From Burkholderia sp. NRF60-BP8 (GTDB lineage Bacteria > Pseudomonadota > Gammaproteobacteria > Burkholderiales > Burkholderiaceae), in the NCBI RefSeq assembly GCF_001522585.2, contig NZ_CP013374.1, forward strand, positions 744,001-808,000: DNA of 64,000 nt, read 5' to 3'. The position numbers were made by a program, and so were the translations under genes. Shown here one piece after another: positions 1-64,000 of the stretch. Numbering within the stretch: position 1 is the first letter of the stretch; every line of letters starts with the position of its first letter. The notes below the pieces were generated by a model. It worked only from the letters and a program-made list of their open reading frames with translations. It ran no database searches and had not been told where the DNA came from.

Positions 1-1920
<1,920 letters not shown>

Positions 1921-1935
1921 ACGACGCGTGTCGTG

Positions 1936-1976
1936 CGGGACGTGTCCGTTCGAACGGCACGTCCCGAGCGCATTTT
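1936..1976 (+). terminator. Rho-independent terminator after the dihydropyrimidinase gene
   Basis: A near-perfect inverted repeat, CGGGACGTG (1936-1944) pairing with CACGTCCCG (1958-1966). The sequence between is itself palindromic (CCGTTCGAACGG), so the whole can fold as one long stem with a single bulge. A short T run (TTTT, 1972-1975) follows. It starts 15 bases after the stop codon and separates the permease/hydA transcript from nupC. Confidence 0.75.
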
Positions 1977-2168
1977 AGGCAGGTACATAGCATAACTGAT
2001 CAAGCAGTCGAAGCACGAAAATAGAAACGATCGATGCCATTGATGTCGACGATTTTGGCGACGTTGCCGGCGCACGTATCGTGCGAGTAACATCCACCCA
2101 CCCGATCACGCGGGTCGCGGGCACGGGTCGCCCGCCGAACAGTTCAAATAGTGAGAAAGGAGCACAAG

Positions 2169-3443
2169 GTGGATATTCTGCGCAGTCTCCTCGGTATGCT
2201 GTTTCTGTTGCTGGTCGCGTATCTGCTGTCGAACAACCGCCGCGCGGTCAGCGTGCGAACCATGATCGCCGCGCTGCTCACGCAGTTCGCGATCGGTGCG
2301 CTGGTGCTGTTCGTGCCGTCGGGGCGCGCGGCGCTGGCCGCGGCCGCGAACGGCGTCAATCGCGTGCTCGACATGGGCAATCACGGCATCGCGTTCGTGT
2401 TCGGCGGGCTGGTCGACGCGCGGATGTTCCAGTTGTTCGGCGATGGCGGATTCGTGTTCGGCCTGCGCGTGCTGCCGATGATCATCTTCGTCACCGCGCT
2501 GATCTCGGTGCTGTATTACATCGGCGTGATGAAGTGGATCGTCGCGATCCTCGGCGCGGGGCTCGCGAAAGTGCTCGGCGTGAGCCGCATCGAGGCGTGC
2601 TCGGCCGTCGCGACGATCTTCCTCGGGCAGAGCGAGATGCCCGCGCTCGTGAAGCCGTTCGTGCGCAACATGACGAGCGCCGAGATCTTCACGGTGATGG
2701 CGAGCGGCATGGCGTCGGTCGCGGGCTCGGTGCTGGTCGGCTACGCCGGCCTCGGCGTGAAGATGGAGTATCTGCTCGCCGCATCGTTCATGGCGGTGCC
2801 GGGCGGGCTGCTGTTCGGCAAGCTGCTGTTCCCGACCGTCGAGCCGAGCCGCGTGGTGGTCGACGGCCTCGATTTCGACGACAAGCGGGCCGCCAACGTG
2901 ATCGAGGCGGCCGCATCCGGCGCATCGGTCGGCCTGCGGATCGCGATCAACGTCGGCGCGATGCTGATCGCGTTCGTCGGGCTCATCGCACTGATGAACC
3001 TGATCGTCGGCGGCGCGGCCGCGTTCGCGGGCTTTCCGCAGGTCACGCTGGTCGGCATCATCGGCCACCTGTTCGCGCCGCTTGCGTGGATCATCGGCGT
3101 GCCGTGGCACGATGCGGCGCTGGCCGGCAACTTCATCGGCGAGAAGCTGATCTTCAACGAATTCGTCGCGTACGGCGACCTGTCGCCGTACCTGAAGGGC
3201 GGTGCTCACGCGGCGGCGGCCGGCCTCCAGGTGCTCGACGCGAAGACGCTCGCGATCGTGTCGTTCGCGCTGTGCGGCTTCGCGAACTTCTCGTCGATCG
3301 CGATTCTCGCGGGCGGCTTCAGCGCGGTCGCGCCCGAGCGCCGCTCGGACGTCGCGCGGCTCGGCTTGCGCGCGCTGACGGCGGCGACGCTGTCGAACCT
3401 GATGAGCGCGGCGATTGCCGGCCTGTTTTTCTCGCTGCATTAG
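2169..3443 (+). CDS. nupC: NupC-type concentrative nucleoside transporter
   Basis: A 424-residue multi-spanning inner-membrane protein of the CNT family, which brings nucleosides in with H+ or Na+. The translation has the family's order: an N-terminal helix pair, the NHGIAFVFGG stretch, the SAVATIFLGQSEMPALVKPF stretch (about residues 148-167) that contributes to nucleoside binding, and a C-terminal GFANFSSIAIL segment. I use a GTG start at 2169 because AAGGAG lies 6 bases upstream; a GTG six codons earlier has no better ribosome site. deoA and cdd follow, giving import, then deamination and phosphorolysis of pyrimidine nucleosides. The 225 bases upstream of the GTG hold the hydA terminator and presumably the promoter. 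Confidence 0.93.
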   Translation: MDILRSLLGMLFLLLVAYLLSNNRRAVSVRTMIAALLTQFAIGALVLFVPSGRAALAAAANGVNRVLDMGNHGIAFVFGGLVDARMFQLFGDGGFVFGLRVLPMIIFVTALISVLYYIGVMKWIVAILGAGLAKVLGVSRIEACSAVATIFLGQSEMPALVKPFVRNMTSAEIFTVMASGMASVAGSVLVGYAGLGVKMEYLLAASFMAVPGGLLFGKLLFPTVEPSRVVVDGLDFDDKRAANVIEAAASGASVGLRIAINVGAMLIAFVGLIALMNLIVGGAAAFAGFPQVTLVGIIGHLFAPLAWIIGVPWHDAALAGNFIGEKLIFNEFVAYGDLSPYLKGGAHAAAAGLQVLDAKTLAIVSFALCGFANFSSIAILAGGFSAVAPERRSDVARLGLRALTAATLSNLMSAAIAGLFFSLH

Positions 3444-3511
3444 CGCCTGTTCACGCCGATAACAGGCTCCAAGCCATGCAGTAGACTCCGATCGATCGAA
3501 GCGAGGCAACG

Positions 3512-4828
3512 ATGTTTCTACCGCAGGAATTCATTCGCAGGAAGCGCGACGGGCAGCCGCTCGATCGCGACGGCATAGCCGCGTTCGTGCGCGGCGTGAC
3601 CGACGGCAGCGTGACCGAGGGCCAGGTGGCCGCGTTCGCGATGGCCGTGTATTTCAACGACCTCAGCACGGACGAACGCGTCGCGCTGACGCTCGCGCAG
3701 CGCGATTCGGGCGACGTGCTCGACTGGCGTGCGCTCGATCTCGGCGGGCCGGTGATCGACAAGCATTCGACGGGTGGCGTCGGCGACGTCGTGTCGCTGA
3801 TGCTCGGGCCGATGGTAGCCGCGTGCGGCGGCTACGTGCCGATGATCTCGGGGCGCGGGCTCGGCCATACCGGCGGTACGCTCGACAAGCTCAGCGCGAT
3901 TCCCGGTTACGACGTGATGCCCGATACGGACGCGTTTCGCCGCACGGTGCGCGAGGTCGGCGTCGCGATCATCGGGCAGACCGCGCGGCTCGCGCCGGCC
4001 GACAAGCGCATCTATGCGATCCGCGACGTGACGGCGACCGTCGAATCGGTCGCGATGATCACCGCGTCGATCCTGTCGAAGAAACTCGCGGCGGGGCTCG
4101 ACGGGCTCGTGATGGACGTCAAGGTCGGCTCCGGCGCGTTCATGCCGACCGCGGAGAAATCGGCGGAACTGGCGCGCAGCATCGTCGACGTCGGCAACGG
4201 CGCCGGCATGAAGACGACCGCGATCCTCACCGACATGAACCAGTCGCTCGCGCCGTGCGCAGGCAACGCGCTCGAGGTGGCGTGCGCGATCGACTACCTG
4301 ACGGGCAAGTCGCGCCCCGCGCGCTTGCACGACGTGACGATGGCGCTGTCGGCCGAACTGCTCGTCACCGGTGGGCTGGCGCGCGACGCCGCTCACGCGC
4401 GCGAGCAGCTCCAGCGCGCGCTCGATTCGGGCGCGGCGGTCGAGCGTTTCGCGCGCATGGTCGTCGCGCTCGGCGGCCCCGCCGACCTGATCGACGCACC
4501 GGCGCGGCATCTGGCGCGGGCCGCGGTGATCGTGCCGGTTCCGGCGCCCGCGGGCGGCGTGGTGCAGCGCGTCGATTGCCGTGCGCTCGGGCTGGCGGTG
4601 GTCGCGCTCGGCGGCGGCCGCACGCGCGCGGAGGACGCGATCGACGTCAGCGTCGGCCTGTCGGCGCTCGCGGAGATCGGGCAGCGTATCGGGGCCGGCG
4701 AGCCGCTCGGCTTCGTGCATGCCCGCGACGAAGCGGCCGCGGCCCATGCGGCGGATGCGATTCGCCGCAGCTACGTACTCGGCGAGACCGGCGAAGCGCC
4801 GCCGACCCTTTACCGGCAGATCGGCTGA
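3512..4828 (+). CDS. deoA: Thymidine phosphorylase
   Basis: A 438-residue cytoplasmic enzyme that splits thymidine (and deoxyuridine) with phosphate to the base plus 2-deoxyribose 1-phosphate. The phosphate-binding signature KHSTGGVGD is at residues 84-92 and the family motif [15 protein letters not shown] follows. Length is normal for the family (about 440). It lies 68 bases after nupC and 19 bases before cdd on the same strand, so these three form a salvage operon. The deoxyribose 1-phosphate made here would feed the deoxyribose pathway at the right-hand end of the window, but a phosphopentomutase is not seen. Confidence 0.95.
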
Positions 4829-4847
4829 CCCTGCCGCGGAGACCTCG

Positions 4848-5237
4848 ATGGAACGAGACGAACTGATCGAACAGGCGAAGGCGGCGCGCGACCGCGCGTA
4901 TGCGCCGTATTCGCGCTTCAAGGTCGGCGCGGCGCTGCAGGCGCGCGACGGGACGATTTTCCACGGCTGCAACGTCGAGAACGCGTCGTACGGACTGTGC
5001 AATTGCGCGGAACGCACGGCGCTGTTCGCGGCGATCGCCGCCGGTTATCGGCCGGGCGATTTCGCGCGGCTCGCGGTCGTCGGCGACACGGACGGACCGA
5101 TCGCGCCGTGCGGCGCATGTCGTCAGGTGATCATCGAGATCGGCAAGCCCGACATCGAAGTGATTCTCGCCAACCTGAAAGGGGCCGTCGAGATCACGAC
5201 GGCCCGCGCGTTGCTGCCGGGCGCGTTTACGCTGTAA
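4848..5237 (+). CDS. cdd: Cytidine deaminase (small tetrameric class)
   Basis: A 129-residue zinc enzyme that deaminates cytidine and deoxycytidine to uridine and deoxyuridine, supplying substrates for DeoA-type phosphorolysis. The zinc and catalytic residues are visible: C53 and E55 in GLCNCAERTA, and C88 and C91 in PCGAC. The length and three-cysteine site put it in the homotetrameric class. The ATG at 4848 follows a modest GGAG and sits 19 bases after the deoA stop; the open frame extends upstream but only as overlap with deoA. It is the last gene of the operon and converges with the Rieske gene 21 bases away. Confidence 0.95.
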   Translation: MERDELIEQAKAARDRAYAPYSRFKVGAALQARDGTIFHGCNVENASYGLCNCAERTALFAAIAAGYRPGDFARLAVVGDTDGPIAPCGACRQVIIEIGKPDIEVILANLKGAVEITTARALLPGAFTL

Positions 5238-5258
5238 CGGCGCGCCGCAGGCGTCGCT

Positions 5259-6374
5259 TCACGCGCCGTCGCGCGCGTCGCGGATCGGGATCACGGTGCG
5301 TGCGCCGCACTGGCGCAGCAGGTCGCGCAACTCGTTGATGACCGGAAACACTTCGTGGTTCCAGTCGGCGCCCTGGCGATCGTGCGCTTCCTGTTCGCGT
5401 TCGACGATCCAGCGATCCTCGCGGAAGATACGCTCGGTGAACCACACGAGCAGCGGCCATGCGAGATCGAGTGCGAACGGGATGCCGGGCTTGTGGATCG
5501 ACAGCAGCCCGAACGTGCGGTTGGTGCGCTGCTCGGCGTCGAGCGGCACGTAGACGATCCACAGATCCATCACGAGCGTGCCTTCGCTCGAGCGAATCTG
5601 CAGCGTCTGGTACGGATAGCCGGTGCGCACCGTCATCACGCTCTTGTTGGCCTGGTCGCCGGGCTTCTTGCTCGAACCGAACACGAGCGCCTCGCCGACC
5701 GGCTGCTTGCCTTCCATCCGCGCGAACGTGTAGTCGACCTCGACCCAGTCGTCGCCGCGGCGGCGGCCCACCGAGCGCGCGCGCATCTGCCCCATCTGCT
5801 TGCGATGCAGGAACTGATGGTTCATGTCCATCAGGTTTTCGTGCATGAACGAGTAGTGGCACTTGACCTCGCGGCCGAAGCGGCGCGTCTTGTACGCGCG
5901 GTTGTCCGCGGATTCGAGCGTGGGGAACGGTCGTGCTTCGGCGAGCGTGGCATCGCCCGGGAACACGAAGATCAGCCCGTGCGCTTCGCGGCATGGATAC
6001 GCGCGCACGCCGTTGGGCAAGCGCTCGCGGCCGAGGTAGGGCACGTCGACGCAGCGGCCGCTGTCGCACGCGTAGGTCCAGCCGTGGTAGCAGCAGCGCA
6101 GCGTCTCGCCGCTCACCACGCCCGCGTGCAGCGGCACCTGGCGGTGCGCGCAACGATCTTCGAGCGCATACACGGCGCCCGATTCGGTGCGCACGAGCAC
6201 GATCGGGTCGCCGGCGAAGCGCACGCCGAGCGTCTTGCCGCGCTTGAGCTCGCGCGACCATGCGAGCGGGTACCAGTGATCCGGATGAATGGGCACGCGG
6301 CGCAGGTCGCGCACGACCGCGCCGGTGGACGGCTCTTCGAGGGTATTGCTGTCAGGCAAGGGCACTGCGCGCAT
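5259..6374 (-). CDS. Rieske (2Fe-2S) non-heme iron oxygenase
   Basis: A 371-residue oxygenase alpha-subunit-like protein. The Rieske cluster ligands are clear: CAHRQ followed by CCYHGW at about residues 75-100. The mononuclear iron site is suggested by the NHQFLHR segment and a later acidic residue in REDRWIVEREQ, as in vanillate O-demethylase and related O/N-demethylases. The start at 6374 is chosen for an AGGAGG 8 bases upstream; an ATG 15 codons earlier lacks one. No ferredoxin or reductase partner lies nearby, so electrons must come from an unlinked reductase. Substrate unknown. It converges on the nucleoside operon, and nothing links it functionally to pyrimidines. Confidence 0.85.
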   Translation of the reverse strand: MRAVPLPDSNTLEEPSTGAVVRDLRRVPIHPDHWYPLAWSRELKRGKTLGVRFAGDPIVLVRTESGAVYALEDRCAHRQVPLHAGVVSGETLRCCYHGWTYACDSGRCVDVPYLGRERLPNGVRAYPCREAHGLIFVFPGDATLAEARPFPTLESADNRAYKTRRFGREVKCHYSFMHENLMDMNHQFLHRKQMGQMRARSVGRRRGDDWVEVDYTFARMEGKQPVGEALVFGSSKKPGDQANKSVMTVRTGYPYQTLQIRSSEGTLVMDLWIVYVPLDAEQRTNRTFGLLSIHKPGIPFALDLAWPLLVWFTERIFREDRWIVEREQEAHDRQGADWNHEVFPVINELRDLLRQCGARTVIPIRDARDGA

Positions 6375-6625
6375 GCGTGACGCCTCCTGGCTTGGCGGGT
6401 GGTCCGGACGCCGCGTCATGCGGCGAGGATCAGGAGAAGTCTACGCGAAGTTGCCGGCCGCGGCGGACGCGATGCGGGTTTGCCCCGCCATCGCGCGCAC
6501 CGATTCGTTGATGCGGCGCAAAGAGGGCAGCCGCCGGTGCGTGGCGGGGCGGGCCGCCGCGGTTGTGTGGCGGGCGGCATCCCGTCACGCAGCCGGGCGG
6601 TGGTCGCGAGCGGCTCGCAAGCGGC

Positions 6626-7369
6626 TCACGAGCGCGCTTCGCGCCACAGTATCGCGTCGGCACGGTACAGCGCCGGGAAGCGCTGCTTCAGCCCGGCGAC
6701 CTTCGGCAGGTCGTTGAACGCGATATACGGCGCATCCGGATGCAGTTCGAGGTAGTTCTGGTGATAGGCCTCGGCCGGATAGAACCCCTTGTACGCCTCG
6801 ACGCGCGTGACCACGGGCGCCGGAAACACGTGCGCGGCGCCGAGCTGCGCGATGTACGCGGTCGCGACCGCGCGTTGCTGCGCGGTGGTCGGGAAGATCG
6901 CGGACCGGTACTGCGAGCCTTCGTCGGGGCCTTGCCGGTTCAGTTCGGTCGGATCGTGCGCGACCGAGAAGAATACCTGCAGCAGCCGGCCGTACGTGAT
7001 CTGGGTCGGGTCGTAGACGATGCGCACCGATTCCGCGTGCCCCGTCAGCCCCGAGCCGACCAGCGCGTAGTGCGCGGTTTCGGACGCGCCGCCCGCATAG
7101 CCTGCAGTGACCTGCTTCACGCCCTTCACGTGCTCGAACACGCCCTGGACACCCCAGAAGCAGCCGCCGGCGAGCACGGCCGTCTCGTCGTGCGACGCGC
7201 CGGGCGTTTCGTCGAGCGCCGGCGCGGGCACGGTGCGCATCGGCTCGGCGGAATTGACGATGCGCTGGTAGCCGAACACGGCGGCTGCCGCGACGGCGAT
7301 GGCGCCGATGCGGCGCAGCATGGCCGCACGCCGTCGTGCGGCGGCATCGCGAATAGGGATCGGGTTCAT
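6626..7369 (-). CDS. msrA: Peptide methionine-(S)-sulfoxide reductase with N-terminal export/anchor segment
   Basis: A 247-residue MsrA that reduces the S form of methionine sulfoxide in proteins. The catalytic cysteine is C70 in AGGCFWGVQ, followed by the expected YAGG, SVAHDPTELNRQGPD and SQYRS motifs. The usual catalytic domain is about 160-180 residues; the extra N-terminus has a basic RRR/RR stretch and then a hydrophobic AIAVAAAAVFGY run (about residues 22-34), which reads as a signal peptide or membrane anchor facing the periplasm. AGGAG sits 5 bases before the ATG. It is the last gene of an msrB-dipZ-msrA operon, 55 bases after dipZ. Confidence 0.92.
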   Translation of the reverse strand: MNPIPIRDAAARRRAAMLRRIGAIAVAAAAVFGYQRIVNSAEPMRTVPAPALDETPGASHDETAVLAGGCFWGVQGVFEHVKGVKQVTAGYAGGASETAHYALVGSGLTGHAESVRIVYDPTQITYGRLLQVFFSVAHDPTELNRQGPDEGSQYRSAIFPTTAQQRAVATAYIAQLGAAHVFPAPVVTRVEAYKGFYPAEAYHQNYLELHPDAPYIAFNDLPKVAGLKQRFPALYRADAILWREARS

Positions 7370-7424
7370 CTTTTGCTCCTTCGACATGCGTCGAGAAATG
7401 TGTCCAGAAATGCGGCGCCCGCGA

Positions 7425-9287
7425 TCAACCGAAAGTGAATGCATACGCATCGACCCCCGGATCGAGGAACTCGATCGAGAACGTGCGATCGGCGATCGCG
7501 CCGGGCTGCCGGACGAGCTGGTACAGGCGCTGGCCGGTGACGGTGCCGTAGCCCTGTGCGTCGACGTCGGCGCCATGCGCGGCGCCGGGCGCCGCGCCGT
7601 CGAGCGTCACGCGAAAGCGCACGGGCCGGCCGTTCGTGCCGGGGCCGAGCACGAGATGCAGATCGCGCGCATGGAAGCGGTAGACGATCCGGCCATCCGG
7701 CGCGGCGAGCGACGCGCGTTCGGCGCCGACGTTCCACGTGCCCGCGAGGCCCCAGCCGTTGAGATCCGGCCGGGCCGGCACGTCGTAGCGGTGCGCCGCG
7801 TCGCGTACGACGCCGCCCGGCGACGCGAAGCTTTCTGCGCGCGCATAGCCGACATAGGTTTCGGGCGAACGGACGTCCGCGCTGTCGGCGGCCGCGAGCG
7901 CACCCTTCGCGGGCGCGCCGGCGAGCCCGAGCGGCACGTTCAGCGCGTCCGGATGACCGGCTTCGGCGAGCAGCGACTGGATCGCGCGTTCCGATTGCGC
8001 GTATTCGCCTTCGCCGAAGTGGTGATGACGGATCCGTCCTTGCGCGTCGATGAAGTAGTGCGCGGGCCAGTATTCGTTGTTGAACGCGCGCCAGATCGAA
8101 TAGCCGTTGTCGATCGCGACCGGGTAGTCGATCCCGAGGTCGTGCACGGCCTTCTTCACGTTGCCGATGTCGCGCTCGAACGCGAACTCCGGCGCGTGCA
8201 CGCCGATCACGACGAGCCCGTACGGCGCATACTTGCGCGCCCACGCGGTCGTGTACGGCAGCGTGCGCAGGCAGTTGATGCACGAATACGTCCAGAAGTC
8301 GACCAGCACGACCTTGCCGCGTAGCCCGGCCGCCGTCAGCGGCGGCGAGTTCAGCCATTGCACGGCGCCGTCGAGCGACGGCAGCGTGCCTTCGACCGGC
8401 AGCGCGGCCGCGGGGGCGCCGGCCGCACGCATCATCGCGCCGCCGGCCATCGCACCGCCGCCGGCCTGCGCGCCGTCGGTTGTTGCGGCGGCCATCATTG
8501 CACTGCCCGTCGCGTTGTCGGTGGCGCCGGTCGCGACCGTTGCCGCCGGCGCGCCGTTCGAGCGTCCGCCGAGGCGGTCGACGAGTTTCGTTTCGAGCCC
8601 GCCGGTGGTGACGGTCGACAGTTGCGCGAGGGCGCCCGTGTCGAGACCGAGCGCGATCGCGCCGACACCGGCCAGGAGCGCCGCGCCGATCCCGCGCCGG
8701 ATCCATTCGCCGGCGCCGAGCGAGCGCTTCATCGCGGCGAACACCTTGCCGCCGATCACGAGCGCAACGCCGAGCGACGTCGCCGCGCCGGCCGCATACG
8801 CGACGAGCAACAGCGTCGTGCCGACGCTCGCGCCGCGCAGCGCGGCGCCGGTCAGCACGAGGCCGAGGATCGGGCCCGCGCACGGCGCCCACAGCAGGCC
8901 CGTCGCGACGCCGAGCAGCAGCGACGACGCCGGGCCGGCCGGGCGGCCGTCGCGTTGCGCGAACCCGGTGAGCCGGTTGCCGGCGGCGACGAGCGGGCGC
9001 GTCAGGTGTTCCGCGAAGCGCGGCATCAGCAACGTCAGGCCGAACACCGCGAGCAGCACGATCGCGATCCAGCGGCCGGCCTGGTTGGCCTGCGCGACCC
9101 AGCCGCCGCCGACGGCGGCGAGCGTCGCGACGACGGCGAACGTGAGCGCCATGCCGGCGAGCAGCGGCAGGCCGGTGCGCACGAACGGCTGGTCGGCGCG
9201 CGCGAACACGAACGGCAGCACGGGCAGGATGCACGGGCTCAGGATCGTGAGCACGCCGCCGAGATAGGCAAGGACGATGAGCAGCAT
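7425..9287 (-). CDS. dipZ: DipZ-type protein: CcdA-like membrane electron conduit fused to a thioredoxin domain
   Basis: A 620-residue fusion. Residues about 1-215 are a CcdA/DsbD-like membrane domain of six or so helices with paired cysteines (C19 in SPCILP and the cysteine in LLWAPCAGP) that carries electrons from cytoplasmic thioredoxin outward. A low-complexity Gly/Ala/Met linker follows. A TlpA-like thioredoxin domain has C336 and C339 (WTYSCINC), and the last 150 or so residues form a beta-rich C-terminal domain as in mycobacterial DipZ. The ATG at 9287 has GGAGAACGCACC just upstream. Lying between msrB and msrA, it is the likely source of reducing power for both. The function of the C-terminal domain is not known. 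Confidence 0.88.
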   Translation of the reverse strand: MLLIVLAYLGGVLTILSPCILPVLPFVFARADQPFVRTGLPLLAGMALTFAVVATLAAVGGGWVAQANQAGRWIAIVLLAVFGLTLLMPRFAEHLTRPLVAAGNRLTGFAQRDGRPAGPASSLLLGVATGLLWAPCAGPILGLVLTGAALRGASVGTTLLLVAYAAGAATSLGVALVIGGKVFAAMKRSLGAGEWIRRGIGAALLAGVGAIALGLDTGALAQLSTVTTGGLETKLVDRLGGRSNGAPAATVATGATDNATGSAMMAAATTDGAQAGGGAMAGGAMMRAAGAPAAALPVEGTLPSLDGAVQWLNSPPLTAAGLRGKVVLVDFWTYSCINCLRTLPYTTAWARKYAPYGLVVIGVHAPEFAFERDIGNVKKAVHDLGIDYPVAIDNGYSIWRAFNNEYWPAHYFIDAQGRIRHHHFGEGEYAQSERAIQSLLAEAGHPDALNVPLGLAGAPAKGALAAADSADVRSPETYVGYARAESFASPGGVVRDAAHRYDVPARPDLNGWGLAGTWNVGAERASLAAPDGRIVYRFHARDLHLVLGPGTNGRPVRFRVTLDGAAPGAAHGADVDAQGYGTVTGQRLYQLVRQPGAIADRTFSIEFLDPGVDAYAFTFG

Positions 9288-9322
9288 GGTGCGTTCTCCA
9301 GTCGGACGGGAGTGGGGCCTGG

Positions 9323-9853
9323 TCAGGCGGCGGCCGGGTGGAAGGCGAGCGCGACGCCGTTCATGCAGTAGCGCAGGCCGGTCGGCGCCGGGCCGTCGTC
9401 GAACACGTGGCCGAGATGGCCGCCGCAGCGGCGGCAGTGCACCTCGGTGCGGACCATCCCGAACGACGCGTCGGTGTCGGTGCCGACTGCGTGGTCGAGC
9501 GGTTTCCAGAAGCTCGGCCAGCCCGTATGACTGTCGAACTTGGTGGCCGACGAGAACAGCGCGAGGTCGCAGCCGGCGCACGCGAACGTGCCGTGCCGGT
9601 GCTCGTCGTTCAGCGGGCTGCTGAACGGCCGTTCGGTGCCGGCTTCGCGCAGGACCGTGTATTGGGCGGGCGTGAGCCGGCGATGCCATTCGGCGTCGCT
9701 GTGCGTGATCTCGAAAGGAGCGGCTTTGGGCGAGCCGGCCGGCGGCGCGGCGAACGCGCGGCCGACCAGCGCGCGGCGGCCGGCGGACGACAGCGCCGCG
9801 AGCGCGGCGAGGCCGGTGGCGCCGGCGAACAGCAGGTGTCTGCGGGTGGGCAT
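9323..9853 (-). CDS. msrB: Peptide methionine-(R)-sulfoxide reductase, exported
   Basis: A 176-residue MsrB that reduces the R form of methionine sulfoxide. The structural zinc site is C92/C95 (CAGC) with C140/C143 (CRRC), and the catalytic cysteine is C163 in RYCMNG. The N-terminus has arginines at 4-5, then a hydrophobic LLFAGATGLAALAAL stretch and AFAA near residue 36, so it is exported, possibly by Tat. AGGAG lies just before the ATG. It is first in the operon with dipZ (35 bases on) and msrA. MsrA and MsrB together cover both sulfoxide stereoisomers, and both appear to act outside the cytoplasm. Confidence 0.92.
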   Translation of the reverse strand: MPTRRHLLFAGATGLAALAALSSAGRRALVGRAFAAPPAGSPKAAPFEITHSDAEWHRRLTPAQYTVLREAGTERPFSSPLNDEHRHGTFACAGCDLALFSSATKFDSHTGWPSFWKPLDHAVGTDTDASFGMVRTEVHCRRCGGHLGHVFDDGPAPTGLRYCMNGVALAFHPAAA

Positions 9854-10147
9854 GATGGGCTCCTGGAAGCGGGTCCTGAAAACATGCGCCCATCGTAGGT
9901 GGCGGCCGGTGTCGAAGTCCTCACGGAAAGTTAAATGAATCGTGATGATTGGCCGGCGTTCCGGTCAGGGCGGTTGAAATCCGTTCGAGCCATGTCCGGG
10001 AAGGGTTTGCGGGGAATCGACGGTCCGGCAACTTCCACGGAAATCCCGCACGAACCGCAACGTTTTAGTGTCTTTTCAATGTTCGCGGTGTGGGTAGGCC
10101 CTGCTTGGGATACGCGGGCCTGGGCGACAAGATCTCGATGTCCGGCA

Positions 10148-10480
10148 AGCAAACTCGTCACGGAGAATTTCGTCACGTTCCCGGCGGGTTACGGTTCCGC
10201 GCTGAATGCGGCGCTCGAGGATCTGTGCGCCCAGGAGGGCGTTGCGCCGCAGATAGGGCCTACCGCATCGCAGATGACGACGCTGGTGTCGCTGGTGGCA
10301 GCGGAACGCGGCGTCGCCATCGTGCCCGGCTTCACGTCGACGCTACGACGCTCGGGCGTCGCCTACGTGCCGCTGGCGACGCCGCATGTTCTCGAGTTGG
10401 TCGTCACATGGTCCGAGCCGTTCTCGTCGACCTGCGTCGGGCAGTTCATCGAGTTCGTCAGGTCGGCCGCGGCCGGCTAG
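10148..10480 (+). pseudogene. LysR-type regulator remnant (C-terminal part only)
   Basis: The frame from about 10150 to the TAG at 10478 reads as the last 105 or so residues of a LysR effector-binding domain: a VTFPAGYGSALN stretch, then VSLVAAERGVAIVPG and a C-terminal IEFVRSA. The open frame runs upstream to 9935, but those residues do not resemble a LysR DNA-binding domain and no winged helix is found in any frame nearby. The gene has lost about two thirds of its length, with the break near 10150. It probably once regulated the convergent MFS gene. Its stop codon lies in a 14-bp tandem repeat. Confidence 0.7.
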
Positions 10481-10523
10481 GCGCGGTCGGCTAGGTGCGG
10501 CCGGCTAGGTGCGGCCGGCTAGG
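10471..10523. repeat. 14-bp tandem repeat spanning the stop codons of two convergent genes
   Basis: Almost four copies of GGCCGGCTAGGTGC starting at 10471, 10485, 10499 and 10513 (partial), with one or two substitutions each. Every copy contains CTAG, which gives TAG stop codons on both strands. The first copy ends the LysR remnant and the last ends the MFS gene on the opposite strand. It looks like slipped-strand expansion. Confidence 0.85.
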
Positions 10524-11724
10524 CTTCCAGGCCCTTCTGCACGTACCACGACAACGGCAGTGTCAACAGCAGGATCGAGGCCAGCGCGAGCAGCGCGGTC
10601 GGGACGCCCGCGATGTCGCCGAGACGGCCGAAAAGCATCGGCGACAGCGCGCCGCCGCCGATCGTACCCGTATAGAACAACGCGAACGCCTGCTCGCGCT
10701 TGCCGACACCGGCCAGTTCCGGCACGACGCCATAGAGCACGGACGATGTTCCGTTCAGCGCCAGTCCAAGCAGCGGCAGCATCGCCATCATCGCGAAGAG
10801 CGGCGAGAACACGGCGAGCACGATCAGCAGCGACGTGGCGGACTCCGTGAGCCACACCGTCTTCATCATCCCGATGCGTGCGCCCAGATAGCCGCAGAAC
10901 AGCTTGCCGAACGCACCGCCCACGAACAGCAACGTGAGCGCTAGACCGATACCGGCCGTGCCGGCCCCCTTGCTTTTGAGCAGGAACGGCAGAAACGTCA
11001 GAAAGCCCATCCGCACGGCACTGTCGAGGGTGCCGGTCGCGAGCAGCGCACGCAAGCCGCCGGACGAACCGCTACCGGAGGCCGCTTTCGGCGTCTTGTC
11101 GCGTGCCGTGCGCGACGAGTCGCGCGACGGAATCAGCCACCACACCAGGCCCGCCGAAACCACGCCCAGCAGGCCGATCAGCGTGGCGCCGGTGCGCCAC
11201 GTCACGACCGTCAACAGAAGGCCGATCAGGCCTGGTATCAGCGTCTTGCCGATGTCTCCGGAGAAGTTGTATTGGGCCAGCGCCTCCTTCACGCCTCCGC
11301 CTGCCTCGTAGGAATCGGTGACCATCGACGATGCCAGGGGATGCTGCGTGCTGGCGCCCAGGCCGCCCAGCGCCAGCGCGATCAGCAGTACCGTCAGCCC
11401 ACCGGCCTGACCGGCGATCAGGTAGGCAATGCCCGCGAGGGCGGTCCCGGCCACCAGCATGCGCTCGCGCCCCCATCGTCGCGCTGCCTGGCTCGCAAGC
11501 AACTGAAAACTCGCCATCACGCCGGAATAGAGCCCGCGTAACAAGCCGATTTGAGCGTAATTGAGCGCGAACTGGGCCTGCCAGATCGGAAGCAGTACGT
11601 AAATGACGTCGGTCAGCCCGTCGTGTACGGCGTGCGCGCCGCAGGCGGCGATCAGCGAGCGACGACGGGACGGATCGGGGACATGCAGTGCCTCACGAGA
11701 GACTTCGCTTTTCAAATCGCTCAT
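10519..11724 (-). CDS. MFS transporter, fosmidomycin-resistance (Fsr)-like
   Basis: A 401-residue inner-membrane major-facilitator protein with about 12 hydrophobic segments and a central charged, serine-rich loop (around residues 195-220). The N-terminal HAVHDGLTDVIYVLLP stretch and the LGGLGASTQHPLASSMV segment resemble the Fsr group of drug efflux proteins. The substrate cannot be read from the sequence. The start at 11724 has no strong ribosome-binding site, but the first helix follows at the expected distance. A decayed LysR gene converges on it, so it may have lost its own regulator. Confidence 0.8.
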   Translation of the reverse strand: MSDLKSEVSREALHVPDPSRRRSLIAACGAHAVHDGLTDVIYVLLPIWQAQFALNYAQIGLLRGLYSGVMASFQLLASQAARRWGRERMLVAGTALAGIAYLIAGQAGGLTVLLIALALGGLGASTQHPLASSMVTDSYEAGGGVKEALAQYNFSGDIGKTLIPGLIGLLLTVVTWRTGATLIGLLGVVSAGLVWWLIPSRDSSRTARDKTPKAASGSGSSGGLRALLATGTLDSAVRMGFLTFLPFLLKSKGAGTAGIGLALTLLFVGGAFGKLFCGYLGARIGMMKTVWLTESATSLLIVLAVFSPLFAMMAMLPLLGLALNGTSSVLYGVVPELAGVGKREQAFALFYTGTIGGGALSPMLFGRLGDIAGVPTALLALASILLLTLPLSWYVQKGLEA

Positions 11725-12076
11725 TTTGTTGATTATGTGCCGGATGTTGGTCGCGGTTCGCGATCATTCCCGGAGACCAAGCGGCGACGGAGTAGCGAGT
11801 TCGTCGAGATGGAAGTATCGCGAATTTGCCGCGGGCGATCGGCAAGTCAGACACGCCGATCCGTCCTTCCGGCTATCGACGATATCGACGTGCTCGCCGA
11901 TTGCGGGCAGTGCCTGGCTACGCGTAGGAACGCGTCGATGATAAACCTGAACGTCCTCCGGTCGGCCTCGCGTGATTGGCCGGCGAGGCCGAGCCGTCGA
12001 TCCGCTTCCACGAAGCGGAGGGAATGGTCCACCGCTGGCCTGGCGACGGCACCGCGCTGCTGCCCCGGCCCTCGCG
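11725..12076. other. Intergenic region without a supported gene
   Basis: About 350 bases between the MFS start and the end of a small hypothetical gene. Open frames cross it on both strands, but their translations are arginine-rich shadows with no recognisable domain or ribosome-binding site. It must hold the MFS promoter; I could not pick out convincing -35/-10 boxes. Confidence 0.6.
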
Positions 12077-12355
12077 TCATCCGGCCTCGTCCGAGAGCGA
12101 CACGGGCGCCGCATGCCGACCGTCGCGCTCTGCCGTCGCGTCCTGGCTGCGGCGGAAACCGGTATCGGCCCCGAGCGCGTGGAGAATCGATCGGCCCTTC
12201 TTCGTCAGATATGCGCGCCGGCGGCCGGGAGCGGCATGTTCGAGCATGACGAGTTGGCGTTCGAGCAACGCATCGAGTTCGGCGCGATTCATGTCGAGCT
12301 GATCCGGCGCCTCGTACACCAGCATCAGCGTCGCGAATTCGTGCGGGCTCAGCAT
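12077..12355 (-). CDS. Conserved-looking small protein, function unknown
   Basis: A 92-residue protein with a basic, Ser/Asp-containing C-terminus. The N-terminal half (MLSPHEFATLML, then LDALLERQLV) looks like a small helical fold with a DNA-binding or adaptor flavour, as in short winged-helix proteins, but I cannot name a family. GGGAGG lies a few bases before the ATG at 12355. Its start overlaps the stop of the upstream 107-residue gene in an ATGCTGA arrangement, so the two are probably translationally coupled. It sits upstream of, and divergent from, groES. Confidence 0.65.
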   Translation of the reverse strand: MLSPHEFATLMLVYEAPDQLDMNRAELDALLERQLVMLEHAAPGRRRAYLTKKGRSILHALGADTGFRRSQDATAERDGRHAAPVSLSDEAG

Positions 12356-12672
12356 GGCCGCCTCCCGTCGCGCACGGCACCGCCGCTGGCAGGCGTCGCG
12401 AAGAAAAACGAAATATGGTGCAGCGCGCGTCCACGGGTGGCGACTCGACGGCGCGGCAGCTTCGGTCGACCGATCGCGGCGGGTGGGTCGATGCGACGTA
12501 ACGCGAGCGGCTTGCGCGCGGCGCGTACTCGGGCACCGATCGGCGCGAAGCGACCGTTGCCGTTGCGCGCGACCCGCAGGCCGGCCGACAGACCCGCGAC
12601 GACGCGGACGACGCGTCGTGGCCGGCGGCCGCCTTCCGTCAGTCGATCGGAGGTGAGGAAAGGATCGTTCAT
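12349..12672 (-). CDS. Small basic protein, function unknown
   Basis: A 107-residue, strongly arginine-rich protein. Codons show the G/C third-base bias of neighbouring genes, GGGAGC precedes the ATG at 12672, and its TGA stop overlaps the next gene's ATG (ATGCTGA, 12349-12355). These three facts support it as a real gene although the translation matches nothing I recognise. A hydrophobic ISFFFATPA patch lies near the C-terminus. Arginine-rich frames are also common as shadows in this genome, so doubt remains. Confidence 0.5.
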   Translation of the reverse strand: MNDPFLTSDRLTEGGRRPRRVVRVVAGLSAGLRVARNGNGRFAPIGARVRAARKPLALRRIDPPAAIGRPKLPRRRVATRGRALHHISFFFATPASGGAVRDGRRPC

Positions 12673-12983
12673 GATTCGCTCCCGGTTGGACCTCGCACGG
12701 AGGACGAACCGGACCACGCGCTCCAGTTCGTCGATCCGCGAGAGGCCTCGCTGACAAACAAATCGAAACACGCAGCGCGTAAGCCGCGGCTGCTTGAGCG
12801 ATACCAAAATAGGATGGCAAGCGCGGATTTCAAGCGCCGTTTTGCGACGATTCGCGCGGCCCGGCGCGGCGACCGTCGAGGCCGCACAGGCGCTCGTCGC
12901 GCGGCATCGCGAGACGCGCGGCGGCCGGACGAGCGCGGTTTTCGGCCTGAAACATTTTGTTACATATACGCTTTCGTCGCCCT

Positions 12984-13010
12984 CTTGAAGCGCGCTTGCC
13001 GCGCCACTAT
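12984..13010 (+). promoter_or_regulatory. Possible sigma-32 (heat-shock) promoter for groES-groEL
   Basis: CTTGAAG at 12984-12990 matches the heat-shock -35 consensus, and 13 bases later CCACTAT (13004-13010) is a partial match to the sigma-32 -10 consensus. It lies about 105 bases before groES. No CIRCE inverted repeat (TTAGCACTC-N9-GAGTGCTAA) was found, so HrcA control of this copy is unlikely. Confidence 0.4.
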
Positions 13011-13114
13011 TTCGCTTTTCGCCAATCGATGGCACGCCGGCGCGCCGCAGCCTTCGCGCGTGCAGGTGCCGGCGGATTCCCTTTCCAGGTGATCTCATCG
13101 CTCAGGAGATGAAA

Positions 13115-13432
13115 ATGCAGATTCGTCCCCTCTACGACCGGGTTATCGTCAAGCGAATCGAACAGCAACGGACGACAACCTCCGGCATCGTGATTCCCGA
13201 TTCGGCGGCCGAACGGCCCGAGCAGGGTGAAGTGATTGCGGTCGGCAGCGGCCGGCTGCTCCAGGACGGCTCGCAGCGCCCGCTGCAGCTCCAGGTCGGC
13301 GACCAGGTTCTCTTCGGCAAATATGCAGGCCAGACCGTGAAGGTGAACGGCGAGGAACTGCTCGTGATGCGCGAAGAGGACGTCATGGGCGTACTCGAAT
13401 CCGAATCTCAGGCTGCCAGGAAAGCGGCCTGA
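13115..13432 (+). CDS. groES: Co-chaperonin GroES (additional copy)
   Basis: A 105-residue GroES, the heptameric lid of the GroEL folding chamber. The core [11 protein letters not shown], the mobile loop around [12 protein letters not shown] (about residues 19-30) and the [12 protein letters not shown] strand are all present. I place the start at 13115 rather than the ATG at 13109: AGGAG (13104-13108) abuts the first ATG but is 6 bases from the second, which begins with the standard MQIRPL. The C-terminus is longer than usual ([12 protein letters not shown] beyond the normal end near VMGVLE). groEL follows 80 bases downstream. Confidence 0.95.
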
Positions 13433-13461
13433 ATACCGATTCGACCGCGTCGCACGGGTAG

Positions 13462-15135
<1,674 letters not shown>

Positions 15136-15140
15136 CCTGC

Positions 15141-15160
15141 ATCGCAGGCTCGCCTGCGAT
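15141..15160 (+). terminator. Hairpin immediately after groEL
   Basis: A perfect 9-bp inverted repeat, ATCGCAGGC then GCCTGCGAT, with a 2-base centre, beginning 5 bases after the groEL stop. No T run follows, so termination would need help or be partial. It could instead stabilise the chaperonin mRNA. Confidence 0.45.
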
Positions 15161-15251
15161 CGTCGCACAGCCGCTGGCCGGAGCGGCTTTTCCCGGCGCG
15201 CGCGACAACGGGGGGGCGCCGCGCCGCCTTTTCATGTTTGCGAAACCGACC

Positions 15252-15539
15252 ATGAAGCTCGAACTTTCGATCGATTCCAGGCCGCTGCACGTCGAACTCG
15301 ACGACGTCATCGCCGGCCTGCTCGCCGCGCGGCTCGGCCTGCCGCCGGAAGGCGATCATCGCGTCGCGATCGGCCGCTATCTGGGCGACGCGGCCGGGCC
15401 GTGGACGCTGGATGACGATCATATGCGCAAGCGCGTGATGCGCCGCCTGATCCTCGACATCGCCGATCCGACGCTGGTCATCCAGTACCTGATGGCCGAT
15501 CAGACGGACCAGACCGGGCCCGGCGAAGCAGGCGAGTGA
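15252..15539 (+). CDS. Small acidic protein, function unknown
   Basis: A 95-residue protein. It has an N-terminal amphipathic strand (KLELSIDSRPLHVEL), a helix rich in Leu/Ala (DDVIAGLLAARLGL), a central DDDHMRKRVMRRLIL segment and a Gly/Glu tail. Codon bias fits a real gene. No good ribosome site was found for 15252; an ATG six codons upstream (15234) is the alternative and no better. It lies 116 bases after groEL on the same strand, so it may belong to the chaperonin transcript. No family assignment. Confidence 0.6.
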   Translation: MKLELSIDSRPLHVELDDVIAGLLAARLGLPPEGDHRVAIGRYLGDAAGPWTLDDDHMRKRVMRRLILDIADPTLVIQYLMADQTDQTGPGEAGE

Positions 15540-15642
15540 CGCACGCCGAACGCGCGTTCGCCCGTCCGACGACGCATCCGGCGCGCCTCCTGTCGCTGCG
15601 CCGGCGCGTCGGCATCGCCGTCTCGCGCCGGGAAGCCGCGAC

Positions 15643-16548
15643 TCAGGCGCCGTCCGGCTTGCCCGGCTTGCGGCCCTGGGGAGCCGGCGGACCCGCGCCG
15701 AGCTCGGCACCCGTCACCGGGTCGCTGTCCGGATCGGATGCGAGTCGCTGCGCCATCGCCTCGATGGCGTCCGCTTGCTGCGCGTCGAGCATGCCTTCCG
15801 CAATGCCGCTGCCGCCGTCGACCGCGGGTTCGGCGGGGCGGATTTCAAGTTCGCCGCCGTGGTTCCATGGCCCGACCAGCGGCGCCGCGTCCGGCTGCAT
15901 CCGGAAGTACACGTGATCGTACGGCGCCTTCGGCGGCAGCTTGCCCGGCGGGAAGTTCGCGGTGATCGCGTACAGCGCTTTCTCGAACGACATCTGGTGC
16001 GACACCTCGCGCGTCATCAGGAAGCCGAGCGCGTCGCGGATATCCGGATCGTCGGTCACGTTGATGAGCCGCTCGTAGATGATCTTCGCGCGTGCTTCGG
16101 CCGCGATGTTCGAGCGCAGGTCCGCCGTCGGTTCGCCGATCGTGTCGATGTACGCGGCCGACCACGGCACGCCGCCCGAATTGGTCAACGGTGCGCCCGC
16201 GCCGTACAGCACCTGCGTCACGTGGCTGTCGTTGCCCGCGCCGTGCAGCTTGCGGTACAGCTCGGCCTGTTCGTCGACCGCTTCCGCCAGCTCGCCCTTG
16301 GCGCCGCGATTCAGCATCGCGGCCATCGAGCCGATCACTTCGAGGTGGCTCAGCTCCTCGGTGGCGATGTCGAGCAGCATGTCCTTGCGGCCGGGATCCT
16401 CTTCGGTGATCGCCTGCGTGAAATAGCGCATCGCGGCGGCGAGCTCGCCCTGCGGGCCGCCGAACTGCTCGAGCAGCAGGTTGGCGAGTCCGGGATTCGG
16501 CGCGCCCACGCGCACCGTGTACTGAAGCCGTGTGTTGTGGATGAACAT
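15643..16548 (-). CDS. Manganese (non-heme) catalase
   Basis: A 301-residue di-manganese catalase that breaks down hydrogen peroxide in the cytoplasm without heme. Ligand motifs of the four-helix ferritin-like core are visible: E35 in GPQGELAAAMRY, E65 and H68 in EELSHLEV, a Glu in the AEARAKIIYERL helix and the Glu/His pair in MTREVSHQ. The C-terminal 70 residues form a Pro/Gly-rich tail ending in GRKPGKPDGA. CGGAG precedes the ATG at 16548. It converges on groEL and the small gene after it. The Nramp-related gene at 23.3 kb, if it carries manganese, would fit as a supply route. Confidence 0.93.
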   Translation of the reverse strand: MFIHNTRLQYTVRVGAPNPGLANLLLEQFGGPQGELAAAMRYFTQAITEEDPGRKDMLLDIATEELSHLEVIGSMAAMLNRGAKGELAEAVDEQAELYRKLHGAGNDSHVTQVLYGAGAPLTNSGGVPWSAAYIDTIGEPTADLRSNIAAEARAKIIYERLINVTDDPDIRDALGFLMTREVSHQMSFEKALYAITANFPPGKLPPKAPYDHVYFRMQPDAAPLVGPWNHGGELEIRPAEPAVDGGSGIAEGMLDAQQADAIEAMAQRLASDPDSDPVTGAELGAGPPAPQGRKPGKPDGA

Positions 16549-16915
16549 GGCATCTCCGTTGAAAGGGTTGCGCGACATTCGCCCGGTGGAAACAGCATGA
16601 ATCGATCCCATGGTCGGCCGACGATACCGGGCATGCGCGATGCCGGCCGATGGGGGCCGCGACAGGCGCGGCTTTTCGTGGGTGCTGGTGCGGTTCGTCG
16701 TGCGGCACGCGTGCATCGTGCCGACTGGCGAGAGTCGGCGCGGACATGGACCCGCGCCGGGCGACGAAGCAGCGATCGTGCGATCGGCTCGCGACGGGCA
16801 GCGTCTCGCGGGCGACGCTGCCTGCCCCCGATGCAAGGCGCCGCATGCGAACACGGCAGTGACGGCGGCGACCCGGGCGCGCGTCGCGTGACCCGCGGTC
16901 GGCGTCGCCGGATTT
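16549..16915. other. Non-coding stretch upstream of the Mn catalase
   Basis: About 370 bases that must contain the catalase promoter. Frames through it (both strands) translate to Arg/Ala-rich sequence with no domain. No OxyR-like or other operator was confidently picked out. Confidence 0.5.
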
Positions 16916-17164
16916 TCAAGCGGTTGTCATTTCGGCTGCATAGGCCGTGTCACGCCGGCGCGCGACGTGCGTTTCGTGAATGGCGACGCGCGGCGACGGA
17001 CATGCCGTGTTGCTGGCCGGGCCGATCGGCGCGATGGCGTTGCGGTTGGGCTGCACCTGAATGGCCGGAGCGTCAGCGTCCGGACGATCGTGGCAGGCCA
17101 TGTTCTCCGCGATGAGGCGCGAACCGGATGACGCCAGGCGCGCGCCGGCCGGCATGCCGGTCAT
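16916..17164 (-). CDS. Small hypothetical protein coupled to the gene upstream
   Basis: An 82-residue frame with neighbour-like third-base bias. Its ATG overlaps the TGA of the preceding gene (ATGA, 17161-17164), the usual sign of coupled translation. The residues show no signal peptide or domain that I recognise; there are two cysteines and a His/Arg-rich C-terminal third. No strong independent ribosome site, consistent with coupling. Without a homologue the call rests on bias and overlap only. Confidence 0.42.
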   Translation of the reverse strand: MTGMPAGARLASSGSRLIAENMACHDRPDADAPAIQVQPNRNAIAPIGPASNTACPSPRVAIHETHVARRRDTAYAAEMTTA

Positions 17165-17442
17165 CTTGCTTTCAGCATTTCGTCGGCGAGCCGATAGGCG
17201 CTGACCGCGCGCTTCAATTCGTAGTCGGCGATCGTCGACACGTTGCGCCCGGCGTCACGCGACAGCAAGCCCTGCAGCGCGGCGGCGGCGAAGAAATCGC
17301 GCAGGTCCGGCGTCGCGGATTTCGGCTCGGGCGGAGCGGCTTCGACGATCGGCCCCGCTTTCCAGAAAACGGGCGACGGCGTGGCTGCCTTGGAGACGGC
17401 GGCGGTTTGCTTGATGCTCACATCCTGGGAAAACGGCGTCAT
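17161..17442 (-). CDS. Small hypothetical protein
   Basis: A 93-residue protein: a Ser/Thr/Pro-rich first half (SIKQTAAVSKAATPSP), then a helical second half (LRDFFAAAALQGLLSRD and ELKRAVSAYRLADEML). The start at 17442 is preceded by GAAGGGGAAG, a good ribosome site; the open frame runs further upstream without one. It overlaps the 82-residue gene downstream by four bases. The family is not recognised; the alanine-rich helix and acidic/basic C-terminus suggest a small cytoplasmic protein. Confidence 0.6.
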   Translation of the reverse strand: MTPFSQDVSIKQTAAVSKAATPSPVFWKAGPIVEAAPPEPKSATPDLRDFFAAAALQGLLSRDAGRNVSTIADYELKRAVSAYRLADEMLKAR

Positions 17443-17923
17443 TTCTTCCCCTTCGATCAAGTATCTGTTGGCGAAGCAGCGTAACGTCCCCGATTGCGCA
17501 GGCGAGCATCGTTTCGTGTAGTTCCTGAGCGGTACTAACCGCTTGATCGACGCGAATATTCGCCGGTAATACGGCATCCGTCAAAGGAAATAAATTGAAT
17601 TCGACGGGCCGACGCACGAGCATGATTCGTTCCCGCTGGCGATCGATGGGAAGCATCGCGTTTCGCCAACCGATGTGGATGGTATGTCGGCACGAATGAC
17701 GCCCCGGTGACACACCCGTGTGCGGGCGTGACGCTCCCTGCACGAGGATTGCAAGCCTTCCGTCAGGCGCTCGATCGCGCTTGCCGGTGCCGTACAATTG
17801 CGGACGGAGGCGCAGGGGGAAGTATCACGTGCGGGATCGTGCAACGACCGGAGGAGCGCGACGCGACCCGGCATCGATCGGCGCCAGGCACACGATGTTC
17901 CGCAACACCATCAGGAGAATTCA
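17443..17923. other. Divergent intergenic region before the CheB/CheR hybrid gene
   Basis: About 480 bases between a leftward small gene and the rightward sensor gene. It is less GC-biased than its surroundings around 17460-17640, as expected for a promoter region. One frame on the minus strand from 17656 gives a protein-like 55 residues and then degenerates (see rejected items). Confidence 0.5.
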
Positions 17924-20900
17924 ATGGCACGGCAAGCGCCTGCGCACAAGGAGCGGCCTCTGTCGCCCGCGACGTTGAAGAGCGATCTGTCGTTTCCGGT
18001 CGTGGGCATCGGTGCGTCGGCAGGCGGTACGATGGCCTTGCAGACCTTTTTCGAGAGCGCGCCGACGGGCATGGACATGGCGTTCGTCGTCGTCGTCCAT
18101 CTCGCGCCGGAACAGGTCAGTCATATGGACACGGTCCTGCAGCGCACGACGGGCATGTCGGTGCATCAGGTGACGTCCACGGTACCGATCGAGAAAAACC
18201 ACATCTATGTGATCGCACCGGGCATGCAGCTCGAGATGTCGGACGGTTGCCTTCGTTGCCGCAGCCGGGACCCGTCCGACGAGATTCCGTTCACGATCGA
18301 TCACTTCTTTCGGACGCTGGCGGACGCGCACGACTGGCGCGCGATCGGCATCGTGATGTCCGGCACCGGCTCCGACGGCGCAGCGGGCTTGAGCCGCATC
18401 AAGGAGGCGGGCGGCATTACGCTCGCGCAGACGCCGGACGACGCCGAGCACGCGGAGATGCCGCAGCACGCGATTGCGATGGCCCGCGTCGATATCGTGC
18501 TGCCGGCGGCCGAGATGCCGCAACGGTTGCTCGAACTCTGGTCGAATGCGCGCCGCATCGAACAGCAGAGCCTCGAATTCGCGCAATCGCTGCACCACGT
18601 CGATCGGCCGACGATCAACGATCCCGAACGCGCGCTCTCCGACATTCTGATGCACCTGAGGGTACGCACGGGCCACGATTTCAGGCTGTACAAGCGGGCG
18701 ACCGTGCTGCGGCGTATCGAGCGGCGTATGCAGGTCAACGGCCAGCGCGATCTCCTCGCGTACCGGGATTTCCTGCGGGCCACGCCGGAAGAAGCGAACG
18801 CGCTGCTGGCTGACATGCTGATCGGCGTGACCCAGTTCTTCCGCGATCGAGAAGCCTTCGATTTCCTCGAACGGGAAGTGATCGGCTCGTTGTTCGCGTC
18901 GGAGTCCGGCGAGGAGCAGGTACGCGTGTGGGTGGCCGGATGCGCGACGGGCGAGGAGGCGTACTCGATCTCGCTGCTGCTGGCGCGGGCGCGCGAGGCC
19001 GCGATGTCGAGCCAGGCCATCCAGGTCTTCGCGACCGATATCGACGAAGCGGCGATCGTCCGCGCGCGGACCGGTTCCTACCCGCTGTCGATCGCGAGCG
19101 ATGTGCCCGCTCCGCTGCTGCAGCGGTATTTCACGCGGGAAGGCGCGCACTACGTGATCGCGAAGGCGGTGCGCGAACGCATCCTGTTCGCGGCGCACAG
19201 CCTGCTGCGCGATCCACCGTTCTCGCATCTCGACCTGATCTCGTGCCGCAACGTGCTGATCTATCTCGAGCGGGCGGTGCAGCGGCAAATCCTGGAGCTG
19301 TTCCATTTCGCGTTGCGCCCCAACGGCTACCTGTTTCTCGGCACCGCGGAATCGGCCGATGCGGCGGACGATCTGTTTGCCGTCGTGGACAAGAAACGCC
19401 GGATCTACCGCGCACGCGTCGTCACGCATCGCGCGAAGCCGGCCACGGGCTTTCCGCCGCTGTTCCAGGTCGAATCCGGCGCATCCGACGAGCGGGCCGC
19501 GCCGCAGCCGCCGTTGCGGGTGCCGGCCAGCCCGGCACAGCGCAACTTCTCCTATTCGGAGCTCCATCAGCGCGCGCTCGAAACGTATTCGCCGCCGAGC
19601 GTCATCATCGACAAGGAATCGAACGTCGTTCATCTGTCGGATAACGCCGGCCGGTTCCTGCGGCACGTCGGCGGCGAACTGTCGAGCAACATCATGACGC
19701 TGGTGCTGCCGGATCTGCGGCTCGATCTGCGCACCGCGATTTTCCGTGCGCTGCAAACGGGCACGAGCGTGGAGGCGCGCCGGGTGAAGTGGGCGCACGA
19801 CGCCCGCGTGTCGTGGATCAACATGACGGTCAGGCCGTTTCACGACAAGGTCGCGAATGCGGAATTCCTGCTCATCGTGTTCGACGAGGTGGCCGGCCGC
19901 ATGACCGAGGAGGATCAGGTCGAGACGAGCGGGCAGGATCCGGTTCTGGCCCAGCTCGAACAGGAGCTGCAGCACAGCCGCGAGCAACTTGCGACGATCA
20001 TCGAGCAGTACGAAACGTCCGTCGAGGAATTGAAGGCGTCGAACGAGGAGCTGCAGGCGATCAACGAAGAGCTGCGCTCCACGAGCGAGGAACTGGAAAG
20101 CAGCAAGGAGGAACTGCAGTCGGTCAACGAGGAGTTGACGACGGCCAACGCCGAAATGCAGGCAAGGATCGAAGACACCGCGAAAGCGAACGACGACCTC
20201 CACAACATCATCGCGTCGAGCGAGATCGCGACCGTGTTCGTCGACAAGGAAATCCGGGTCAAGCGGTTTACGCCCAACGCCACCGCGATTTTCAACCTGA
20301 TCGATACGGACCTGGGCAGATCGCTATTTCACATTACTCACGCACTGCGGTATCCGACGCTGGCCGACGATGTCCGGCAGTCGTTTCAGTCGCTGCGGTT
20401 GATCGAGCGCGAGATCGAGAGCGAGGCCGGCCGGTGGTATCTGATGCGGTTGCTGCCCTACCGGACGGCGGACGATCACATCGACGGCGCGGTGATCACG
20501 CTGATCGACATCACCGACCGGCATCACGCGGAAGAGGCGGCGCGGGCGGGCGAGCAGCGCCTGCGTCTGGTCGCGCAATCGACCAAGGACTACGCGATCA
20601 TCATCCAGGACGGCAACGGGTCCATCGTGAGCTGGAACGCCGGTGCGGAACGCATATTCGGCTATACGGAAGAAGAGATGATCGGCCAGGACGTCGAGCT
20701 GATCTACGAGCCGAGCGACCGGCAGGCGCTCGTGCCGATGCGCGAGCGCGACATCGCGACCCGCGAAGGGCGCGCGGACGACGAACGCTGGCACCGGACC
20801 AAGGACGGGCGACGGATTTTCTGTAGCGGCGTCGTCACGCCGATTTCGGATACGTCGTTCAACGGCTTCGCGAAGATCGTGCGCGACATGACGCTGCGCA

Positions 20901-22078
20901 AGCAGAGCGACGACGCGAACCGCGAAGCGCTCGCGCGGGAACAGGCGGCCCGCGAGCAGGCGCTCAGTTCGAATCAGCTGAAGGACGAGTTCATTGCGGT
21001 GCTGTCCCACGAGCTGAGGCATCCGCTCAACCTGATCGGCGTCAAGTCGGAAATGCTGCCGCGCCTGCCGGAGACGCGCGACATTCCCGCCGTGCGCGAA
21101 GCCGCGGATTCGATTCGGCAGGCCGTGCGCGCACAGGCGCAGATCATCGACGACCTGCTCGATCTGTCGCGCATCCAGACCGGCAAGCTCGCGCTCGAGC
21201 TGGGCCGGGTCGACCTGACGGCGATGTTGCGCAGCATCACGGATACCTGCGAGGTCGACGTGCACGCACGCGGCCTGGTCTTGCAAACGGAGCTGCCGAC
21301 GGAGCCGGCCATCGCGCTGGCCGATCCGGTGCGATGCGAGCAGATTTTCTGGAACCTGATGTCCAACGCGCTCAAGTACACGCAACCGCACGGCCAGATC
21401 ATCGTGCGTCTCGTGCATGAGGGCAAGATGCTGCGCGTCGACGTGATCGACGACGGGCAGGGGATCGACGGAGATACGCTTCCGCATGTCTTCGACATGT
21501 TCCGGCAGGCGCCGCGGGACAGGACGCGGGGCGGTCTCGGCATCGGGCTGGCGCTGGTTCGGCAACTCGTCGAAATGCACGGCGGCCGGATCGCCGCGAT
21601 GTCCGATGGCCCGGGGGCCGGCACCACGATGACGGTATGGCTGCCAGCCGCATCGACCGAGCGCGCGGCGTCTGCGGGCAGCGGCGTGCCGGACGGGAAT
21701 ATCGCCGGCCTGCGCGTGCTGCTGGTCGAGGACGATCAGGAGACGGCGATGTCGCTCACCGCGCTGCTGGAGCTGGCGGGGGCGGAGGTCCAGGCCGCGA
21801 AAAGCGGAGCCGCGGCGTTGACGATGCTGCAGGAGGCGCCCGTCGACGCGATCGTGTCCGACATCGGGCTTCCCGACATGGATGGCTACGAGTTGCTTCG
21901 GCGGATCAAGGCCGATCCCCGGTGGGCCACGCTTCGGACCGTTGCGCTGACCGGCCGCAATCGCCTGGACGATGTCCGGGCCGCGACGGAGGCCGGTTTC
22001 GACAGCCATCTGTCGAAACCGCTCGATTTCGGGATGTTGCTCGCGGTACTCGGCGACACGCGTCGCGATACCCGATGA
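17924..22078 (+). CDS. CheB-CheR-PAS hybrid histidine kinase with C-terminal receiver
   Basis: A 1384-residue fusion. In order: CheB methylesterase (about 25-210; catalytic S32 in GIGASAGG, H64 and D151 in GTGSDGAAG); CheR methyltransferase (about 235-500; VWVAGCATGEEAYS, RNVLIYLE); a PAS-like region near 600-680; a coiled coil of ELKASNEELQ/NEELRSTSEEL heptads (about 695-760); PAS near 765-870; PAS near 885-1010; HisKA with H1029 in LSHELRHPLN; HATPase (NALKYTQ, GGLGIGLAL); and a receiver with D1313 in SDIGLPDMDG. It has no membrane segment, so it senses in the cytoplasm. AGGAG sits 7 bases before the ATG at 17924. A second CheB follows. No chemoreceptor or other che gene is nearby, so it is probably a stress or motility signalling node rather than core chemotaxis. 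Confidence 0.93.
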   Translation: MARQAPAHKERPLSPATLKSDLSFPVVGIGASAGGTMALQTFFESAPTGMDMAFVVVVHLAPEQVSHMDTVLQRTTGMSVHQVTSTVPIEKNHIYVIAPGMQLEMSDGCLRCRSRDPSDEIPFTIDHFFRTLADAHDWRAIGIVMSGTGSDGAAGLSRIKEAGGITLAQTPDDAEHAEMPQHAIAMARVDIVLPAAEMPQRLLELWSNARRIEQQSLEFAQSLHHVDRPTINDPERALSDILMHLRVRTGHDFRLYKRATVLRRIERRMQVNGQRDLLAYRDFLRATPEEANALLADMLIGVTQFFRDREAFDFLEREVIGSLFASESGEEQVRVWVAGCATGEEAYSISLLLARAREAAMSSQAIQVFATDIDEAAIVRARTGSYPLSIASDVPAPLLQRYFTREGAHYVIAKAVRERILFAAHSLLRDPPFSHLDLISCRNVLIYLERAVQRQILELFHFALRPNGYLFLGTAESADAADDLFAVVDKKRRIYRARVVTHRAKPATGFPPLFQVESGASDERAAPQPPLRVPASPAQRNFSYSELHQRALETYSPPSVIIDKESNVVHLSDNAGRFLRHVGGELSSNIMTLVLPDLRLDLRTAIFRALQTGTSVEARRVKWAHDARVSWINMTVRPFHDKVANAEFLLIVFDEVAGRMTEEDQVETSGQDPVLAQLEQELQHSREQLATIIEQYETSVEELKASNEELQAINEELRSTSEELESSKEELQSVNEELTTANAEMQARIEDTAKANDDLHNIIASSEIATVFVDKEIRVKRFTPNATAIFNLIDTDLGRSLFHITHALRYPTLADDVRQSFQSLRLIEREIESEAGRWYLMRLLPYRTADDHIDGAVITLIDITDRHHAEEAARAGEQRLRLVAQSTKDYAIIIQDGNGSIVSWNAGAERIFGYTEEEMIGQDVELIYEPSDRQALVPMRERDIATREGRADDERWHRTKDGRRIFCSGVVTPISDTSFNGFAKIVRDMTLRKQSDDANREALAREQAAREQALSSNQLKDEFIAVLSHELRHPLNLIGVKSEMLPRLPETRDIPAVREAADSIRQAVRAQAQIIDDLLDLSRIQTGKLALELGRVDLTAMLRSITDTCEVDVHARGLVLQTELPTEPAIALADPVRCEQIFWNLMSNALKYTQPHGQIIVRLVHEGKMLRVDVIDDGQGIDGDTLPHVFDMFRQAPRDRTRGGLGIGLALVRQLVEMHGGRIAAMSDGPGAGTTMTVWLPAASTERAASAGSGVPDGNIAGLRVLLVEDDQETAMSLTALLELAGAEVQAAKSGAAALTMLQEAPVDAIVSDIGLPDMDGYELLRRIKADPRWATLRTVALTGRNRLDDVRAATEAGFDSHLSKPLDFGMLLAVLGDTRRDTR

Positions 22079-22241
22079 CGGCCGACGGCCCGAGCGTGCG
22101 TCGCGGGTCGTTCGGGCGTGGCTCGCCGCCGCGGCATGTGCGGCAATCGCCATTCGACCCGCATTGCGCCGGCTGCGTTCGCCAGTGACGGAATCGCGGT
22201 TCAGGCACCCGATTTGCGGCTGTGTCCGCAAAGGGGGGTCT

Positions 22242-23255
22242 ATGGATCGTCGAGATATCGTCGTAGTCGCATCGTCCAGGGGCGGGCTCCCGGTTCTCCG
22301 GACCCTCGTGGCGGGCATCGCCGCGGATTTTCCGGTGCCGATTTGCATCGTGCAGCACATTGGTCGACATCGGACGATTCTGCCCGAGCTGTTGTCGCGA
22401 TGGAGCGCGCTGGATGCACGCGAGGCGCGACACGGACAACCGCCACAGGCCGGCAGAATTTACGTGGCCCCGCCCGACAGACACATGATCGTGCGCGGCG
22501 GCAATCTCTGGCTGCTCGATACGGCCGCCGAGAACTTCACCCGGCCGGCTGCCGATCCGCTGTTCCGGTCTGCCGCCCGCGAATACGGGCCCGGTGCGAT
22601 CGGCGTGGTGCTCAGCGGCGACCTCGATGATGGCGCGGCCGGCCTGGCGGCGATTCGCGCCCGGGGCGGGTACGGTATCGTTCAGGATCCCGACGAATGT
22701 GAAGCGCCGTCGATGCCGCGCAGCGCACTGGCCGCGGCGGGCGCCGATATGGTCGCAAGGGCCGGAGAACTGCCGCAGGCCATTCATGCAGCGGTCTACG
22801 GCGAACGTGTGAAGGAGCGGCGAAAGATGGCGGACTTGCGCGACCTGGACCACCTGGACCACGAGAGCCGGATTGCTGAGGAGGGCCTCGTCGAGCCCGG
22901 GCGGCTTGACGAAATCGGCACGCGTTCGGCGCTCACGTGCCCTACTTGTCACGGCGTGCTCTGGCGCATGCGCGACGATCGTCCGTTGCGATACCGATGC
23001 CACACCGGGCATGCGTTCTCCGCGCTTTCTCTCGACGACGCGGAAGCCCAGAAAGCGGAGGATGCGATCTGGGGGGCGATCCGTGCGGTTCACGAGCGCA
23101 TGATCTTTGCGCGCGAGCGCCAGGAATGGGCGCGCCGAATCGGCAACGCCGAGGACGTCGCGATCGAACAGATCCGCATCGACGAGAACCAGCGGCTCGC
23201 TGACGTGCTGCGCGATGCGGTCGGCGCTTCGCTGGGCGGGGGCGAGCCGGACTGA
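22242..23255 (+). CDS. Stand-alone CheB-type methylesterase with C-terminal Cys/His domain
   Basis: A 337-residue protein. Residues about 4-190 are a CheB catalytic domain (VVASSRGGLPVL serine motif, VQHIGRHR histidine, SGDLDDGAAGL aspartate) without the N-terminal receiver of classical CheB. Residues about 230-265 hold CPTCHGVLW and YRCHTGHAF, four Cys/His pairs that look like a small zinc-binding module, followed by a helical tail. AAGGGGGG precedes the ATG at 22242. It starts 163 bases after the hybrid kinase and probably shares its transcript. Lacking a receiver, its activity must be set by the zinc-like tail or by the hybrid partner. The target may not be a chemoreceptor. Confidence 0.88.
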   Translation: MDRRDIVVVASSRGGLPVLRTLVAGIAADFPVPICIVQHIGRHRTILPELLSRWSALDAREARHGQPPQAGRIYVAPPDRHMIVRGGNLWLLDTAAENFTRPAADPLFRSAAREYGPGAIGVVLSGDLDDGAAGLAAIRARGGYGIVQDPDECEAPSMPRSALAAAGADMVARAGELPQAIHAAVYGERVKERRKMADLRDLDHLDHESRIAEEGLVEPGRLDEIGTRSALTCPTCHGVLWRMRDDRPLRYRCHTGHAFSALSLDDAEAQKAEDAIWGAIRAVHERMIFARERQEWARRIGNAEDVAIEQIRIDENQRLADVLRDAVGASLGGGEPD

Positions 23256-23286
23256 GCAGCGGCTCGCGGCCTCCGCGCCGCGGCGT

Positions 23287-24579
23287 TTATCCGGGCACGA
23301 ACACGCCCAGCGCCGCGATCGCCATCGCGAGCGTCGCGATCCATCCTCCCCACGCAAGCGGGCCTCTGACGGCAAACTCGCCCATGACTCGCTTGCTTCC
23401 CGCCATCAGCATCATCACGACCATGATCGGAACGGCGCTCACCCCATTAATGACAGCGCTCCAGTAAAGCGCGCGGATCGGGTCGAAATGCATGAACGTG
23501 AACGCGATTCCGCCGACGATCGCCAACACGATCACCGCATAGAATTCGGGCGCGACGCCCAACTGCAGCGCGAGACTGTTGCGCCAGCGAAACGTGCCGG
23601 CCGCCGCATAGGCGGCCGATCCCGCGAGCACCGGCAGCGCGAGCAAGCCGGTGCCGACGATGCCGAGCGCGAACAGCACGTACGCGAAGTGACCGGCAAG
23701 CGGCTCGAGCGCCCGCGCGGCGTCCGCCGACGTCTTGACGTCGATGTGATGCGCGTTGAGCGTGGCCGCTGCCGTCAGCACGATGAAGAATGCAATCACG
23801 TTCGAGACGCCCATGCCGAACCACGTATCGAAGCTGATCCGGCGCAACTGCGCGGGCGCCTGGCCCGGCATGCGCCGCAGCGGCCGCTGGTTCGGCACGG
23901 CGTGCAATTCCTCGACCTCCTGGGACGCCTGCCAGAAAAACAGATACGGGCTGATGGTCGTGCCGAGCACGGCGACGACCGTGGTCAGATAGGCGGCGCT
24001 CAGTTGCGCATGCGGCATCACGATCGCGCGACCGACCTCGGCCCAGTCGACGGGCACGATGAGGGCGACCGCGACATACGCCAGCAGCGTCAGCGCCGTC
24101 CATTTGAGCAATCGAGCGTAGCGGTCGTACGGAACGAGAACCTGCAGCACGACCGACACGCCGCCGAGGCACACGATGTAGAACTGTTGCGGGCCGGGCA
24201 GCAACAAATTGACTGCCGCGCCCATGGCCGACAAGTCGGCCGCGATGTTGATCACGTTGGCCGTGATCAGCAGCACGACCGTCGCGTACAGCAGCCATTG
24301 CGGGTAGTGCGTGCGCATGTTGGATGCGAGACCCTTGCCCGTCACGCGGCCGATGCGTGCGCTGACCAACTGGATGGCCGTCATCAGCGGGTACGTCAAC
24401 AACAACGCCCACAGCAGTTCGAAGCCGAACTGCGCGCCCGCCTGCGAGTACGTGCCGATGCCGGAAGGATCGTCGTCGGCGGCGCCGGTGATCAGGCCGG
24501 GGCCGAGGCGGCGGACCCACGTGACGGCGTTTGGGTTCGGCTCCGTCGGCTCGGGCTGAAGCAAATCGTTGTCGTTCAT
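23287..24579 (-). CDS. Nramp-superfamily divalent metal transporter with non-canonical motifs
   Basis: A 430-residue inner-membrane protein with about 11 hydrophobic helices. Helix 1 has DDDPSGIGTYSQ at residues 35-46, where canonical Nramp proteins have DPGN; helix 6 has TTISPYLFFW at 207-216 in place of the metal-coordinating MPHN-type motif. A charged loop with PLRRMPGQAP follows helix 6. Because the two metal-contact motifs are both changed, manganese transport cannot be assumed; related subfamilies carry other ions. The start is the ATG at 24579. It converges on the CheB gene, and a lipoprotein gene lies upstream on the same strand, 84 bases away. Confidence 0.88.
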   Translation of the reverse strand: MNDNDLLQPEPTEPNPNAVTWVRRLGPGLITGAADDDPSGIGTYSQAGAQFGFELLWALLLTYPLMTAIQLVSARIGRVTGKGLASNMRTHYPQWLLYATVVLLITANVINIAADLSAMGAAVNLLLPGPQQFYIVCLGGVSVVLQVLVPYDRYARLLKWTALTLLAYVAVALIVPVDWAEVGRAIVMPHAQLSAAYLTTVVAVLGTTISPYLFFWQASQEVEELHAVPNQRPLRRMPGQAPAQLRRISFDTWFGMGVSNVIAFFIVLTAAATLNAHHIDVKTSADAARALEPLAGHFAYVLFALGIVGTGLLALPVLAGSAAYAAAGTFRWRNSLALQLGVAPEFYAVIVLAIVGGIAFTFMHFDPIRALYWSAVINGVSAVPIMVVMMLMAGSKRVMGEFAVRGPLAWGGWIATLAMAIAALGVFVPG

Positions 24580-24663
24580 GATGGCGCGCCTCCCGAGGAG
24601 TGCAGCAGGCGCAATCGCCGTGCCCGCTTCACAGGTGTCTCGCGCGGGCGGCGCAGGCGGGCG

Positions 24664-25179
24664 TTACGGTCCGTTCGGCGTCGCCGTGTTGCCCGCGTCG
24701 ACCTTGATTGTCTGTTCCTTCGATACCAGCCGGCCGCCGACCATGCTTCCGCCGCCGAGGCGCAACTTCAGGAGCGCCGGTTCGTTTGCATCGAGTCCCG
24801 ACAGATAATCCAGACCGTACAGTCCCGCGCGATCATGGAACGGGATGAACCAGGAAGAGCAGAACGCCGACGTGGGAATCGGGCACCGGGTGTGGATGTC
24901 GAGCCGCCGGGCAGAGAACGGATAGTCTTCGATATCGGTTGCGCTCACATCGAATCGCTTTTGGATGGTGAGCGGCGTGACGGTGTAGCGGAGGTAGACG
25001 TGGTGGGCCCACAGCGTATTGTCGAACGACGCCAGATCTTCGGCGGTGTACGCAACGATCGTGAGGCCGTTCCGGTCCCGGTGCTGGATTTCGTATCGGC
25101 TGACATCTATCGACTTGCAGCCGGCACACGCGATTGCCGCACCCAGCGCGAAACAGATCAAACGCATCCGGTCATGCAT
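24664..25179 (-). CDS. Lipoprotein, function unknown
   Basis: A 171-residue protein. The N-terminus MRLICFALGAAIACAGC is a lipoprotein signal peptide with the lipid-bearing cysteine at residue 21 (the -3 position is Cys, which is unusual). The mature part has two further cysteine-containing patches (HTRCPIPTSAFCSSW) and a beta-rich body. The start at 25179 has GGGAGG upstream; an ATG 13 codons earlier does not. It precedes the Nramp-related gene and may be co-transcribed. No family recognised. Confidence 0.75.
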   Translation of the reverse strand: MHDRMRLICFALGAAIACAGCKSIDVSRYEIQHRDRNGLTIVAYTAEDLASFDNTLWAHHVYLRYTVTPLTIQKRFDVSATDIEDYPFSARRLDIHTRCPIPTSAFCSSWFIPFHDRAGLYGLDYLSGLDANEPALLKLRLGGGSMVGGRLVSKEQTIKVDAGNTATPNGP

Positions 25180-25247
25180 GTCGTCCTCCCGCGCCTCGCG
25201 GTTTCGGTTCGCCTGCAATACGCAATACGATGGTGCGCGACGTGGCG

Positions 25248-25850
25248 TTACGTCCGGCTACCTGCAGCGTCGGCGGCCGAGACCGTTGCGTGCATCGCCT
25301 GGTCGAGAAGGGCATGCGCGGCTTGCCACGCGCGCGCGGCCGCCGCGGAGTCGTTGAACGCCCGCGCTTCGACCGTGGCGCCGTCCAGCAGCATCATGAA
25401 GACGGTCGCCAGCCGGTTTGCGGTTTCGGCCGGCACGAGCGCTCCGATCAGTTCGGCGATCCATTCGACCATTTTGCGACGATAGCGGATCGCGACATCC
25501 GAGATCGGTGCATAAGCGGTGCCGAATTCGGCCAGCGCACGCTCGAACAGGCAGCCGGCAAATTCAGGTGTCCTGAACCAGGCTGCGTACCAGTCGAAGA
25601 TGGTCTTGACGCGCTCGACCGGATCGACGACGTGCTGCAATTGCGCGGCGATGCTGCCGACGATCAGGTCGTAGCGCTGCACCAGCACTTCGCGGATCAG
25701 CTCGTCCTTGCTCGCGAAATGCCGGTACAGCGTCATGCGGGCGACACCGGAATCGTCGATGATCCAGTCGACGCCCACCGGGTGGAATCCGTGCCTGGAG
25801 AACAGTTCGGTCGCTTTGTCTACCACCAGTTGGCGTTTGTTGGCTCGCAC
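25248..25850 (-). CDS. TetR-family transcriptional regulator
   Basis: A 200-residue repressor. The helix-turn-helix is at about residues 20-50 (FHPVGVDWIIDDSGVARMTLYRHFASKDEL), with a typical TetR ligand domain after it. It is transcribed away from the Sel1 lipoprotein gene. Two copies of ATAGACCGAT lie in the 400 bases upstream of it (25881 and 26003); the TAGACC half-site is like that of the NemR operator known in E. coli. It likely represses itself and whatever is read from the promoter near 26000. Confidence 0.9.
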   Translation of the reverse strand: MRANKRQLVVDKATELFSRHGFHPVGVDWIIDDSGVARMTLYRHFASKDELIREVLVQRYDLIVGSIAAQLQHVVDPVERVKTIFDWYAAWFRTPEFAGCLFERALAEFGTAYAPISDVAIRYRRKMVEWIAELIGALVPAETANRLATVFMMLLDGATVEARAFNDSAAAARAWQAAHALLDQAMHATVSAADAAGSRT

Positions 25851-25880
25851 GAACAGCTTCCTCCTCGATATTTCAACGGC

Positions 25881-26021
25881 ATAGACCGATTATTCTAGCA
25901 TCATGCCGGTCGATGAAATCGGCTTCCCGGCTCTGTTTGACGGCAGTTCTGCCCCGCCAGTCTTCGCTGACGAGGCGGTTATCGAGTCGTCTTGACTATT
26001 GGATAGACCGATATGTATCAT
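25881..26021. promoter_or_regulatory. Direct repeat ATAGACCGAT and a promoter carrying it
   Basis: ATAGACCGAT occurs at 25881-25890 and 26003-26012. The second copy lies in the 18-base spacer of a good promoter on the plus strand: TTGACT at 25992-25997 and TATCAT at 26016-26021. The first copy lies 30 bases before the tetR start and reads TAGACCGATTATTCTA, an imperfect palindrome. These are probable operators of the adjacent TetR protein. The rest of the interval up to 26265 has no gene that I can support. Confidence 0.5.
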
Positions 26022-26265
26022 TTGAGCCCAGAAAGCAGCGATCGATATTGCGTGGATTAAAGAGACAGAACGGGGGCAGGTTCCCGCGAGCAGTTTTCCG
26101 CCGTATCAGCCGCTGCAACGATGTTTCAAGACGAAAAGAGAACCTGAGAGAACCTTGGTACGCGGGCCCGCGGACGATGTTCGCCGCACCCCGCACCGGC
26201 CGGGGCATGCTCGCGGGCGAGCGCGCGAAGCAATACGGCGCTAATGAAACGTGAGGAAAATACCC

Positions 26266-26853
26266 ATGTATCGCCGTTTACTCGCACCGGGGCTGCTGTT
26301 GCTGTTGGCCGCGTGCGCGCAGGATCCGTCGGTCACCGCCGGCACGGTACGGATCTGCGACGACACAGGTTGTTCCGATCGCCCTAAAGATCAGGTTTCC
26401 TATCAAAAAAAGGACGATGCGGAAGACCGCGAGGACCCGCGCATCGCCGCGCTCAAGCAAACCGCGAAGACCCAGCCGAAGGCCGCCTACGACCTCGGCC
26501 TGCGCTATTTCCGCGGCGACGGCGTGCGCCAGGACAGCTACCAGGCGCTCAAGTGGATGCGCGAGGCCGCCGAACGCGGCGACCTGAACGCGCAGAAGGC
26601 GCTCGGCAGTTTCTACCTGTTCGGCCTCGAGGAAATGGGCTCGGATGCGCGCGAAGCGGAGAAGTGGCTGTCGATCGCGGCCGGCCGCGGCGACAAGGAA
26701 TCGAAAAAACTGCTCGACCTCGCCCGCAAGGCGAAGAAAGAAGACGAAGAAGACTGGAAATGGCGCACGCAATGGCGTGACGTCTATTACGGCTACTGGT
26801 ACTCGGGCTATCCGTACTACGGCGTCTGGCAGCAGACGTACTGGTATTACTGA
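26266..26853 (+). CDS. Sel1-repeat lipoprotein
   Basis: A 195-residue protein with a lipoprotein signal (LLLLAAC, Cys17). The middle carries Sel1/TPR-like helical repeats: KAAYDLGLRYFRGDGVRQD, ALKWMREAAERGDLNAQ, and EAEKWLSIAAGRGDKES. The C-terminus is aromatic (YYGYWYSGYPYYG), an odd Tyr/Trp-rich tail. AGGA sits 9 bases before the ATG at 26266; an in-frame GTG five codons earlier is less likely. It precedes a CsgG-like lipoprotein by 120 bases on the same strand, and Sel1 and CsgG proteins both act in envelope assembly, so a joint role is plausible but not shown. Confidence 0.85.
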   Translation: MYRRLLAPGLLLLLAACAQDPSVTAGTVRICDDTGCSDRPKDQVSYQKKDDAEDREDPRIAALKQTAKTQPKAAYDLGLRYFRGDGVRQDSYQALKWMREAAERGDLNAQKALGSFYLFGLEEMGSDAREAEKWLSIAAGRGDKESKKLLDLARKAKKEDEEDWKWRTQWRDVYYGYWYSGYPYYGVWQQTYWYY

Positions 26854-26974
26854 CCGGGCATCGAGCAACGGGGGCAGCCGCGGGGAGACCACCATCGCGC
26901 GCTACGCCGGGGGGCTTATCGAAGTTCGCACGAACACATAAGCCGAACAACGACTCTAATCAATCGACAACGAC

Positions 26975-27802
26975 ATGAAGACCAACCTTTCCCAACGTCT
27001 CGTTCAAGGTGCGCTGGTTGCAGCGCTTGGCGCGTCCGTCGCGGGGTGCGGCGGCGTGGTGACGCCCGGCGGGCAGAACGCCGGCGTGACGGGCGCGGCG
27101 GCAGGCGGCGCGAGCGCCGGCGCCGATTCGCAACTGCAGCGCTGCACGTCGCCGCTGGGCACGATTGCGGTCGACGACGGCCGCAACGCCGACTGGTGGG
27201 GCCCGTTCGGCAGCGCGACCAAGATGACGACGATCGACCCGCTGCTGCGCCTGGCGGTGCAGCAGTCGAACTGCTTCGTGATCACGTCGATCGGCAACCA
27301 GAAGAGCGACGCGCGCCTGTCGCGCATCACGCAACTGCAGCGCAACTCGGGCGAGTACCGCGCGGGCTCGAAGCAGCAGAAGGGGCAGCGGGTCGCGGCC
27401 GACTACTACATGGAGCCGCAGATCGTGATCAACGACTCGCCGATCGGCGGGATCGGCAGCATGATCGGCGGGCTGATCGGCAACAGCGCGGTGGCGGCGG
27501 TGGCGGGCCACCTGCAGACGAAGGCGTCGGTGGTGACGCTGACGCTGTTCGACGTGCGCTCGGCGGTGCAGATCGCGGCGGCGGAAGGCAGCTCGACGGC
27601 GACCAACTACGGCGCGGCGCTGGGCGGCTTCGGCGGGGGCGTGGGCGGTGCGCTCGCGGGCTTCTCGGCGACGCCGGAAGGCAAGGCGACGGTCGTCGCG
27701 TTCATCGACGCGTACAACAAGATGGTCGTCGCGCTGCGCAGCTACAAGGCGCAGGACGTGAAGGGCGGGCTGGGCCGCGGCGGCCAGCTGCAGGTCAACT
27801 GA
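26975..27802 (+). CDS. CsgG-like outer-membrane lipoprotein
   Basis: A 275-residue protein with lipobox VAGC (Cys25). The segment from about residue 60 (GTIAVDDGRN, then LRLAVQQSNCFVIT) to the end resembles the CsgG/HfaB curli-secretion fold, in which lipoprotein subunits form a nonameric pore; a Gly-rich SMIGGLIGN segment is near 155. The curli genes csgA, B, E and F are not present nearby. It may therefore secrete or anchor something else, or be a general CsgG-family envelope protein. A hairpin terminator follows. The family call is moderate. Confidence 0.75.
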   Translation: MKTNLSQRLVQGALVAALGASVAGCGGVVTPGGQNAGVTGAAAGGASAGADSQLQRCTSPLGTIAVDDGRNADWWGPFGSATKMTTIDPLLRLAVQQSNCFVITSIGNQKSDARLSRITQLQRNSGEYRAGSKQQKGQRVAADYYMEPQIVINDSPIGGIGSMIGGLIGNSAVAAVAGHLQTKASVVTLTLFDVRSAVQIAAAEGSSTATNYGAALGGFGGGVGGALAGFSATPEGKATVVAFIDAYNKMVVALRSYKAQDVKGGLGRGGQLQVN

Positions 27803-27810
27803 CGTCGGCG

Positions 27811-27832
27811 GGCCGGCGGGAAGCCGCCGGCC
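27811..27832 (+). terminator. Hairpin terminator after the CsgG-like gene
   Basis: GGCCGGCGG (27811-27819) pairs with CCGCCGGCC (27824-27832) around a GAAG tetraloop, 9 bases after the stop codon. No long T run follows. Confidence 0.6.
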
Positions 27833-27944
27833 GATTGCCGAGTCTCGCTTCCTGATTCGATTCGCGATTCGTGATGGTCGGCGCGTGCGGCGCGATGCGC
27901 GCGCGCCGGCTTCGTTCGTCCAGTTCGTTTGAAAGGGGACCCCG

Positions 27945-28745
27945 ATGAAAGCCGCTGTACTGATTGCATTGACCTGCGTTGCGCTGACCGCTTGCGGCGG
28001 CGACGACAATTCCTCGCCCGCGGCGTCCGGCGGGTCGGGAACCAGCAACAACAACGGCGGCGGCTCGAGCGGCGGCACGCCGACCACGGGCGCACCCGAC
28101 GGTAATACGGGTTCGCCGACCGCCTCGAACGTCGAGTGCGATCCGGTTTACCAGCAGGGCGATACCGTTCAACTGCACATGTATACGCAAGCGACGTCGC
28201 AGAGCCCGTCGGTCGACAACGGCGTGTACACGCGGACTTACGCGCCGGCGACGTTCAACGGCGTGGCGCTCACGCAGCAGGCCGAAACCACGACAGGCTC
28301 GCCGATTCAGACCAATCACTACTACCTCGTCGGCAACGGCGTGCGCACGAACTACGGCGGTGAGGTCTACAGCGGCGGCACGCTTGCGTTGCGGGACGTG
28401 AACTCGCCGCCCTATGTCGAGACGATCGGCCTCGTGGGAAGCGAAACGGCGAATTACGTGGATACGCCGGTCTATCCGGCAGGCGGCGCGCAAACGTCCG
28501 TCTCGATCCAGCGGACGTACGTCGCGCGCGAAACGGTCAGTCTCCGCAACGGCAAGGTCTTTGCGAATGCCTGCCACTATCACACGACGGAGACCTTCAC
28601 CAACCCGGCGTTGACGAGCAAGACGATCGCGGACGACTGGTTCGCGCCGGGTGTCGGCCTGGTCAAGTCGGTCGCCGACGTGGGCGGCACGCAGATCATC
28701 ACGCGCGAACTGGAAGCGGCGACGGTGGGCGGTAAGTCATACTGA
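27945..28745 (+). CDS. Lipoprotein with Gly/Ser/Asn-rich linker, function unknown
   Basis: A 266-residue protein. Lipobox LTAC (Cys17) is followed by a flexible linker rich in Gly, Ser, Asn and Thr (about residues 20-62), as in surface lipoproteins held off the membrane. The mature domain (about 62-266) is beta-rich with many Thr/Tyr residues and two conserved-looking cysteines (VECDPVYQQG, ANACHYHTT). GAAAGGGGAC precedes the ATG. It lies 142 bases after the CsgG-like gene and a terminator, so it has its own promoter. The family is not recognised. Confidence 0.8.
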   Translation: MKAAVLIALTCVALTACGGDDNSSPAASGGSGTSNNNGGGSSGGTPTTGAPDGNTGSPTASNVECDPVYQQGDTVQLHMYTQATSQSPSVDNGVYTRTYAPATFNGVALTQQAETTTGSPIQTNHYYLVGNGVRTNYGGEVYSGGTLALRDVNSPPYVETIGLVGSETANYVDTPVYPAGGAQTSVSIQRTYVARETVSLRNGKVFANACHYHTTETFTNPALTSKTIADDWFAPGVGLVKSVADVGGTQIITRELEAATVGGKSY

Positions 28746-28795
28746 GTATGCATGGGCGGCGCGCCGGTATCGATCGCGTGTCCATGGCGGTTGAT

Positions 28796-28850
28796 GACCT
28801 GCTGCATGGCGGCATGCAGCAGGTCGAGTCGTCAGGCAGGTGGCTGCCTG
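28796..28850. terminator. Two adjacent hairpins between convergent genes
   Basis: The first is a perfect 13-bp stem, GACCTGCTGCATG (28796-28808) with CATGCAGCAGGTC (28813-28825) around GCGG. The second is a 7-bp stem, CAGGCAG (28833-28839) with CTGCCTG (28844-28850). They lie in the 230-base gap between the lipoprotein stop (28745) and the convergent quinone-reductase stop (28976) and could terminate both. Confidence 0.6.
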
Positions 28851-28975
28851 ATTCGCCGATTTCCCCGAGCGTGGCGACGCGCTCTGCTGTCCGCCGTTGA
28901 GATTACCCGCAGCCTTCCTCCTCGTCCGATCGCAAGTCAGTTCGAGGCAGTGCCACGGAATTTTCGGCGAGGGAC

Positions 28976-29746
28976 TCACGCACAACCGCGCACGTACCGG
29001 TCGTACCCGACGATTCCCGGTTTGAGTACTCCGTGCTCGTCCCAGTCGTCCCAACCCGGAAACCGCAGCGGCCTGTCCGTTTGCCAGTTCGCGAGCCGGC
29101 GCGCGAGACCGTCGCGATGCGCGGCCAGTTCGGCCGCCAGCACCGCATCGTCCTGATACACGTAACCGCCGCGCGCGTCCTGCACGCCATGCGCGAGCAC
29201 CGGCGACAGCACGTCGTACCCCATGTAATGCAGCGAGTAATGAATCGGCCACAGCAGCAGGCCGATCTCGCCGCTGCGCCCGCCCGGGCCGAACGTCGCG
29301 GCCGGCGCACCGGTCGTGACCGAGCAGAGCGCACGCCGGCCGCGGAAGTGGCCGCGATCGTAGCGGCGGCTGCCCGTGTACAGGCCGCCGTTCACGAACA
29401 CGCGATCGAACCAGCCCTTCAGCATCGCGGGCGCCGCATGCCACCAGATCGGAAACTGGAACACCACGAGGTCCGCCTGCTCGAGGCGGGCGATTTCGCG
29501 GCGCACGTCGGCGGGCAACGTGGCATGTGCGCTGGCGTGGCGCTGTTCGACCAGCGCGGAGAACACGTCGGCATTCGCGCGGCACGGGTAGTGACGCGGC
29601 GCCTCGACCGGATCGAATCCGTCCGCGTAGAGATCCGACACGGCGACGTCGTGGCCGAGTGCGCGCATCGTCCGCACGGCGGTGTCGCGCAGGGCGGCGT
29701 TGAACGAGCGCGGTTCGGGATGGCAATGAACGATCAGCGTATGCAT
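28976..29746 (-). CDS. Flavodoxin-fold NAD(P)H:quinone oxidoreductase
   Basis: A 256-residue protein of the NQO1/MdaB-type flavodoxin-fold group that reduces quinones, usually with bound FAD or FMN. The first strand (TLIVHCHPEPRSFN) and the FQFPIWWHAAPAMLKGWFDRVF motif near residues 95-115 are typical. GAGGAG lies 8 bases before the ATG at 29746. It is divergent from a LysR gene 113 bases away, a common layout in which the regulator responds to electrophiles or quinones. The C-terminal third (WDDWDEHG, YDRYVRG) matches the longer members of the family. Confidence 0.88.
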   Translation of the reverse strand: MHTLIVHCHPEPRSFNAALRDTAVRTMRALGHDVAVSDLYADGFDPVEAPRHYPCRANADVFSALVEQRHASAHATLPADVRREIARLEQADLVVFQFPIWWHAAPAMLKGWFDRVFVNGGLYTGSRRYDRGHFRGRRALCSVTTGAPAATFGPGGRSGEIGLLLWPIHYSLHYMGYDVLSPVLAHGVQDARGGYVYQDDAVLAAELAAHRDGLARRLANWQTDRPLRFPGWDDWDEHGVLKPGIVGYDRYVRGCA

Positions 29747-29859
29747 CGGCGGCACTCCTCGTGACGTGTCGGTGAAGGCGGCTTGCGTCGGTATTTGCCT
29801 GATACGGTACGCGTTGCGAAAATGAACGGGAATGGGCCAGTTTCGCAAACGAGGTTTGC

Positions 29860-30747
29860 ATGAATGAACAGCGGCTGTCATGGGACGACCTGCAGCTCGT
29901 GCTGGCGGTGGCGCAAGCCGGCTCGCTCGCGGGCGCGGCGCGGCGGCTTGGCATCAGCCACGCGACGGTGTTTCGCCGCCTGGCGGCAATCGAAGCCGAA
30001 TGGCGCGTCAAGTTGTTCGAGCGGACCCGCGCCGGCTATGCGCCGACGCCCGCCGGCGAGGACGCCGCCGCTGCCGCCGAGCGAATCCAGGACGAGGTGC
30101 ACGGCGTCGAGCGGCGCGTGGCCGGCCGCGACGTGCGGCCATCGGGCACCGTGCGCGTGACGACGACCGACACGTTGCTGTCGGGCTTGCTGTCGCCGGT
30201 GTTCGCCGCGTTCCGGCACACCTGCCCCGAAATCACGGTGGAAGTGTCGGTATCGAATGCGGTCTTCGACCTGTCGAAGCGCGAGGCCGACGTCGCGATC
30301 CGTCCGTCGTCGTCGCCGCCTGAAACGCTGATCGGCCGCCGGGTCGGCACGATCGCGCAGGCCGTCTACGCAACGCGCGAGTGGCGCGATCGTGCCGACG
30401 ATCTCGCGTGGGTCGGCCCGGACCGGCGGATGGGTTACCGGCCGCTCGAGCGATGGATGCATGCGCACGGAGCCGATGCACGCTGCGGATATCGGGTCGA
30501 TACGCTGCTTGGCCTGTTCGCCGCGGCGCGTGCCGGTATCGGCGCGGCCGTGTTGCCGTGCTACCTGGCCGACGGCGAGCGCGATCTGGTGCGGCTGGGC
30601 GGCCGGATCGACGAACTGGCGACCGACCTGTGGCTGCTGACGCATCCGGACCTGCGCGACGCCGCGCGGATTCGCGCGTTCTCGTCGTTCGTCGCGACGT
30701 CGGTCGAGGCGTTGCACGCGCGTCTCGCGGGCGACGAGCATCGTTGA
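29860..30747 (+). CDS. LysR-type transcriptional regulator
   Basis: A 295-residue regulator. The winged helix-turn-helix is at residues about 8-65 (LAVAQAGSLAGAARRLGISHATVFRRLAAIE), and the periplasmic-binding-protein-like effector domain follows. It is divergent from the quinone-reductase gene, with a 113-base gap that should hold the shared promoters. It probably controls that gene and itself. The segment SPPETLIGRRVGT in the effector domain is usual for members that sense small redox or aromatic compounds, but no ligand can be assigned. Confidence 0.9.
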   Translation: MNEQRLSWDDLQLVLAVAQAGSLAGAARRLGISHATVFRRLAAIEAEWRVKLFERTRAGYAPTPAGEDAAAAAERIQDEVHGVERRVAGRDVRPSGTVRVTTTDTLLSGLLSPVFAAFRHTCPEITVEVSVSNAVFDLSKREADVAIRPSSSPPETLIGRRVGTIAQAVYATREWRDRADDLAWVGPDRRMGYRPLERWMHAHGADARCGYRVDTLLGLFAAARAGIGAAVLPCYLADGERDLVRLGGRIDELATDLWLLTHPDLRDAARIRAFSSFVATSVEALHARLAGDEHR

Positions 30748-30799
30748 CGAACCCACGGTCCGGACGCGCGGGCATCCGTCGATCGGCGCTTGGCGCAAG

Positions 30800-32245
30800 T
30801 CACGAGCGGGATTCGACGGCCAGCAGGGCGAGCAGTCCGTCGAGATCGGTGCGGGCATCGAGCGCCCACAGGGCGTCGAGCGCGTGTCGTGCACGCTTGT
30901 CCGACAGACGCCCCGCGACGTTGTGCCGGAACTTGCGTTCAGTATCGGGGCGCGACGTCGGCTGACCGGGGAAGCCGGGCAACGTGTCGACTTGCCGTTC
31001 GAGCTTTCGACCGTCGTCGAGCGTCACCGTCAGCCGATTCGGAATCGCGTTCGGCTGCATCGCGGTGAGGCGCGCATCCTCGGAGACTGTTGTGACGGCC
31101 ATCAGCGCGCGACCGGCCGGATCGTGCAACGCGGCCGGCGCGTAGCTGTCGCGCGTGATGTCACGGTCGAGCAGCGCGCGAGCGACGATATAGGGCAGGC
31201 TGTGGTCGGCCGTCTCGCGCGTCTCGGGCCGCCACTTTTCGGGATCGCGGCCGGCCGTCACGTAGCCCATGTGCGTCGTGTCGATATGGATCGCGCGGAT
31301 GCGCGCGGGGTCGCCGATGCGCGTCGCGAGGTCGATCGCGGCAGCGATCGCGGTCAGCGTGTAGCCCTGGGCCGGATAGGGTTTGATTGCGCACGCATCG
31401 ATCCGGAACGCGCGTTGCGGGCCGCCGAACGATGCGACGTCGAGTGCGAACGGGCCCGACACCTGCTGAAACAGCCCGGCCCGGCCTTCGAAGATCGGCG
31501 CCGGCCCGGTTACGCCTTCGCGAGCGAGCTGCGCGGAGAACACGCCGTCGCGCGACGCGGACGCGTCCGCGAGGCCTTTCCAGTCGGACAGTTGCTGCAC
31601 GCGTGTCTGGTTCATCGCGAGATGGCCGCTGAGCGACAGATTGACCGCGTGTTCCATCCGGCTGCGATCGAGCCGCATCAGCTTGCCTGCCGCCAGCGCG
31701 ACGGCGGGCAGGCTGTAGACGGGATGATCCCAGCCGCGGCTCGTGATGTTCGCGGCGTCCAGCAGCCGGCAGTCGACTTCGTACGCGAGGACGATCGCGA
31801 GCAACAGGTCGCGGCCGCTCGCGCGTTCGGCTTCGGCGACGGCCAGGCACGGCGCGACGTTGTCGCTCGGATGGCCCGGTTCGGCGCCCACGTACAGATC
31901 GTTGAGATCCTCGTAGCGGATGGCCGCGCCATTGGCGAACGCGGCCAGCTCGGGCGTGGAGCGACGCCGCGTGCCGACGAGCGTCGCCGGCCCCGCGGCC
32001 GTCGTCGCAATGCGCCGGCACATCGCGACGGGCGGCGCATCATGGGCGGCCAGTGCGCAGCCGAGCGCGTCGATGACGTGCGCCTTCGCGGTTTCGATCG
32101 TCGTCGCGTCGAGTGCCTCCCAGTTCAGCGCGGCGGCATAGTCGGCCAGTCGGTGCGCCAGGGTGGGCGTGGCCGGCGCAACCTGGGCGACGGCGGGGCG
32201 GGCGGCGGCCGCGCCCAGCGCGGCGAGAAACGTTCTGCGATTCAT
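30800..32245 (-). CDS. MmgE/PrpD-family protein with Tat-type signal
   Basis: A 481-residue member of the family that includes 2-methylcitrate dehydratase and cis-aconitate decarboxylase. The family core is clear from about residue 45 (ETAKAHVIDALGCALAA, EPGHPSDNVAP, YPAQGYTLTAIAAAI). The N-terminus is MNRRTFLAALGAAAARPAVAQ, a twin-arginine signal with a likely cleavage after Ala20; ordinary PrpD and MmgE proteins are cytoplasmic. It is the last gene of a five-gene operon with a CoA-transferase, a lyase, an amidohydrolase and a transporter, 16 bases after atoE. The reaction is unknown; dehydration or decarboxylation of a tricarboxylate-like acid in the periplasm is possible. Confidence 0.88.
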   Translation of the reverse strand: MNRRTFLAALGAAAARPAVAQVAPATPTLAHRLADYAAALNWEALDATTIETAKAHVIDALGCALAAHDAPPVAMCRRIATTAAGPATLVGTRRRSTPELAAFANGAAIRYEDLNDLYVGAEPGHPSDNVAPCLAVAEAERASGRDLLLAIVLAYEVDCRLLDAANITSRGWDHPVYSLPAVALAAGKLMRLDRSRMEHAVNLSLSGHLAMNQTRVQQLSDWKGLADASASRDGVFSAQLAREGVTGPAPIFEGRAGLFQQVSGPFALDVASFGGPQRAFRIDACAIKPYPAQGYTLTAIAAAIDLATRIGDPARIRAIHIDTTHMGYVTAGRDPEKWRPETRETADHSLPYIVARALLDRDITRDSYAPAALHDPAGRALMAVTTVSEDARLTAMQPNAIPNRLTVTLDDGRKLERQVDTLPGFPGQPTSRPDTERKFRHNVAGRLSDKRARHALDALWALDARTDLDGLLALLAVESRS

Positions 32246-32261
32246 CGTGCCTCCGCGCGCA

Positions 32262-33638
32262 TCAGACGAGCCACAGCAGCGCGCAGCCGTAGACGATCGC
32301 GCCGAGCAAGAACGTCAGCGCGGTGTAGCCGAGCACCCGCTGCACGCCGATGCCGGCCATCGCGACTACCGGTGCGACCCAGAACGGCTGCATCATGTTC
32401 GACACCTGTTCGCCCATTGCGACAGCCATGGTCGTCGCGGGCAGCGACGCGTGCAGCGCGACGGCGGCCGGCACCACGAAGGGGCCTTGTACGGCCCAGT
32501 GTCCGCCGCCGCTCGGGATCAGGAACGTGATCGCGAGCGAGCAGACGTAGCTCCAGAACGGCAGCGTGTCGGCGGTCGCGATCGCGATGAAGCCATGCGC
32601 GATGACGCCCGGCAGGCCGGTCGCGTCCATCAGCCCCATGATGCCGCCGTACAACGGATATTGAACAAGCAGCGAACCCGTCTGCGCGGTTGCCTGCTTG
32701 ATCGCGTGCGCATAGGCGAGCGGGTGGCCGTGGAGCAGCACGCCCGCCGTGAGCATCGCGAGAATCACGACATTGACGCCGGCGAGCGGAATGCGGCCCG
32801 CGTAGGTCAGCGCCAGCACCGACAGGCCCAACAGCCCGGCCAGGACGCTGAGCACGCACGAGCGTTCGAGCCACTGCGCCGGCGAGCGGCGGCCGGCGTC
32901 GCCGGCCGCGGCGGAAGCGGGCGCAGCCGGGGTGGGCTGCAGGTCGAGCGGCAGTGCTTCGGTGCGGGCAGGACCGGGCATGAGCCAGACGAGCAGCGCC
33001 GGCGTCAGCACGAGCATGGCGAGCGTCGGAGCCAGGTTGAAGCGGGTCAGCACGGTTTCGCTGAACGGCAGCACATGGCCGGTCAGCTTCTCGACGACGT
33101 TCATCGCGCTGCCGCGCGTCGATTGCGCGAGTGCGATCGAGCTCGACAGTCCGCTCGCCCACACGACCCACCCCGAGAAGCCGCACGCGACGATCCACGC
33201 GAAATCGACGCGCAGCCGCTTCGCGACTTCGCGCGCCAGCAGCGCGCTGATCACGAGGCCGAATGCCCAGTTGACGAACGACGTGACGGCCACCGACAGG
33301 AAGACCAGCGTCGCTGCCTGGGCCGGCGTGCGCGCAAGCGACACGATCGCGCGGAAGCCGCGCTGCACGAGCGGCGCATGGGCCAGCGCGTGCCCGGTCG
33401 CGAACACGAGCGCCATCTGTGCCGTGAACGTGAGGATGTCGAAGAATCCCTTGGTCCAGCCGCCGATCATGGCGGCCGGCGTCGCGCGCGGCGCGATCGC
33501 GACGGCCAGCACGGCGACGAACGCCGTGATCAGCAGCGCAAGGACGAACGGATCGGGAATCGTGCGCTCGAACACGCGAATCGTCGCGTCGGTCAGGCGG
33601 ATGCGGGCCGCACGAGGCGGGGAATCGGCGAGGCGCAT
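32262..33638 (-). CDS. AtoE-type short-chain fatty acid / organic acid transporter
   Basis: A 458-residue inner-membrane protein with about 12 hydrophobic helices, resembling the AtoE family of short-chain fatty acid carriers (ERTIPDPFVLALLIT, SFVNWAFGLVISALL, IPSGGGHWAVQGPF motifs). The start at 33638 has AGGAG 6 bases upstream; an overlapping ATG four bases earlier is in another frame. It lies between the Tat-type amidohydrolase gene and the Tat-type PrpD-like gene, so its substrate is probably the acid made or consumed by those enzymes. Confidence 0.88.
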   Translation of the reverse strand: MRLADSPPRAARIRLTDATIRVFERTIPDPFVLALLITAFVAVLAVAIAPRATPAAMIGGWTKGFFDILTFTAQMALVFATGHALAHAPLVQRGFRAIVSLARTPAQAATLVFLSVAVTSFVNWAFGLVISALLAREVAKRLRVDFAWIVACGFSGWVVWASGLSSSIALAQSTRGSAMNVVEKLTGHVLPFSETVLTRFNLAPTLAMLVLTPALLVWLMPGPARTEALPLDLQPTPAAPASAAAGDAGRRSPAQWLERSCVLSVLAGLLGLSVLALTYAGRIPLAGVNVVILAMLTAGVLLHGHPLAYAHAIKQATAQTGSLLVQYPLYGGIMGLMDATGLPGVIAHGFIAIATADTLPFWSYVCSLAITFLIPSGGGHWAVQGPFVVPAAVALHASLPATTMAVAMGEQVSNMMQPFWVAPVVAMAGIGVQRVLGYTALTFLLGAIVYGCALLWLV

Positions 33639-33709
33639 GCATGTCTCCTGTTGATGTTTGTCATGTCGGCGATGCGTGTCGACGCTTCGTCGCTGCGGCG
33701 GTGTGGCGC

Positions 33710-34633
33710 TCAGCTGGGGAAGTCGTACAGCTGGGCCGGGTTGCGGACGAGGATCCGCTCGCGCAGATGGTCATCGGGCACCCAGTCCGCGAGTTGATCG
33801 AACAGCCGCGCGTCGTCCGGTGGGACGGTTTCCGTCGCATGCGGCCAGTCGCTGCCCCATACCAGTCGCTCGGGCGCCGCGGCGACCCATGCGCGGGCGA
33901 GCGCGTCGACGTCGGCGAACCGTCCGGACACGCCGACGCGCGAATCGAGGTACGGCCCGGAAAGCTTGACCCAGGCCCGGCCCTGGTCGACGAGGCGGCG
34001 CACGATCGCGAACGCCGGGTGCGACGTGCCGACCGGCTGCGGCAGGCGCGCCATATGGTCGAACACGATGGTCGACGGCAGGCGCATGAGCAGCGTCTCG
34101 TGTGCGGCGATCTGGTCGGCCGTCCAATGGAGCTGCACGTGCCAGCCGAGCGCATGCACGCGCGCGGACAACGCCTCGACCATGTCGAAACGCGTGGGTG
34201 CATGCTCGGGGCGATAGAGCGTGAACCGGATGCCGCGGATGCCGCCGTCGTGGAGCGCGCGCAATTCGGCGTCCGTCACGTCCGTGCGTACCACGCCGAC
34301 GCCACGTGTGCGGTCCGCGCCGAGCTGCCGTATCGCATCGAGCGTCACGCTGTTGTCGGCTGCGTACGCACGCGGCGTGACGACGACGGCGCGCGTGGTA
34401 CCGAGCCTGGCCTGGATCGCGCGCTGGTAGTCGGTCGCCGTCGCATGCGTGTAGACCTCGGCACCGGGTTCGGACGGAAAGCGGCGGTCGAAGACGTGGA
34501 GGTGCGCGTCGCACGCGAGCGGCGGCGCAGCGTGCGCCGGCCTTGTCGTCGTTTCGGCCGCCGCGGGGCCGGGTGCACGCGCGTGCGATGGGCTCGCGGC
34601 GGCGAGCAGGGCGAGGAACGTACGTCTTCTCAT
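33710..34633 (-). CDS. Amidohydrolase (COG3618, lactonase-like) with Tat-type signal
   Basis: A 307-residue TIM-barrel hydrolase. The metal-binding DAHLHVFDR is at about residue 42, and TIVFDHMARLPQP and WGSDWPHAT near the end complete the active site. The YQRAIQARLGTTRAVVV and ADNSVTLDAI stretches resemble the group that holds 2-pyrone-4,6-dicarboxylate hydrolase and D-galactarolactone isomerase, which act on lactones of di- or tricarboxylic acids. MRRRTFLALLAAASPSHARA is a Tat-type signal. GGAG precedes the ATG. It is the third gene of the operon. Lactone opening outside the cytoplasm is my inference. Confidence 0.85.
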   Translation of the reverse strand: MRRRTFLALLAAASPSHARAPGPAAAETTTRPAHAAPPLACDAHLHVFDRRFPSEPGAEVYTHATATDYQRAIQARLGTTRAVVVTPRAYAADNSVTLDAIRQLGADRTRGVGVVRTDVTDAELRALHDGGIRGIRFTLYRPEHAPTRFDMVEALSARVHALGWHVQLHWTADQIAAHETLLMRLPSTIVFDHMARLPQPVGTSHPAFAIVRRLVDQGRAWVKLSGPYLDSRVGVSGRFADVDALARAWVAAAPERLVWGSDWPHATETVPPDDARLFDQLADWVPDDHLRERILVRNPAQLYDFPS

Positions 34634-34689
34634 GGCGTCTCCGGGTGAGTCTTGTCGTTCTGCCGGCGTTCTGCCGGCAGGATGCCGCT

Positions 34690-35922
34690 TCAGCGAATGG
34701 CGCCGCGACGCCGCAGCTCGGCGCGCCGTTCGTCATCGTAGCCGTGCTCGGCGAGCACGTCGTCCGAGTGCTCGCCGAGCGCCGGGGCGCCGAACGGATC
34801 GGGGCCCGGCGTGCGCTCGAACGCGATCGGTCGGCAGAAGCCGCGATAGCGGCCGGCTGCAGGATGGTCGAAATCGGCGACGAGCCGTTCCGCGTCGACT
34901 TGCGGATCGTCGAACATGTCTTCGATCTCGCGTACCGCGGCGCATGGCACGTCGTCGCCGAACACGATTTCCCATTCGCTGGCGGTGCGGGCCAGCAGTG
35001 CGGTGCGCAGCAGCGGGACGAGCGCGTCGTGCGCGTCGGCGCGCTTGCGCACCGTGTCGTAGCGCGGATCGTCGGCGAGCGCGGGCAGGCCGACCTTCAC
35101 GCACAACGCGCGCCAGAAATGCGGCGTGTTCGCGGACAGGTAGAGATAACCGTCGCGGGTCGGATGCAGGCCCGTGACGCCACCCGACCGCATGTCGCGT
35201 CCGACGTCGCGCGTCTCGCCCTCGGCCCAGACCATTCGCGCCGACTGCATCGCGAGTGCGGCGCGCAGCAGCGAGATGCCCACATACTGCCCGGCGCCGC
35301 TGCGGGTCCGTTCGTACAGCGCGGACGCGACGCCTGCGGCGACGAGCGATGCCGCGTAATAGTCGACGACCGAGCCGTACACGATCGACGGCGGCGCGCC
35401 GGGTTCGCCTTGCAGCGCGCACATGCCGGTCATCGCCTGCAGCACCTGGTCGTAGCCGGCCTTGTCCCGCAGCGGGCCCGATTCGCCGTAGCCGCTGACG
35501 GCGCAGTAGACGAGGCGCGGATTGCGTTCGCGAAGCTGCGCGTAGTCGATGCCGAGCCGCGCGGGGACGGCCGGCCGGAAATTGTGGACCAGCACGTCGG
35601 CGTCGCGGACGAGTTCGAGCAGCACCTCGCGACCGGCCGGCTGCTTGAGATCGAGCACGATCCCGCGCTTGCCGCGATTGACGCCGAGGAATGCGCGGCT
35701 CTGCGCGTCCAGCGTCGACGGATAGTTGCGCAGGTTGTCGCCGGCGGGCGGCTCGATCTTGATCACGTCGGCGCCCTGATCGGCCAGCAACGTGCATCCG
35801 TACGGGCCGGCGATGTACGCGCTCAGGTCGAGTACGCGGATGCCGGCGAGCGGGCCGGCGCCGGCGTGGCCGCAACGGGGCGTTTCCGGTGGGGCGGGCG
35901 CGTCGATGAAAGGTCGGGTCAT
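34690..35922 (-). CDS. CaiB/BaiF-family (class III) CoA-transferase
   Basis: A 410-residue CoA-transferase that would activate an organic acid to its CoA thioester. The class III signature is present: GIRVLDLSAYIAGPY at the start of the core, and the catalytic aspartate D158 in KAGYDQVLQAMTG. Its ATG overlaps the stop of the lyase gene (ATGA, 35919-35922), so the two are translationally coupled. Pairing with a CitE-like lyase suggests the thioester is cleaved directly, as in succinyl-CoA:acid transferase plus citramalyl-CoA or malyl-CoA lyase pathways. Confidence 0.92.
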   Translation of the reverse strand: MTRPFIDAPAPPETPRCGHAGAGPLAGIRVLDLSAYIAGPYGCTLLADQGADVIKIEPPAGDNLRNYPSTLDAQSRAFLGVNRGKRGIVLDLKQPAGREVLLELVRDADVLVHNFRPAVPARLGIDYAQLRERNPRLVYCAVSGYGESGPLRDKAGYDQVLQAMTGMCALQGEPGAPPSIVYGSVVDYYAASLVAAGVASALYERTRSGAGQYVGISLLRAALAMQSARMVWAEGETRDVGRDMRSGGVTGLHPTRDGYLYLSANTPHFWRALCVKVGLPALADDPRYDTVRKRADAHDALVPLLRTALLARTASEWEIVFGDDVPCAAVREIEDMFDDPQVDAERLVADFDHPAAGRYRGFCRPIAFERTPGPDPFGAPALGEHSDDVLAEHGYDDERRAELRRRGAIR

Positions 35923-36818
35923 GGTGCGATGCGAGCAGGTTGCGGCGCGGTGTCGGGCGGGGGGATCAGGCCGAATGCAATCGCCTCGTCGACGATCGCG
36001 CGTGCGCGGGCGACGAAGGGCGCGTCGATCATCCGGCCGTCGACCACGTACGCGCCGCGGCCGTCGATGGCGGCCTGCCGCTGCGCGTCGAGCACCCGCA
36101 ATGCCGCATGGATTTCGTCGAGCGTCGGCCGGAACACGTCGTTGGCGATACCGACCTGCGTCGGATGGATGCAGCTCTTGCCCGCGAAGCCGAGGCGCCG
36201 CGCCAGCCTCGCCTCGCTGCGAAAGCCGTCGATGTCCGCGATGTCGGCGAACGCGGCGTCGTAGGCGGCGATGCCCGCCTCGCCTGCGGCGGCGCGTACG
36301 GCGAGCATCACGGGCACGATCGCCGCGGTTTCGCGGCGATCGATGCCGAGCGGTTCGAACAGGTCGCCGAGGCCGAGCTGCAAGCCGATCACGCGCGGAT
36401 GGGCCGTCGCGAGTTCGGATGCGAGCCGCAGCGCACGCGGCGTTTCGATGTTGACGAGGAGCCCGATTGGCGTCGCGACGCCGTTGCGGCGCTCGGCCCG
36501 TTCGAGGGCGGCCGCCGCTGCGCGCACGTCGTCCGCGTCGCGGGGTTTGGGCAGGTTGACGATCGCGACGCCCGAGCGCGCGACCGCGTCGAGATCGGTG
36601 TCGAAGCCGCGCGTGCCGAGCGCGTTCACGCGCACCACGATGGTTTTCGTCGCCGGCAGCGGCTGGTCGAGCCGCGCGCGCAGCGCGGCTCGCGCGGCAT
36701 CCTTGCGGTCGTCGGCGACCGCGTCCTCGAGATCGAACGACACGGCGTCGGCGGCACCGTTCAGGGCCTTGTCGAACAGGTCGGGACGGGAGCAGGGAAC
36801 AAACAGTTTGCTTTTCAT
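35919..36818 (-). CDS. HpcH/HpaI/CitE-family aldolase/lyase
   Basis: A 299-residue TIM-barrel lyase of the citrate-lyase-beta/malyl-CoA lyase type. Family signatures are SFDLEDAVADDRKDAAR near residue 27, a metal-binding Glu in LVNIETPRAL, the QLGLGDLFEPLG loop and GFAGKSCIHPTQV. It would cleave a 3-hydroxyacyl-CoA such as malyl-CoA or citramalyl-CoA to acetyl-CoA (or propionyl-CoA) plus an oxo acid. It is the first gene of the operon and overlaps the CoA-transferase gene by four bases. A LysR gene diverges from it 75 bases away. Confidence 0.92.
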   Translation of the reverse strand: MKSKLFVPCSRPDLFDKALNGAADAVSFDLEDAVADDRKDAARAALRARLDQPLPATKTIVVRVNALGTRGFDTDLDAVARSGVAIVNLPKPRDADDVRAAAAALERAERRNGVATPIGLLVNIETPRALRLASELATAHPRVIGLQLGLGDLFEPLGIDRRETAAIVPVMLAVRAAAGEAGIAAYDAAFADIADIDGFRSEARLARRLGFAGKSCIHPTQVGIANDVFRPTLDEIHAALRVLDAQRQAAIDGRGAYVVDGRMIDAPFVARARAIVDEAIAFGLIPPPDTAPQPARIAP

Positions 36819-36875
36819 GCGGCCAGTATAGAAACCCCGCTACACTCGATGAATACAGGTTTGATTCCTTCAAAC

Positions 36876-36890
36876 GATAGAAAATCTATC
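36876..36890. promoter_or_regulatory. Palindromic site in the lyase/LysR intergenic region
   Basis: GATAG-AAAAT-CTATC, a perfect inverted repeat with 5-base spacer, lies between the divergent lyase and LysR genes, a few bases before the LysR start at 36894. It has the look of a LysR-type regulatory box and would let the regulator control itself and the operon. Confidence 0.5.
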
Positions 36891-36893
36891 TTT

Positions 36894-37772
36894 ATGGATA
36901 TCGTGTTCCTCAAGAGCTTCGTGCTCGTCGCCGATACGGGCTCGATGGCGCAGGCCGCTCGCCGCCTCGATCTCACGCCCGCCGCGGTTGCCTTGCAGAT
37001 GCGGGTGCTGGAGCGGGAGCTGGGCGTGGCACTGCTCGCCCGCGCCGGGCGATCGGTGCGGCCGACCGAGGCCGGCTACCGCGTGCTCGAGCGTGCGCGC
37101 GGGCTGGTCCGCGAGTTCGACGGCCTGAAATCGGTCGCGGCCGACGATGCGCAGCTGTCCGGGGAATTGCGTCTCGGCGCGATCAACACCGCGTTGCACA
37201 GTATCCTGCCCGACGTGCTGGCACAGTTCGCGACCCAGCATCCGCGGCTGAGGGTGCTGATCCAGTCCGGTACGTCGGCGGAGCTTTACGAGTCGGTGCG
37301 GCGAGGGGATCACGATGCGGCGGTCTGTCTGCATCCGAGTTTCGCGCTGCCGAAAAGCATGGTCTGGGAACTGTTGCGCATCGAGCCGCTCGTCGTGCTG
37401 GCGCCGCAGGCGCTCGCCGCGCGCGACGCGCACGACCTGCTGCGCCAGGAGCCGCTCATTCGCTACGACCGGAGTCTCGGCGGCGGCAAGCAGGCCGACC
37501 GTTATCTGCGCGATCACGGGATCGATCCGCACGAACGCTTCGAGATCAATTCGCTGCTGGCGATCGCGATGATGGTCGAGCGCGGGCTGGGCGTGTCGCT
37601 GGTGCCGGACATTGCGTCGCCGCTCGCGGAGCGGTTGAGGATCGTGCGGCTCGCGTTGCCGAAGCCGACCGAACCGCGGCGCTTCGGCATACTCTGGCGC
37701 CGGGGCTCGGCGCGCGAGGGTGCGATCCGCGAATGGCTCGCGATCAGCCGCCGGATGGTGCAGCGTCGTTGA
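36894..37772 (+). CDS. LysR-type transcriptional regulator of the catabolic operon
   Basis: A 292-residue LysR protein. The helix-turn-helix is at residues about 5-60 (LKSFVLVADTGSMAQAARRLDLTPAAVALQMRVLERELG) and the effector domain follows (GELRLGAINTALHSILPDV). I use the ATG at 36894, which gives a normal N-terminus; an ATG at 36849 would add 15 residues and would put the palindrome inside the gene. It is divergent from the five-gene lyase operon and is the obvious candidate to sense its substrate. Confidence 0.9.
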   Translation: MDIVFLKSFVLVADTGSMAQAARRLDLTPAAVALQMRVLERELGVALLARAGRSVRPTEAGYRVLERARGLVREFDGLKSVAADDAQLSGELRLGAINTALHSILPDVLAQFATQHPRLRVLIQSGTSAELYESVRRGDHDAAVCLHPSFALPKSMVWELLRIEPLVVLAPQALAARDAHDLLRQEPLIRYDRSLGGGKQADRYLRDHGIDPHERFEINSLLAIAMMVERGLGVSLVPDIASPLAERLRIVRLALPKPTEPRRFGILWRRGSAREGAIREWLAISRRMVQRR

Positions 37773-37967
37773 TCTGTCGGCGGCCATGCGGATGGCGACG
37801 GAGCGGCGGACGAAGCCGGCGGCGCTGGCCGACGCCCGGTTTCTACCGTCGGCCGACTCGAGCCGTGCGCTGCGCTCACGGGCACGAACATGACGCGAAG
37901 GCGGTCCGACCAAATTGGATCGGCGCCTGATCGCAGCCCCGCAAACACTCGGCAACGACACCTGCCG

Positions 37968-38924
37968 TTAGCGCGTCTGACCGGTCTTGAAGTCGTGGAC
38001 GAAGAGGCCCGGCCGGCGGCTGTCGAACACGGCCTGAATCTCGCAGCTGGTGTTCGCCTGCTTGTTGCAGGCCGCCTGAGCGGCCGCTCGCGCACGCGCC
38101 GCCGAGGTTTCGGAGGTCGCGCTGATTTCTCCGCCATTCAGCCGGTAGGCGAGAATGACGCCGTTGCCGGTGAGCGCATTGCTCTTGCACGCGGTCCTGG
38201 TGGCGTCGCCGCAGGCCTTGATGGCAGCGTTGGTCGCATCCTCGAGTTTGCGATACCCGCTCGCAACATAAAGCTTTCCGTCGTCTCCCGCCGCATCGGT
38301 AGCCCACGCGGAGACCGCATAGAATTTGCGGACCGAGACATCGGGCGAACGCCGGCTGCCCAGGGCGATCGTGGCAAATACCTCGCATGGCAAGAGCTGG
38401 TGTGCCGAGCAGTCGGCCATCGTCTGTTTGCTTTGAGCACCGCCGTTGCCGTCCCAACCCATGGCAAAAGAACCATACCGGTCACGGACGATCGTGACCG
38501 AGGAATTCCACCATGTGCCGGCGAGTTCGCAGCCCTTTCCCATCACGGCGTTGCAGGCGGCTACTGCCGCGAGCGCGGCGTCGTTGCGATAGACAAAATT
38601 GCCGACGACCCAGATGTCGGCGGCATCTTGATGCCAGGCAACGGCGGTATATCGTGTGTTCGACGGCGTTTCGGCTTCGTAGCGAAGCCACCCGTCACCG
38701 TGTTCGGGCTCCTTCCTGCCGGAAGAGCGGGAGGGCGCCGAATCGCTATCGTCGGGAGCGCATAGCGGGCTCGGCGCGACGCCGGGACCGCCTTGCGTCA
38801 TGCCCACGACCCGCTCGCCGGGACCGGGCCCCCCGCACGGATAGGTCTGCGCGAACGCCTGCGTCGGCAACGAGAGCCCGGCGAGCGCAACCGCCGCAAT
38901 AGAAAGGAGTCCATTCGTTTTCAT
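37968..38924 (-). CDS. Secreted cysteine-rich DUF4189-type protein
   Basis: A 318-residue exported protein: signal peptide MKTNGLLSIAAVALAGLSLPTQAFA, then a Pro/Ser-rich region and DUF4189-like modules with paired cysteines. The repeat has the form AACNAVMGKGCEL, then DCSAHQLLPCE, ACGDATRTACKS and ACNKQANTSCE, that is, Cys-x7-Cys units. Such modules occur in secreted bacterial proteins and probably form disulfides in the periplasm or outside. No function is known. It is divergent from the three genes at 39.1-40.9 kb, which are also exported or membrane proteins. Confidence 0.85.
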   Translation of the reverse strand: MKTNGLLSIAAVALAGLSLPTQAFAQTYPCGGPGPGERVVGMTQGGPGVAPSPLCAPDDSDSAPSRSSGRKEPEHGDGWLRYEAETPSNTRYTAVAWHQDAADIWVVGNFVYRNDAALAAVAACNAVMGKGCELAGTWWNSSVTIVRDRYGSFAMGWDGNGGAQSKQTMADCSAHQLLPCEVFATIALGSRRSPDVSVRKFYAVSAWATDAAGDDGKLYVASGYRKLEDATNAAIKACGDATRTACKSNALTGNGVILAYRLNGGEISATSETSAARARAAAQAACNKQANTSCEIQAVFDSRRPGLFVHDFKTGQTR

Positions 38925-39110
38925 TGTCGATGCTTCCTCTGCGCAATGTCCTTGAAGACTCGTTGCGTTATATCACTTCGCGGCATCGAAGTTTATTGTG
39001 GAAAATTTCCGGTTGATTTTGCAGTTCTTAACAATCGAAGATGATGCATTCACGATAGGATTGACCGCAAATTCATGGTCGAATGAAATTTCAAAATGAG
39101 GCGGCCGCTT

Positions 39111-39863
39111 ATGTCTCGCATCCAACTGTTAATGGGCTGGTCGGCCGTGACGCTCGTCGCGGTAGCGGGCGAGGCGATGGCCGACCAGTCATCGGCCCGC
39201 TCCGCGACCGCTCCCTCTCCCCCGACATTCTTCGTTTGCAGCGGCACGTTCAGCTCCGGCTCCGGCATGGCCGGCTCTTCGACGGAGAAGGACGGCAAGC
39301 CGACGTGTTTCTTCGAAGCGGACTCCGCAGCCGAGTCCAGGGCGCAAAAGGAATGCGGGCAGAACGCGGTGTGTGACATCTCGGCGACGACCTACATGAA
39401 GGGAAACAGCCGCATTGTCGAAAAGGTGCTGGCGGTCACGCGGCTCAGCGGGCCGGCCTACGCGGAGCCGGGCCGAGCGGCGTCGGACAAGGCGCCGTTG
39501 CTCGACCCGTCGGTCTGTCCCGCCAGCGAACTCGGCGCTTTCGTCAAGGCGTTTTCCGGCAGGATTTCGATCCAGGCGCGGTTTACCCGCTGGCCTCTCG
39601 CCGTCACCGATATCGATGCCGCCGCCCGGCCGGAGCCCAAACCGGTGACCCGACACGTCACCGAGCAAAAGGCGTCCTACCCGCTGATGATGGATATCGA
39701 GCGTGCCAGGCGGGAAGGAAAGGTCGTTCGCGTCACTCAGGACGACAAGACGACCGGCCATGTCGAATATGCCGGATCGGACAACGACCACAAGATTCGC
39801 TATCGCTTCCAGCGGTCGGGATCGTGCTGGCAGCTCGTGGCGATCGACGACCAGTCGTTGTAG
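39111..39863 (+). CDS. Exported protein, function unknown
   Basis: A 250-residue protein. A signal peptide ends near AMA-DQ (about residue 25). Two Cys pairs are visible: VCSGTFS with PTCFFEADS, and ECGQNAVCD, followed by later single cysteines (PSVCPAS, GSCWQL). The C-terminal half has a basic helix (DIERARREGKVVRV) and a beta-rich end. The ATG at 39111 has GAGG nine bases upstream; an ATG five codons earlier is possible. It begins a run of three same-strand genes divergent from the DUF4189 gene. Not assigned to a family. Confidence 0.75.
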   Translation: MSRIQLLMGWSAVTLVAVAGEAMADQSSARSATAPSPPTFFVCSGTFSSGSGMAGSSTEKDGKPTCFFEADSAAESRAQKECGQNAVCDISATTYMKGNSRIVEKVLAVTRLSGPAYAEPGRAASDKAPLLDPSVCPASELGAFVKAFSGRISIQARFTRWPLAVTDIDAAARPEPKPVTRHVTEQKASYPLMMDIERARREGKVVRVTQDDKTTGHVEYAGSDNDHKIRYRFQRSGSCWQLVAIDDQSL

Positions 39864-39914
39864 CCGTTCGTGAAGCGGTGGACGTTCTTGCGGTATTGAG
39901 AGAGGCCTCGATCG

Positions 39915-40241
39915 ATGAAGCTTTGTTGCGCGCTCCTGCTATGTCTGGCCATGCTTGCCTGCAAGCCGGCCGGATCGAAATGCGCGGCAAGTCTCGCGCT
40001 GTACAGGACGCAGGTGAACGGCGCGCTTGCGGACAAAACCATCGATCAGCCCGTCTATGACGATCAGCAGCGGTATATCGCGAAAGCCGAGAAAATTTGT
40101 GCGTCGGGCGACGATGAAGCTGCCGTCACGGCGCTTTTCGATGCAGCCATGGCGCTGAACGTCGGCGCAGACGACGCCTACGCACGCTCGCTCAAAAAGG
40201 AAAGCGATCCGGCCGCGGCGCGCGTCGAGAGCAAACGATGA
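39915..40241 (+). CDS. Small lipoprotein, function unknown
   Basis: A 108-residue protein with lipobox LAC (Cys16) in MKLCCALLLCLAMLAC. The mature part has one more Cys pair (SKCAASL, EKICAS) and a helical, charged body (DDQQRYIAKAE, AAVTALFDAAMAL). It overlaps the next gene by four bases (ATGA at 40238-40241), so the two are translationally coupled. It sits 51 bases after the exported-protein gene. No homologous family is recognised. Confidence 0.72.
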   Translation: MKLCCALLLCLAMLACKPAGSKCAASLALYRTQVNGALADKTIDQPVYDDQQRYIAKAEKICASGDDEAAVTALFDAAMALNVGADDAYARSLKKESDPAAARVESKR

Positions 40242-40897
40242 AGCAGACGGTCCTTGCCGTCCTGATCGGCGCGTGCGCCGGTCTGATTGCGTTCGTGGCG
40301 GCAGTGAACGACAGCCGGCGCAGCAGGCAAAAGCAGGCGGCAGCACGCATACCGCGACCGGACGCATCGCCATCGCTGGATTTTCAGTACTTTCCCGGCG
40401 AGCCGAAAGGCTATGCGGGATATACCGATCACGTTTCGATGCAGCAGACCGTCAACGATGCCCTTGTCGAGCGCGATGCCGACTGGCAATTCAGCAGCAT
40501 CGGATTCGCGAAGGGATTCCTGCGCACGGTGCTGCTCCGAGCCGATCGCTCGCAAAGTGAGCCCTGCATTTTCCGCATGGCAGGCGTGAGCAGGAACGAT
40601 GCGATGACGATCGAGTGGATCGCGCGGATGCAAACGGAGGGAGTCGACAACGCACCTCCTTCGACATCGAATTTGAAGTCGATCGTCGATGGGATTGCGT
40701 CCGACATTTCGTCGACCGGGCCGCGTCGCGCGAAGTTCTGGCGTAGCGCCGGGGGTGACGGCCGCGAAGGGATGGAACACGACGAAATTCCTGCCGAGCG
40801 ATTACGTGAACTCACGGAGCGCATGCGCGATGCGGAACGCAGAGGCGAGTCGCGGGCGGCCGATGCCCGGATCGTGCCGCCGGAATCGAGTGGTTGA
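40238..40897 (+). CDS. Membrane-anchored protein, function unknown
   Basis: A 219-residue protein with one N-terminal membrane helix (VLAVLIGACAGLIAFVAAV, residues about 5-23) followed by a basic RRSRQKQ and a soluble domain that ends in a charged helical tail (ERLRELTERMRDAERRGE). The central part (SLDFQYFPGEPKGYAGYT) has no motif I know. Its ATG overlaps the stop of the lipoprotein gene, so both are made in step. The domain could lie on either side of the membrane; positive charges after the helix suggest the cytoplasmic side. Confidence 0.7.
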   Translation: MKQTVLAVLIGACAGLIAFVAAVNDSRRSRQKQAAARIPRPDASPSLDFQYFPGEPKGYAGYTDHVSMQQTVNDALVERDADWQFSSIGFAKGFLRTVLLRADRSQSEPCIFRMAGVSRNDAMTIEWIARMQTEGVDNAPPSTSNLKSIVDGIASDISSTGPRRAKFWRSAGGDGREGMEHDEIPAERLRELTERMRDAERRGESRAADARIVPPESSG

Positions 40898-41431
40898 CGA
40901 AGGGGCGACGCCGGTACCCGAGGCTGCCAGACACATTTTTCGTCCGTTATTGCGCTCGACGGCGTGGCGCGCGTTCGTTCAACCTCATCCATATCGCCTG
41001 GTTCGGTTGCCACCCCACGACACGCCGATCCGACCGATTCGGTGCTACGGACACGTTGTGCGTCGAATCGCCCGCGAGATACCCGTTGCAATGACGGGAG
41101 CGCCTAAGCGAGCCGCACGGATTCCGTACTGAAACCCTTCGCGGCCCTCCGCGCTTGCCAAACGCCGGCCGGCGAACCTTTCGCTGTCGATCGAGCGTGT
41201 TGCCTGGCGTGCCCGACATCGCGTTTCAAGGGCCAGATTGCCGCGCCCGCCCGTGACGGCGTGGGCCGACGGCGCACGCGCGGCGCAAACATAAACGAAA
41301 TGTGATCCCTGGCCGCCCCGAAATTTTGCACAATGACGGCAACGCGGCCTTCCGCCGCGCTTCGCGCCGGCCGTGATCGCCGCCCGACAACCGTGACCGA
41401 GCTCCGCTCCGACGTACCGCCGCCCACCGCC
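40898..41431. other. Non-coding stretch before the two-component genes
   Basis: About 530 bases. Frames on both strands are Arg/Pro-rich shadows. It should contain the terminator of the unknown cluster and the promoter of the response regulator, but I see no clear hairpin with T run and no convincing -35/-10 pair. Confidence 0.5.
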
Positions 41432-42142
41432 ATGGACAACCCGAAACGCATCCTGATCGTCGAGGACGACGCCGACATCGCCGACGTGCTGAGCCTGCAT
41501 CTGCGCGACGAGCGTTACGAGGTCGTGCACAGCGCGGACGGCGCCGAAGGGTTGCGCCTGCTCGAACAGGGCGGCTGGGACGCGCTGATCCTCGATCTGA
41601 TGCTGCCCGGCGTCGACGGCCTCGAAATCTGCCGGCGCGCGCGGGCGATGACGCGCTACACGCCGATCATCATCACGAGCGCCCGGTCGAGCGAGGTGCA
41701 CCGGATCCTCGGCCTCGAACTCGGCGCCGACGACTACCTCGCGAAGCCGTTCTCGGTGCTCGAACTCGTCGCACGCGTGAAGGCCCTCCTGCGGCGCGTC
41801 GATGCGCTCGCGCGCGATTCGCGGATCGACGCGGGCACGCTCGACGTCGCGGGGCTGGCGATCGATCCGATCGCGCGCGAGGCGAGCGTCGACGGCGTAC
41901 GCATCGATCTCACGCCGCGCGAATTCGATCTGCTGTATTTCTTCGCGCGGCATCCGGGCAAGGTGTTTTCGCGGATGGACCTGCTGAACGCCGTGTGGGG
42001 CTACCGGCACGAAGGCTACGAACACACGGTCAACACCCACATCAACCGGCTGCGCGCGAAGATCGAGGCCGATCCGGCCGAGCCCGTGCGGATCCTCACC
42101 GTGTGGGGACGCGGCTACAAGCTCGCCGCGCCGGACGCATGA
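41432..42142 (+). CDS. OmpR-family response regulator
   Basis: A 236-residue two-component regulator. The receiver holds the acidic pair EDDAD near residue 11, the phosphoacceptor D55 in ILDLMLPGVDG and the KPF signature near residue 105; the winged helix output domain (about 140-235) has LTPREFDLLYFFARHPGKVFSR and RLRAKIE. The ATG at 41432 is preferred because it gives a normal receiver start; the frame opens 33 codons earlier. Its stop overlaps the sensor kinase start. The signal is unknown. Confidence 0.93.
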   Translation: MDNPKRILIVEDDADIADVLSLHLRDERYEVVHSADGAEGLRLLEQGGWDALILDLMLPGVDGLEICRRARAMTRYTPIIITSARSSEVHRILGLELGADDYLAKPFSVLELVARVKALLRRVDALARDSRIDAGTLDVAGLAIDPIAREASVDGVRIDLTPREFDLLYFFARHPGKVFSRMDLLNAVWGYRHEGYEHTVNTHINRLRAKIEADPAEPVRILTVWGRGYKLAAPDA

Positions 42143-43644
42143 TGAAGCTCACGCTCACGCGGCGGCTGTCGCTCGTGTTCTCGATCCTGCTGCTCGCGTG
42201 CTCGGGCGCGTCGGCATGGCTGCAGATCCGCGCGAACGACATGCGCGAGAAGGAAGTCGTGCAGGCGCTGTCGCGCGACCTGGCCGCCAACATCGCCGGC
42301 AGCGCGCCGCTGATGGACGCGAACGGGCTGCGTCCCGACGCCGTGCGCACGCTGTTCGGGCAATTGATGGGCGTGAACCCGAGCGTCGAGGTGTACCTGC
42401 TCGACAACGCCGGGCGCATCAAGGGCGACGATGCGCCACCGGGCCACGTGAAGCGCGACCGCGTCGATCTCGCGCCCGTGCAGCGCTTCATCGCGGGCCA
42501 GCCGCTGCCGATTCTCGGCGACGATCCGCGCAGCCCGGACGCGCGCAAGGTGTTCAGCGCCGCGCCGCTGCAGCGCGCGGGGCAGCCGCCGTCGGGCTAC
42601 ATCTACGTGGTGCTGCTCGGCGAGGCACATGACCGGCTCGCCGCTCGCGTCGATGCCGGCAACGTGCTGCGCACGACGCTGTGGTCGATGGCGATCGTCG
42701 CGCTGCTCGGGTTGCTGGCGGGCCTCGTCGCATTCGGCTTCATCACGCGCCCGCTGCGCCGGCTGACGGCCGCGATGCGCGACTTCGACGCGAACGCCGC
42801 GCCCGGCGCGCTCGACGCGCCGCCGCCGGTGCTGCGCTTGCCGCCGGGCCGCCGCGGCGACGACATCGCGGTGCTCGAATCCGCGTTCGCGCAGATGGCC
42901 GACCGGATCGGCGAGCAGTGGCGCGCGTTGACGCGCCAGGACCAGCAGCGGCGCGAACTGATCACGAACATCTCGCACGACCTGCGCACGCCGCTCACGT
43001 CGCTGCACGGTTATCTGGAGACGCTGTCGCTGAAGGCCGACACGCTGGCCGAGCCCGAGCGGCGGCGCTACCTGTCGATCGCGCTCGCGCAGAGCGCGAA
43101 GGTCGGGCGGCTCGCGCAGGCGCTGTTCGAACTCGCGCGGCTCGAATCGGGCGGCGTGCAGGCCGAGCGCGAGCCGTTCTCGCTCGTCGATCTCGTGCAG
43201 GACGTGTTCCAGAAATTCGAGCTGGCCGCGCAGTCGCGCGGCGTCGCGTTGCATGCGCGGATTCCGCCGCGCGTGCCGGCCGTGTCGGCCGATCTCGGGA
43301 TGATCGAGCGCGTGCTGACCAACCTGCTCGACAACGCGCTGCGGCACACGCCTTCGCACGGCGAGGTCGAAATCGCGCTGGAACCGCAGGGCGACTGCGT
43401 GGTCGTGACCGTGTCGGATACCGGCGAAGGGATTCCGGCGGCGCGGCGCGAAGGGTTGTTCCAGCGGCCGCAGCGGCCGATGAGCGTCGGCACGGCGACG
43501 AGCGGCGGGCTCGGCCTGTTGATCGTGCACCGGATGCTGGCGCTCAACGGCAGCGGCATCCGGCTCGTCGACCGGCCCGGGCGCGGCGCGGTGTTCGAGT
43601 TTGCGCTGGCGGTGGCGTCGCCGGCGGCGGGCGACGCACGCTGA
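42139..43644 (+). CDS. Membrane sensor histidine kinase
   Basis: A 501-residue partner kinase. It has two transmembrane helices (about residues 8-28 and 175-200) around a 150-residue periplasmic domain with no recognisable ligand motif (LDNAGRIKGDDAPPGHV), then HAMP (TRPLRRLTAAMRDF), HisKA with H280 in ISHDLRTPLTSLHGYLE, and a HATPase (NLLDNALRHTPS, SGGLGLLIVHRM). The start at 42139 overlaps the regulator's stop (ATGA). It forms an operon with the regulator. Nothing in the flanks fixes the signal; the nearby exported proteins are possible targets. Confidence 0.93.
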   Translation: MMKLTLTRRLSLVFSILLLACSGASAWLQIRANDMREKEVVQALSRDLAANIAGSAPLMDANGLRPDAVRTLFGQLMGVNPSVEVYLLDNAGRIKGDDAPPGHVKRDRVDLAPVQRFIAGQPLPILGDDPRSPDARKVFSAAPLQRAGQPPSGYIYVVLLGEAHDRLAARVDAGNVLRTTLWSMAIVALLGLLAGLVAFGFITRPLRRLTAAMRDFDANAAPGALDAPPPVLRLPPGRRGDDIAVLESAFAQMADRIGEQWRALTRQDQQRRELITNISHDLRTPLTSLHGYLETLSLKADTLAEPERRRYLSIALAQSAKVGRLAQALFELARLESGGVQAEREPFSLVDLVQDVFQKFELAAQSRGVALHARIPPRVPAVSADLGMIERVLTNLLDNALRHTPSHGEVEIALEPQGDCVVVTVSDTGEGIPAARREGLFQRPQRPMSVGTATSGGLGLLIVHRMLALNGSGIRLVDRPGRGAVFEFALAVASPAAGDAR

Positions 43645-43659
43645 CCGCGATCGGCGGCG

Positions 43660-44760
43660 TCATCGGCCGCGCTTGCGCCGCACGTCGCTCGGCGTCGTGC
43701 CGGTCCAGCGCTTGAACGCGTGGCGGAATCCCACGGCATCGCTGAAGCCGAGCGTCAGCGCGATGTCCTCGGTGCTGAGCGTGGTCGTGCCGAGGTAGTC
43801 GATCGCGAGCGCCTTGCGCACGCTCGTCAGCAGTTCGCTGTACGACGTGCCTTCGGCTTCGAGCTTGCGGCGCAACGTGCGTGAGGTCATGCACAGGCTT
43901 TCGGCGATCGCGTCGATGTCCGGGAATTGTCCCGGCGTGCGGGTGAGCTCCTCGTATACGCGTCGCGTGATACCCGATCGGCTGCGCAATTCGTCGAGCA
44001 ACTGCGCGCAGTGCGACGACACCTGCGCGGCGGTGATCGGATTCGCGAGCTGCGGCGCGCGCGTGAGCCAGGCCGCCGGATAGCTGAGCACGTGATGCGG
44101 CTGGTCGAACGCGATCGGGCATTCGAGCGCGTCGGCCAGCAGCGCCCCATGCGGCGGCCGCGGCTGCGCGAACTGCGCGCGCGCGGGCACGCACCATCCG
44201 CCCATCACGTCCTTGATGATCGTCACGTGCAGCGCGAACTGCATGTCGATCAGGAAACGGTACAGCGGCTCGTCGAGATCGGGCAGCGCGACTTCGTGGC
44301 GGTCCGGAAACAGCCACGACGCGGTGTCGCCGTGTTCGACCCAGCGGATCGGCAGCATCCCGTTCGCGAGCCGATGATATTTGACGGCCGCATCGAACGC
44401 GCGCGCGAGCGATTCCGAGCACAGCATCGCGTAGCCGTACATGCCGTAGCTCGATGCGTGCAGCAGGCGGCCGACGCGCACGCCGAGGTCGGTGCCGTCG
44501 TACCGGCCGACCGCGTTGCGCGCGGCCGTGAGGAACTGCAGCGGCGACGTGAGCGTGAACGGGTCCGCGACATCGGCCGGCGCGAGGCCGGTGCCGGCGA
44601 GCACCGTCGCCGGGTCGAGGCCGGCTTGCGCGGCCACGTCGACCAGCACGGCCAGCTTGGCCGGCGTGAAGCGCTGCTCGCGCAACGCGTGGGCGGCTTC
44701 GGCGTCGGGCAGCCGGGGGGGACGGGCGTCCGTCGGTTTCAACAGCGCACTGCGCGACAT
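43660..44760 (-). CDS. AraC-family regulator (arabinose-binding-like N-terminus)
   Basis: A 366-residue regulator. Residues about 40-220 form the N-terminal domain of the OruR/ArgR-like AraC group (LTSPLQFLTAARN, YGMYGYAMLCSES), and the last 100 residues are the double helix-turn-helix (ESLCMTSRTLRRKLEAEGTSY, LGFSDAVGFRHAFKRWTGTTPSDVRR). The ATG at 44760 is preceded by AGGA; an upstream ATG is less likely. It is divergent from the acyl-CoA ligase gene across 310 bases and probably controls it in response to a fatty or related acid. Confidence 0.9.
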   Translation of the reverse strand: MSRSALLKPTDARPPRLPDAEAAHALREQRFTPAKLAVLVDVAAQAGLDPATVLAGTGLAPADVADPFTLTSPLQFLTAARNAVGRYDGTDLGVRVGRLLHASSYGMYGYAMLCSESLARAFDAAVKYHRLANGMLPIRWVEHGDTASWLFPDRHEVALPDLDEPLYRFLIDMQFALHVTIIKDVMGGWCVPARAQFAQPRPPHGALLADALECPIAFDQPHHVLSYPAAWLTRAPQLANPITAAQVSSHCAQLLDELRSRSGITRRVYEELTRTPGQFPDIDAIAESLCMTSRTLRRKLEAEGTSYSELLTSVRKALAIDYLGTTTLSTEDIALTLGFSDAVGFRHAFKRWTGTTPSDVRRKRGR

Positions 44761-45070
44761 GGGGATCCTGCGTCCGAATCGATATCGTTGACGGCTTGCC
44801 ATTCTGCGCGGGAACGATTCCGTTCGCCACAGGGTTCACCCTGACGTGCCGACGGGACGGCCCGACCGGACGGGCGTTCGCCGTGCGAAGCGACGTGGGC
44901 ACCTGCATGCGCGTGTCCGTTTCGATCATGTTTTCGGCCGGCCGGATCATTTGCAAAGCGCGTCGCGCGGGCGATAGTCGCCGCTCAGGCGGCGGCCCGC
45001 GTCCTTCCGGCGTGCAGGCCGCCGTGCGAACGGCGCGCATGCCGGCGTGCCGTCCCCCGAGGAGCGAGAC

Positions 45071-46705
45071 ATGACGAACAGACACTGGACCGGGTCGTAC
45101 GGCTCGATCCCCGCCGAGATCGACGCCGATCGCCATCCTTCCGTCAGCGCGCTGCTGGACGACGCGATGCGCCGCTTCGCCGAGCGTCCGGCGTTCCATG
45201 CGTTCGGCCGCACGCTCACCTATGCCGACGTCGACCGCCTGTCGACCGCGCTGGCCGCGTATCTGCAGCAGGTCGTCGGCGTGCGCAAGGGCGATCGCGT
45301 CGCCGTGATGCTGCCCAACGTGCTGGCGTTTCCGGTCGTGTTCGTCGCCGTCGCGAAGATCGGCGCGATCCAGGTCAACGTGAATCCGCACTACACCGCG
45401 CGCGAGCTCGAGCATCAGCTCAACGACGCGGGAGTCGAGGCGGCGGTCGTCTGCGGCGGGTCGATGGGCACGTTCGCGGAGGTGGTCGGCGGCACGCGCG
45501 TGCGCACCGTGCTGAGCGTGGGGCGCGAGGATCTCGGCGTCGTCGATGCGCCGGCCGGCACGTGCGACGCACTGCCGCCCGGTTCGACCGCGCTCGCGCA
45601 AGCCATCGCCGCCGGCGAATCGCTCGCGTGCGAGCCGGTTGCGCTGAGCGGCGCGGACCTGTTGCTGCTGCAATACACGGGTGGCACGACCGGCCTGTCG
45701 AAGGGCGCGGCGCTGTCGCATCGCAACCTCGTCGCGAACATCGCGCAGTTCGCGGCGATCGTGCCGGATGCGCGCCAGCCGGGCGAAGAGGTCGTCGTCA
45801 CCGCGATCCCGCTGTATCACATCTTCGCGCTGACGGTGAACTTCCTGTCCTACTTCGCGATCGGCGCGCAGAACTGGCTCGTCGCGAATCCGCGCGACAT
45901 GGACGGGTTCGTCGACGTGCTGAAGGCCGCGCGGCCGACGGTGTTCGTCGGCGTGAACACAATGTACGCGGGGCTTGCCGGCCATCCGCGCCTGAAGGAG
46001 GTCGACTGGTCGCGGCTGAAGCTGTCGGCCGGCGGCGGCGCGGCGGTGATCGACGTGATCTCGTCGCGCTGGAAGGCGGTGACGGGCAATTTCATCCGCG
46101 AGGGCTACGGGCTGTCGGAAACGTCGCCGGTCGTGTCGTTCAACCCGCAATCGATCGACCGGTTCACGGGCACCACGGGCCTGCCGCTGCCGTCGACCGA
46201 CGTGAAGCTGCTCGACGAGCAGGATCGCGAGGTGGCGATCGGCGAAGCGGGCGAGATCTGCGTGAAGGGGCCGCAAGTGATGAGCGGCTACTGGCAGAAG
46301 CCGGACGCGAATGCGGCCGCGTTCACGGCGGACGGCTATTTCCGCACCGGCGACGTCGGCGTGTTCGACGCGGCCGGCTTCCTGCGGATCGTCGACCGCA
46401 AGAAGGACATGATCATCGTGTCGGGCTTCAACGTGTATCCGAACGAGGTGGAAGCGGTGGCGACCGCGCTGCCGGGCGTGGCCGAATGCGCGTGCATCGG
46501 CGTGCCGGACCCGCGCACGGGCGAGGCCGTCAAACTGTTCGTGGTGCTGGCGCCGGACGCCGACGTGACGGAAGCGCAGATCGTTACCCATTGCCGCGCG
46601 AGCCTGGCCGCGTACAAGGTGCCGAAGTGGGTTCGATTCGTCGACCGGTTGCCGAAGTCGACGGTCGGCAAGATCCTGCGCCGCGAACTCAGCCGCACCG
46701 ACTGA
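45071..46705 (+). CDS. AMP-forming fatty acyl-CoA ligase
   Basis: A 544-residue adenylate-forming enzyme that activates a medium- or long-chain fatty acid to acyl-CoA using ATP. The P-loop-like motif YTGGTTGLSKGA is near residue 205, the REGYGLSETSPVVS motif near 348, GYFRTGDVGVFD and DRKKDMIIVSGFNVYPNEVE near 430, and the catalytic lysine region in KSTVGKILRREL at the end. Length fits FadD-type ligases. GAGGAG precedes the ATG. An AraC gene lies 113 bases after it and another is divergent before it. It probably feeds the beta-oxidation genes at 48-54 kb. Confidence 0.92.
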   Translation: MTNRHWTGSYGSIPAEIDADRHPSVSALLDDAMRRFAERPAFHAFGRTLTYADVDRLSTALAAYLQQVVGVRKGDRVAVMLPNVLAFPVVFVAVAKIGAIQVNVNPHYTARELEHQLNDAGVEAAVVCGGSMGTFAEVVGGTRVRTVLSVGREDLGVVDAPAGTCDALPPGSTALAQAIAAGESLACEPVALSGADLLLLQYTGGTTGLSKGAALSHRNLVANIAQFAAIVPDARQPGEEVVVTAIPLYHIFALTVNFLSYFAIGAQNWLVANPRDMDGFVDVLKAARPTVFVGVNTMYAGLAGHPRLKEVDWSRLKLSAGGGAAVIDVISSRWKAVTGNFIREGYGLSETSPVVSFNPQSIDRFTGTTGLPLPSTDVKLLDEQDREVAIGEAGEICVKGPQVMSGYWQKPDANAAAFTADGYFRTGDVGVFDAAGFLRIVDRKKDMIIVSGFNVYPNEVEAVATALPGVAECACIGVPDPRTGEAVKLFVVLAPDADVTEAQIVTHCRASLAAYKVPKWVRFVDRLPKSTVGKILRRELSRTD

Positions 46706-46818
46706 TGAGGGCGACGCGTCGCGCGGCCGCGGCTGCGCGGCCCGGTGCGCGGAAAGCCACGAAGGCGGCGCGCGGGCCGCTCAAGTACAATGCGCTCGGT
46801 TCGATCGACGGGGACGCG

Positions 46819-47865
46819 ATGACCGGCTCAGATCCACTTTCCGCCCGGCCCGGGCGTGCGCTGCCGTCGCCGAGCGCGACGGTGCCGATCTCGCTCGTCA
46901 ACGGCTTTCTCGCGAGCGCGGGCGTGCAGCGCGACGTGGTCGAACGCTACCTGCGCGGCGCCGGCATTCCGATCGAGCTGCTCGGCGAGCTGCACGCGCG
47001 CGTGACGGAGGAACAGTTCTCGACGCTGTACCGCACGCTCGCGATCGATCTCGACGACGAGATGCCCGGCATCTTCTCGCGCCCGCTGCGCGGCGGCACG
47101 CTGAAGTATCTGTGCCTGAGCCTGCTCGATGCGCGCAACCTCGAAACGGCGCTGCATCGTTTCGGGCAATTCTTCCATATCTTGCTCGACGACTTCTTCG
47201 TCGAATCGAAGCGCGACGATCTCGTCGCGCAGGTGCTGCTGCGCCCGAACGAGGCCATCGGGCCGATCGGCGCGCTCGGCCAGGAGCTGATGCTCAAGCT
47301 CGTGCACGGCGTATGCTCCTGGCTGATCGGGCAGAAAATTCCGCTGCTGCAGATCGAGTTCGCGTGCCCGCGGCCCCGCCACGCGGTCGATCACCTGTAC
47401 TTCTTCACCGGCGCGGTGCAGTTCGACCGCGAGCGCACGCTGATGCGCTTCAGCGCCGATTACCTCGACGCGCCGATCCGGCAGAGCAAGCGCAACCTGC
47501 GCAAATTCCTCGCGCGCGCGCCCGGCGACTGGATCTTCGAATCGTTCAGCGAACAGCTCGTGTGCCATCGGGTGCGGCAGTACCTGTCGGCGGCGCTGCC
47601 GGATCTGCCCGTGATCGACCAGGCGGCCGAGCACCTGCATTGTTCGGTGCGGACGCTGAGCCGCCATCTGGCCGCCGAAGGGACGACGTTCCAGGTGCTG
47701 AAGGACGAACTGCGGCGCGATATCGCGATCCAGCGGCTGACCGATACGCCCGACACGATCGCCGCGATCGGCGCGGATATCGGCTTCGACGACCCGAGCG
47801 CGTTTCATCGCGCGTTCCGGCACTGGACCGGCAGTACGCCGGGGACGTATCGGCGCCGGGCGTGA
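46819..47865 (+). CDS. AraC-family regulator
   Basis: A 348-residue regulator of the same arabinose-binding/AraC layout as the one at 43.7 kb: N-terminal domain with YLRGAGIPIELLGELHARV and LKYLCLSLLDARNLETAL, and a C-terminal double helix-turn-helix (AAEHLHCSVRTLSRHLAAEGTTF, IGFDDPSAFHRAFRHWTG). The ATG at 46819 follows a GGGG run; the longer open frame upstream overlaps the ligase gene and is a shadow. It lies between the ligase and the beta-oxidation operon and may regulate either. Confidence 0.9.
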   Translation: MTGSDPLSARPGRALPSPSATVPISLVNGFLASAGVQRDVVERYLRGAGIPIELLGELHARVTEEQFSTLYRTLAIDLDDEMPGIFSRPLRGGTLKYLCLSLLDARNLETALHRFGQFFHILLDDFFVESKRDDLVAQVLLRPNEAIGPIGALGQELMLKLVHGVCSWLIGQKIPLLQIEFACPRPRHAVDHLYFFTGAVQFDRERTLMRFSADYLDAPIRQSKRNLRKFLARAPGDWIFESFSEQLVCHRVRQYLSAALPDLPVIDQAAEHLHCSVRTLSRHLAAEGTTFQVLKDELRRDIAIQRLTDTPDTIAAIGADIGFDDPSAFHRAFRHWTGSTPGTYRRRA

Positions 47866-47913
47866 TGCGGGCGCGGGGTTGAGCGTCGCGGATTCGCGCG
47901 TGCACGGATTCAA

Positions 47914-48229
47914 TCCCATAACCGGCTCCTTTTGTGGTTTTCACGGCCGGTTTTTGAGCGGACACTCCCATAACCGGCTTCCTTCGTCGCGCGAGCCGGG
48001 CAGGCGCGCGTGCCGCCGGTCGTTTCCTGTTGGCGCGCATCACCGCGATTGCCGATACCGACGAACCGGGCGCCGACGCCCGTCCGGCGGGCGTTCGCCG
48101 CCGGGGAGGTGGTGTCCGCCGGCACGCGACGTGGCCGGTTTTGTCACCATGTGGGCCGGATATGACAATGGGCATCCGGATGCCCGGCGTTAGGATGGCC
48201 CATCGCGTCGCCCGGCTTGGCCGGTTTTG
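47914..48229. repeat. Repeated AACCGGC / GGCCGGTTTT motifs upstream of the acyl-CoA dehydrogenase operon
   Basis: TCCCATAACCGGC occurs twice (47914-47926, 47966-47978). GGCCGGTTTT occurs three times (47945, 48133, 48219), and GGCCGGATATG once (48154). The first AACCGGC (47920-47926) can pair with GCCGGTT (47946-47952), followed by Ts, so part of it may terminate the araC transcript; the rest lies in the 417-base gap before the dehydrogenase start and looks like clustered regulator sites. Confidence 0.55.
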
Positions 48230-48282
48230 CCGTATCGGACCCCGTGGCGCCCCCTATTCACCGCCTGATTGGAACATCGACC

Positions 48283-50073
48283 ATGAGCTATAACGCCCCC
48301 GTCAAGGACATGCTGTTCGTGCTGAAGGAACTCGCGGGTATCGACGCCATTGCGCAGTTGCCGGGCTTCGAGGATGCGGGTTACGACACGGCGCAGGCCG
48401 TGCTGGACGAGTCCGCGAAATTCTGCGGCGAGGTGCTGGCGCCGCTGAACGTCGAAGGCGACCGCAACCCCAGCAGCTGGAAGGACGGCGTCGTGACCGC
48501 GACGCCGGGCTTCGGCGAAGCGTTCCGTCAGTTCGTCGAAGGCGGCTGGCAGGGGCTGCAGCATCCGGCCGAATACGGCGGCCAGGGGCTGCCGAAGCTG
48601 ATCGCGACGCCGTGCATCGAGATGCTGAACGCGTCGAACCTGTCGTTCGCGCTGTGCCCGCTGCTCACCGACGGCGCGATCGAGGCGCTGCTGACGGCCG
48701 GCACCGACGAGCAGAAGCAGCGCTACGTGCCGAAGCTGATCTCGGGCGAATGGACCGGCACGATGAACCTGACCGAGCCGCAAGCCGGCTCGGATCTCGC
48801 GCTGGTGCGCTCGCGCGCCGAGCCGCAGGGCGACGGCACGTACAAGGTGTTCGGCACGAAGATCTTCATCACGTGGGGCGAGCACGACATGGCGGACAAC
48901 ATCGTCCACCTGGTGCTGGCGCGCACGCCGAACGCGCCGGAAGGCGTGAAGGGCATCTCGCTGTTCATCGTGCCGAAGTTCCTGGTCAACGACGACGGCT
49001 CGCTCGGCGCGCGCAACGACGTGCACTGCGTGTCGATCGAACACAAGCTCGGGATCAAGGCGAGCCCGACGGCGGTGCTGCAATACGGCGATCACGGCGG
49101 TGCGATCGGCTATCTCGTGGGCGAGGAGAACCGCGGCCTCGAATACATGTTCATCATGATGAACGCGGCGCGCTTCGGCGTCGGGATGCAAGGGATCGGC
49201 GTGGCCGACCGCGCGTACCGGAAGGCGGCCGAATTCGCGAAGGAACGCGTGCAGAGCCGTCCGGTGGACGGCTCGGCCAAGCAGTCGGTGACGATCATCC
49301 ATCACCCGGACGTGCGCCGGATGTTGGGCACGATGCGTGCGCTGACCGAAGGCGCGCGGGCGCTCGCGTATGTGGCTGCCGCGCACAGCGACATCGCCCA
49401 TCGCCATCCGGACGAGGCGACGCGCGCGCGTCATCAGGCCATCTACGAATACCTGGTGCCGGTGGTGAAGGGCTGGAGCACGGAGATGGTGAACGACGTC
49501 GCGAGCCTGGGCGTGCAGGTGCACGGCGGGATGGGTTTCATCGAGGAGACGGGCGCGGCGCAGTACTACCGCGACGCGCGGATCCTGGCGATCTACGAAG
49601 GGACGACCGCGATTCAGGCGAACGACCTGGTCGGCCGCAAGACGATGCGCGACGGCGGCGCGGTGGCGAAGGCGCTGATTGCGGAGATCGGCGACACGGT
49701 CGCGGCGCTCGGCAAGATCGACGGTGCGGCGGCCGCTTCGATGAAGGCGCAACTGGAGAAGGGGGCGCGCGCGTTGTCGGCGGTGGTCGACTACGTGCTG
49801 GCGAACACGAAGCAGGACCCGAACGCGGTGTTCGCGGGCAGCGTCCCGTACCTGAAGCTGGCGGGCGTCGTGCTGTGCGGGTGGCAGATGGCGCGCGCGC
49901 TGGTGGCCGCGCACGCGAACCGCGCGAACGACGTCGCGTTCTTCGACGCGAAGATCGCGATCGCACAATGCTATGCGGAGCACGTGCTGGTGCAGGCGGG
50001 CGCGCTCGAAGCGTCGATCGTCGGCGCGAAGGGCAACGAGAGCGTGCTCGCGTTGACGGAAGACCAGTTCTGA
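48283..50073 (+). CDS. Acyl-CoA dehydrogenase (long form)
   Basis: A 596-residue FAD enzyme that makes the trans-2,3 double bond in acyl-CoA, the first oxidation of beta-oxidation. The long form has a C-terminal extension past the usual 380 residues. The catalytic glutamate is E439 in LAIYEGTTAIQANDL; GGMGFIEETGAAQYYRD precedes it, and TMNLTEPQAGSDLA and KIFITWGEHD near residues 170 and 200 shape the FAD site. The ATG at 48283 is chosen over an open frame 22 codons upstream. ETF-quinone oxidoreductase follows 39 bases on, so electrons go from this enzyme to ETF to the quinone pool. Confidence 0.92.
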   Translation: MSYNAPVKDMLFVLKELAGIDAIAQLPGFEDAGYDTAQAVLDESAKFCGEVLAPLNVEGDRNPSSWKDGVVTATPGFGEAFRQFVEGGWQGLQHPAEYGGQGLPKLIATPCIEMLNASNLSFALCPLLTDGAIEALLTAGTDEQKQRYVPKLISGEWTGTMNLTEPQAGSDLALVRSRAEPQGDGTYKVFGTKIFITWGEHDMADNIVHLVLARTPNAPEGVKGISLFIVPKFLVNDDGSLGARNDVHCVSIEHKLGIKASPTAVLQYGDHGGAIGYLVGEENRGLEYMFIMMNAARFGVGMQGIGVADRAYRKAAEFAKERVQSRPVDGSAKQSVTIIHHPDVRRMLGTMRALTEGARALAYVAAAHSDIAHRHPDEATRARHQAIYEYLVPVVKGWSTEMVNDVASLGVQVHGGMGFIEETGAAQYYRDARILAIYEGTTAIQANDLVGRKTMRDGGAVAKALIAEIGDTVAALGKIDGAAAASMKAQLEKGARALSAVVDYVLANTKQDPNAVFAGSVPYLKLAGVVLCGWQMARALVAAHANRANDVAFFDAKIAIAQCYAEHVLVQAGALEASIVGAKGNESVLALTEDQF

Positions 50074-50112
50074 CCGGCTGACGGTCGGGATGCAGCAGGA
50101 GGAGACAGGATT

Positions 50113-51786
50113 TTGACCACACAGGACTTGCTCGCGCAATACGGCCCGCGCGAATCGATGGAATACGACGTCGTGATCGTCGGCGGCGGCCCCGCCGGGC
50201 TGTCGGCGGCGATCCGGCTCAAGCAGCTGGCCGCCGAGAAAGGCACCGAGATCGGCGTGTGCGTGCTCGAGAAGGGTTCCGAGATCGGCGCGCACATCCT
50301 GTCGGGCGCAGTGATGGACCCGCGCGCGATCACCGAGCTGTTTCCCGACTGGAAGGCGCGCGGCGCACCGCTCGATGTCGAGGTCACGGAAGACCGCTTC
50401 CTGTTCCTGTCCGAGAAAAGCGCAGTGACCACGCCGAACTGGGCGCTGCCGGACAACTTCAAGAACCACGGCAACTACGTGATTTCGCTGGGCAACGTCA
50501 CGCGCTGGCTCGGCCAGCAGGCCGAGGCGCTCGGCGTCGAGATCTTCCCGGGCTTCCCTGCTGCCGAGATTCTCTACAACGACGACGGCTCGGTCAAAGG
50601 CGTCGCGACCGGCAACATGGGCGTGGGCAAGGACGGCGAGCCGACCGAGAACTTCCAGCTCGGCATGGAGCTGCACGCGAAGTACACGCTGTTCGCCGAA
50701 GGCTGCCGCGGGCATCTCGGCCGCCAGCTGATCACGAAATTCAAGCTCGACGCGAACGCCGATCCGCAGGCGTACGGGATCGGCATCAAGGAGCTGTGGG
50801 AAATCGATCCGGCCAAGCACAAGCCGGGCCTCGTGATCCACACGGCCGGCTGGCCGCTGAAGTCGGATACGTACGGCGGCTCGTTCCTGTATCACATGGA
50901 CAACAACCAGGTCGTGGTCGGCTTCGTGGTGGGCCTGGGCTACACGAACCCGTACCTGTCGCCGTTCGAGGAATTCCAGCGCTACAAGACGCATCCGTCG
51001 ATCCGCGCATTCCTCGAAGGCGGCAAGCGCGTGTCGTACGGCGCGCGCGCGATCACGGCCGGCGGTCTGCTGTCGTTGCCGAAGACGGTGTTCCCGGGCG
51101 GCGCGCTGATCGGCGACGACGCGGGCTTCCTGAACGCGTCGCGGATTAAGGGCAGCCACGCGGCGATCAAAACGGGCATGCTCGCAGCCGACGCCGCATT
51201 CGACGCGGTGCAGGCAGGCCGGCAGTCGGACGAACTCAACGCGTACCCGGACGCGTTCAAGCAATCGTGGCTGTACACGGAGCTGTACCGCGCGCGCAAC
51301 TTCAAGCAGTGGATGGCCAAGGGCCTGTACCTCGGCACGCTGATGGTCGGCATCGAGCAGAAGGTGATGGGCGGCAACGTGCCGTGGACGCTGCATCACC
51401 AGCATGCGGACCACGAGATGCTGAAGCCGGCGTCGCAGTGCGAGCCGATCGCGTATCCGAAGCCGGACGGCAAGCTGACGTTCGATCGCCTCTCGTCGGT
51501 GTTCATCTCGAACACGAACCACGAGGAGAACCAGCCGGCGCACCTGACGCTGAAGGACGCGAGCGTGCCGGTGAACGTGAACCTGCGCACGTACGCGGGG
51601 CCGGAGGCGCGGTTCTGCCCGGCGGCGGTGTACGAGTTCGTGAAGAACGACGACGGCAGCGAGCGGCTCGTGATCAACGCGCAGAACTGCGTGCACTGCA
51701 AGACCTGCGACATCAAGGACCCGGCGCAGAACATCGTGTGGGTCACGCCCGAAGGCGGCGGCGGGCCGAATTATCCGAACATGTAA
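50113..51786 (+). CDS. Electron transfer flavoprotein-ubiquinone oxidoreductase
   Basis: A 557-residue FAD and 4Fe-4S enzyme that passes electrons from ETF to ubiquinone at the inner membrane. The FAD motif VVIVGGGPAGLSAA is at residues about 20-33. The iron-sulfur cysteines are near the C-terminus in CVHCKTCDIKDP, with a fourth in ARFCPAAVYEF. A TTG start at 50113 is used because an AGGAGG lies upstream; an ATG 15 codons later (50158) is the alternative but would leave only four residues before the FAD strand. It sits in the beta-oxidation operon. Confidence 0.93.
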   Translation: MTTQDLLAQYGPRESMEYDVVIVGGGPAGLSAAIRLKQLAAEKGTEIGVCVLEKGSEIGAHILSGAVMDPRAITELFPDWKARGAPLDVEVTEDRFLFLSEKSAVTTPNWALPDNFKNHGNYVISLGNVTRWLGQQAEALGVEIFPGFPAAEILYNDDGSVKGVATGNMGVGKDGEPTENFQLGMELHAKYTLFAEGCRGHLGRQLITKFKLDANADPQAYGIGIKELWEIDPAKHKPGLVIHTAGWPLKSDTYGGSFLYHMDNNQVVVGFVVGLGYTNPYLSPFEEFQRYKTHPSIRAFLEGGKRVSYGARAITAGGLLSLPKTVFPGGALIGDDAGFLNASRIKGSHAAIKTGMLAADAAFDAVQAGRQSDELNAYPDAFKQSWLYTELYRARNFKQWMAKGLYLGTLMVGIEQKVMGGNVPWTLHHQHADHEMLKPASQCEPIAYPKPDGKLTFDRLSSVFISNTNHEENQPAHLTLKDASVPVNVNLRTYAGPEARFCPAAVYEFVKNDDGSERLVINAQNCVHCKTCDIKDPAQNIVWVTPEGGGGPNYPNM

Positions 51787-51835
51787 CGCAACGCATCCCC
51801 GCGCCCCGTGGGCGTGAACGAACCGGAGTGAGACG

Positions 51836-53029
51836 ATGAGCAATGCAGCGAAGGAAGTCGTGGTGGTGAGCGGTGTCCGTACCGCGATCGGCGATTTCGG
51901 CGGGAGCCTGAAGGATTTCTCGCCGACCGATCTCGGCGCGAAGGTGGTCGCCGAAGTGCTGGCGCGCGCGAACGTGCCGGGCGATTCGGTCGGCCATGTC
52001 GTGTTCGGCCACGTCGTGAACACCGAGCCGAAGGACATGTATCTCGCGCGCGTCGCGGCGATCAACGGCGGCGTCGCGCAGCACACGCCGGCGCTCACCG
52101 TGAACCGCCTGTGCGGCTCGGGCCTGCAGGCGATCGTGTCGGCCGCGCAGACGATCATGCTCGGCGACGCCGACGTCGCGATCGGCGGCGGTTCGGAGAG
52201 CATGAGCCGTGCGCCGTACACCGTGCCGGCCGCGCGCTTCGGCCAGCGCATGGGCGATGCGAAGCTCGTCGACATGATGCTCGGCGCGCTGCACGACCCG
52301 TTCCAGACGATCCACATGGGCGTGACGGCCGAGAACGTCGCCCGCAAGTACGACATCTCGCGTGACGCGCAGGATGCGCTGGCGCTCGAATCGCATCGTC
52401 GCGCGGCGCGCGCGATCGCGGAAGGGCGCTTCAAGGATCAGATCCTGCCGATCTCGATCCGCACGAAGAAGGGCGAAGTCGCGTTCGACACCGACGAGCA
52501 CGTGCGGCACGACGCGAGCGCGGACGATTTCACGAAGCTCAAGCCGGTGTTCGCGAAGGAAAACGGCACCGTGACCGCCGGCAACGCGTCGGGCATCAAC
52601 GACGCGGCCGCTGCCGTGCTGATGATGAGCGCGGACGCTGCGCGCGCGCAGGGCGTGAAGCCGCTCGCCCGCCTCGTCGCGTATGCGCACGCGGGCGTCG
52701 ATCCTGCGTACATGGGCATCGGTCCGGTGCCGGCCACGCAGAAGGCGCTCGAACGCGCGGGCCTGAAGATCGCCGATCTCGACGTGATCGAAGCCAACGA
52801 GGCGTTCGCCGCGCAGGCCTGCGCGGTCACGCAGGAACTCGGCCTCGATCCCGCGAAGGTCAACCCGAACGGCTCGGGCATCTCGCTCGGTCACCCGATC
52901 GGCGCGACCGGCGCGCTGATCACGGTGAAGGCGCTGTACGAACTGAAGCGTATCGGCGGCCGTTACGCGCTCGTGACGATGTGCATCGGCGGCGGCCAGG
53001 GGATTGCCGCGATCTTCGAGAACATCTGA
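51836..53029 (+). CDS. Acetyl-CoA C-acyltransferase (thiolase)
   Basis: A 397-residue thiolase that cleaves 3-oxoacyl-CoA to acetyl-CoA, or condenses two acetyl-CoA. The acyl-bearing cysteine is C93 in [10 protein letters not shown]; the C-terminal [11 protein letters not shown] and MCIGGGQG supply the catalytic His and second Cys. GGAGTG precedes the ATG at 51836. It is 49 bases after the ETF-QO gene and 38 before the hydroxyacyl-CoA dehydrogenase gene in one operon. Whether it acts on long or short chains cannot be told from the sequence. Confidence 0.94.
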
Positions 53030-53067
53030 TAATCGACCGCTCGGCATCCGAATACACAGGAATCGTC

Positions 53068-53922
53068 ATGACCATCGAAACCGTCGGCGTCGTAGGCGCC
53101 GGAACCATGGGCAACGGCATTGCGCAAACCGCGGCCGTTGCCGGACTGAACGTCGTGATGATCGACGTCAGCGACGCCGCGCTCGACAAGGGCCTCGCGA
53201 CGCTGAAGGGCAGCCTCGAGCGGCTCGTGTCGAAGGACAAGCTCGACGCGGCCGCGCGCGATGCGGCGCTCGCGCGCATCGCGACGTCGACCGACTACGC
53301 GAAGCTCGCGGCGGTCGACATCGTGATCGAAGCGGCGACCGAGAACGTCGAGTTGAAGGGCCGCATCCTGAAGCAGATCGAGTCGGTCGCGCGGCCCGAC
53401 GCGATCATCGCGACCAATACGTCGTCGATCTCGATCACCGCGCTCGCGGCGCCGCTTGCCGATCCGTCGCGTTTCCTCGGCATGCATTTCTTCAACCCGG
53501 TGCCGCTGATGCCGCTCGTCGAGATCATCCGCGGGCTGCAGACGAGCGACGCGACCGCGTCGGCCGTGCGCGCGCTGACCGAGCGTTTCGACAAATCGCC
53601 GATCGGCGTGCGCAATTCGCCGGGCTTCGTCGTGAACCGGATCCTGGTGCCGATGATCAACGAAGCGTTCTTCGTGCTGGCCGAAGGTATCGCGTCGGCC
53701 GAGGAGATCGACGCGGGGATGAAGCTCGGCGCGAACCACCCGATCGGGCCGCTCGCGCTGGCCGACCTCGTCGGGCTCGACGTGTGCCTCGCGGTGATGG
53801 ACGTGTTCCTGAAGGACTTCGGGGATCCGAAGTATCGCGCGTGCCCGCTGCTGCGCGAGATGGTGTCGGCGGGGCGCCTCGGGCGGAAGACGGGACGCGG
53901 GGTGTACGACTACGGCAAGTAA
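53068..53922 (+). CDS. 3-hydroxyacyl-CoA dehydrogenase (3-hydroxybutyryl-CoA type)
   Basis: A 284-residue NAD enzyme that oxidises 3-hydroxyacyl-CoA to 3-oxoacyl-CoA. The NAD motif [11 protein letters not shown] is at residues 9-19, and the catalytic His/Glu pair region [19 protein letters not shown] is near 140. AGGA precedes the ATG at 53068; the frame opens upstream inside the thiolase gene. The size is that of the single-domain short-chain type. No enoyl-CoA hydratase is in this operon, so that step must be supplied elsewhere. A UUCG hairpin terminator follows. Confidence 0.93.
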
Positions 53923-53946
53923 GCGGCGCATCGGTGCCTCTTCGCG

Positions 53947-53966
53947 CGGCCGCCTTCGGGCGGCCG
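53947..53966 (+). terminator. UUCG-loop terminator after the beta-oxidation operon
   Basis: CGGCCGCC (53947-53954), TTCG loop, GGCGGCCG (53959-53966): a perfect 8-bp stem with an extra-stable tetraloop, 25 bases after the last stop codon and before the convergent TetR gene. Confidence 0.75.
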
Positions 53967-53994
53967 TGTGCATTGTGTGGCACGCGCGGCGGGA

Positions 53995-54657
53995 TTACGC
54001 GTCGAGTATCGACAGGTCGCGCGGCAACGCGCGCTTGAACATCGACAGAAGCTGCCGCGCCGCCTTCGGCGGCAACGTGATCGCATGGCGCACGGCCGCC
54101 GCGATCTGGATCATCATCAGTTCCGCGAATGCGCTGCGTTGCGCGCGGGTCGTGTCGGGCGCGACTTCCGCCAGCGCATCCGCGAACAGCCCGGCCAGGA
54201 ATTCGCCGTCCGCGCGATCCAGTTCCTGCAGCGCGCGATCGGCCTGCGTCGCGCGCCAGATGTCGCGCATCAGCGGCTCGTCGACGAACATCCGGTAGTA
54301 GCTGTCCGTGATGCGTGCGAGCGTGCCGTGCAGGTCGTCGAGCGTCTTCATCGTGGCGAGATCGCGCCGCACGCAGTCGTGGCCAACCTCGTTGTAGCGC
54401 TCCGCGAGCGTGCCGATCACGGCCGCCTTGTCCGGAAAGTACTGATACAGCGACCCGAACGAAATGCCCGTGCGTTCGACGATGTCGCTCATCCGGAACG
54501 CGTCGCAACCTTTCTCGATCATCACTTCCGATGCGCACGCGAGGATGCGCTCGAACCGCTCGCGGCTGCGCTGCTGCGTCGGTACCAGCCGCGCACGCGC
54601 CGGCGCGTCCGCCGCCGTGTCGGGCTCGTCGCTCTGCCCCGATTTTTGCCGGCCCAT
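53995..54657 (-). CDS. TetR-family transcriptional regulator
   Basis: A 220-residue repressor with a disordered N-terminus (about residues 1-25), then the helix-turn-helix near 45-75 (DAFRMSDIVERTGISFGSLYQYFPDKAAV) and a TetR ligand domain. GGGAGG precedes the ATG at 54657. It is divergent from the NmrA-like gene across 96 bases that hold a strong palindromic operator overlapping the -10 box, so it very likely represses that gene and itself. The ligand is unknown. Confidence 0.92.
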   Translation of the reverse strand: MGRQKSGQSDEPDTAADAPARARLVPTQQRSRERFERILACASEVMIEKGCDAFRMSDIVERTGISFGSLYQYFPDKAAVIGTLAERYNEVGHDCVRRDLATMKTLDDLHGTLARITDSYYRMFVDEPLMRDIWRATQADRALQELDRADGEFLAGLFADALAEVAPDTTRAQRSAFAELMMIQIAAAVRHAITLPPKAARQLLSMFKRALPRDLSILDA

Positions 54658-54674
54658 GCCGCCTCCCGAAAAAC

Positions 54675-54718
54675 TTGACGTTATTAATGCGAGAGTCTAT
54701 CGTGTTTTTAAAACGCGA
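54675..54718 (+). promoter_or_regulatory. Promoter and TetR operator of the NmrA-like gene
   Basis: -35 TTGACG (54675-54680), 17-base spacer, -10 TATCGT (54698-54703). TCGTGTTTT-T-AAAACGCGA (54700-54718) is an almost perfect 19-bp palindrome (one mismatch) that overlaps the -10 and start-point region. A further TCGTGTTTT half-site lies at about 54725. Binding here would block RNA polymerase. Confidence 0.75.
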
Positions 54719-54753
54719 GACATTCTCGTGTTTTTTTCAAAAAGGAGACGCAC

Positions 54754-55578
54754 ATGTCGGCACTTCCCATTCTCATCGTCGGCGGTTCGGGCAAGACGGG
54801 CGCCCGCGTCGATGCCCGGCTGCGCACGCGCGGCCTCGCGACGCGACCGGTGTCGCGCACGTCGGCGGTGCGCTTCGACTGGACGGCGCCCGACACCTGG
54901 CCGGCCGCGCTCGATGGCGTGTCGGCCGCTTACGTGACCTATCAGCCCGATCTGGCCGTCGACGGTGCGGCGGACGCGATCGCCGGATTCGCGCGGCTCG
55001 CGCGGGAGCGCGGCGTCGAGCGCGTGGTGCTGCTGTCCGGGCGCGGCGAGCCGCGTGCGCAGGCCGCCGAGGCTGCGCTGCAGGCGTCGGGCGTAGGCTG
55101 GGGTGTCGTGCGTGCAAGCTGGTTCAACCAGAACTTCTCCGAAGGCTATCTGCTCGACGGCGTGCTGGCCGGCGAAGTCGTGCTACCGGCCGGCGCGGTG
55201 CCCGAGCCGTTCGTCGATGCGGACGACATCGCGGACGTGGCCGTGGCCGCGCTCACCGATGCGCGGTTCGCGGACCGTGTGATCGAGGTCACGGGCCCGC
55301 GCGCACTGACGTTCGCCGAAGCGGTCGGCGAAATCGCACGGGCTGCCGGGCGGCCGATCGCCTATCGCGAGATTGCGCACGACGCGTTCGTCGCGGGGCT
55401 GCGCGAGGCCGGCGTACCGGCGCCGATCGTCGCGCTGCTCGACGACCTGTTCGACGTGGTGCTCGACGGACGCAACAGCGCGGTGACGCACGGCGTCGAG
55501 GCCACCCTCGGGCGCCCGGCGCGCGATTTCGCCGACTATGCGCGTGCGGCCGCCGCGACCGGCGTGTGGAACGCCTGA
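54754..55578 (+). CDS. NmrA-like NAD(P)-binding protein
   Basis: A 274-residue atypical short-chain dehydrogenase of the NmrA/TMR group. The dinucleotide motif ILIVGGSGKTGARV is at residues about 6-19; GVVRASWFNQNFSEGYLLDGVL and EPFVDADDIADVAV are typical of NmrA-like quinone reductase or redox-sensor proteins. AAAAAGGAGAC precedes the ATG. The Tyr-x-x-x-Lys catalytic pair of classical dehydrogenases is not seen, as in NmrA proteins. It is controlled by the divergent TetR gene. Likely role: reduction or sensing of an electrophile. Confidence 0.88.
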   Translation: MSALPILIVGGSGKTGARVDARLRTRGLATRPVSRTSAVRFDWTAPDTWPAALDGVSAAYVTYQPDLAVDGAADAIAGFARLARERGVERVVLLSGRGEPRAQAAEAALQASGVGWGVVRASWFNQNFSEGYLLDGVLAGEVVLPAGAVPEPFVDADDIADVAVAALTDARFADRVIEVTGPRALTFAEAVGEIARAAGRPIAYREIAHDAFVAGLREAGVPAPIVALLDDLFDVVLDGRNSAVTHGVEATLGRPARDFADYARAAAATGVWNA

Positions 55579-55694
55579 CCGTGATCGTGTTCGTGACTTC
55601 AGCGTTGTTGTGAGCGGCCAAGTTCTTGATTTTCCATGGGGCCAAAGACATCTTTTTCGGCGAGCCGATCTGTCGAAATGACGGCGGTCGATGC

Positions 55695-55721
55695 GTGGAT
55701 TACGTATAATACGTATTCCAC
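55695..55721 (+). promoter_or_regulatory. Autoregulatory operator and -10 of the toxin-antitoxin pair
   Basis: A 27-bp palindrome, GTGGATTACGTAT-A-ATACGTATTCCAC with one mismatch. Its centre contains TATAAT (55705-55710), a perfect -10 box. It ends 16 bases before the antitoxin ATG. This is the expected binding site of the antitoxin or of the toxin-antitoxin complex. Confidence 0.8.
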
Positions 55722-55736
55722 GCACAGGAGGCCGCC

Positions 55737-55991
55737 ATGCCGACCATCACCGCCACAGAACTGGCTCGCCATACCCGCCAGATCCTCGATCAGGTCGCCC
55801 AGCGTCGCGAAACGATCGTGGTCGAACGCAATCAGACGGTGATCGCCCGTCTGGTGCCCGCCGAGCCCATGATGCGTGCTGCCGAAGCACTCGCCGATTT
55901 GCCAGTGAGCCTGGGCGCCGAGGACGCGGCACGCTGGCTGCGCGACAGCCGCGAAGGCTTCGAAGACGGGGTGCGTGACCCATGGGCATGA
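55737..55991 (+). CDS. Phd/YefM-type antitoxin
   Basis: An 84-residue antitoxin. The N-terminus (TITATELARHTRQILDQVAQRRETIVVERNQTVIARLVP) is the Phd/YefM DNA-binding dimer fold; the C-terminal half (AARWLRDSREGFEDGV) would bind and block the toxin. AGGAGG precedes the ATG. It overlaps the toxin gene by ten bases and sits just after a 27-bp palindrome, so it represses its own operon. In the absence of fresh synthesis it should be degraded and free the toxin. Confidence 0.88.
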   Translation: MPTITATELARHTRQILDQVAQRRETIVVERNQTVIARLVPAEPMMRAAEALADLPVSLGAEDAARWLRDSREGFEDGVRDPWA

Positions 55992-56404
55992 TCATCGATA
56001 GCTGCGTGTGGGTCGGGCTCGCCGGCGGCACGGTCGAATCTCGCGCCGTGATCGACACTGCCGGTGATGCGCCGGTGTTTATCTCGACCATCTCCCTGGG
56101 CGAACTGGCGTTCGGCGTGCAGGCCTGCGCAGACGCTGCGGAGCGCGCGCGTCGAGCTGCGTATCTGCGCCAGCTCGAGCGGCGGCCGGTACTCGACGTC
56201 ACGCGTCATACCGCAGCCGCGTTCGGGGTGCTTGCCGCCGCCGTCAAGCAGGCCGGCCGCTCGCCACGTCCGCGTTACAACGACCTGTGGATTGCCGCGC
56301 AGGCGATCGAGCGAGGCTATACGTTGATGACGCTGAATGTGGCGGATTTTGCCGACCTCCCGGGTCTTACGGTGCGAGTACCGCAAACGTCAGCATCGGC
56401 GTGA
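55982..56404 (+). CDS. vapC: VapC-type PIN-domain toxin
   Basis: A 140-residue PIN ribonuclease. The acidic metal site is visible: D6 (MIIDSCVW), E41 (SLGELAFG), D102 (YNDLWIAAQ) and D123 in the LNVADFADL strand. Such toxins cut tRNA or rRNA and stop translation. Its start lies inside the antitoxin gene (ten-base overlap), so the two are coupled. The pairing of a Phd-type antitoxin with a PIN toxin is common in Proteobacteria. All catalytic residues are intact, so it should be active. Confidence 0.9.
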   Translation: MGMIIDSCVWVGLAGGTVESRAVIDTAGDAPVFISTISLGELAFGVQACADAAERARRAAYLRQLERRPVLDVTRHTAAAFGVLAAAVKQAGRSPRPRYNDLWIAAQAIERGYTLMTLNVADFADLPGLTVRVPQTSASA

Positions 56405-56456
56405 TTGACCTCAAGCTGTGCGTGTCGCGTACGCGATGCCCACTTTTTGAGGCGCC

Positions 56457-56717
56457 GTGATGAATCTGGAAGCAGTCGGCGACCGATCCGGACCGCGGGG
56501 CTTGCCAGGTGTGCTGTACGTGTTCGGCATGTTCGCGGTGACGCTGGCCGTCAACGTGCCGCTCAACGATGCGCTCGCCGCGGCCGATCCGGCCACGACG
56601 CACGGCGCGGCGCTGTGGGCGCGCTACCTGCACGACTGGACGAGGTGGAATCACGTGCGCACGATGGCGTCGGCGGCCGCGTGCGTGTCTTTTATCGCAG
56701 GGATTGCGGCGCGGTAG
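56457..56717 (+). pseudogene. DUF1772-like membrane protein, C-terminal part only
   Basis: An 86-residue frame. From about residue 19 it matches the second half of DUF1772 (anthrone oxygenase-like) membrane proteins: VFGMFAVTLAVNVPLNDAL, then YLHDWTRWNHVRTMASAAACVSF. Full-length members are about 150-165 residues with four helices; here the first two helices are missing and the first 18 residues (MMNLEAVGDRSGPRGLPG) look unrelated. The break lies 50 bases after the toxin gene, so arrival of the toxin-antitoxin module may have removed the 5' end. It could be expressed as a short protein but is probably dead. Confidence 0.65.
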
Positions 56718-56736
56718 CGCTGCGCCGATCCGCGCG

Positions 56737-57594
56737 CTACAGCAACCGCTCGGAGAGCACGCGGAACGCGACGTCGGGAACGACGAAGCACATCGGCTCG
56801 CCGGTGGCGCCGATGCGTGCGAGGAAGTCGCTCTCGCCCACGGGGCCGACCGTCTTCAGCGGCCGGACGGCGTCGACGTCGATCGGCAGGTCGATCGACG
56901 CGTACGCAAGGCGGTCGCAGTCTGCGACGTGCGCGATCGCCGAGTGCTGCAGCGACACGGACGCGACGGCATCGCGCCAGTCCCTGAAGAACGGCGCGAA
57001 CGCGTCGGGCAGCGTTCGATCGTCCGACGCTTGCGCCGTGCAGCGGAAGTCGGGCGCGCTGCCGCCGCTTCCCGCCAGCAGCGTGTCGTAGCGTCCGTCG
57101 CGTACCGTATGCGTAAAGGGCCGCGCGAGATGCGACGGCAGCGCGTCGCTGAAAAGCCGGCTGCCGAGCGCATAGAGCGGGTGGTCGAACACGTTCTTCA
57201 CGAACAGCACGGTGCGCTCCGCCGGCGCGCCGTCCGGCAGCGCGTCGACGTAGAGTCGCCAGTTGCTCTGCAGCGGCGACGGAAAGACGCGCCGCAGCGG
57301 ACCGGCGAGCCGCGGACCGAAGTGCCGGTGCCGGTAGGTGAGTGTTGTAAACAGCGTGCGGCCGCCGCGGCTCGCGAGCGTGACGCCGCGCGGCACGAGG
57401 TGTGCGACGGCCGCGACATCGACGACCCACGTGCAATACACGACATGTTCGACGTCGCTCGCGAGCTGCAGGAACGGTAGCCGCGACAGCAGCGTGCGGC
57501 GTGCGCGCAGCAGCGAGCCGCTCGCGACGATCCGGTTGGCGATCCGGCCGGCGAGGCCGGTGGACGGGTAAACGAAGGCGTTATCGTAGCGCAT
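56737..57594 (-). CDS. DUF2071-like protein
   Basis: A 285-residue cytoplasmic protein. The N-terminal third (CTWVVDVAAVAHLVPRGVTL, then RGGRTLFTTLTYRHRHFG) resembles DUF2071/YqjF proteins, which share a fold with acetoacetate decarboxylase. The remainder has an FVKNVFDHPLYALGSRLF segment and no catalytic motif that I recognise. No good ribosome site; an ATG three codons earlier (57603) is possible. It converges on the DUF1772 fragment. Function unknown. Confidence 0.65.
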   Translation of the reverse strand: MRYDNAFVYPSTGLAGRIANRIVASGSLLRARRTLLSRLPFLQLASDVEHVVYCTWVVDVAAVAHLVPRGVTLASRGGRTLFTTLTYRHRHFGPRLAGPLRRVFPSPLQSNWRLYVDALPDGAPAERTVLFVKNVFDHPLYALGSRLFSDALPSHLARPFTHTVRDGRYDTLLAGSGGSAPDFRCTAQASDDRTLPDAFAPFFRDWRDAVASVSLQHSAIAHVADCDRLAYASIDLPIDVDAVRPLKTVGPVGESDFLARIGATGEPMCFVVPDVAFRVLSERLL

Positions 57595-57866
57595 GGGCGG
57601 CATTGTGCCGGGCTTGTCGCGTGCGCGGAAGAGGGGGCAGCGTCGTTGGCCGAACCGCGTGCGGTTGCCGGGCGCCGCCGTAAGGTGCTGCTCGTGCGAT
57701 GGATTCCGCCGGCCGGTCTTCACGCGTGACGTACGCGTGCGGATGATCGATCGCAATCGGCGTTTCGGATCGAATGCGGATGTCGGCGCGCCGGAATCGA
57801 CGGAAAAATTGCCGTCGACCCGCACGTACCGGAGATGTGGCAGCGCTCCAGCGATCCCGCCACGAT

Positions 57867-58778
57867 TCATTCCGGCCCGGGTTCGTGCATCCGTTGCCGC
57901 GACACGCTCAACCAACGCGCGATCCTGCCGCCCGCGAGTTGCCACTCGAACGGATTGCGGAAGTCGAACGTGTACAGCTCGCGTCGAAGGTACGGCCAGC
58001 ACCCCCGTAGACTCCGGGACACCCGCGCGCGCTCGATGCGCGAGGGCCGCCACGTGTCGTGCCAGGGGAAGTTCGTCGCGATACTCGAGCGCCGTCGCGG
58101 CAACCGGAAATTGAGCGCATACGCGTACCGCGGCTGGTCCGAGAAGTTGGCCCCCGCGGCATGCAGCGTGCGCCCCGCATGCACGGTGCAGTCTCCCGGC
58201 ATCAACGGACACGCCACGGCGCGCGCCGGATCGAATCCGCCGACACACTCGAGTCCATGGGCGGTCACGTCGCCCCCGAGCGGTGCATGCGGAAGGACGT
58301 CGTACCGATGCGATCCGGGGATGAACTGCATGCACCCGTTGTCGATCGACACGGCTTGCAACGGAATCCAGAAGTTGATTTCGCGATGGTCGATGCGCGC
58401 GTCGGTAAACGCGTCGTCCTGATGCCAGGGCGTTACGGTGTCCGTATGCGCCTGCTTCAGGAAAAAACTGTCGCCGGCGAAACGAACGTTCGGGCCTAGC
58501 AGCGTCTTGGCGATATCGAACGCGGCGCGGCGGATACGGAGCCTCGATAGCCGACGCTCGAAATAGGATGCCCAGTGGAGTTGGAGAAGTTGAGGTTCGA
58601 AATCGCGCCCGTTCGACTCGGGATAGAAATCGAACATCAGGCCCTCGGCGTAGCCCGTGCGGCCGCCGAGCAGACGATGGCCGATTTCGCGCAAGTCTTC
58701 GATCTCCGAGGTGTCGATCAGCCCGTTGATGACCGCAAAGCCGTCGTGATGGAACCGGGACCGAAGATGGGCTTGCAT
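57867..58778 (-). CDS. Phytanoyl-CoA dioxygenase (PhyH)-family oxygenase
   Basis: A 303-residue Fe(II)/2-oxoglutarate oxygenase. The metal ligands are visible as HQD in TPWHQDDAF (about residue 119) and a distal His in TVHAGRTLHAAGAN near 200, with an Arg that would hold 2-oxoglutarate shortly after (SDQPRYAYAL). FHHDGFAVINGLID starts the family fold. Such enzymes hydroxylate fatty acyl-CoA or secondary metabolites. The C-terminal tail is basic. It is transcribed away from deoC; no partner gene hints at the substrate. Confidence 0.85.
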   Translation of the reverse strand: MQAHLRSRFHHDGFAVINGLIDTSEIEDLREIGHRLLGGRTGYAEGLMFDFYPESNGRDFEPQLLQLHWASYFERRLSRLRIRRAAFDIAKTLLGPNVRFAGDSFFLKQAHTDTVTPWHQDDAFTDARIDHREINFWIPLQAVSIDNGCMQFIPGSHRYDVLPHAPLGGDVTAHGLECVGGFDPARAVACPLMPGDCTVHAGRTLHAAGANFSDQPRYAYALNFRLPRRRSSIATNFPWHDTWRPSRIERARVSRSLRGCWPYLRRELYTFDFRNPFEWQLAGGRIARWLSVSRQRMHEPGPE

Positions 58779-59047
58779 TGGAGCCTTGACGATGAGTTCA
58801 CGGATCGCGAAGCGATGCAGACGGCCTCTCTTTCGATTTTCGTATTTTCGCGCGGGACGCTTCTGTTCGATATCTTACGTTGATTGCCGACGGCGGAGCG
58901 GCCGACGAGGCGTCTGCGGGTGTCCGGCGACCTGGCCGCGCGGGCGCGCACTCGCCGGGCGACGCGGCATGGTCGGGCTCGCGCGAGGTATTTCGACGGC
59001 CGGTCTCGACGCGTGACGCACGTGCGCGAAAGCCGGCCGTTCGCGCG

Positions 59048-59728
59048 TCAGTACCCCGACCCGCCGCCGCCCTGATCCGTGACGATCGCCACCCCCGAAC
59101 TCGTGCCGAGCCGGGTCGCGCCGGCCTCGAGCATCGCGAGCGCGGCCGCGCGGTCGCGCACGCCGCCCGACGCCTTCACGCCGAGCGTCGGCCCGACCGT
59201 GCGGCGCATCAGCGAGACATCCGCGAGCGTCGCGCCGCCATGGCCGAACCCGGTCGACGTCTTCACGAACGCGACGCCGAGATCGCGGCACATCTCGCAC
59301 ACGCGCACCTTCTCGTCGTCGGTCAACAATCCCGTTTCGAGGATCACCTTGAGCGGCACCGTGCCGCAGGCGCGGTGCACGGCGTCGATGTCGGCCTTCA
59401 CGTCGTCGACGCGGCCGCTCTTCAGCGCGCCGATGTTGATCACCATGTCGATCTCGCCGGCGCCCGCCGCGATCGCGGCGGTGGCTTCGAATGCCTTCGC
59501 AGCGGACAGCCCCGCGCCGAGCGGAAAGCCGACCACGGCACAGACGAGCACGCCGGTATCGGCCAGTTCGCGCGCGGCGAGCGGCACGTTCGCCGAATTC
59601 ACGCAGACCGAGTAAAAGCGATGCTCGGCCGCCTGGCGGCAGAGTTCGCGGATCTGCGCGTCGCTCGCGTCGGGCGCGAGCAGCGTGTGATCGATGGTTT
59701 GGGCGAGTTGGGCGTTGGAAAGCGGCAT
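59048..59728 (-). CDS. deoC: Deoxyribose-phosphate aldolase
   Basis: A 226-residue class I aldolase that splits 2-deoxyribose 5-phosphate to glyceraldehyde 3-phosphate and acetaldehyde. The Schiff-base lysine is K156 in [15 protein letters not shown]94 (EIDMVINIG) and K185 (GVKASGGVR) complete the catalytic triad. It is transcribed divergently from the DeoR-type regulator, not in line with the kinase, permease and DUF4432 genes. Acetaldehyde from this reaction needs a dehydrogenase, which is not in the window. Confidence 0.95.
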
Positions 59729-59775
59729 GTGTCAGGACTCCACGGATCGTGTGCGGAAAGGGCACACGGAAAGTT

Positions 59776-59802
59776 GATGTTTTCACATCGGTTTGTTACA
59801 AA
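59776..59802. promoter_or_regulatory. Candidate operators between deoC and the DeoR-type gene
   Basis: Two inverted repeats in the 146-base divergent gap: GATGT-TTTC-ACATC (59776-59789) and TTTGT-T-ACAAA (59792-59802). Either or both could be the regulator's binding site. Their position between the two starts fits control of deoC and the regulator together. Confidence 0.5.
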
Positions 59803-59874
59803 TACGACATTCCGGCCGGGCCTGCGCGCCCGGCACGACGAGCGACTCACGCGACGGGCACGCAGGATACAGGC

Positions 59875-60645
59875 ATGGAAACAAAGAAGGGCGAACGGAT
59901 CAAGACATTGATGAACGTGCTGCAAGGGCAGAACGCGATTCATCTGCGGGAAGTCGCCGAGCTGTTCGGCGTGTCCGAAATGACGATCCGCCGCGATCTC
60001 GCGGACAACCCGCACGGCCTCAGCCTGATCGGCGGCTACGTGACGCGCCATTTCGCCGCGCAGCGCAGCGACATCGGCGAATACCTGATCAGCGCCGAGA
60101 ACAACCGGCAGACCGAGGAAAAGCGCCGCATCGGCAAGCTGGCCGCGCAGTTCGTGACGACCGGCGACACGATCTTCGTCGACTGCGGGTCGACCACGCC
60201 GTTCGTCGTCGATTTCATTCCGGACGACCTCGAATTCACGGCGGTCTGCAATTCGCTGAACGTGTTCGCGAAGCTGCAGCAAAAGCCGCATTGCAACGTG
60301 ATCCTGTGCGGCGGCGCGTATCACCGCCAGAACATGGTGTTCGAATCGGTCGCCGAAACGGGCATCCTCGATTCGGTGCGCGTGTCGAAGGCGTTCATCT
60401 CGGCGGCCGGCGTGAGCGATCGCTGCGGCGTCACGTGCTTCAACTTCCACGAAGTCGATGCGAAGAAGAAGGTGATGGCGCGCGCGCAGAACCGCTTCCT
60501 GCTGGTCGATCACACGAAGTTCGACGAAGTGCGCGCGGCCTATTTCGCCGAACTGACCGATTTCAACTACGTGATCTCCGACGGGCAACTGAGCCGCCGC
60601 TACGAAACGGCGATCCGCGAGCACGGGATCGCGCTCGTGACCTGA
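59875..60645 (+). CDS. deoQ: DeoR-family regulator of deoxyribose use
   Basis: A 256-residue DeoR-type repressor. The N-terminal helix-turn-helix is at residues about 20-55 (LREVAELFGVSEMTIRRDLAD), and the sugar-phosphate sensing domain follows (GDTIFVDCGSTTPFVV, LCGGAYHRQNMVFES, DHTKFDEV). The ligand is probably deoxyribose 5-phosphate or a related sugar phosphate. The gene name follows its place among deoC and the kinase-permease-DUF4432 genes, as in the Salmonella deoQKPX cluster; this is by analogy. The ATG at 59875 is chosen as the start of the first helix; AGGA lies eight bases before it. Confidence 0.85.
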   Translation: METKKGERIKTLMNVLQGQNAIHLREVAELFGVSEMTIRRDLADNPHGLSLIGGYVTRHFAAQRSDIGEYLISAENNRQTEEKRRIGKLAAQFVTTGDTIFVDCGSTTPFVVDFIPDDLEFTAVCNSLNVFAKLQQKPHCNVILCGGAYHRQNMVFESVAETGILDSVRVSKAFISAAGVSDRCGVTCFNFHEVDAKKKVMARAQNRFLLVDHTKFDEVRAAYFAELTDFNYVISDGQLSRRYETAIREHGIALVT

Positions 60646-60679
60646 TGCGGCGCGGGCGTGCAGCGCGCCGAGCGTCGCG

Positions 60680-61744
60680 CTATTCATCGCGTCGAGCATC
60701 GCGCGCTTCCGCCGCGCTCAAGTAGCCGGTGACCACTTCGAAGCGGCGCGACGCGCCCGGCGCCAGCGCCGCGACGTGGCCCTTGCGGCGTTCGGCTTCG
60801 TAACCTTCCGGCTCGCAGGTCGACGGCAGCGCGAACGCGGCGACCTGCTGATCCGCGTTGTGCAGGATCCAGCGCGTCGCGTGCGGGAATTGCGCGGGGC
60901 GGTACGCGGTATGGAACGCGCCGCCGTCCGGATGCGCGAGCCGGAAATGCGCGACGCCGTCGGCATCCGTTTCCACGTCGTTCATGAAGAACACGATCTC
61001 CGGGTCGTACAGCGCGGGCGCATCGAGCGTCGCGAGCCGCGCCGGTTCGCGCGCGAGCGTCGCCGTGTAGTCGCGCCACGCGGCGGTCGGCTTCACGTGC
61101 GCGGGCACGCTGTCGCGCAGCCGCAGGCCGCCGCTCGGGAGCGATTGCACGAAGCGGCCGCCCGGCACGTACGCGTAGTTCAGGTGGGCCATGTACATCA
61201 GGTCCATCGGCGCGCCGCCGAGATTCGTCACGTCCATCGCGATCGTCATCCGCGCATCGTGCTCCGTCAGCCGCACCGACGGACGCGCGACGTAGTGGCT
61301 GCCGAAGCCCTGCACGTACTCGTATTCGCCTGTCACTTCGACCGTGGCGCCGCGCGCATCCGTGCCGACGACCAGGCTCGCGCGATCCATCGGCGCGCAC
61401 GGCATCTCGCCGTGCAGCGCATGCGTGTCGTCCGGCCCCGGGCAGCCGTTGCGCAGCAGCCCGCTGTGGAACATGAAGCAGCCGTAGGTATCGACGATCG
61501 ACGTCGCGCGCTTCGGCTGCCGGAACATGTGCTTCATCGTCAGGTCGCGACCGTCGAATTCGGCGGCCCAGATCATCTGGCCGAGATACGGCAGCACGAC
61601 GAGATGGCCGCGGCGGTTCTCGAGCTTCAGCGCCTCGACGCCGGACGGATACGCGAACGCGGTGACGGTGATGCCGTCGGTGCGGTACAGCGTGCGCGGT
61701 GCTTCGCGGAAATCGTCGCGCCGCAGTTCAATCTCGCCGCGCAT
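60680..61744 (-). CDS. deoX: DUF4432-family aldose-1-epimerase-like protein
   Basis: A 354-residue protein of the galactose-mutarotase fold. It carries HGEMPCAPM near residue 120 and a C-terminal YEAERRKGH region typical of the DUF4432 group, to which Salmonella DeoX belongs. It would interconvert deoxyribose anomers, or act on a sugar acid, before phosphorylation. It starts two bases after the permease stop, so the two are translated in step. It is the last gene of the leftward kinase-permease-deoX operon. The name is by synteny. Confidence 0.78.
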   Translation of the reverse strand: MRGEIELRRDDFREAPRTLYRTDGITVTAFAYPSGVEALKLENRRGHLVVLPYLGQMIWAAEFDGRDLTMKHMFRQPKRATSIVDTYGCFMFHSGLLRNGCPGPDDTHALHGEMPCAPMDRASLVVGTDARGATVEVTGEYEYVQGFGSHYVARPSVRLTEHDARMTIAMDVTNLGGAPMDLMYMAHLNYAYVPGGRFVQSLPSGGLRLRDSVPAHVKPTAAWRDYTATLAREPARLATLDAPALYDPEIVFFMNDVETDADGVAHFRLAHPDGGAFHTAYRPAQFPHATRWILHNADQQVAAFALPSTCEPEGYEAERRKGHVAALAPGASRRFEVVTGYLSAAEARDARRDE

Positions 61745-61746
61745 GG

Positions 61747-63120
61747 TCAGGCTCCCGACGTGTGGCGCGTCGCGGCGTAGCGCGCGGACGCGTGCTCGTC
61801 GGCCGCCGCGTCGGGCGTGGCCGCCGGCAGGTGACGCAGGCAGTAGAAGCCGTAGTAAACGATCACGACGAAGCACGCGAGCGGCACGACGAACGCGAGC
61901 TGCATGTTGCCGCCCGTGTGATCGGAGATCAGCCCCTGGATCAGCGGCACGACCGCGCCGCCGACGATGCTCATCACGAGGATCGAGCCGCCGTATTCGG
62001 TGTCCTTGCCGAGGCCGTCGATCGTCAGTCCGTAGATCGTCGGCCAGCACGGCCCGAGGAAGATGCTCACGCACACGGCCGCATACACGGCCGTGATGTT
62101 GTGCACGCTGATCGTGTACGCGAGCAGCGCGATGCACAGGATGCCGTAGACGATCAGCACCTTGGCCGGGCCGACGCGTTTCATCACGAGCGTCGCGACC
62201 AGTTTGCCGACGAAGAACGCGAAGAAGGTCGCGAGCAGGTAGCGCGACGCGCCGCGCTCGGTGAGGCCGCCGATCTGCATCGCGAGCCGGATCGTGAAGC
62301 TCCACACGCCGACCTGCGCGCCGACGTACAGGAATTGCGCGACCACGCCCGCGACGAAGCGCCGGTTGCCGAACAGGCGCGCGAGCGTGCCGCGCGCGTC
62401 GATCCGGTGCGCGACCGTGCTCGCGCCGTTGCCCTTGCACGCCGGGTACGGCGTGAGCGCGAACACGACGAACACGGCGGCGAGCACGACGATCAGCCAC
62501 TTGTACGGTTCGAGCGTGGCCTGAATCATCGCGAGCTGGTGCGTGTGGGCTTCGGCGGCCGACATCGCCGCGAGCTGCGCGTGCGACGCGTCGCCTTCCT
62601 TGAAGATCAGGAAGCTGCCCATGTAGACGCCGGCCATCGCGCCGAACGGATAGAACGTCTGCGAGATGTTCAGTCGCCGCGTGCTGGTGTCGCGCGGGCC
62701 CATCAGCGTCGAATACGAGTTCGACGCCGTTTCGAGAAACGACAGGCCCGCGGCGATCACGAACAGCGCGACGAGGAACATCCCGTACTTCGCCATCGAC
62801 GCGGCCGGGAAGAACAGCAGGCAGCCGGTCGTGTAGAGCAGCAGGCCGACGAGGATCGTCGTCTTGTAGCTGAACTTCTTCACGACGGTCGCGGCCGGAA
62901 TCGCGAGGAAGAAGTAGCCGAGATAGAACGCCGACTGCACGAACGCCGATTCGAAATCGGACAGGAAGAACGATTTCTTGAACTGCGCGATCAGTACGTC
63001 GTTCAGGTTCGCGGCGGTGCCCCACAGCGCGAACAGGCAGCACAGCAGCGTAAACGCGAAGAGCGGCGTGCGATTCAGATAATAGCCGTCGGGTGTGTGT
63101 TCGATCCTGGTTCGGCTCAT
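61747..63120 (-). CDS. deoP: FucP-type sugar:proton symporter, probable deoxyribose permease
   Basis: A 457-residue major-facilitator permease with about 12 helices. The N-terminal FALWGTAANLNDVLIAQFKK and YLGYFFLAIPAA are typical of the fucose/galactose/glucose permease group (FHS family), to which the Salmonella deoxyribose permease DeoP belongs. AAGGAG precedes the ATG at 63120. It lies between the ribokinase-type gene and DUF4432. Substrate assigned from neighbours. Confidence 0.83.
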   Translation of the reverse strand: MSRTRIEHTPDGYYLNRTPLFAFTLLCCLFALWGTAANLNDVLIAQFKKSFFLSDFESAFVQSAFYLGYFFLAIPAATVVKKFSYKTTILVGLLLYTTGCLLFFPAASMAKYGMFLVALFVIAAGLSFLETASNSYSTLMGPRDTSTRRLNISQTFYPFGAMAGVYMGSFLIFKEGDASHAQLAAMSAAEAHTHQLAMIQATLEPYKWLIVVLAAVFVVFALTPYPACKGNGASTVAHRIDARGTLARLFGNRRFVAGVVAQFLYVGAQVGVWSFTIRLAMQIGGLTERGASRYLLATFFAFFVGKLVATLVMKRVGPAKVLIVYGILCIALLAYTISVHNITAVYAAVCVSIFLGPCWPTIYGLTIDGLGKDTEYGGSILVMSIVGGAVVPLIQGLISDHTGGNMQLAFVVPLACFVVIVYYGFYCLRHLPAATPDAAADEHASARYAATRHTSGA

Positions 63121-63160
63121 GGGTGTCTCCTTCCCAATGTCTCGTCGATGAAGGCGCCGG

Positions 63161-64000
63161 TCAGATGCCGGCGTCGCGGAGGAAGCGCTCGAACGTCGCG
63201 GCGTCGGCGTACGACTTCTGCGTGCCGAGGCCCGTGACCGAATGCGCGGCGTAGGCGGACGCGTAACGCATCGCGTCGACGGCGTCGCGCGACGCGGCAT
63301 AGCAGCGCGCGAAGCAGCCGATATACGCATCGCCGGCGCCCGTCGTATCGCGCGCGTCGACCGGCACGCCCGGCACGTGACGCGCACCGTCGCGCGATAC
63401 CAGCAGCGAACCCTTGTCGCCGAGCGTGACGAGCACGTGCTTGAGCCCGCGCGCGACCAGCGCTTCGGCGGCACGGGTCGCGCTGTCGCGCGAATCGACC
63501 GGCATGCCCGACACGATCGCGAGCTCGGTCTCGTTCGGCACGAAGAATTCGACGGAACGGATGCGCTCGAAATCGAGGTCGGCGACGGCCGGGGCCGGGT
63601 TCAGCAACACGGGAATGCCGTGCCGTGCGCCGAATTCGATCGCGTGATAGACGGTGTCGAGCTCGATTTCGAGCTGCAGCACGATCAGCGCGCAGTCGGC
63701 GAGCATCGGCGCGGCCGCATCGATGTCGGCCGGTCGCAGATGGCGGTTCGCGCCCTTGACGATCAGGATGCTGTTGCTCGAATCGGGCTCGACGAAGATC
63801 GGCGCGACGCCGCTGGGCACGCCGGCGACCTTGCGCACGTGCGTGGTGTCGATGCCTTCGCGCTCGAAGTTGCGGATCGTGTTGTCGGCGAACACGTCGT
63901 CGCCGACCTTCGTGACCATCACGACGCGCGCGCCGAGGCGCGCGGCCGCGACGGCCTGGTTCGCGCCCTTGCCGCCGCAGCCGAGTTCGAAGTTCGGCGC
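63161..64000 (-). CDS. deoK: Ribokinase-family sugar kinase, probable deoxyribokinase (5' end beyond window)
   Basis: A PfkB-family kinase cut off by the right-hand edge. 279 codons are present; the beginning is missing. The first visible residues contain the substrate motif GCGGKGANQAVAAARLGA, and near the C-terminus DTTGAGDAYIGCFA holds the catalytic Asp and anion hole. It would phosphorylate 2-deoxyribose at C5 to the DeoC substrate. Ribose is an alternative, but the neighbours deoC, FucP-type permease and DUF4432 favour deoxyribose. It is the first gene that can be seen of the leftward operon; more may lie beyond the edge. Confidence 0.82.
   Translation of the reverse strand, partial: APNFELGCGGKGANQAVAAARLGARVVMVTKVGDDVFADNTIRNFEREGIDTTHVRKVAGVPSGVAPIFVEPDSSNSILIVKGANRHLRPADIDAAAPMLADCALIVLQLEIELDTVYHAIEFGARHGIPVLLNPAPAVADLDFERIRSVEFFVPNETELAIVSGMPVDSRDSATRAAEALVARGLKHVLVTLGDKGSLLVSRDGARHVPGVPVDARDTTGAGDAYIGCFARCYAASRDAVDAMRYASAYAAHSVTGLGTQKSYADAATFERFLRDAGI

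Follow-up and report, generated by a model that had tools for sequence, protein, structure and literature searches.

A transferable LysR-linked Burkholderia operon with a probably exported MmgE/PrpD protein and a possible role in the degradation of lactone-forming hydroxy acids

MmgE/PrpD proteins are normally cytoplasmic. The locus described here raises the question of what a member of this family that begins with a twin-arginine (RR) motif does in an acid-degradation operon, and on which side of the inner membrane. A sequence-only reading of the window (the whole stretch of 64,000 nucleotides that was analysed) had described five genes as one catabolic unit, with RR starts on two of the enzymes. 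All five open reading frames, on the minus strand, lie where they had been placed and in that order, their Pfam families are confirmed with scores far over cut-off (Table 1), and both starts are present, MRRRTFLAL in the amidohydrolase and MNRRTFLAAL in the MmgE/PrpD protein (PrpD below). The ATG of the CoA-transferase gene runs into the CitE stop in a 4-bp overlap. Their grouping into one catabolic unit is also supported; the span first given was right for the five genes but omitted a divergent LysR gene that completes the unit. The gene set has no described counterpart in the open-access literature searched. The reading favoured here, at roughly even odds (about 0.5), is a transferable LysR-linked operon for the degradation of a citrate- or malate-like 2-hydroxy-di- or tricarboxylic acid with a lactone form as well.

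Table 1. Features of the operon, in window coordinates
Feature	Position	Strand	Basis
LysR-type regulator, divergent from operon	36894..37772	+	Pfam HTH_1 and LysR_substrate
CitE-type CoA-ester lyase (HpcH/HpaI family)	35919..36818	-	Pfam HpcH_HpaI, 135 bits
Class III CoA-transferase	34690..35922	-	Pfam CoA_transf_3, 413 bits
LigI-type amidohydrolase, probable lactonase, RR-type N-terminus	33710..34633	-	Pfam Amidohydro_2, 153 bits
Amidohydrolase RR-type N-terminal extension, 39 codons	34517..34633	-	Window, L032 and L033 only, among 42 scored operon copies
SCFA-type (AtoE-like) transporter	32262..33638	-	Pfam SCFA_trans, 349 bits
MmgE/PrpD protein, probable hydro-lyase	30800..32245	-	Pfam N and C domains; active-site residues kept
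PrpD Tat-type signal region, 31 codons	32153..32245	-	Such an N-terminus in 37/37 scorable homologues at >=48% identity
Cassette common to three Burkholderia, 89-90% identity, unrelated flanks	30800..37802	.	blastn of window vs L032, L033

Across 44 fetched loci the core consists of a LysR gene and, divergent from it, genes for the CitE-type lyase, the class III CoA-transferase and the LigI-type lactonase, together with carboxylate transporters. A LysR orthologue adjoins the core in 43 of them, and a contig end cuts the remaining one. The transporters are interchangeable, with the SCFA type at 38 loci, 2HCT at 20 and TctC pairs at six. PrpD is an optional accessory to this core, being present in 12 of the 44 operons (damaged in two, and counted in L150 on a match to residues 335-479 only), so a general route in which PrpD is always needed after ring opening and before uptake is not supported. 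PrpD and 2HCT never occur together (12 and 20 of 44 loci, no overlaps), with a probability of 1.3e-4 if kinship is ignored; with kinship counted (42 rows, five pairs) the exclusivity is not significant (median p 0.25), no pair going the same way, three the other way and two showing no difference. By blastn, the window shares a 7-kb unit with two other Burkholderia, L032 and L033, at 89-90% identity, and the flanks are unrelated; the sequences show the operon to be transferred as a cassette. A LysR-box between LysR and CitE was considered and dropped: L032 and L033 carry a 15-base imperfect palindrome and the window another, and the search found no palindrome in this gap common to the other operons.

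The RR-type N-terminus of PrpD is conserved. Scoring covered 106 PrpD rows, 39 at >=48% identity and 67 below (six of the 67 being genes fetched twice); L039, whose alignment ran through a stop, and L170 were not scorable. A Tat-type N-terminus is carried by 37 of 37 scorable homologues at or above 48% identity and by none of the 67 below, and the 37 form one clade in a tree built on 75 of the 106 rows, with L199 and L200 outside the tree. In the window, L032 and L033 the PrpD N-termini have hydropathies of 1.30-1.93. A PrpD at 59-62% identity occurs in 22 Burkholderia genomes; gene context was viewed in two of these and in one B. stagnalis plasmid. A tatC gene was found in the genome. The twin-arginine signal proposed for PrpD is thus upheld by conservation in a single clade, and we infer that the protein is very probably exported via Tat. 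In the literature consulted, those members of the family that have been characterised, namely methylcitrate dehydratase, cis-aconitate decarboxylase, the epimerase and methylsuccinate isomerase, are not described as exported.

The amidohydrolase signal is lineage-specific: it occurs in three of 42 scored operon copies (window, L032 and L033; hydropathy 1.15-1.46) and is absent from the other 39, so ring opening would normally be cytoplasmic. Two further copies, L134 and L161, were left out of the scoring as the script did not find their core motif; by eye neither has a signal. The window offers no alternative start codon between the ATG and the domain, and for L032 and L033 the upstream ATG conserved in all three was taken as the start, the gene caller having put the starts inside or near the domain. 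Within the trio the extension has a Ka/Ks of 0.75-0.93, against 0.11-0.20 in the rest of the protein; this is a weak test of a signal, because the CoA-transferase, which has no signal, is relaxed over its N-terminal 22 codons as well (0.65-2.34). Of the Tat targeting first claimed for both enzymes, that of the PrpD clade is supported and that of the amidohydrolase in general is not.

These N-termini bear on whether lactonase and PrpD act consecutively in the periplasm, with an SCFA-type transporter importing the product for activation and cleavage inside, which we consider unlikely. All three trio members carry RR-type N-termini on both enzymes, as does a Methylobacterium plasmid operon whose PrpD groups with theirs (SH-aLRT 95), but the signal-less majority includes the PrpD-bearing operons L035, L138, L142, L145, L146, L152 and L158, and the trio extension is weakly constrained. 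Opening of the lactone and the PrpD step both outside is thus not supported as a general route, and may hold for the window's lineage and, separately, for the Methylobacterium plasmid operon. In these, it is a doubtful prospect that a lactonase and a PrpD-type dehydratase outside the inner membrane would convert citrate-like lactones in two periplasmic steps, with uptake, activation by CoA and a cleavage of citryl-CoA type to follow, which would make a new pathway with the first exported MmgE/PrpD enzymes; fungal 2-hydroxyparaconate and plant hydroxycitrate lactone may serve as examples of such lactones.

That neither N-terminus exports, leaving both enzymes in the cytoplasm of an ordinary acid-degradation operon, is quite unlikely. 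A loose rule of RR plus hydrophobic stretch is passed by 29 of 708 genes and a tighter one by 18 of 708 (called genes of >=150 aa in the window and 55 loci), which makes a lone match weak evidence and two adjoining ones unlikely by chance; the hydrophobic stretch of the window PrpD is also short, broken by an Arg after 11 uncharged residues. Set against this is the sharp boundary of the Tat-type N-terminus at the edge of the PrpD clade.

As to function, all operon proteins score below the cut-offs of all NCBIfam models, and every activity is therefore assigned by analogy. The closest solved relative of the amidohydrolase is LigI (4d8l), a 2-pyrone-4,6-dicarboxylate lactonase; like LigI and D-galactarolactone isomerase type amidohydrolases it has the HxH, His, Asp and one Arg, and the active-site HxH, His and Asp are also kept in six aligned operon or outgroup copies, in line with the earlier description of the protein as lactonase-like. 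It is very unlikely, however, that it serves an aromatic route by acting on 2-pyrone-4,6-dicarboxylate, muconolactone or a sugar-acid lactone. Its sole NCBIfam match, 4-sulfomuconolactone hydrolase, reaches 155.9 bits against a cut-off of 500, different residues align with the pocket Tyr and second Arg of LigI, and in contrast to LigI it sits in CoA-dependent acid degradation, with CoA-transferase and CitE-type lyase as partners in 44 of 44 loci.

The best NCBIfam match of the lyase is citE (198 bits, cut-off 443), and a Glu and an Asp of metal-site type align with those of malyl-CoA lyase. The CoA-transferase aligns with formyl-CoA transferase at the active-site Asp, which lies in a GYD motif. 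CoA activation and CitE-type cleavage are supported as the likely chemistry. The transporter passes the broader Pfam SCFA_trans model and scores 343 bits against a cut-off of 575.75 for AtoE/TIGR00366.

PrpD matches the MmgE_PrpD N and C domains at 235.6 and 132.7 bits (gathering score 32.1). Statements on its active site derive from alignment. His125, Lys223 and Lys288 align with the IDS epimerase and PrpD, the catalytic His and conserved Lys roles being taken from the available part of PMC12290011. With the genome's own methylcitrate dehydratase (896 bits in NCBIfam) it has Arg110, Asn115, Glu122, Asp128, Asn129, Asp173, His174, Lys223 and Lys288 in common, although three Tat-clade members (L038, L040 and L041) lack His174. 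In active-site pattern, as in fold family, it resembles 2-methylcitrate dehydratase PrpD; it differs in identity (about 30%), in its RR-type signal and gene context, and in scores well under the 2-methylcitrate dehydratase NCBIfam models (176.5/950, 115.5/575 and 94.8/458 bits). Arg110 also stands, in the window and all aligned Tat-clade rows, in place of the His of methylsuccinate isomerase and IDS epimerase (H85/H88 in 2HP0/P. aeruginosa numbering).

A class III CoA-transferase, a CitE-family lyase and an MmgE/PrpD protein also occur together in the itaconate/methylsuccinate degradation cluster, which in P. aeruginosa has a carboxylate transporter close by, as given in the available parts of PMC12290011 and PMC9875883. 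That cluster differs in its itaconyl-CoA hydratase and methylsuccinyl-CoA dehydrogenase, neither of which is seen here (the five-gene operon has no hydratase gene), and in a 2-hydroxyparaconate lactonase of 127 aa from a different family than the operon amidohydrolase; the same parts mention no Tat signal. A variant of that pathway, in which PrpD would be a methylsuccinate-type isomerase, the class III transferase would act on itaconate and CitE would cleave citramalyl-CoA, draws on these same families and on a RipC_Ccl match to the lyase (147.5 bits, cut-off 375), but is highly improbable given Arg110, the distance from that cut-off and the lack of itaconyl-CoA hydratase or acyl-CoA dehydrogenase among genes called beside the operon in the window.

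For the favoured degradation of a lactone-forming 2-hydroxyacid, we infer the reactions and substrate class as follows. The acid, as such or in lactone form, would enter through the SCFA-type transporter; the LigI-type amidohydrolase would open the lactone and the class III CoA-transferase would form the CoA ester. Cleavage of this ester by the CitE-type lyase would yield a 2-oxoacid together with acetyl-CoA or a homologue. Exported PrpD would most likely dehydrate or hydrate a substrate isomer in the periplasm, widening the pool usable by the core, and the lactonase, cytoplasmic in most relatives, may be exported too in the window's lineage. A citrate- or malate-like substrate is suggested by the 2HCT and TctC transporters, the CitE-type lyase, the methylcitrate-dehydratase-like active site and the neighbourhood of a PrpD cousin (48% identity, signal-less and so presumably cytoplasmic), which has a citrate:proton symporter next to it, along with hydratase subunits of LeuC/LeuD type. 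A parallel, uncharacterised plasmid set of Methylobacterium nodulans (L198) likewise combines LysR, a lactonase-type amidohydrolase, a class III CoA-transferase (29% identical to that of the operon), a C-C lyase and a carboxylate transporter (DASS type). It differs in having no PrpD, an amidohydrolase of another subgroup, and a citryl-CoA lyase of citrate-synthase fold (475.7 bits against a cut-off of 261) where the operon lyase is CitE-type.

Candidate substrates are 2-hydroxyparaconate/itatartarate, hydroxycitrate and homocitrate-type lactones, that is, fungal or plant acids, for which we know of no complete bacterial route. The operon enzymes are small and soluble. If the favoured reading is true, a clade of PrpD proteins with Tat signals, standing beside a portable CoA-dependent core, would place acid conversion ahead of uptake.

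All five open reading frames of the acid-catabolism operon described in the sequence-only reading are found in the window, on contig 3 of a 7.08 Mb genome in three contigs, and are accompanied by a divergent LysR gene (see table). None of the six proteins has a listed NCBIfam match that reaches the cut-off (for LysR, among the best 25 of 54 matches). Elsewhere in the same genome lies an ordinary 2-methylcitrate dehydratase (locus L002; 896.5 bits, cut-off 575). Among the papers listed by searches of the open-access PMC literature, none was seen to describe this operon or an exported MmgE/PrpD protein, and the operon could not be matched to a characterised one.

Coordinates of the operon and its divergent regulator in the window
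Feature	Position	Strand or orientation
CitE-like lyase	35919-36818	minus
Class III CoA-transferase	34690-35922	minus
Amidohydrolase	33710-34633	minus
SCFA-type transporter	32262-33638	minus
MmgE/PrpD	30800-32245	minus
LysR gene	36894-37772	divergent from operon

The operon is real and portable. It recurs in Burkholderia territorii LMG 28158 (locus L033) and Burkholderia sp. BCC1644 (L032), where window positions 30800-37802 align with 4459-11446 and 4429-11433, respectively, at 89-90% identity while the adjoining DNA does not align, the sole further window match being a separate groEL-like stretch in L032. Such a discrete cassette of operon and LysR gene, with unrelated flanks in three Burkholderia, shows that it has moved horizontally. 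The window also holds an extra groES/groEL-like pair at 13109-15135, 15 kb from the operon, and in L032 another such pair (2402-4345; groEL stretch 80% identical) directly adjoins the operon.

With the amidohydrolase as bait, 92 of 398 genomes of the family matched at 1e-70, as did 5 of 398 of the phylum at 1e-65 (own genome included), and 40 regions from the family list, then ten more from the family and phylum lists, were fetched. The amidohydrolase occurs together with CitE and CoA-transferase in 44 loci (the window, L032, L033, L035, L039, L172, L130-L166 and L180). Counting partner genes within 6.5 kb, LysR is present in 43 (the exception, L157, is truncated where its contig ends); 38 loci have the SCFA transporter, 20 a 2-hydroxycarboxylate transporter (2HCT, PF03390) and 12 PrpD, with TctC receptors replacing the SCFA transporter in six; PrpD, 2HCT and TctC are all absent from another six. 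These counts define a core of lactonase, CoA-transferase, lyase and transporter to which PrpD is an optional addition. None of the 44 loci carries both PrpD and 2HCT, but this exclusivity is not significant in a kinship-aware test. On a Methylobacterium plasmid (L170) the order is LysR, 2HCT, CoA ester lyase, CoA transferase, amidohydrolase and then PrpD, with a CoA-transferase only 29% identical to that of the window. Some PrpD genes look degenerate: that of L170 (19986-21351) is frameshifted in the record, that of L039 (9937-11079) is inverted and lacks its N-terminus, and in L150 only residues 335-479 are matched.

Both PrpD and the amidohydrolase had been proposed to carry Tat signals, which is borne out for PrpD across its close relatives, while in the amidohydrolase the signal is lineage-specific. 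The rule applied, to 106 MmgE/PrpD rows, called for RR within the first 35 residues followed by a 12-residue stretch that is free of D, E and K, contains no more than one R and has a mean hydropathy above 1; a similar rule (stretch of 1.15 or more) is passed by 29 of 708 genes as a base rate. Among the 39 rows of at least 48% identity, 37 pass, while L039 and L170 are unscorable (the upstream frame of L170 reads an RR-type signal); below 48% none of 67 passes (best 0.72). The homologues of L199 and L200 (47-48%), whose genomes belong to the same class but fall outside the order, likewise carry no such signal. A 75-row tree places all 37 Tat-type PrpDs in a single clade (SH-aLRT 99), to which a signal-less Variovorax protein is sister in that tree. 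Among the window, L032 and L033, Ka/Ks of PrpD is 0.19-0.62 at the N-terminus vs 0.11-0.19 for the rest, and the genome encodes tatC (231.9 bits). The Tat-type PrpD clade is the solid new element, its export being putative.

Of 65 genomes of the genus, 25 have a PrpD homologue with an E value no higher than 1e-60. Its identity is 86% or more in three (own, G196 and G192) and 59-62% in the other 22; the latter type sits in a different cluster in the two of these 22 genomes, and the B. stagnalis plasmid, that were examined. A second Burkholderia cluster, not orthologous to this one (L034, 3723-18256; L036; L174), has both a Tat-type and a cytoplasmic PrpD. In L034 these are accompanied by a porin, a different CitE (37%), different CoA-transferases (31-32%), an MFS transporter, an IclR regulator and a hydrolase of the cyclase family.

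Among operon amidohydrolases the rule is passed by 3 of 42 scored copies, and two unscored ones lack a signal by eye. The signal-bearing proteins of the window, L032 and L033 nest in a clade whose members mostly lack the signal (present in 3 of 44 rows; support 99/97). The nearest outgroups of this clade bear Tat-type N-termini, so that the signal may have been either gained or retained. Ka/Ks in these three is 0.75-0.93 at the N-terminus vs 0.11-0.20 for the rest, with 0.65-2.34 for the control, the N-terminal tail of the CoA-transferase. Export of the lactonase is putative and lineage-specific. The gene starts with ATG AGA AGA CGT (34622-34633), two AGA codons despite its ca. 70% G+C, and the same three Arg codons open the L032 and L033 copies. 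Outside this operon, a separate amidohydrolase, 45% identical, has a clear Tat-type N-terminus in other genomes of the genus (L167 8326; L168 8572-9495; L169 9539).

The window PrpD keeps His125, Lys223 and Lys288. At Arg110, Asn115, Glu122, Asp128, Asn129, Asp173 and His174 it matches the methylcitrate dehydratase encoded elsewhere in the same genome; three Tat-clade PrpDs (L038, L040, L041) deviate at 174 and 129. By analogy only, the kept residues suggest that a hydro-lyase is more likely than an epimerase. Of the residues that we take to form the active site of LigI, the 2-pyrone-4,6-dicarboxylate lactonase, the amidohydrolase retains the HxH, the His, the Asp and a single one of the two arginines in the alignment, but not a Tyr. 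The class III Asp of the CoA-transferase and the Glu/Asp of the lyase, presumably functional, are also kept.

Hints to the substrate class come from the 2HCT and TctC transporters of orthologous operons and from CitE as the best model match of the lyase. In addition, the signal-less PrpD cousin of L199 (2193-9737, the locus covered by family scans; also L200, 3898-9717) adjoins a citrate:proton symporter (CitMHS, 493 bits), in an operon with a D-2-hydroxyacid dehydrogenase, AtuA, DUF4387 proteins and LeuC/LeuD-type hydratase subunits. A parallel set with LysR in Methylobacterium nodulans (pMNOD01; L198, 11851-16789) contains a class III CoA-transferase, a transporter annotated DASS, a citryl-CoA lyase with the citrate-synthase fold (475.7 bits, cut-off 261) and a lactonase-type amidohydrolase, for which NCBIfam gives a single match, L-fucono-1,5-lactonase (76.5 of 400 bits). 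Read together, these lead us to infer a lactone-forming, citrate- or malate-like 2-hydroxyacid, the pathway of the operon being likewise putative. Speculative candidates, chosen on general chemical grounds, would be itatartarate/2-hydroxyparaconate, hydroxycitrate and homocitrate, the latter two each with its lactone.

In C. necator a CoA-transferase is accompanied by a second lyase gene, which one study, in its accessible text, takes not to serve itaconate (PMC12290011). According to the accessible sections of De Witt et al. (PMC9875883), the 2-hydroxyparaconate lactonase of P. aeruginosa is of another kind, none of the strains was able to grow with 2-hydroxyparaconate, and the authors speculate that an aconitase-like enzyme could dehydrate itatartarate. 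Such a dehydration is PrpD-type chemistry.
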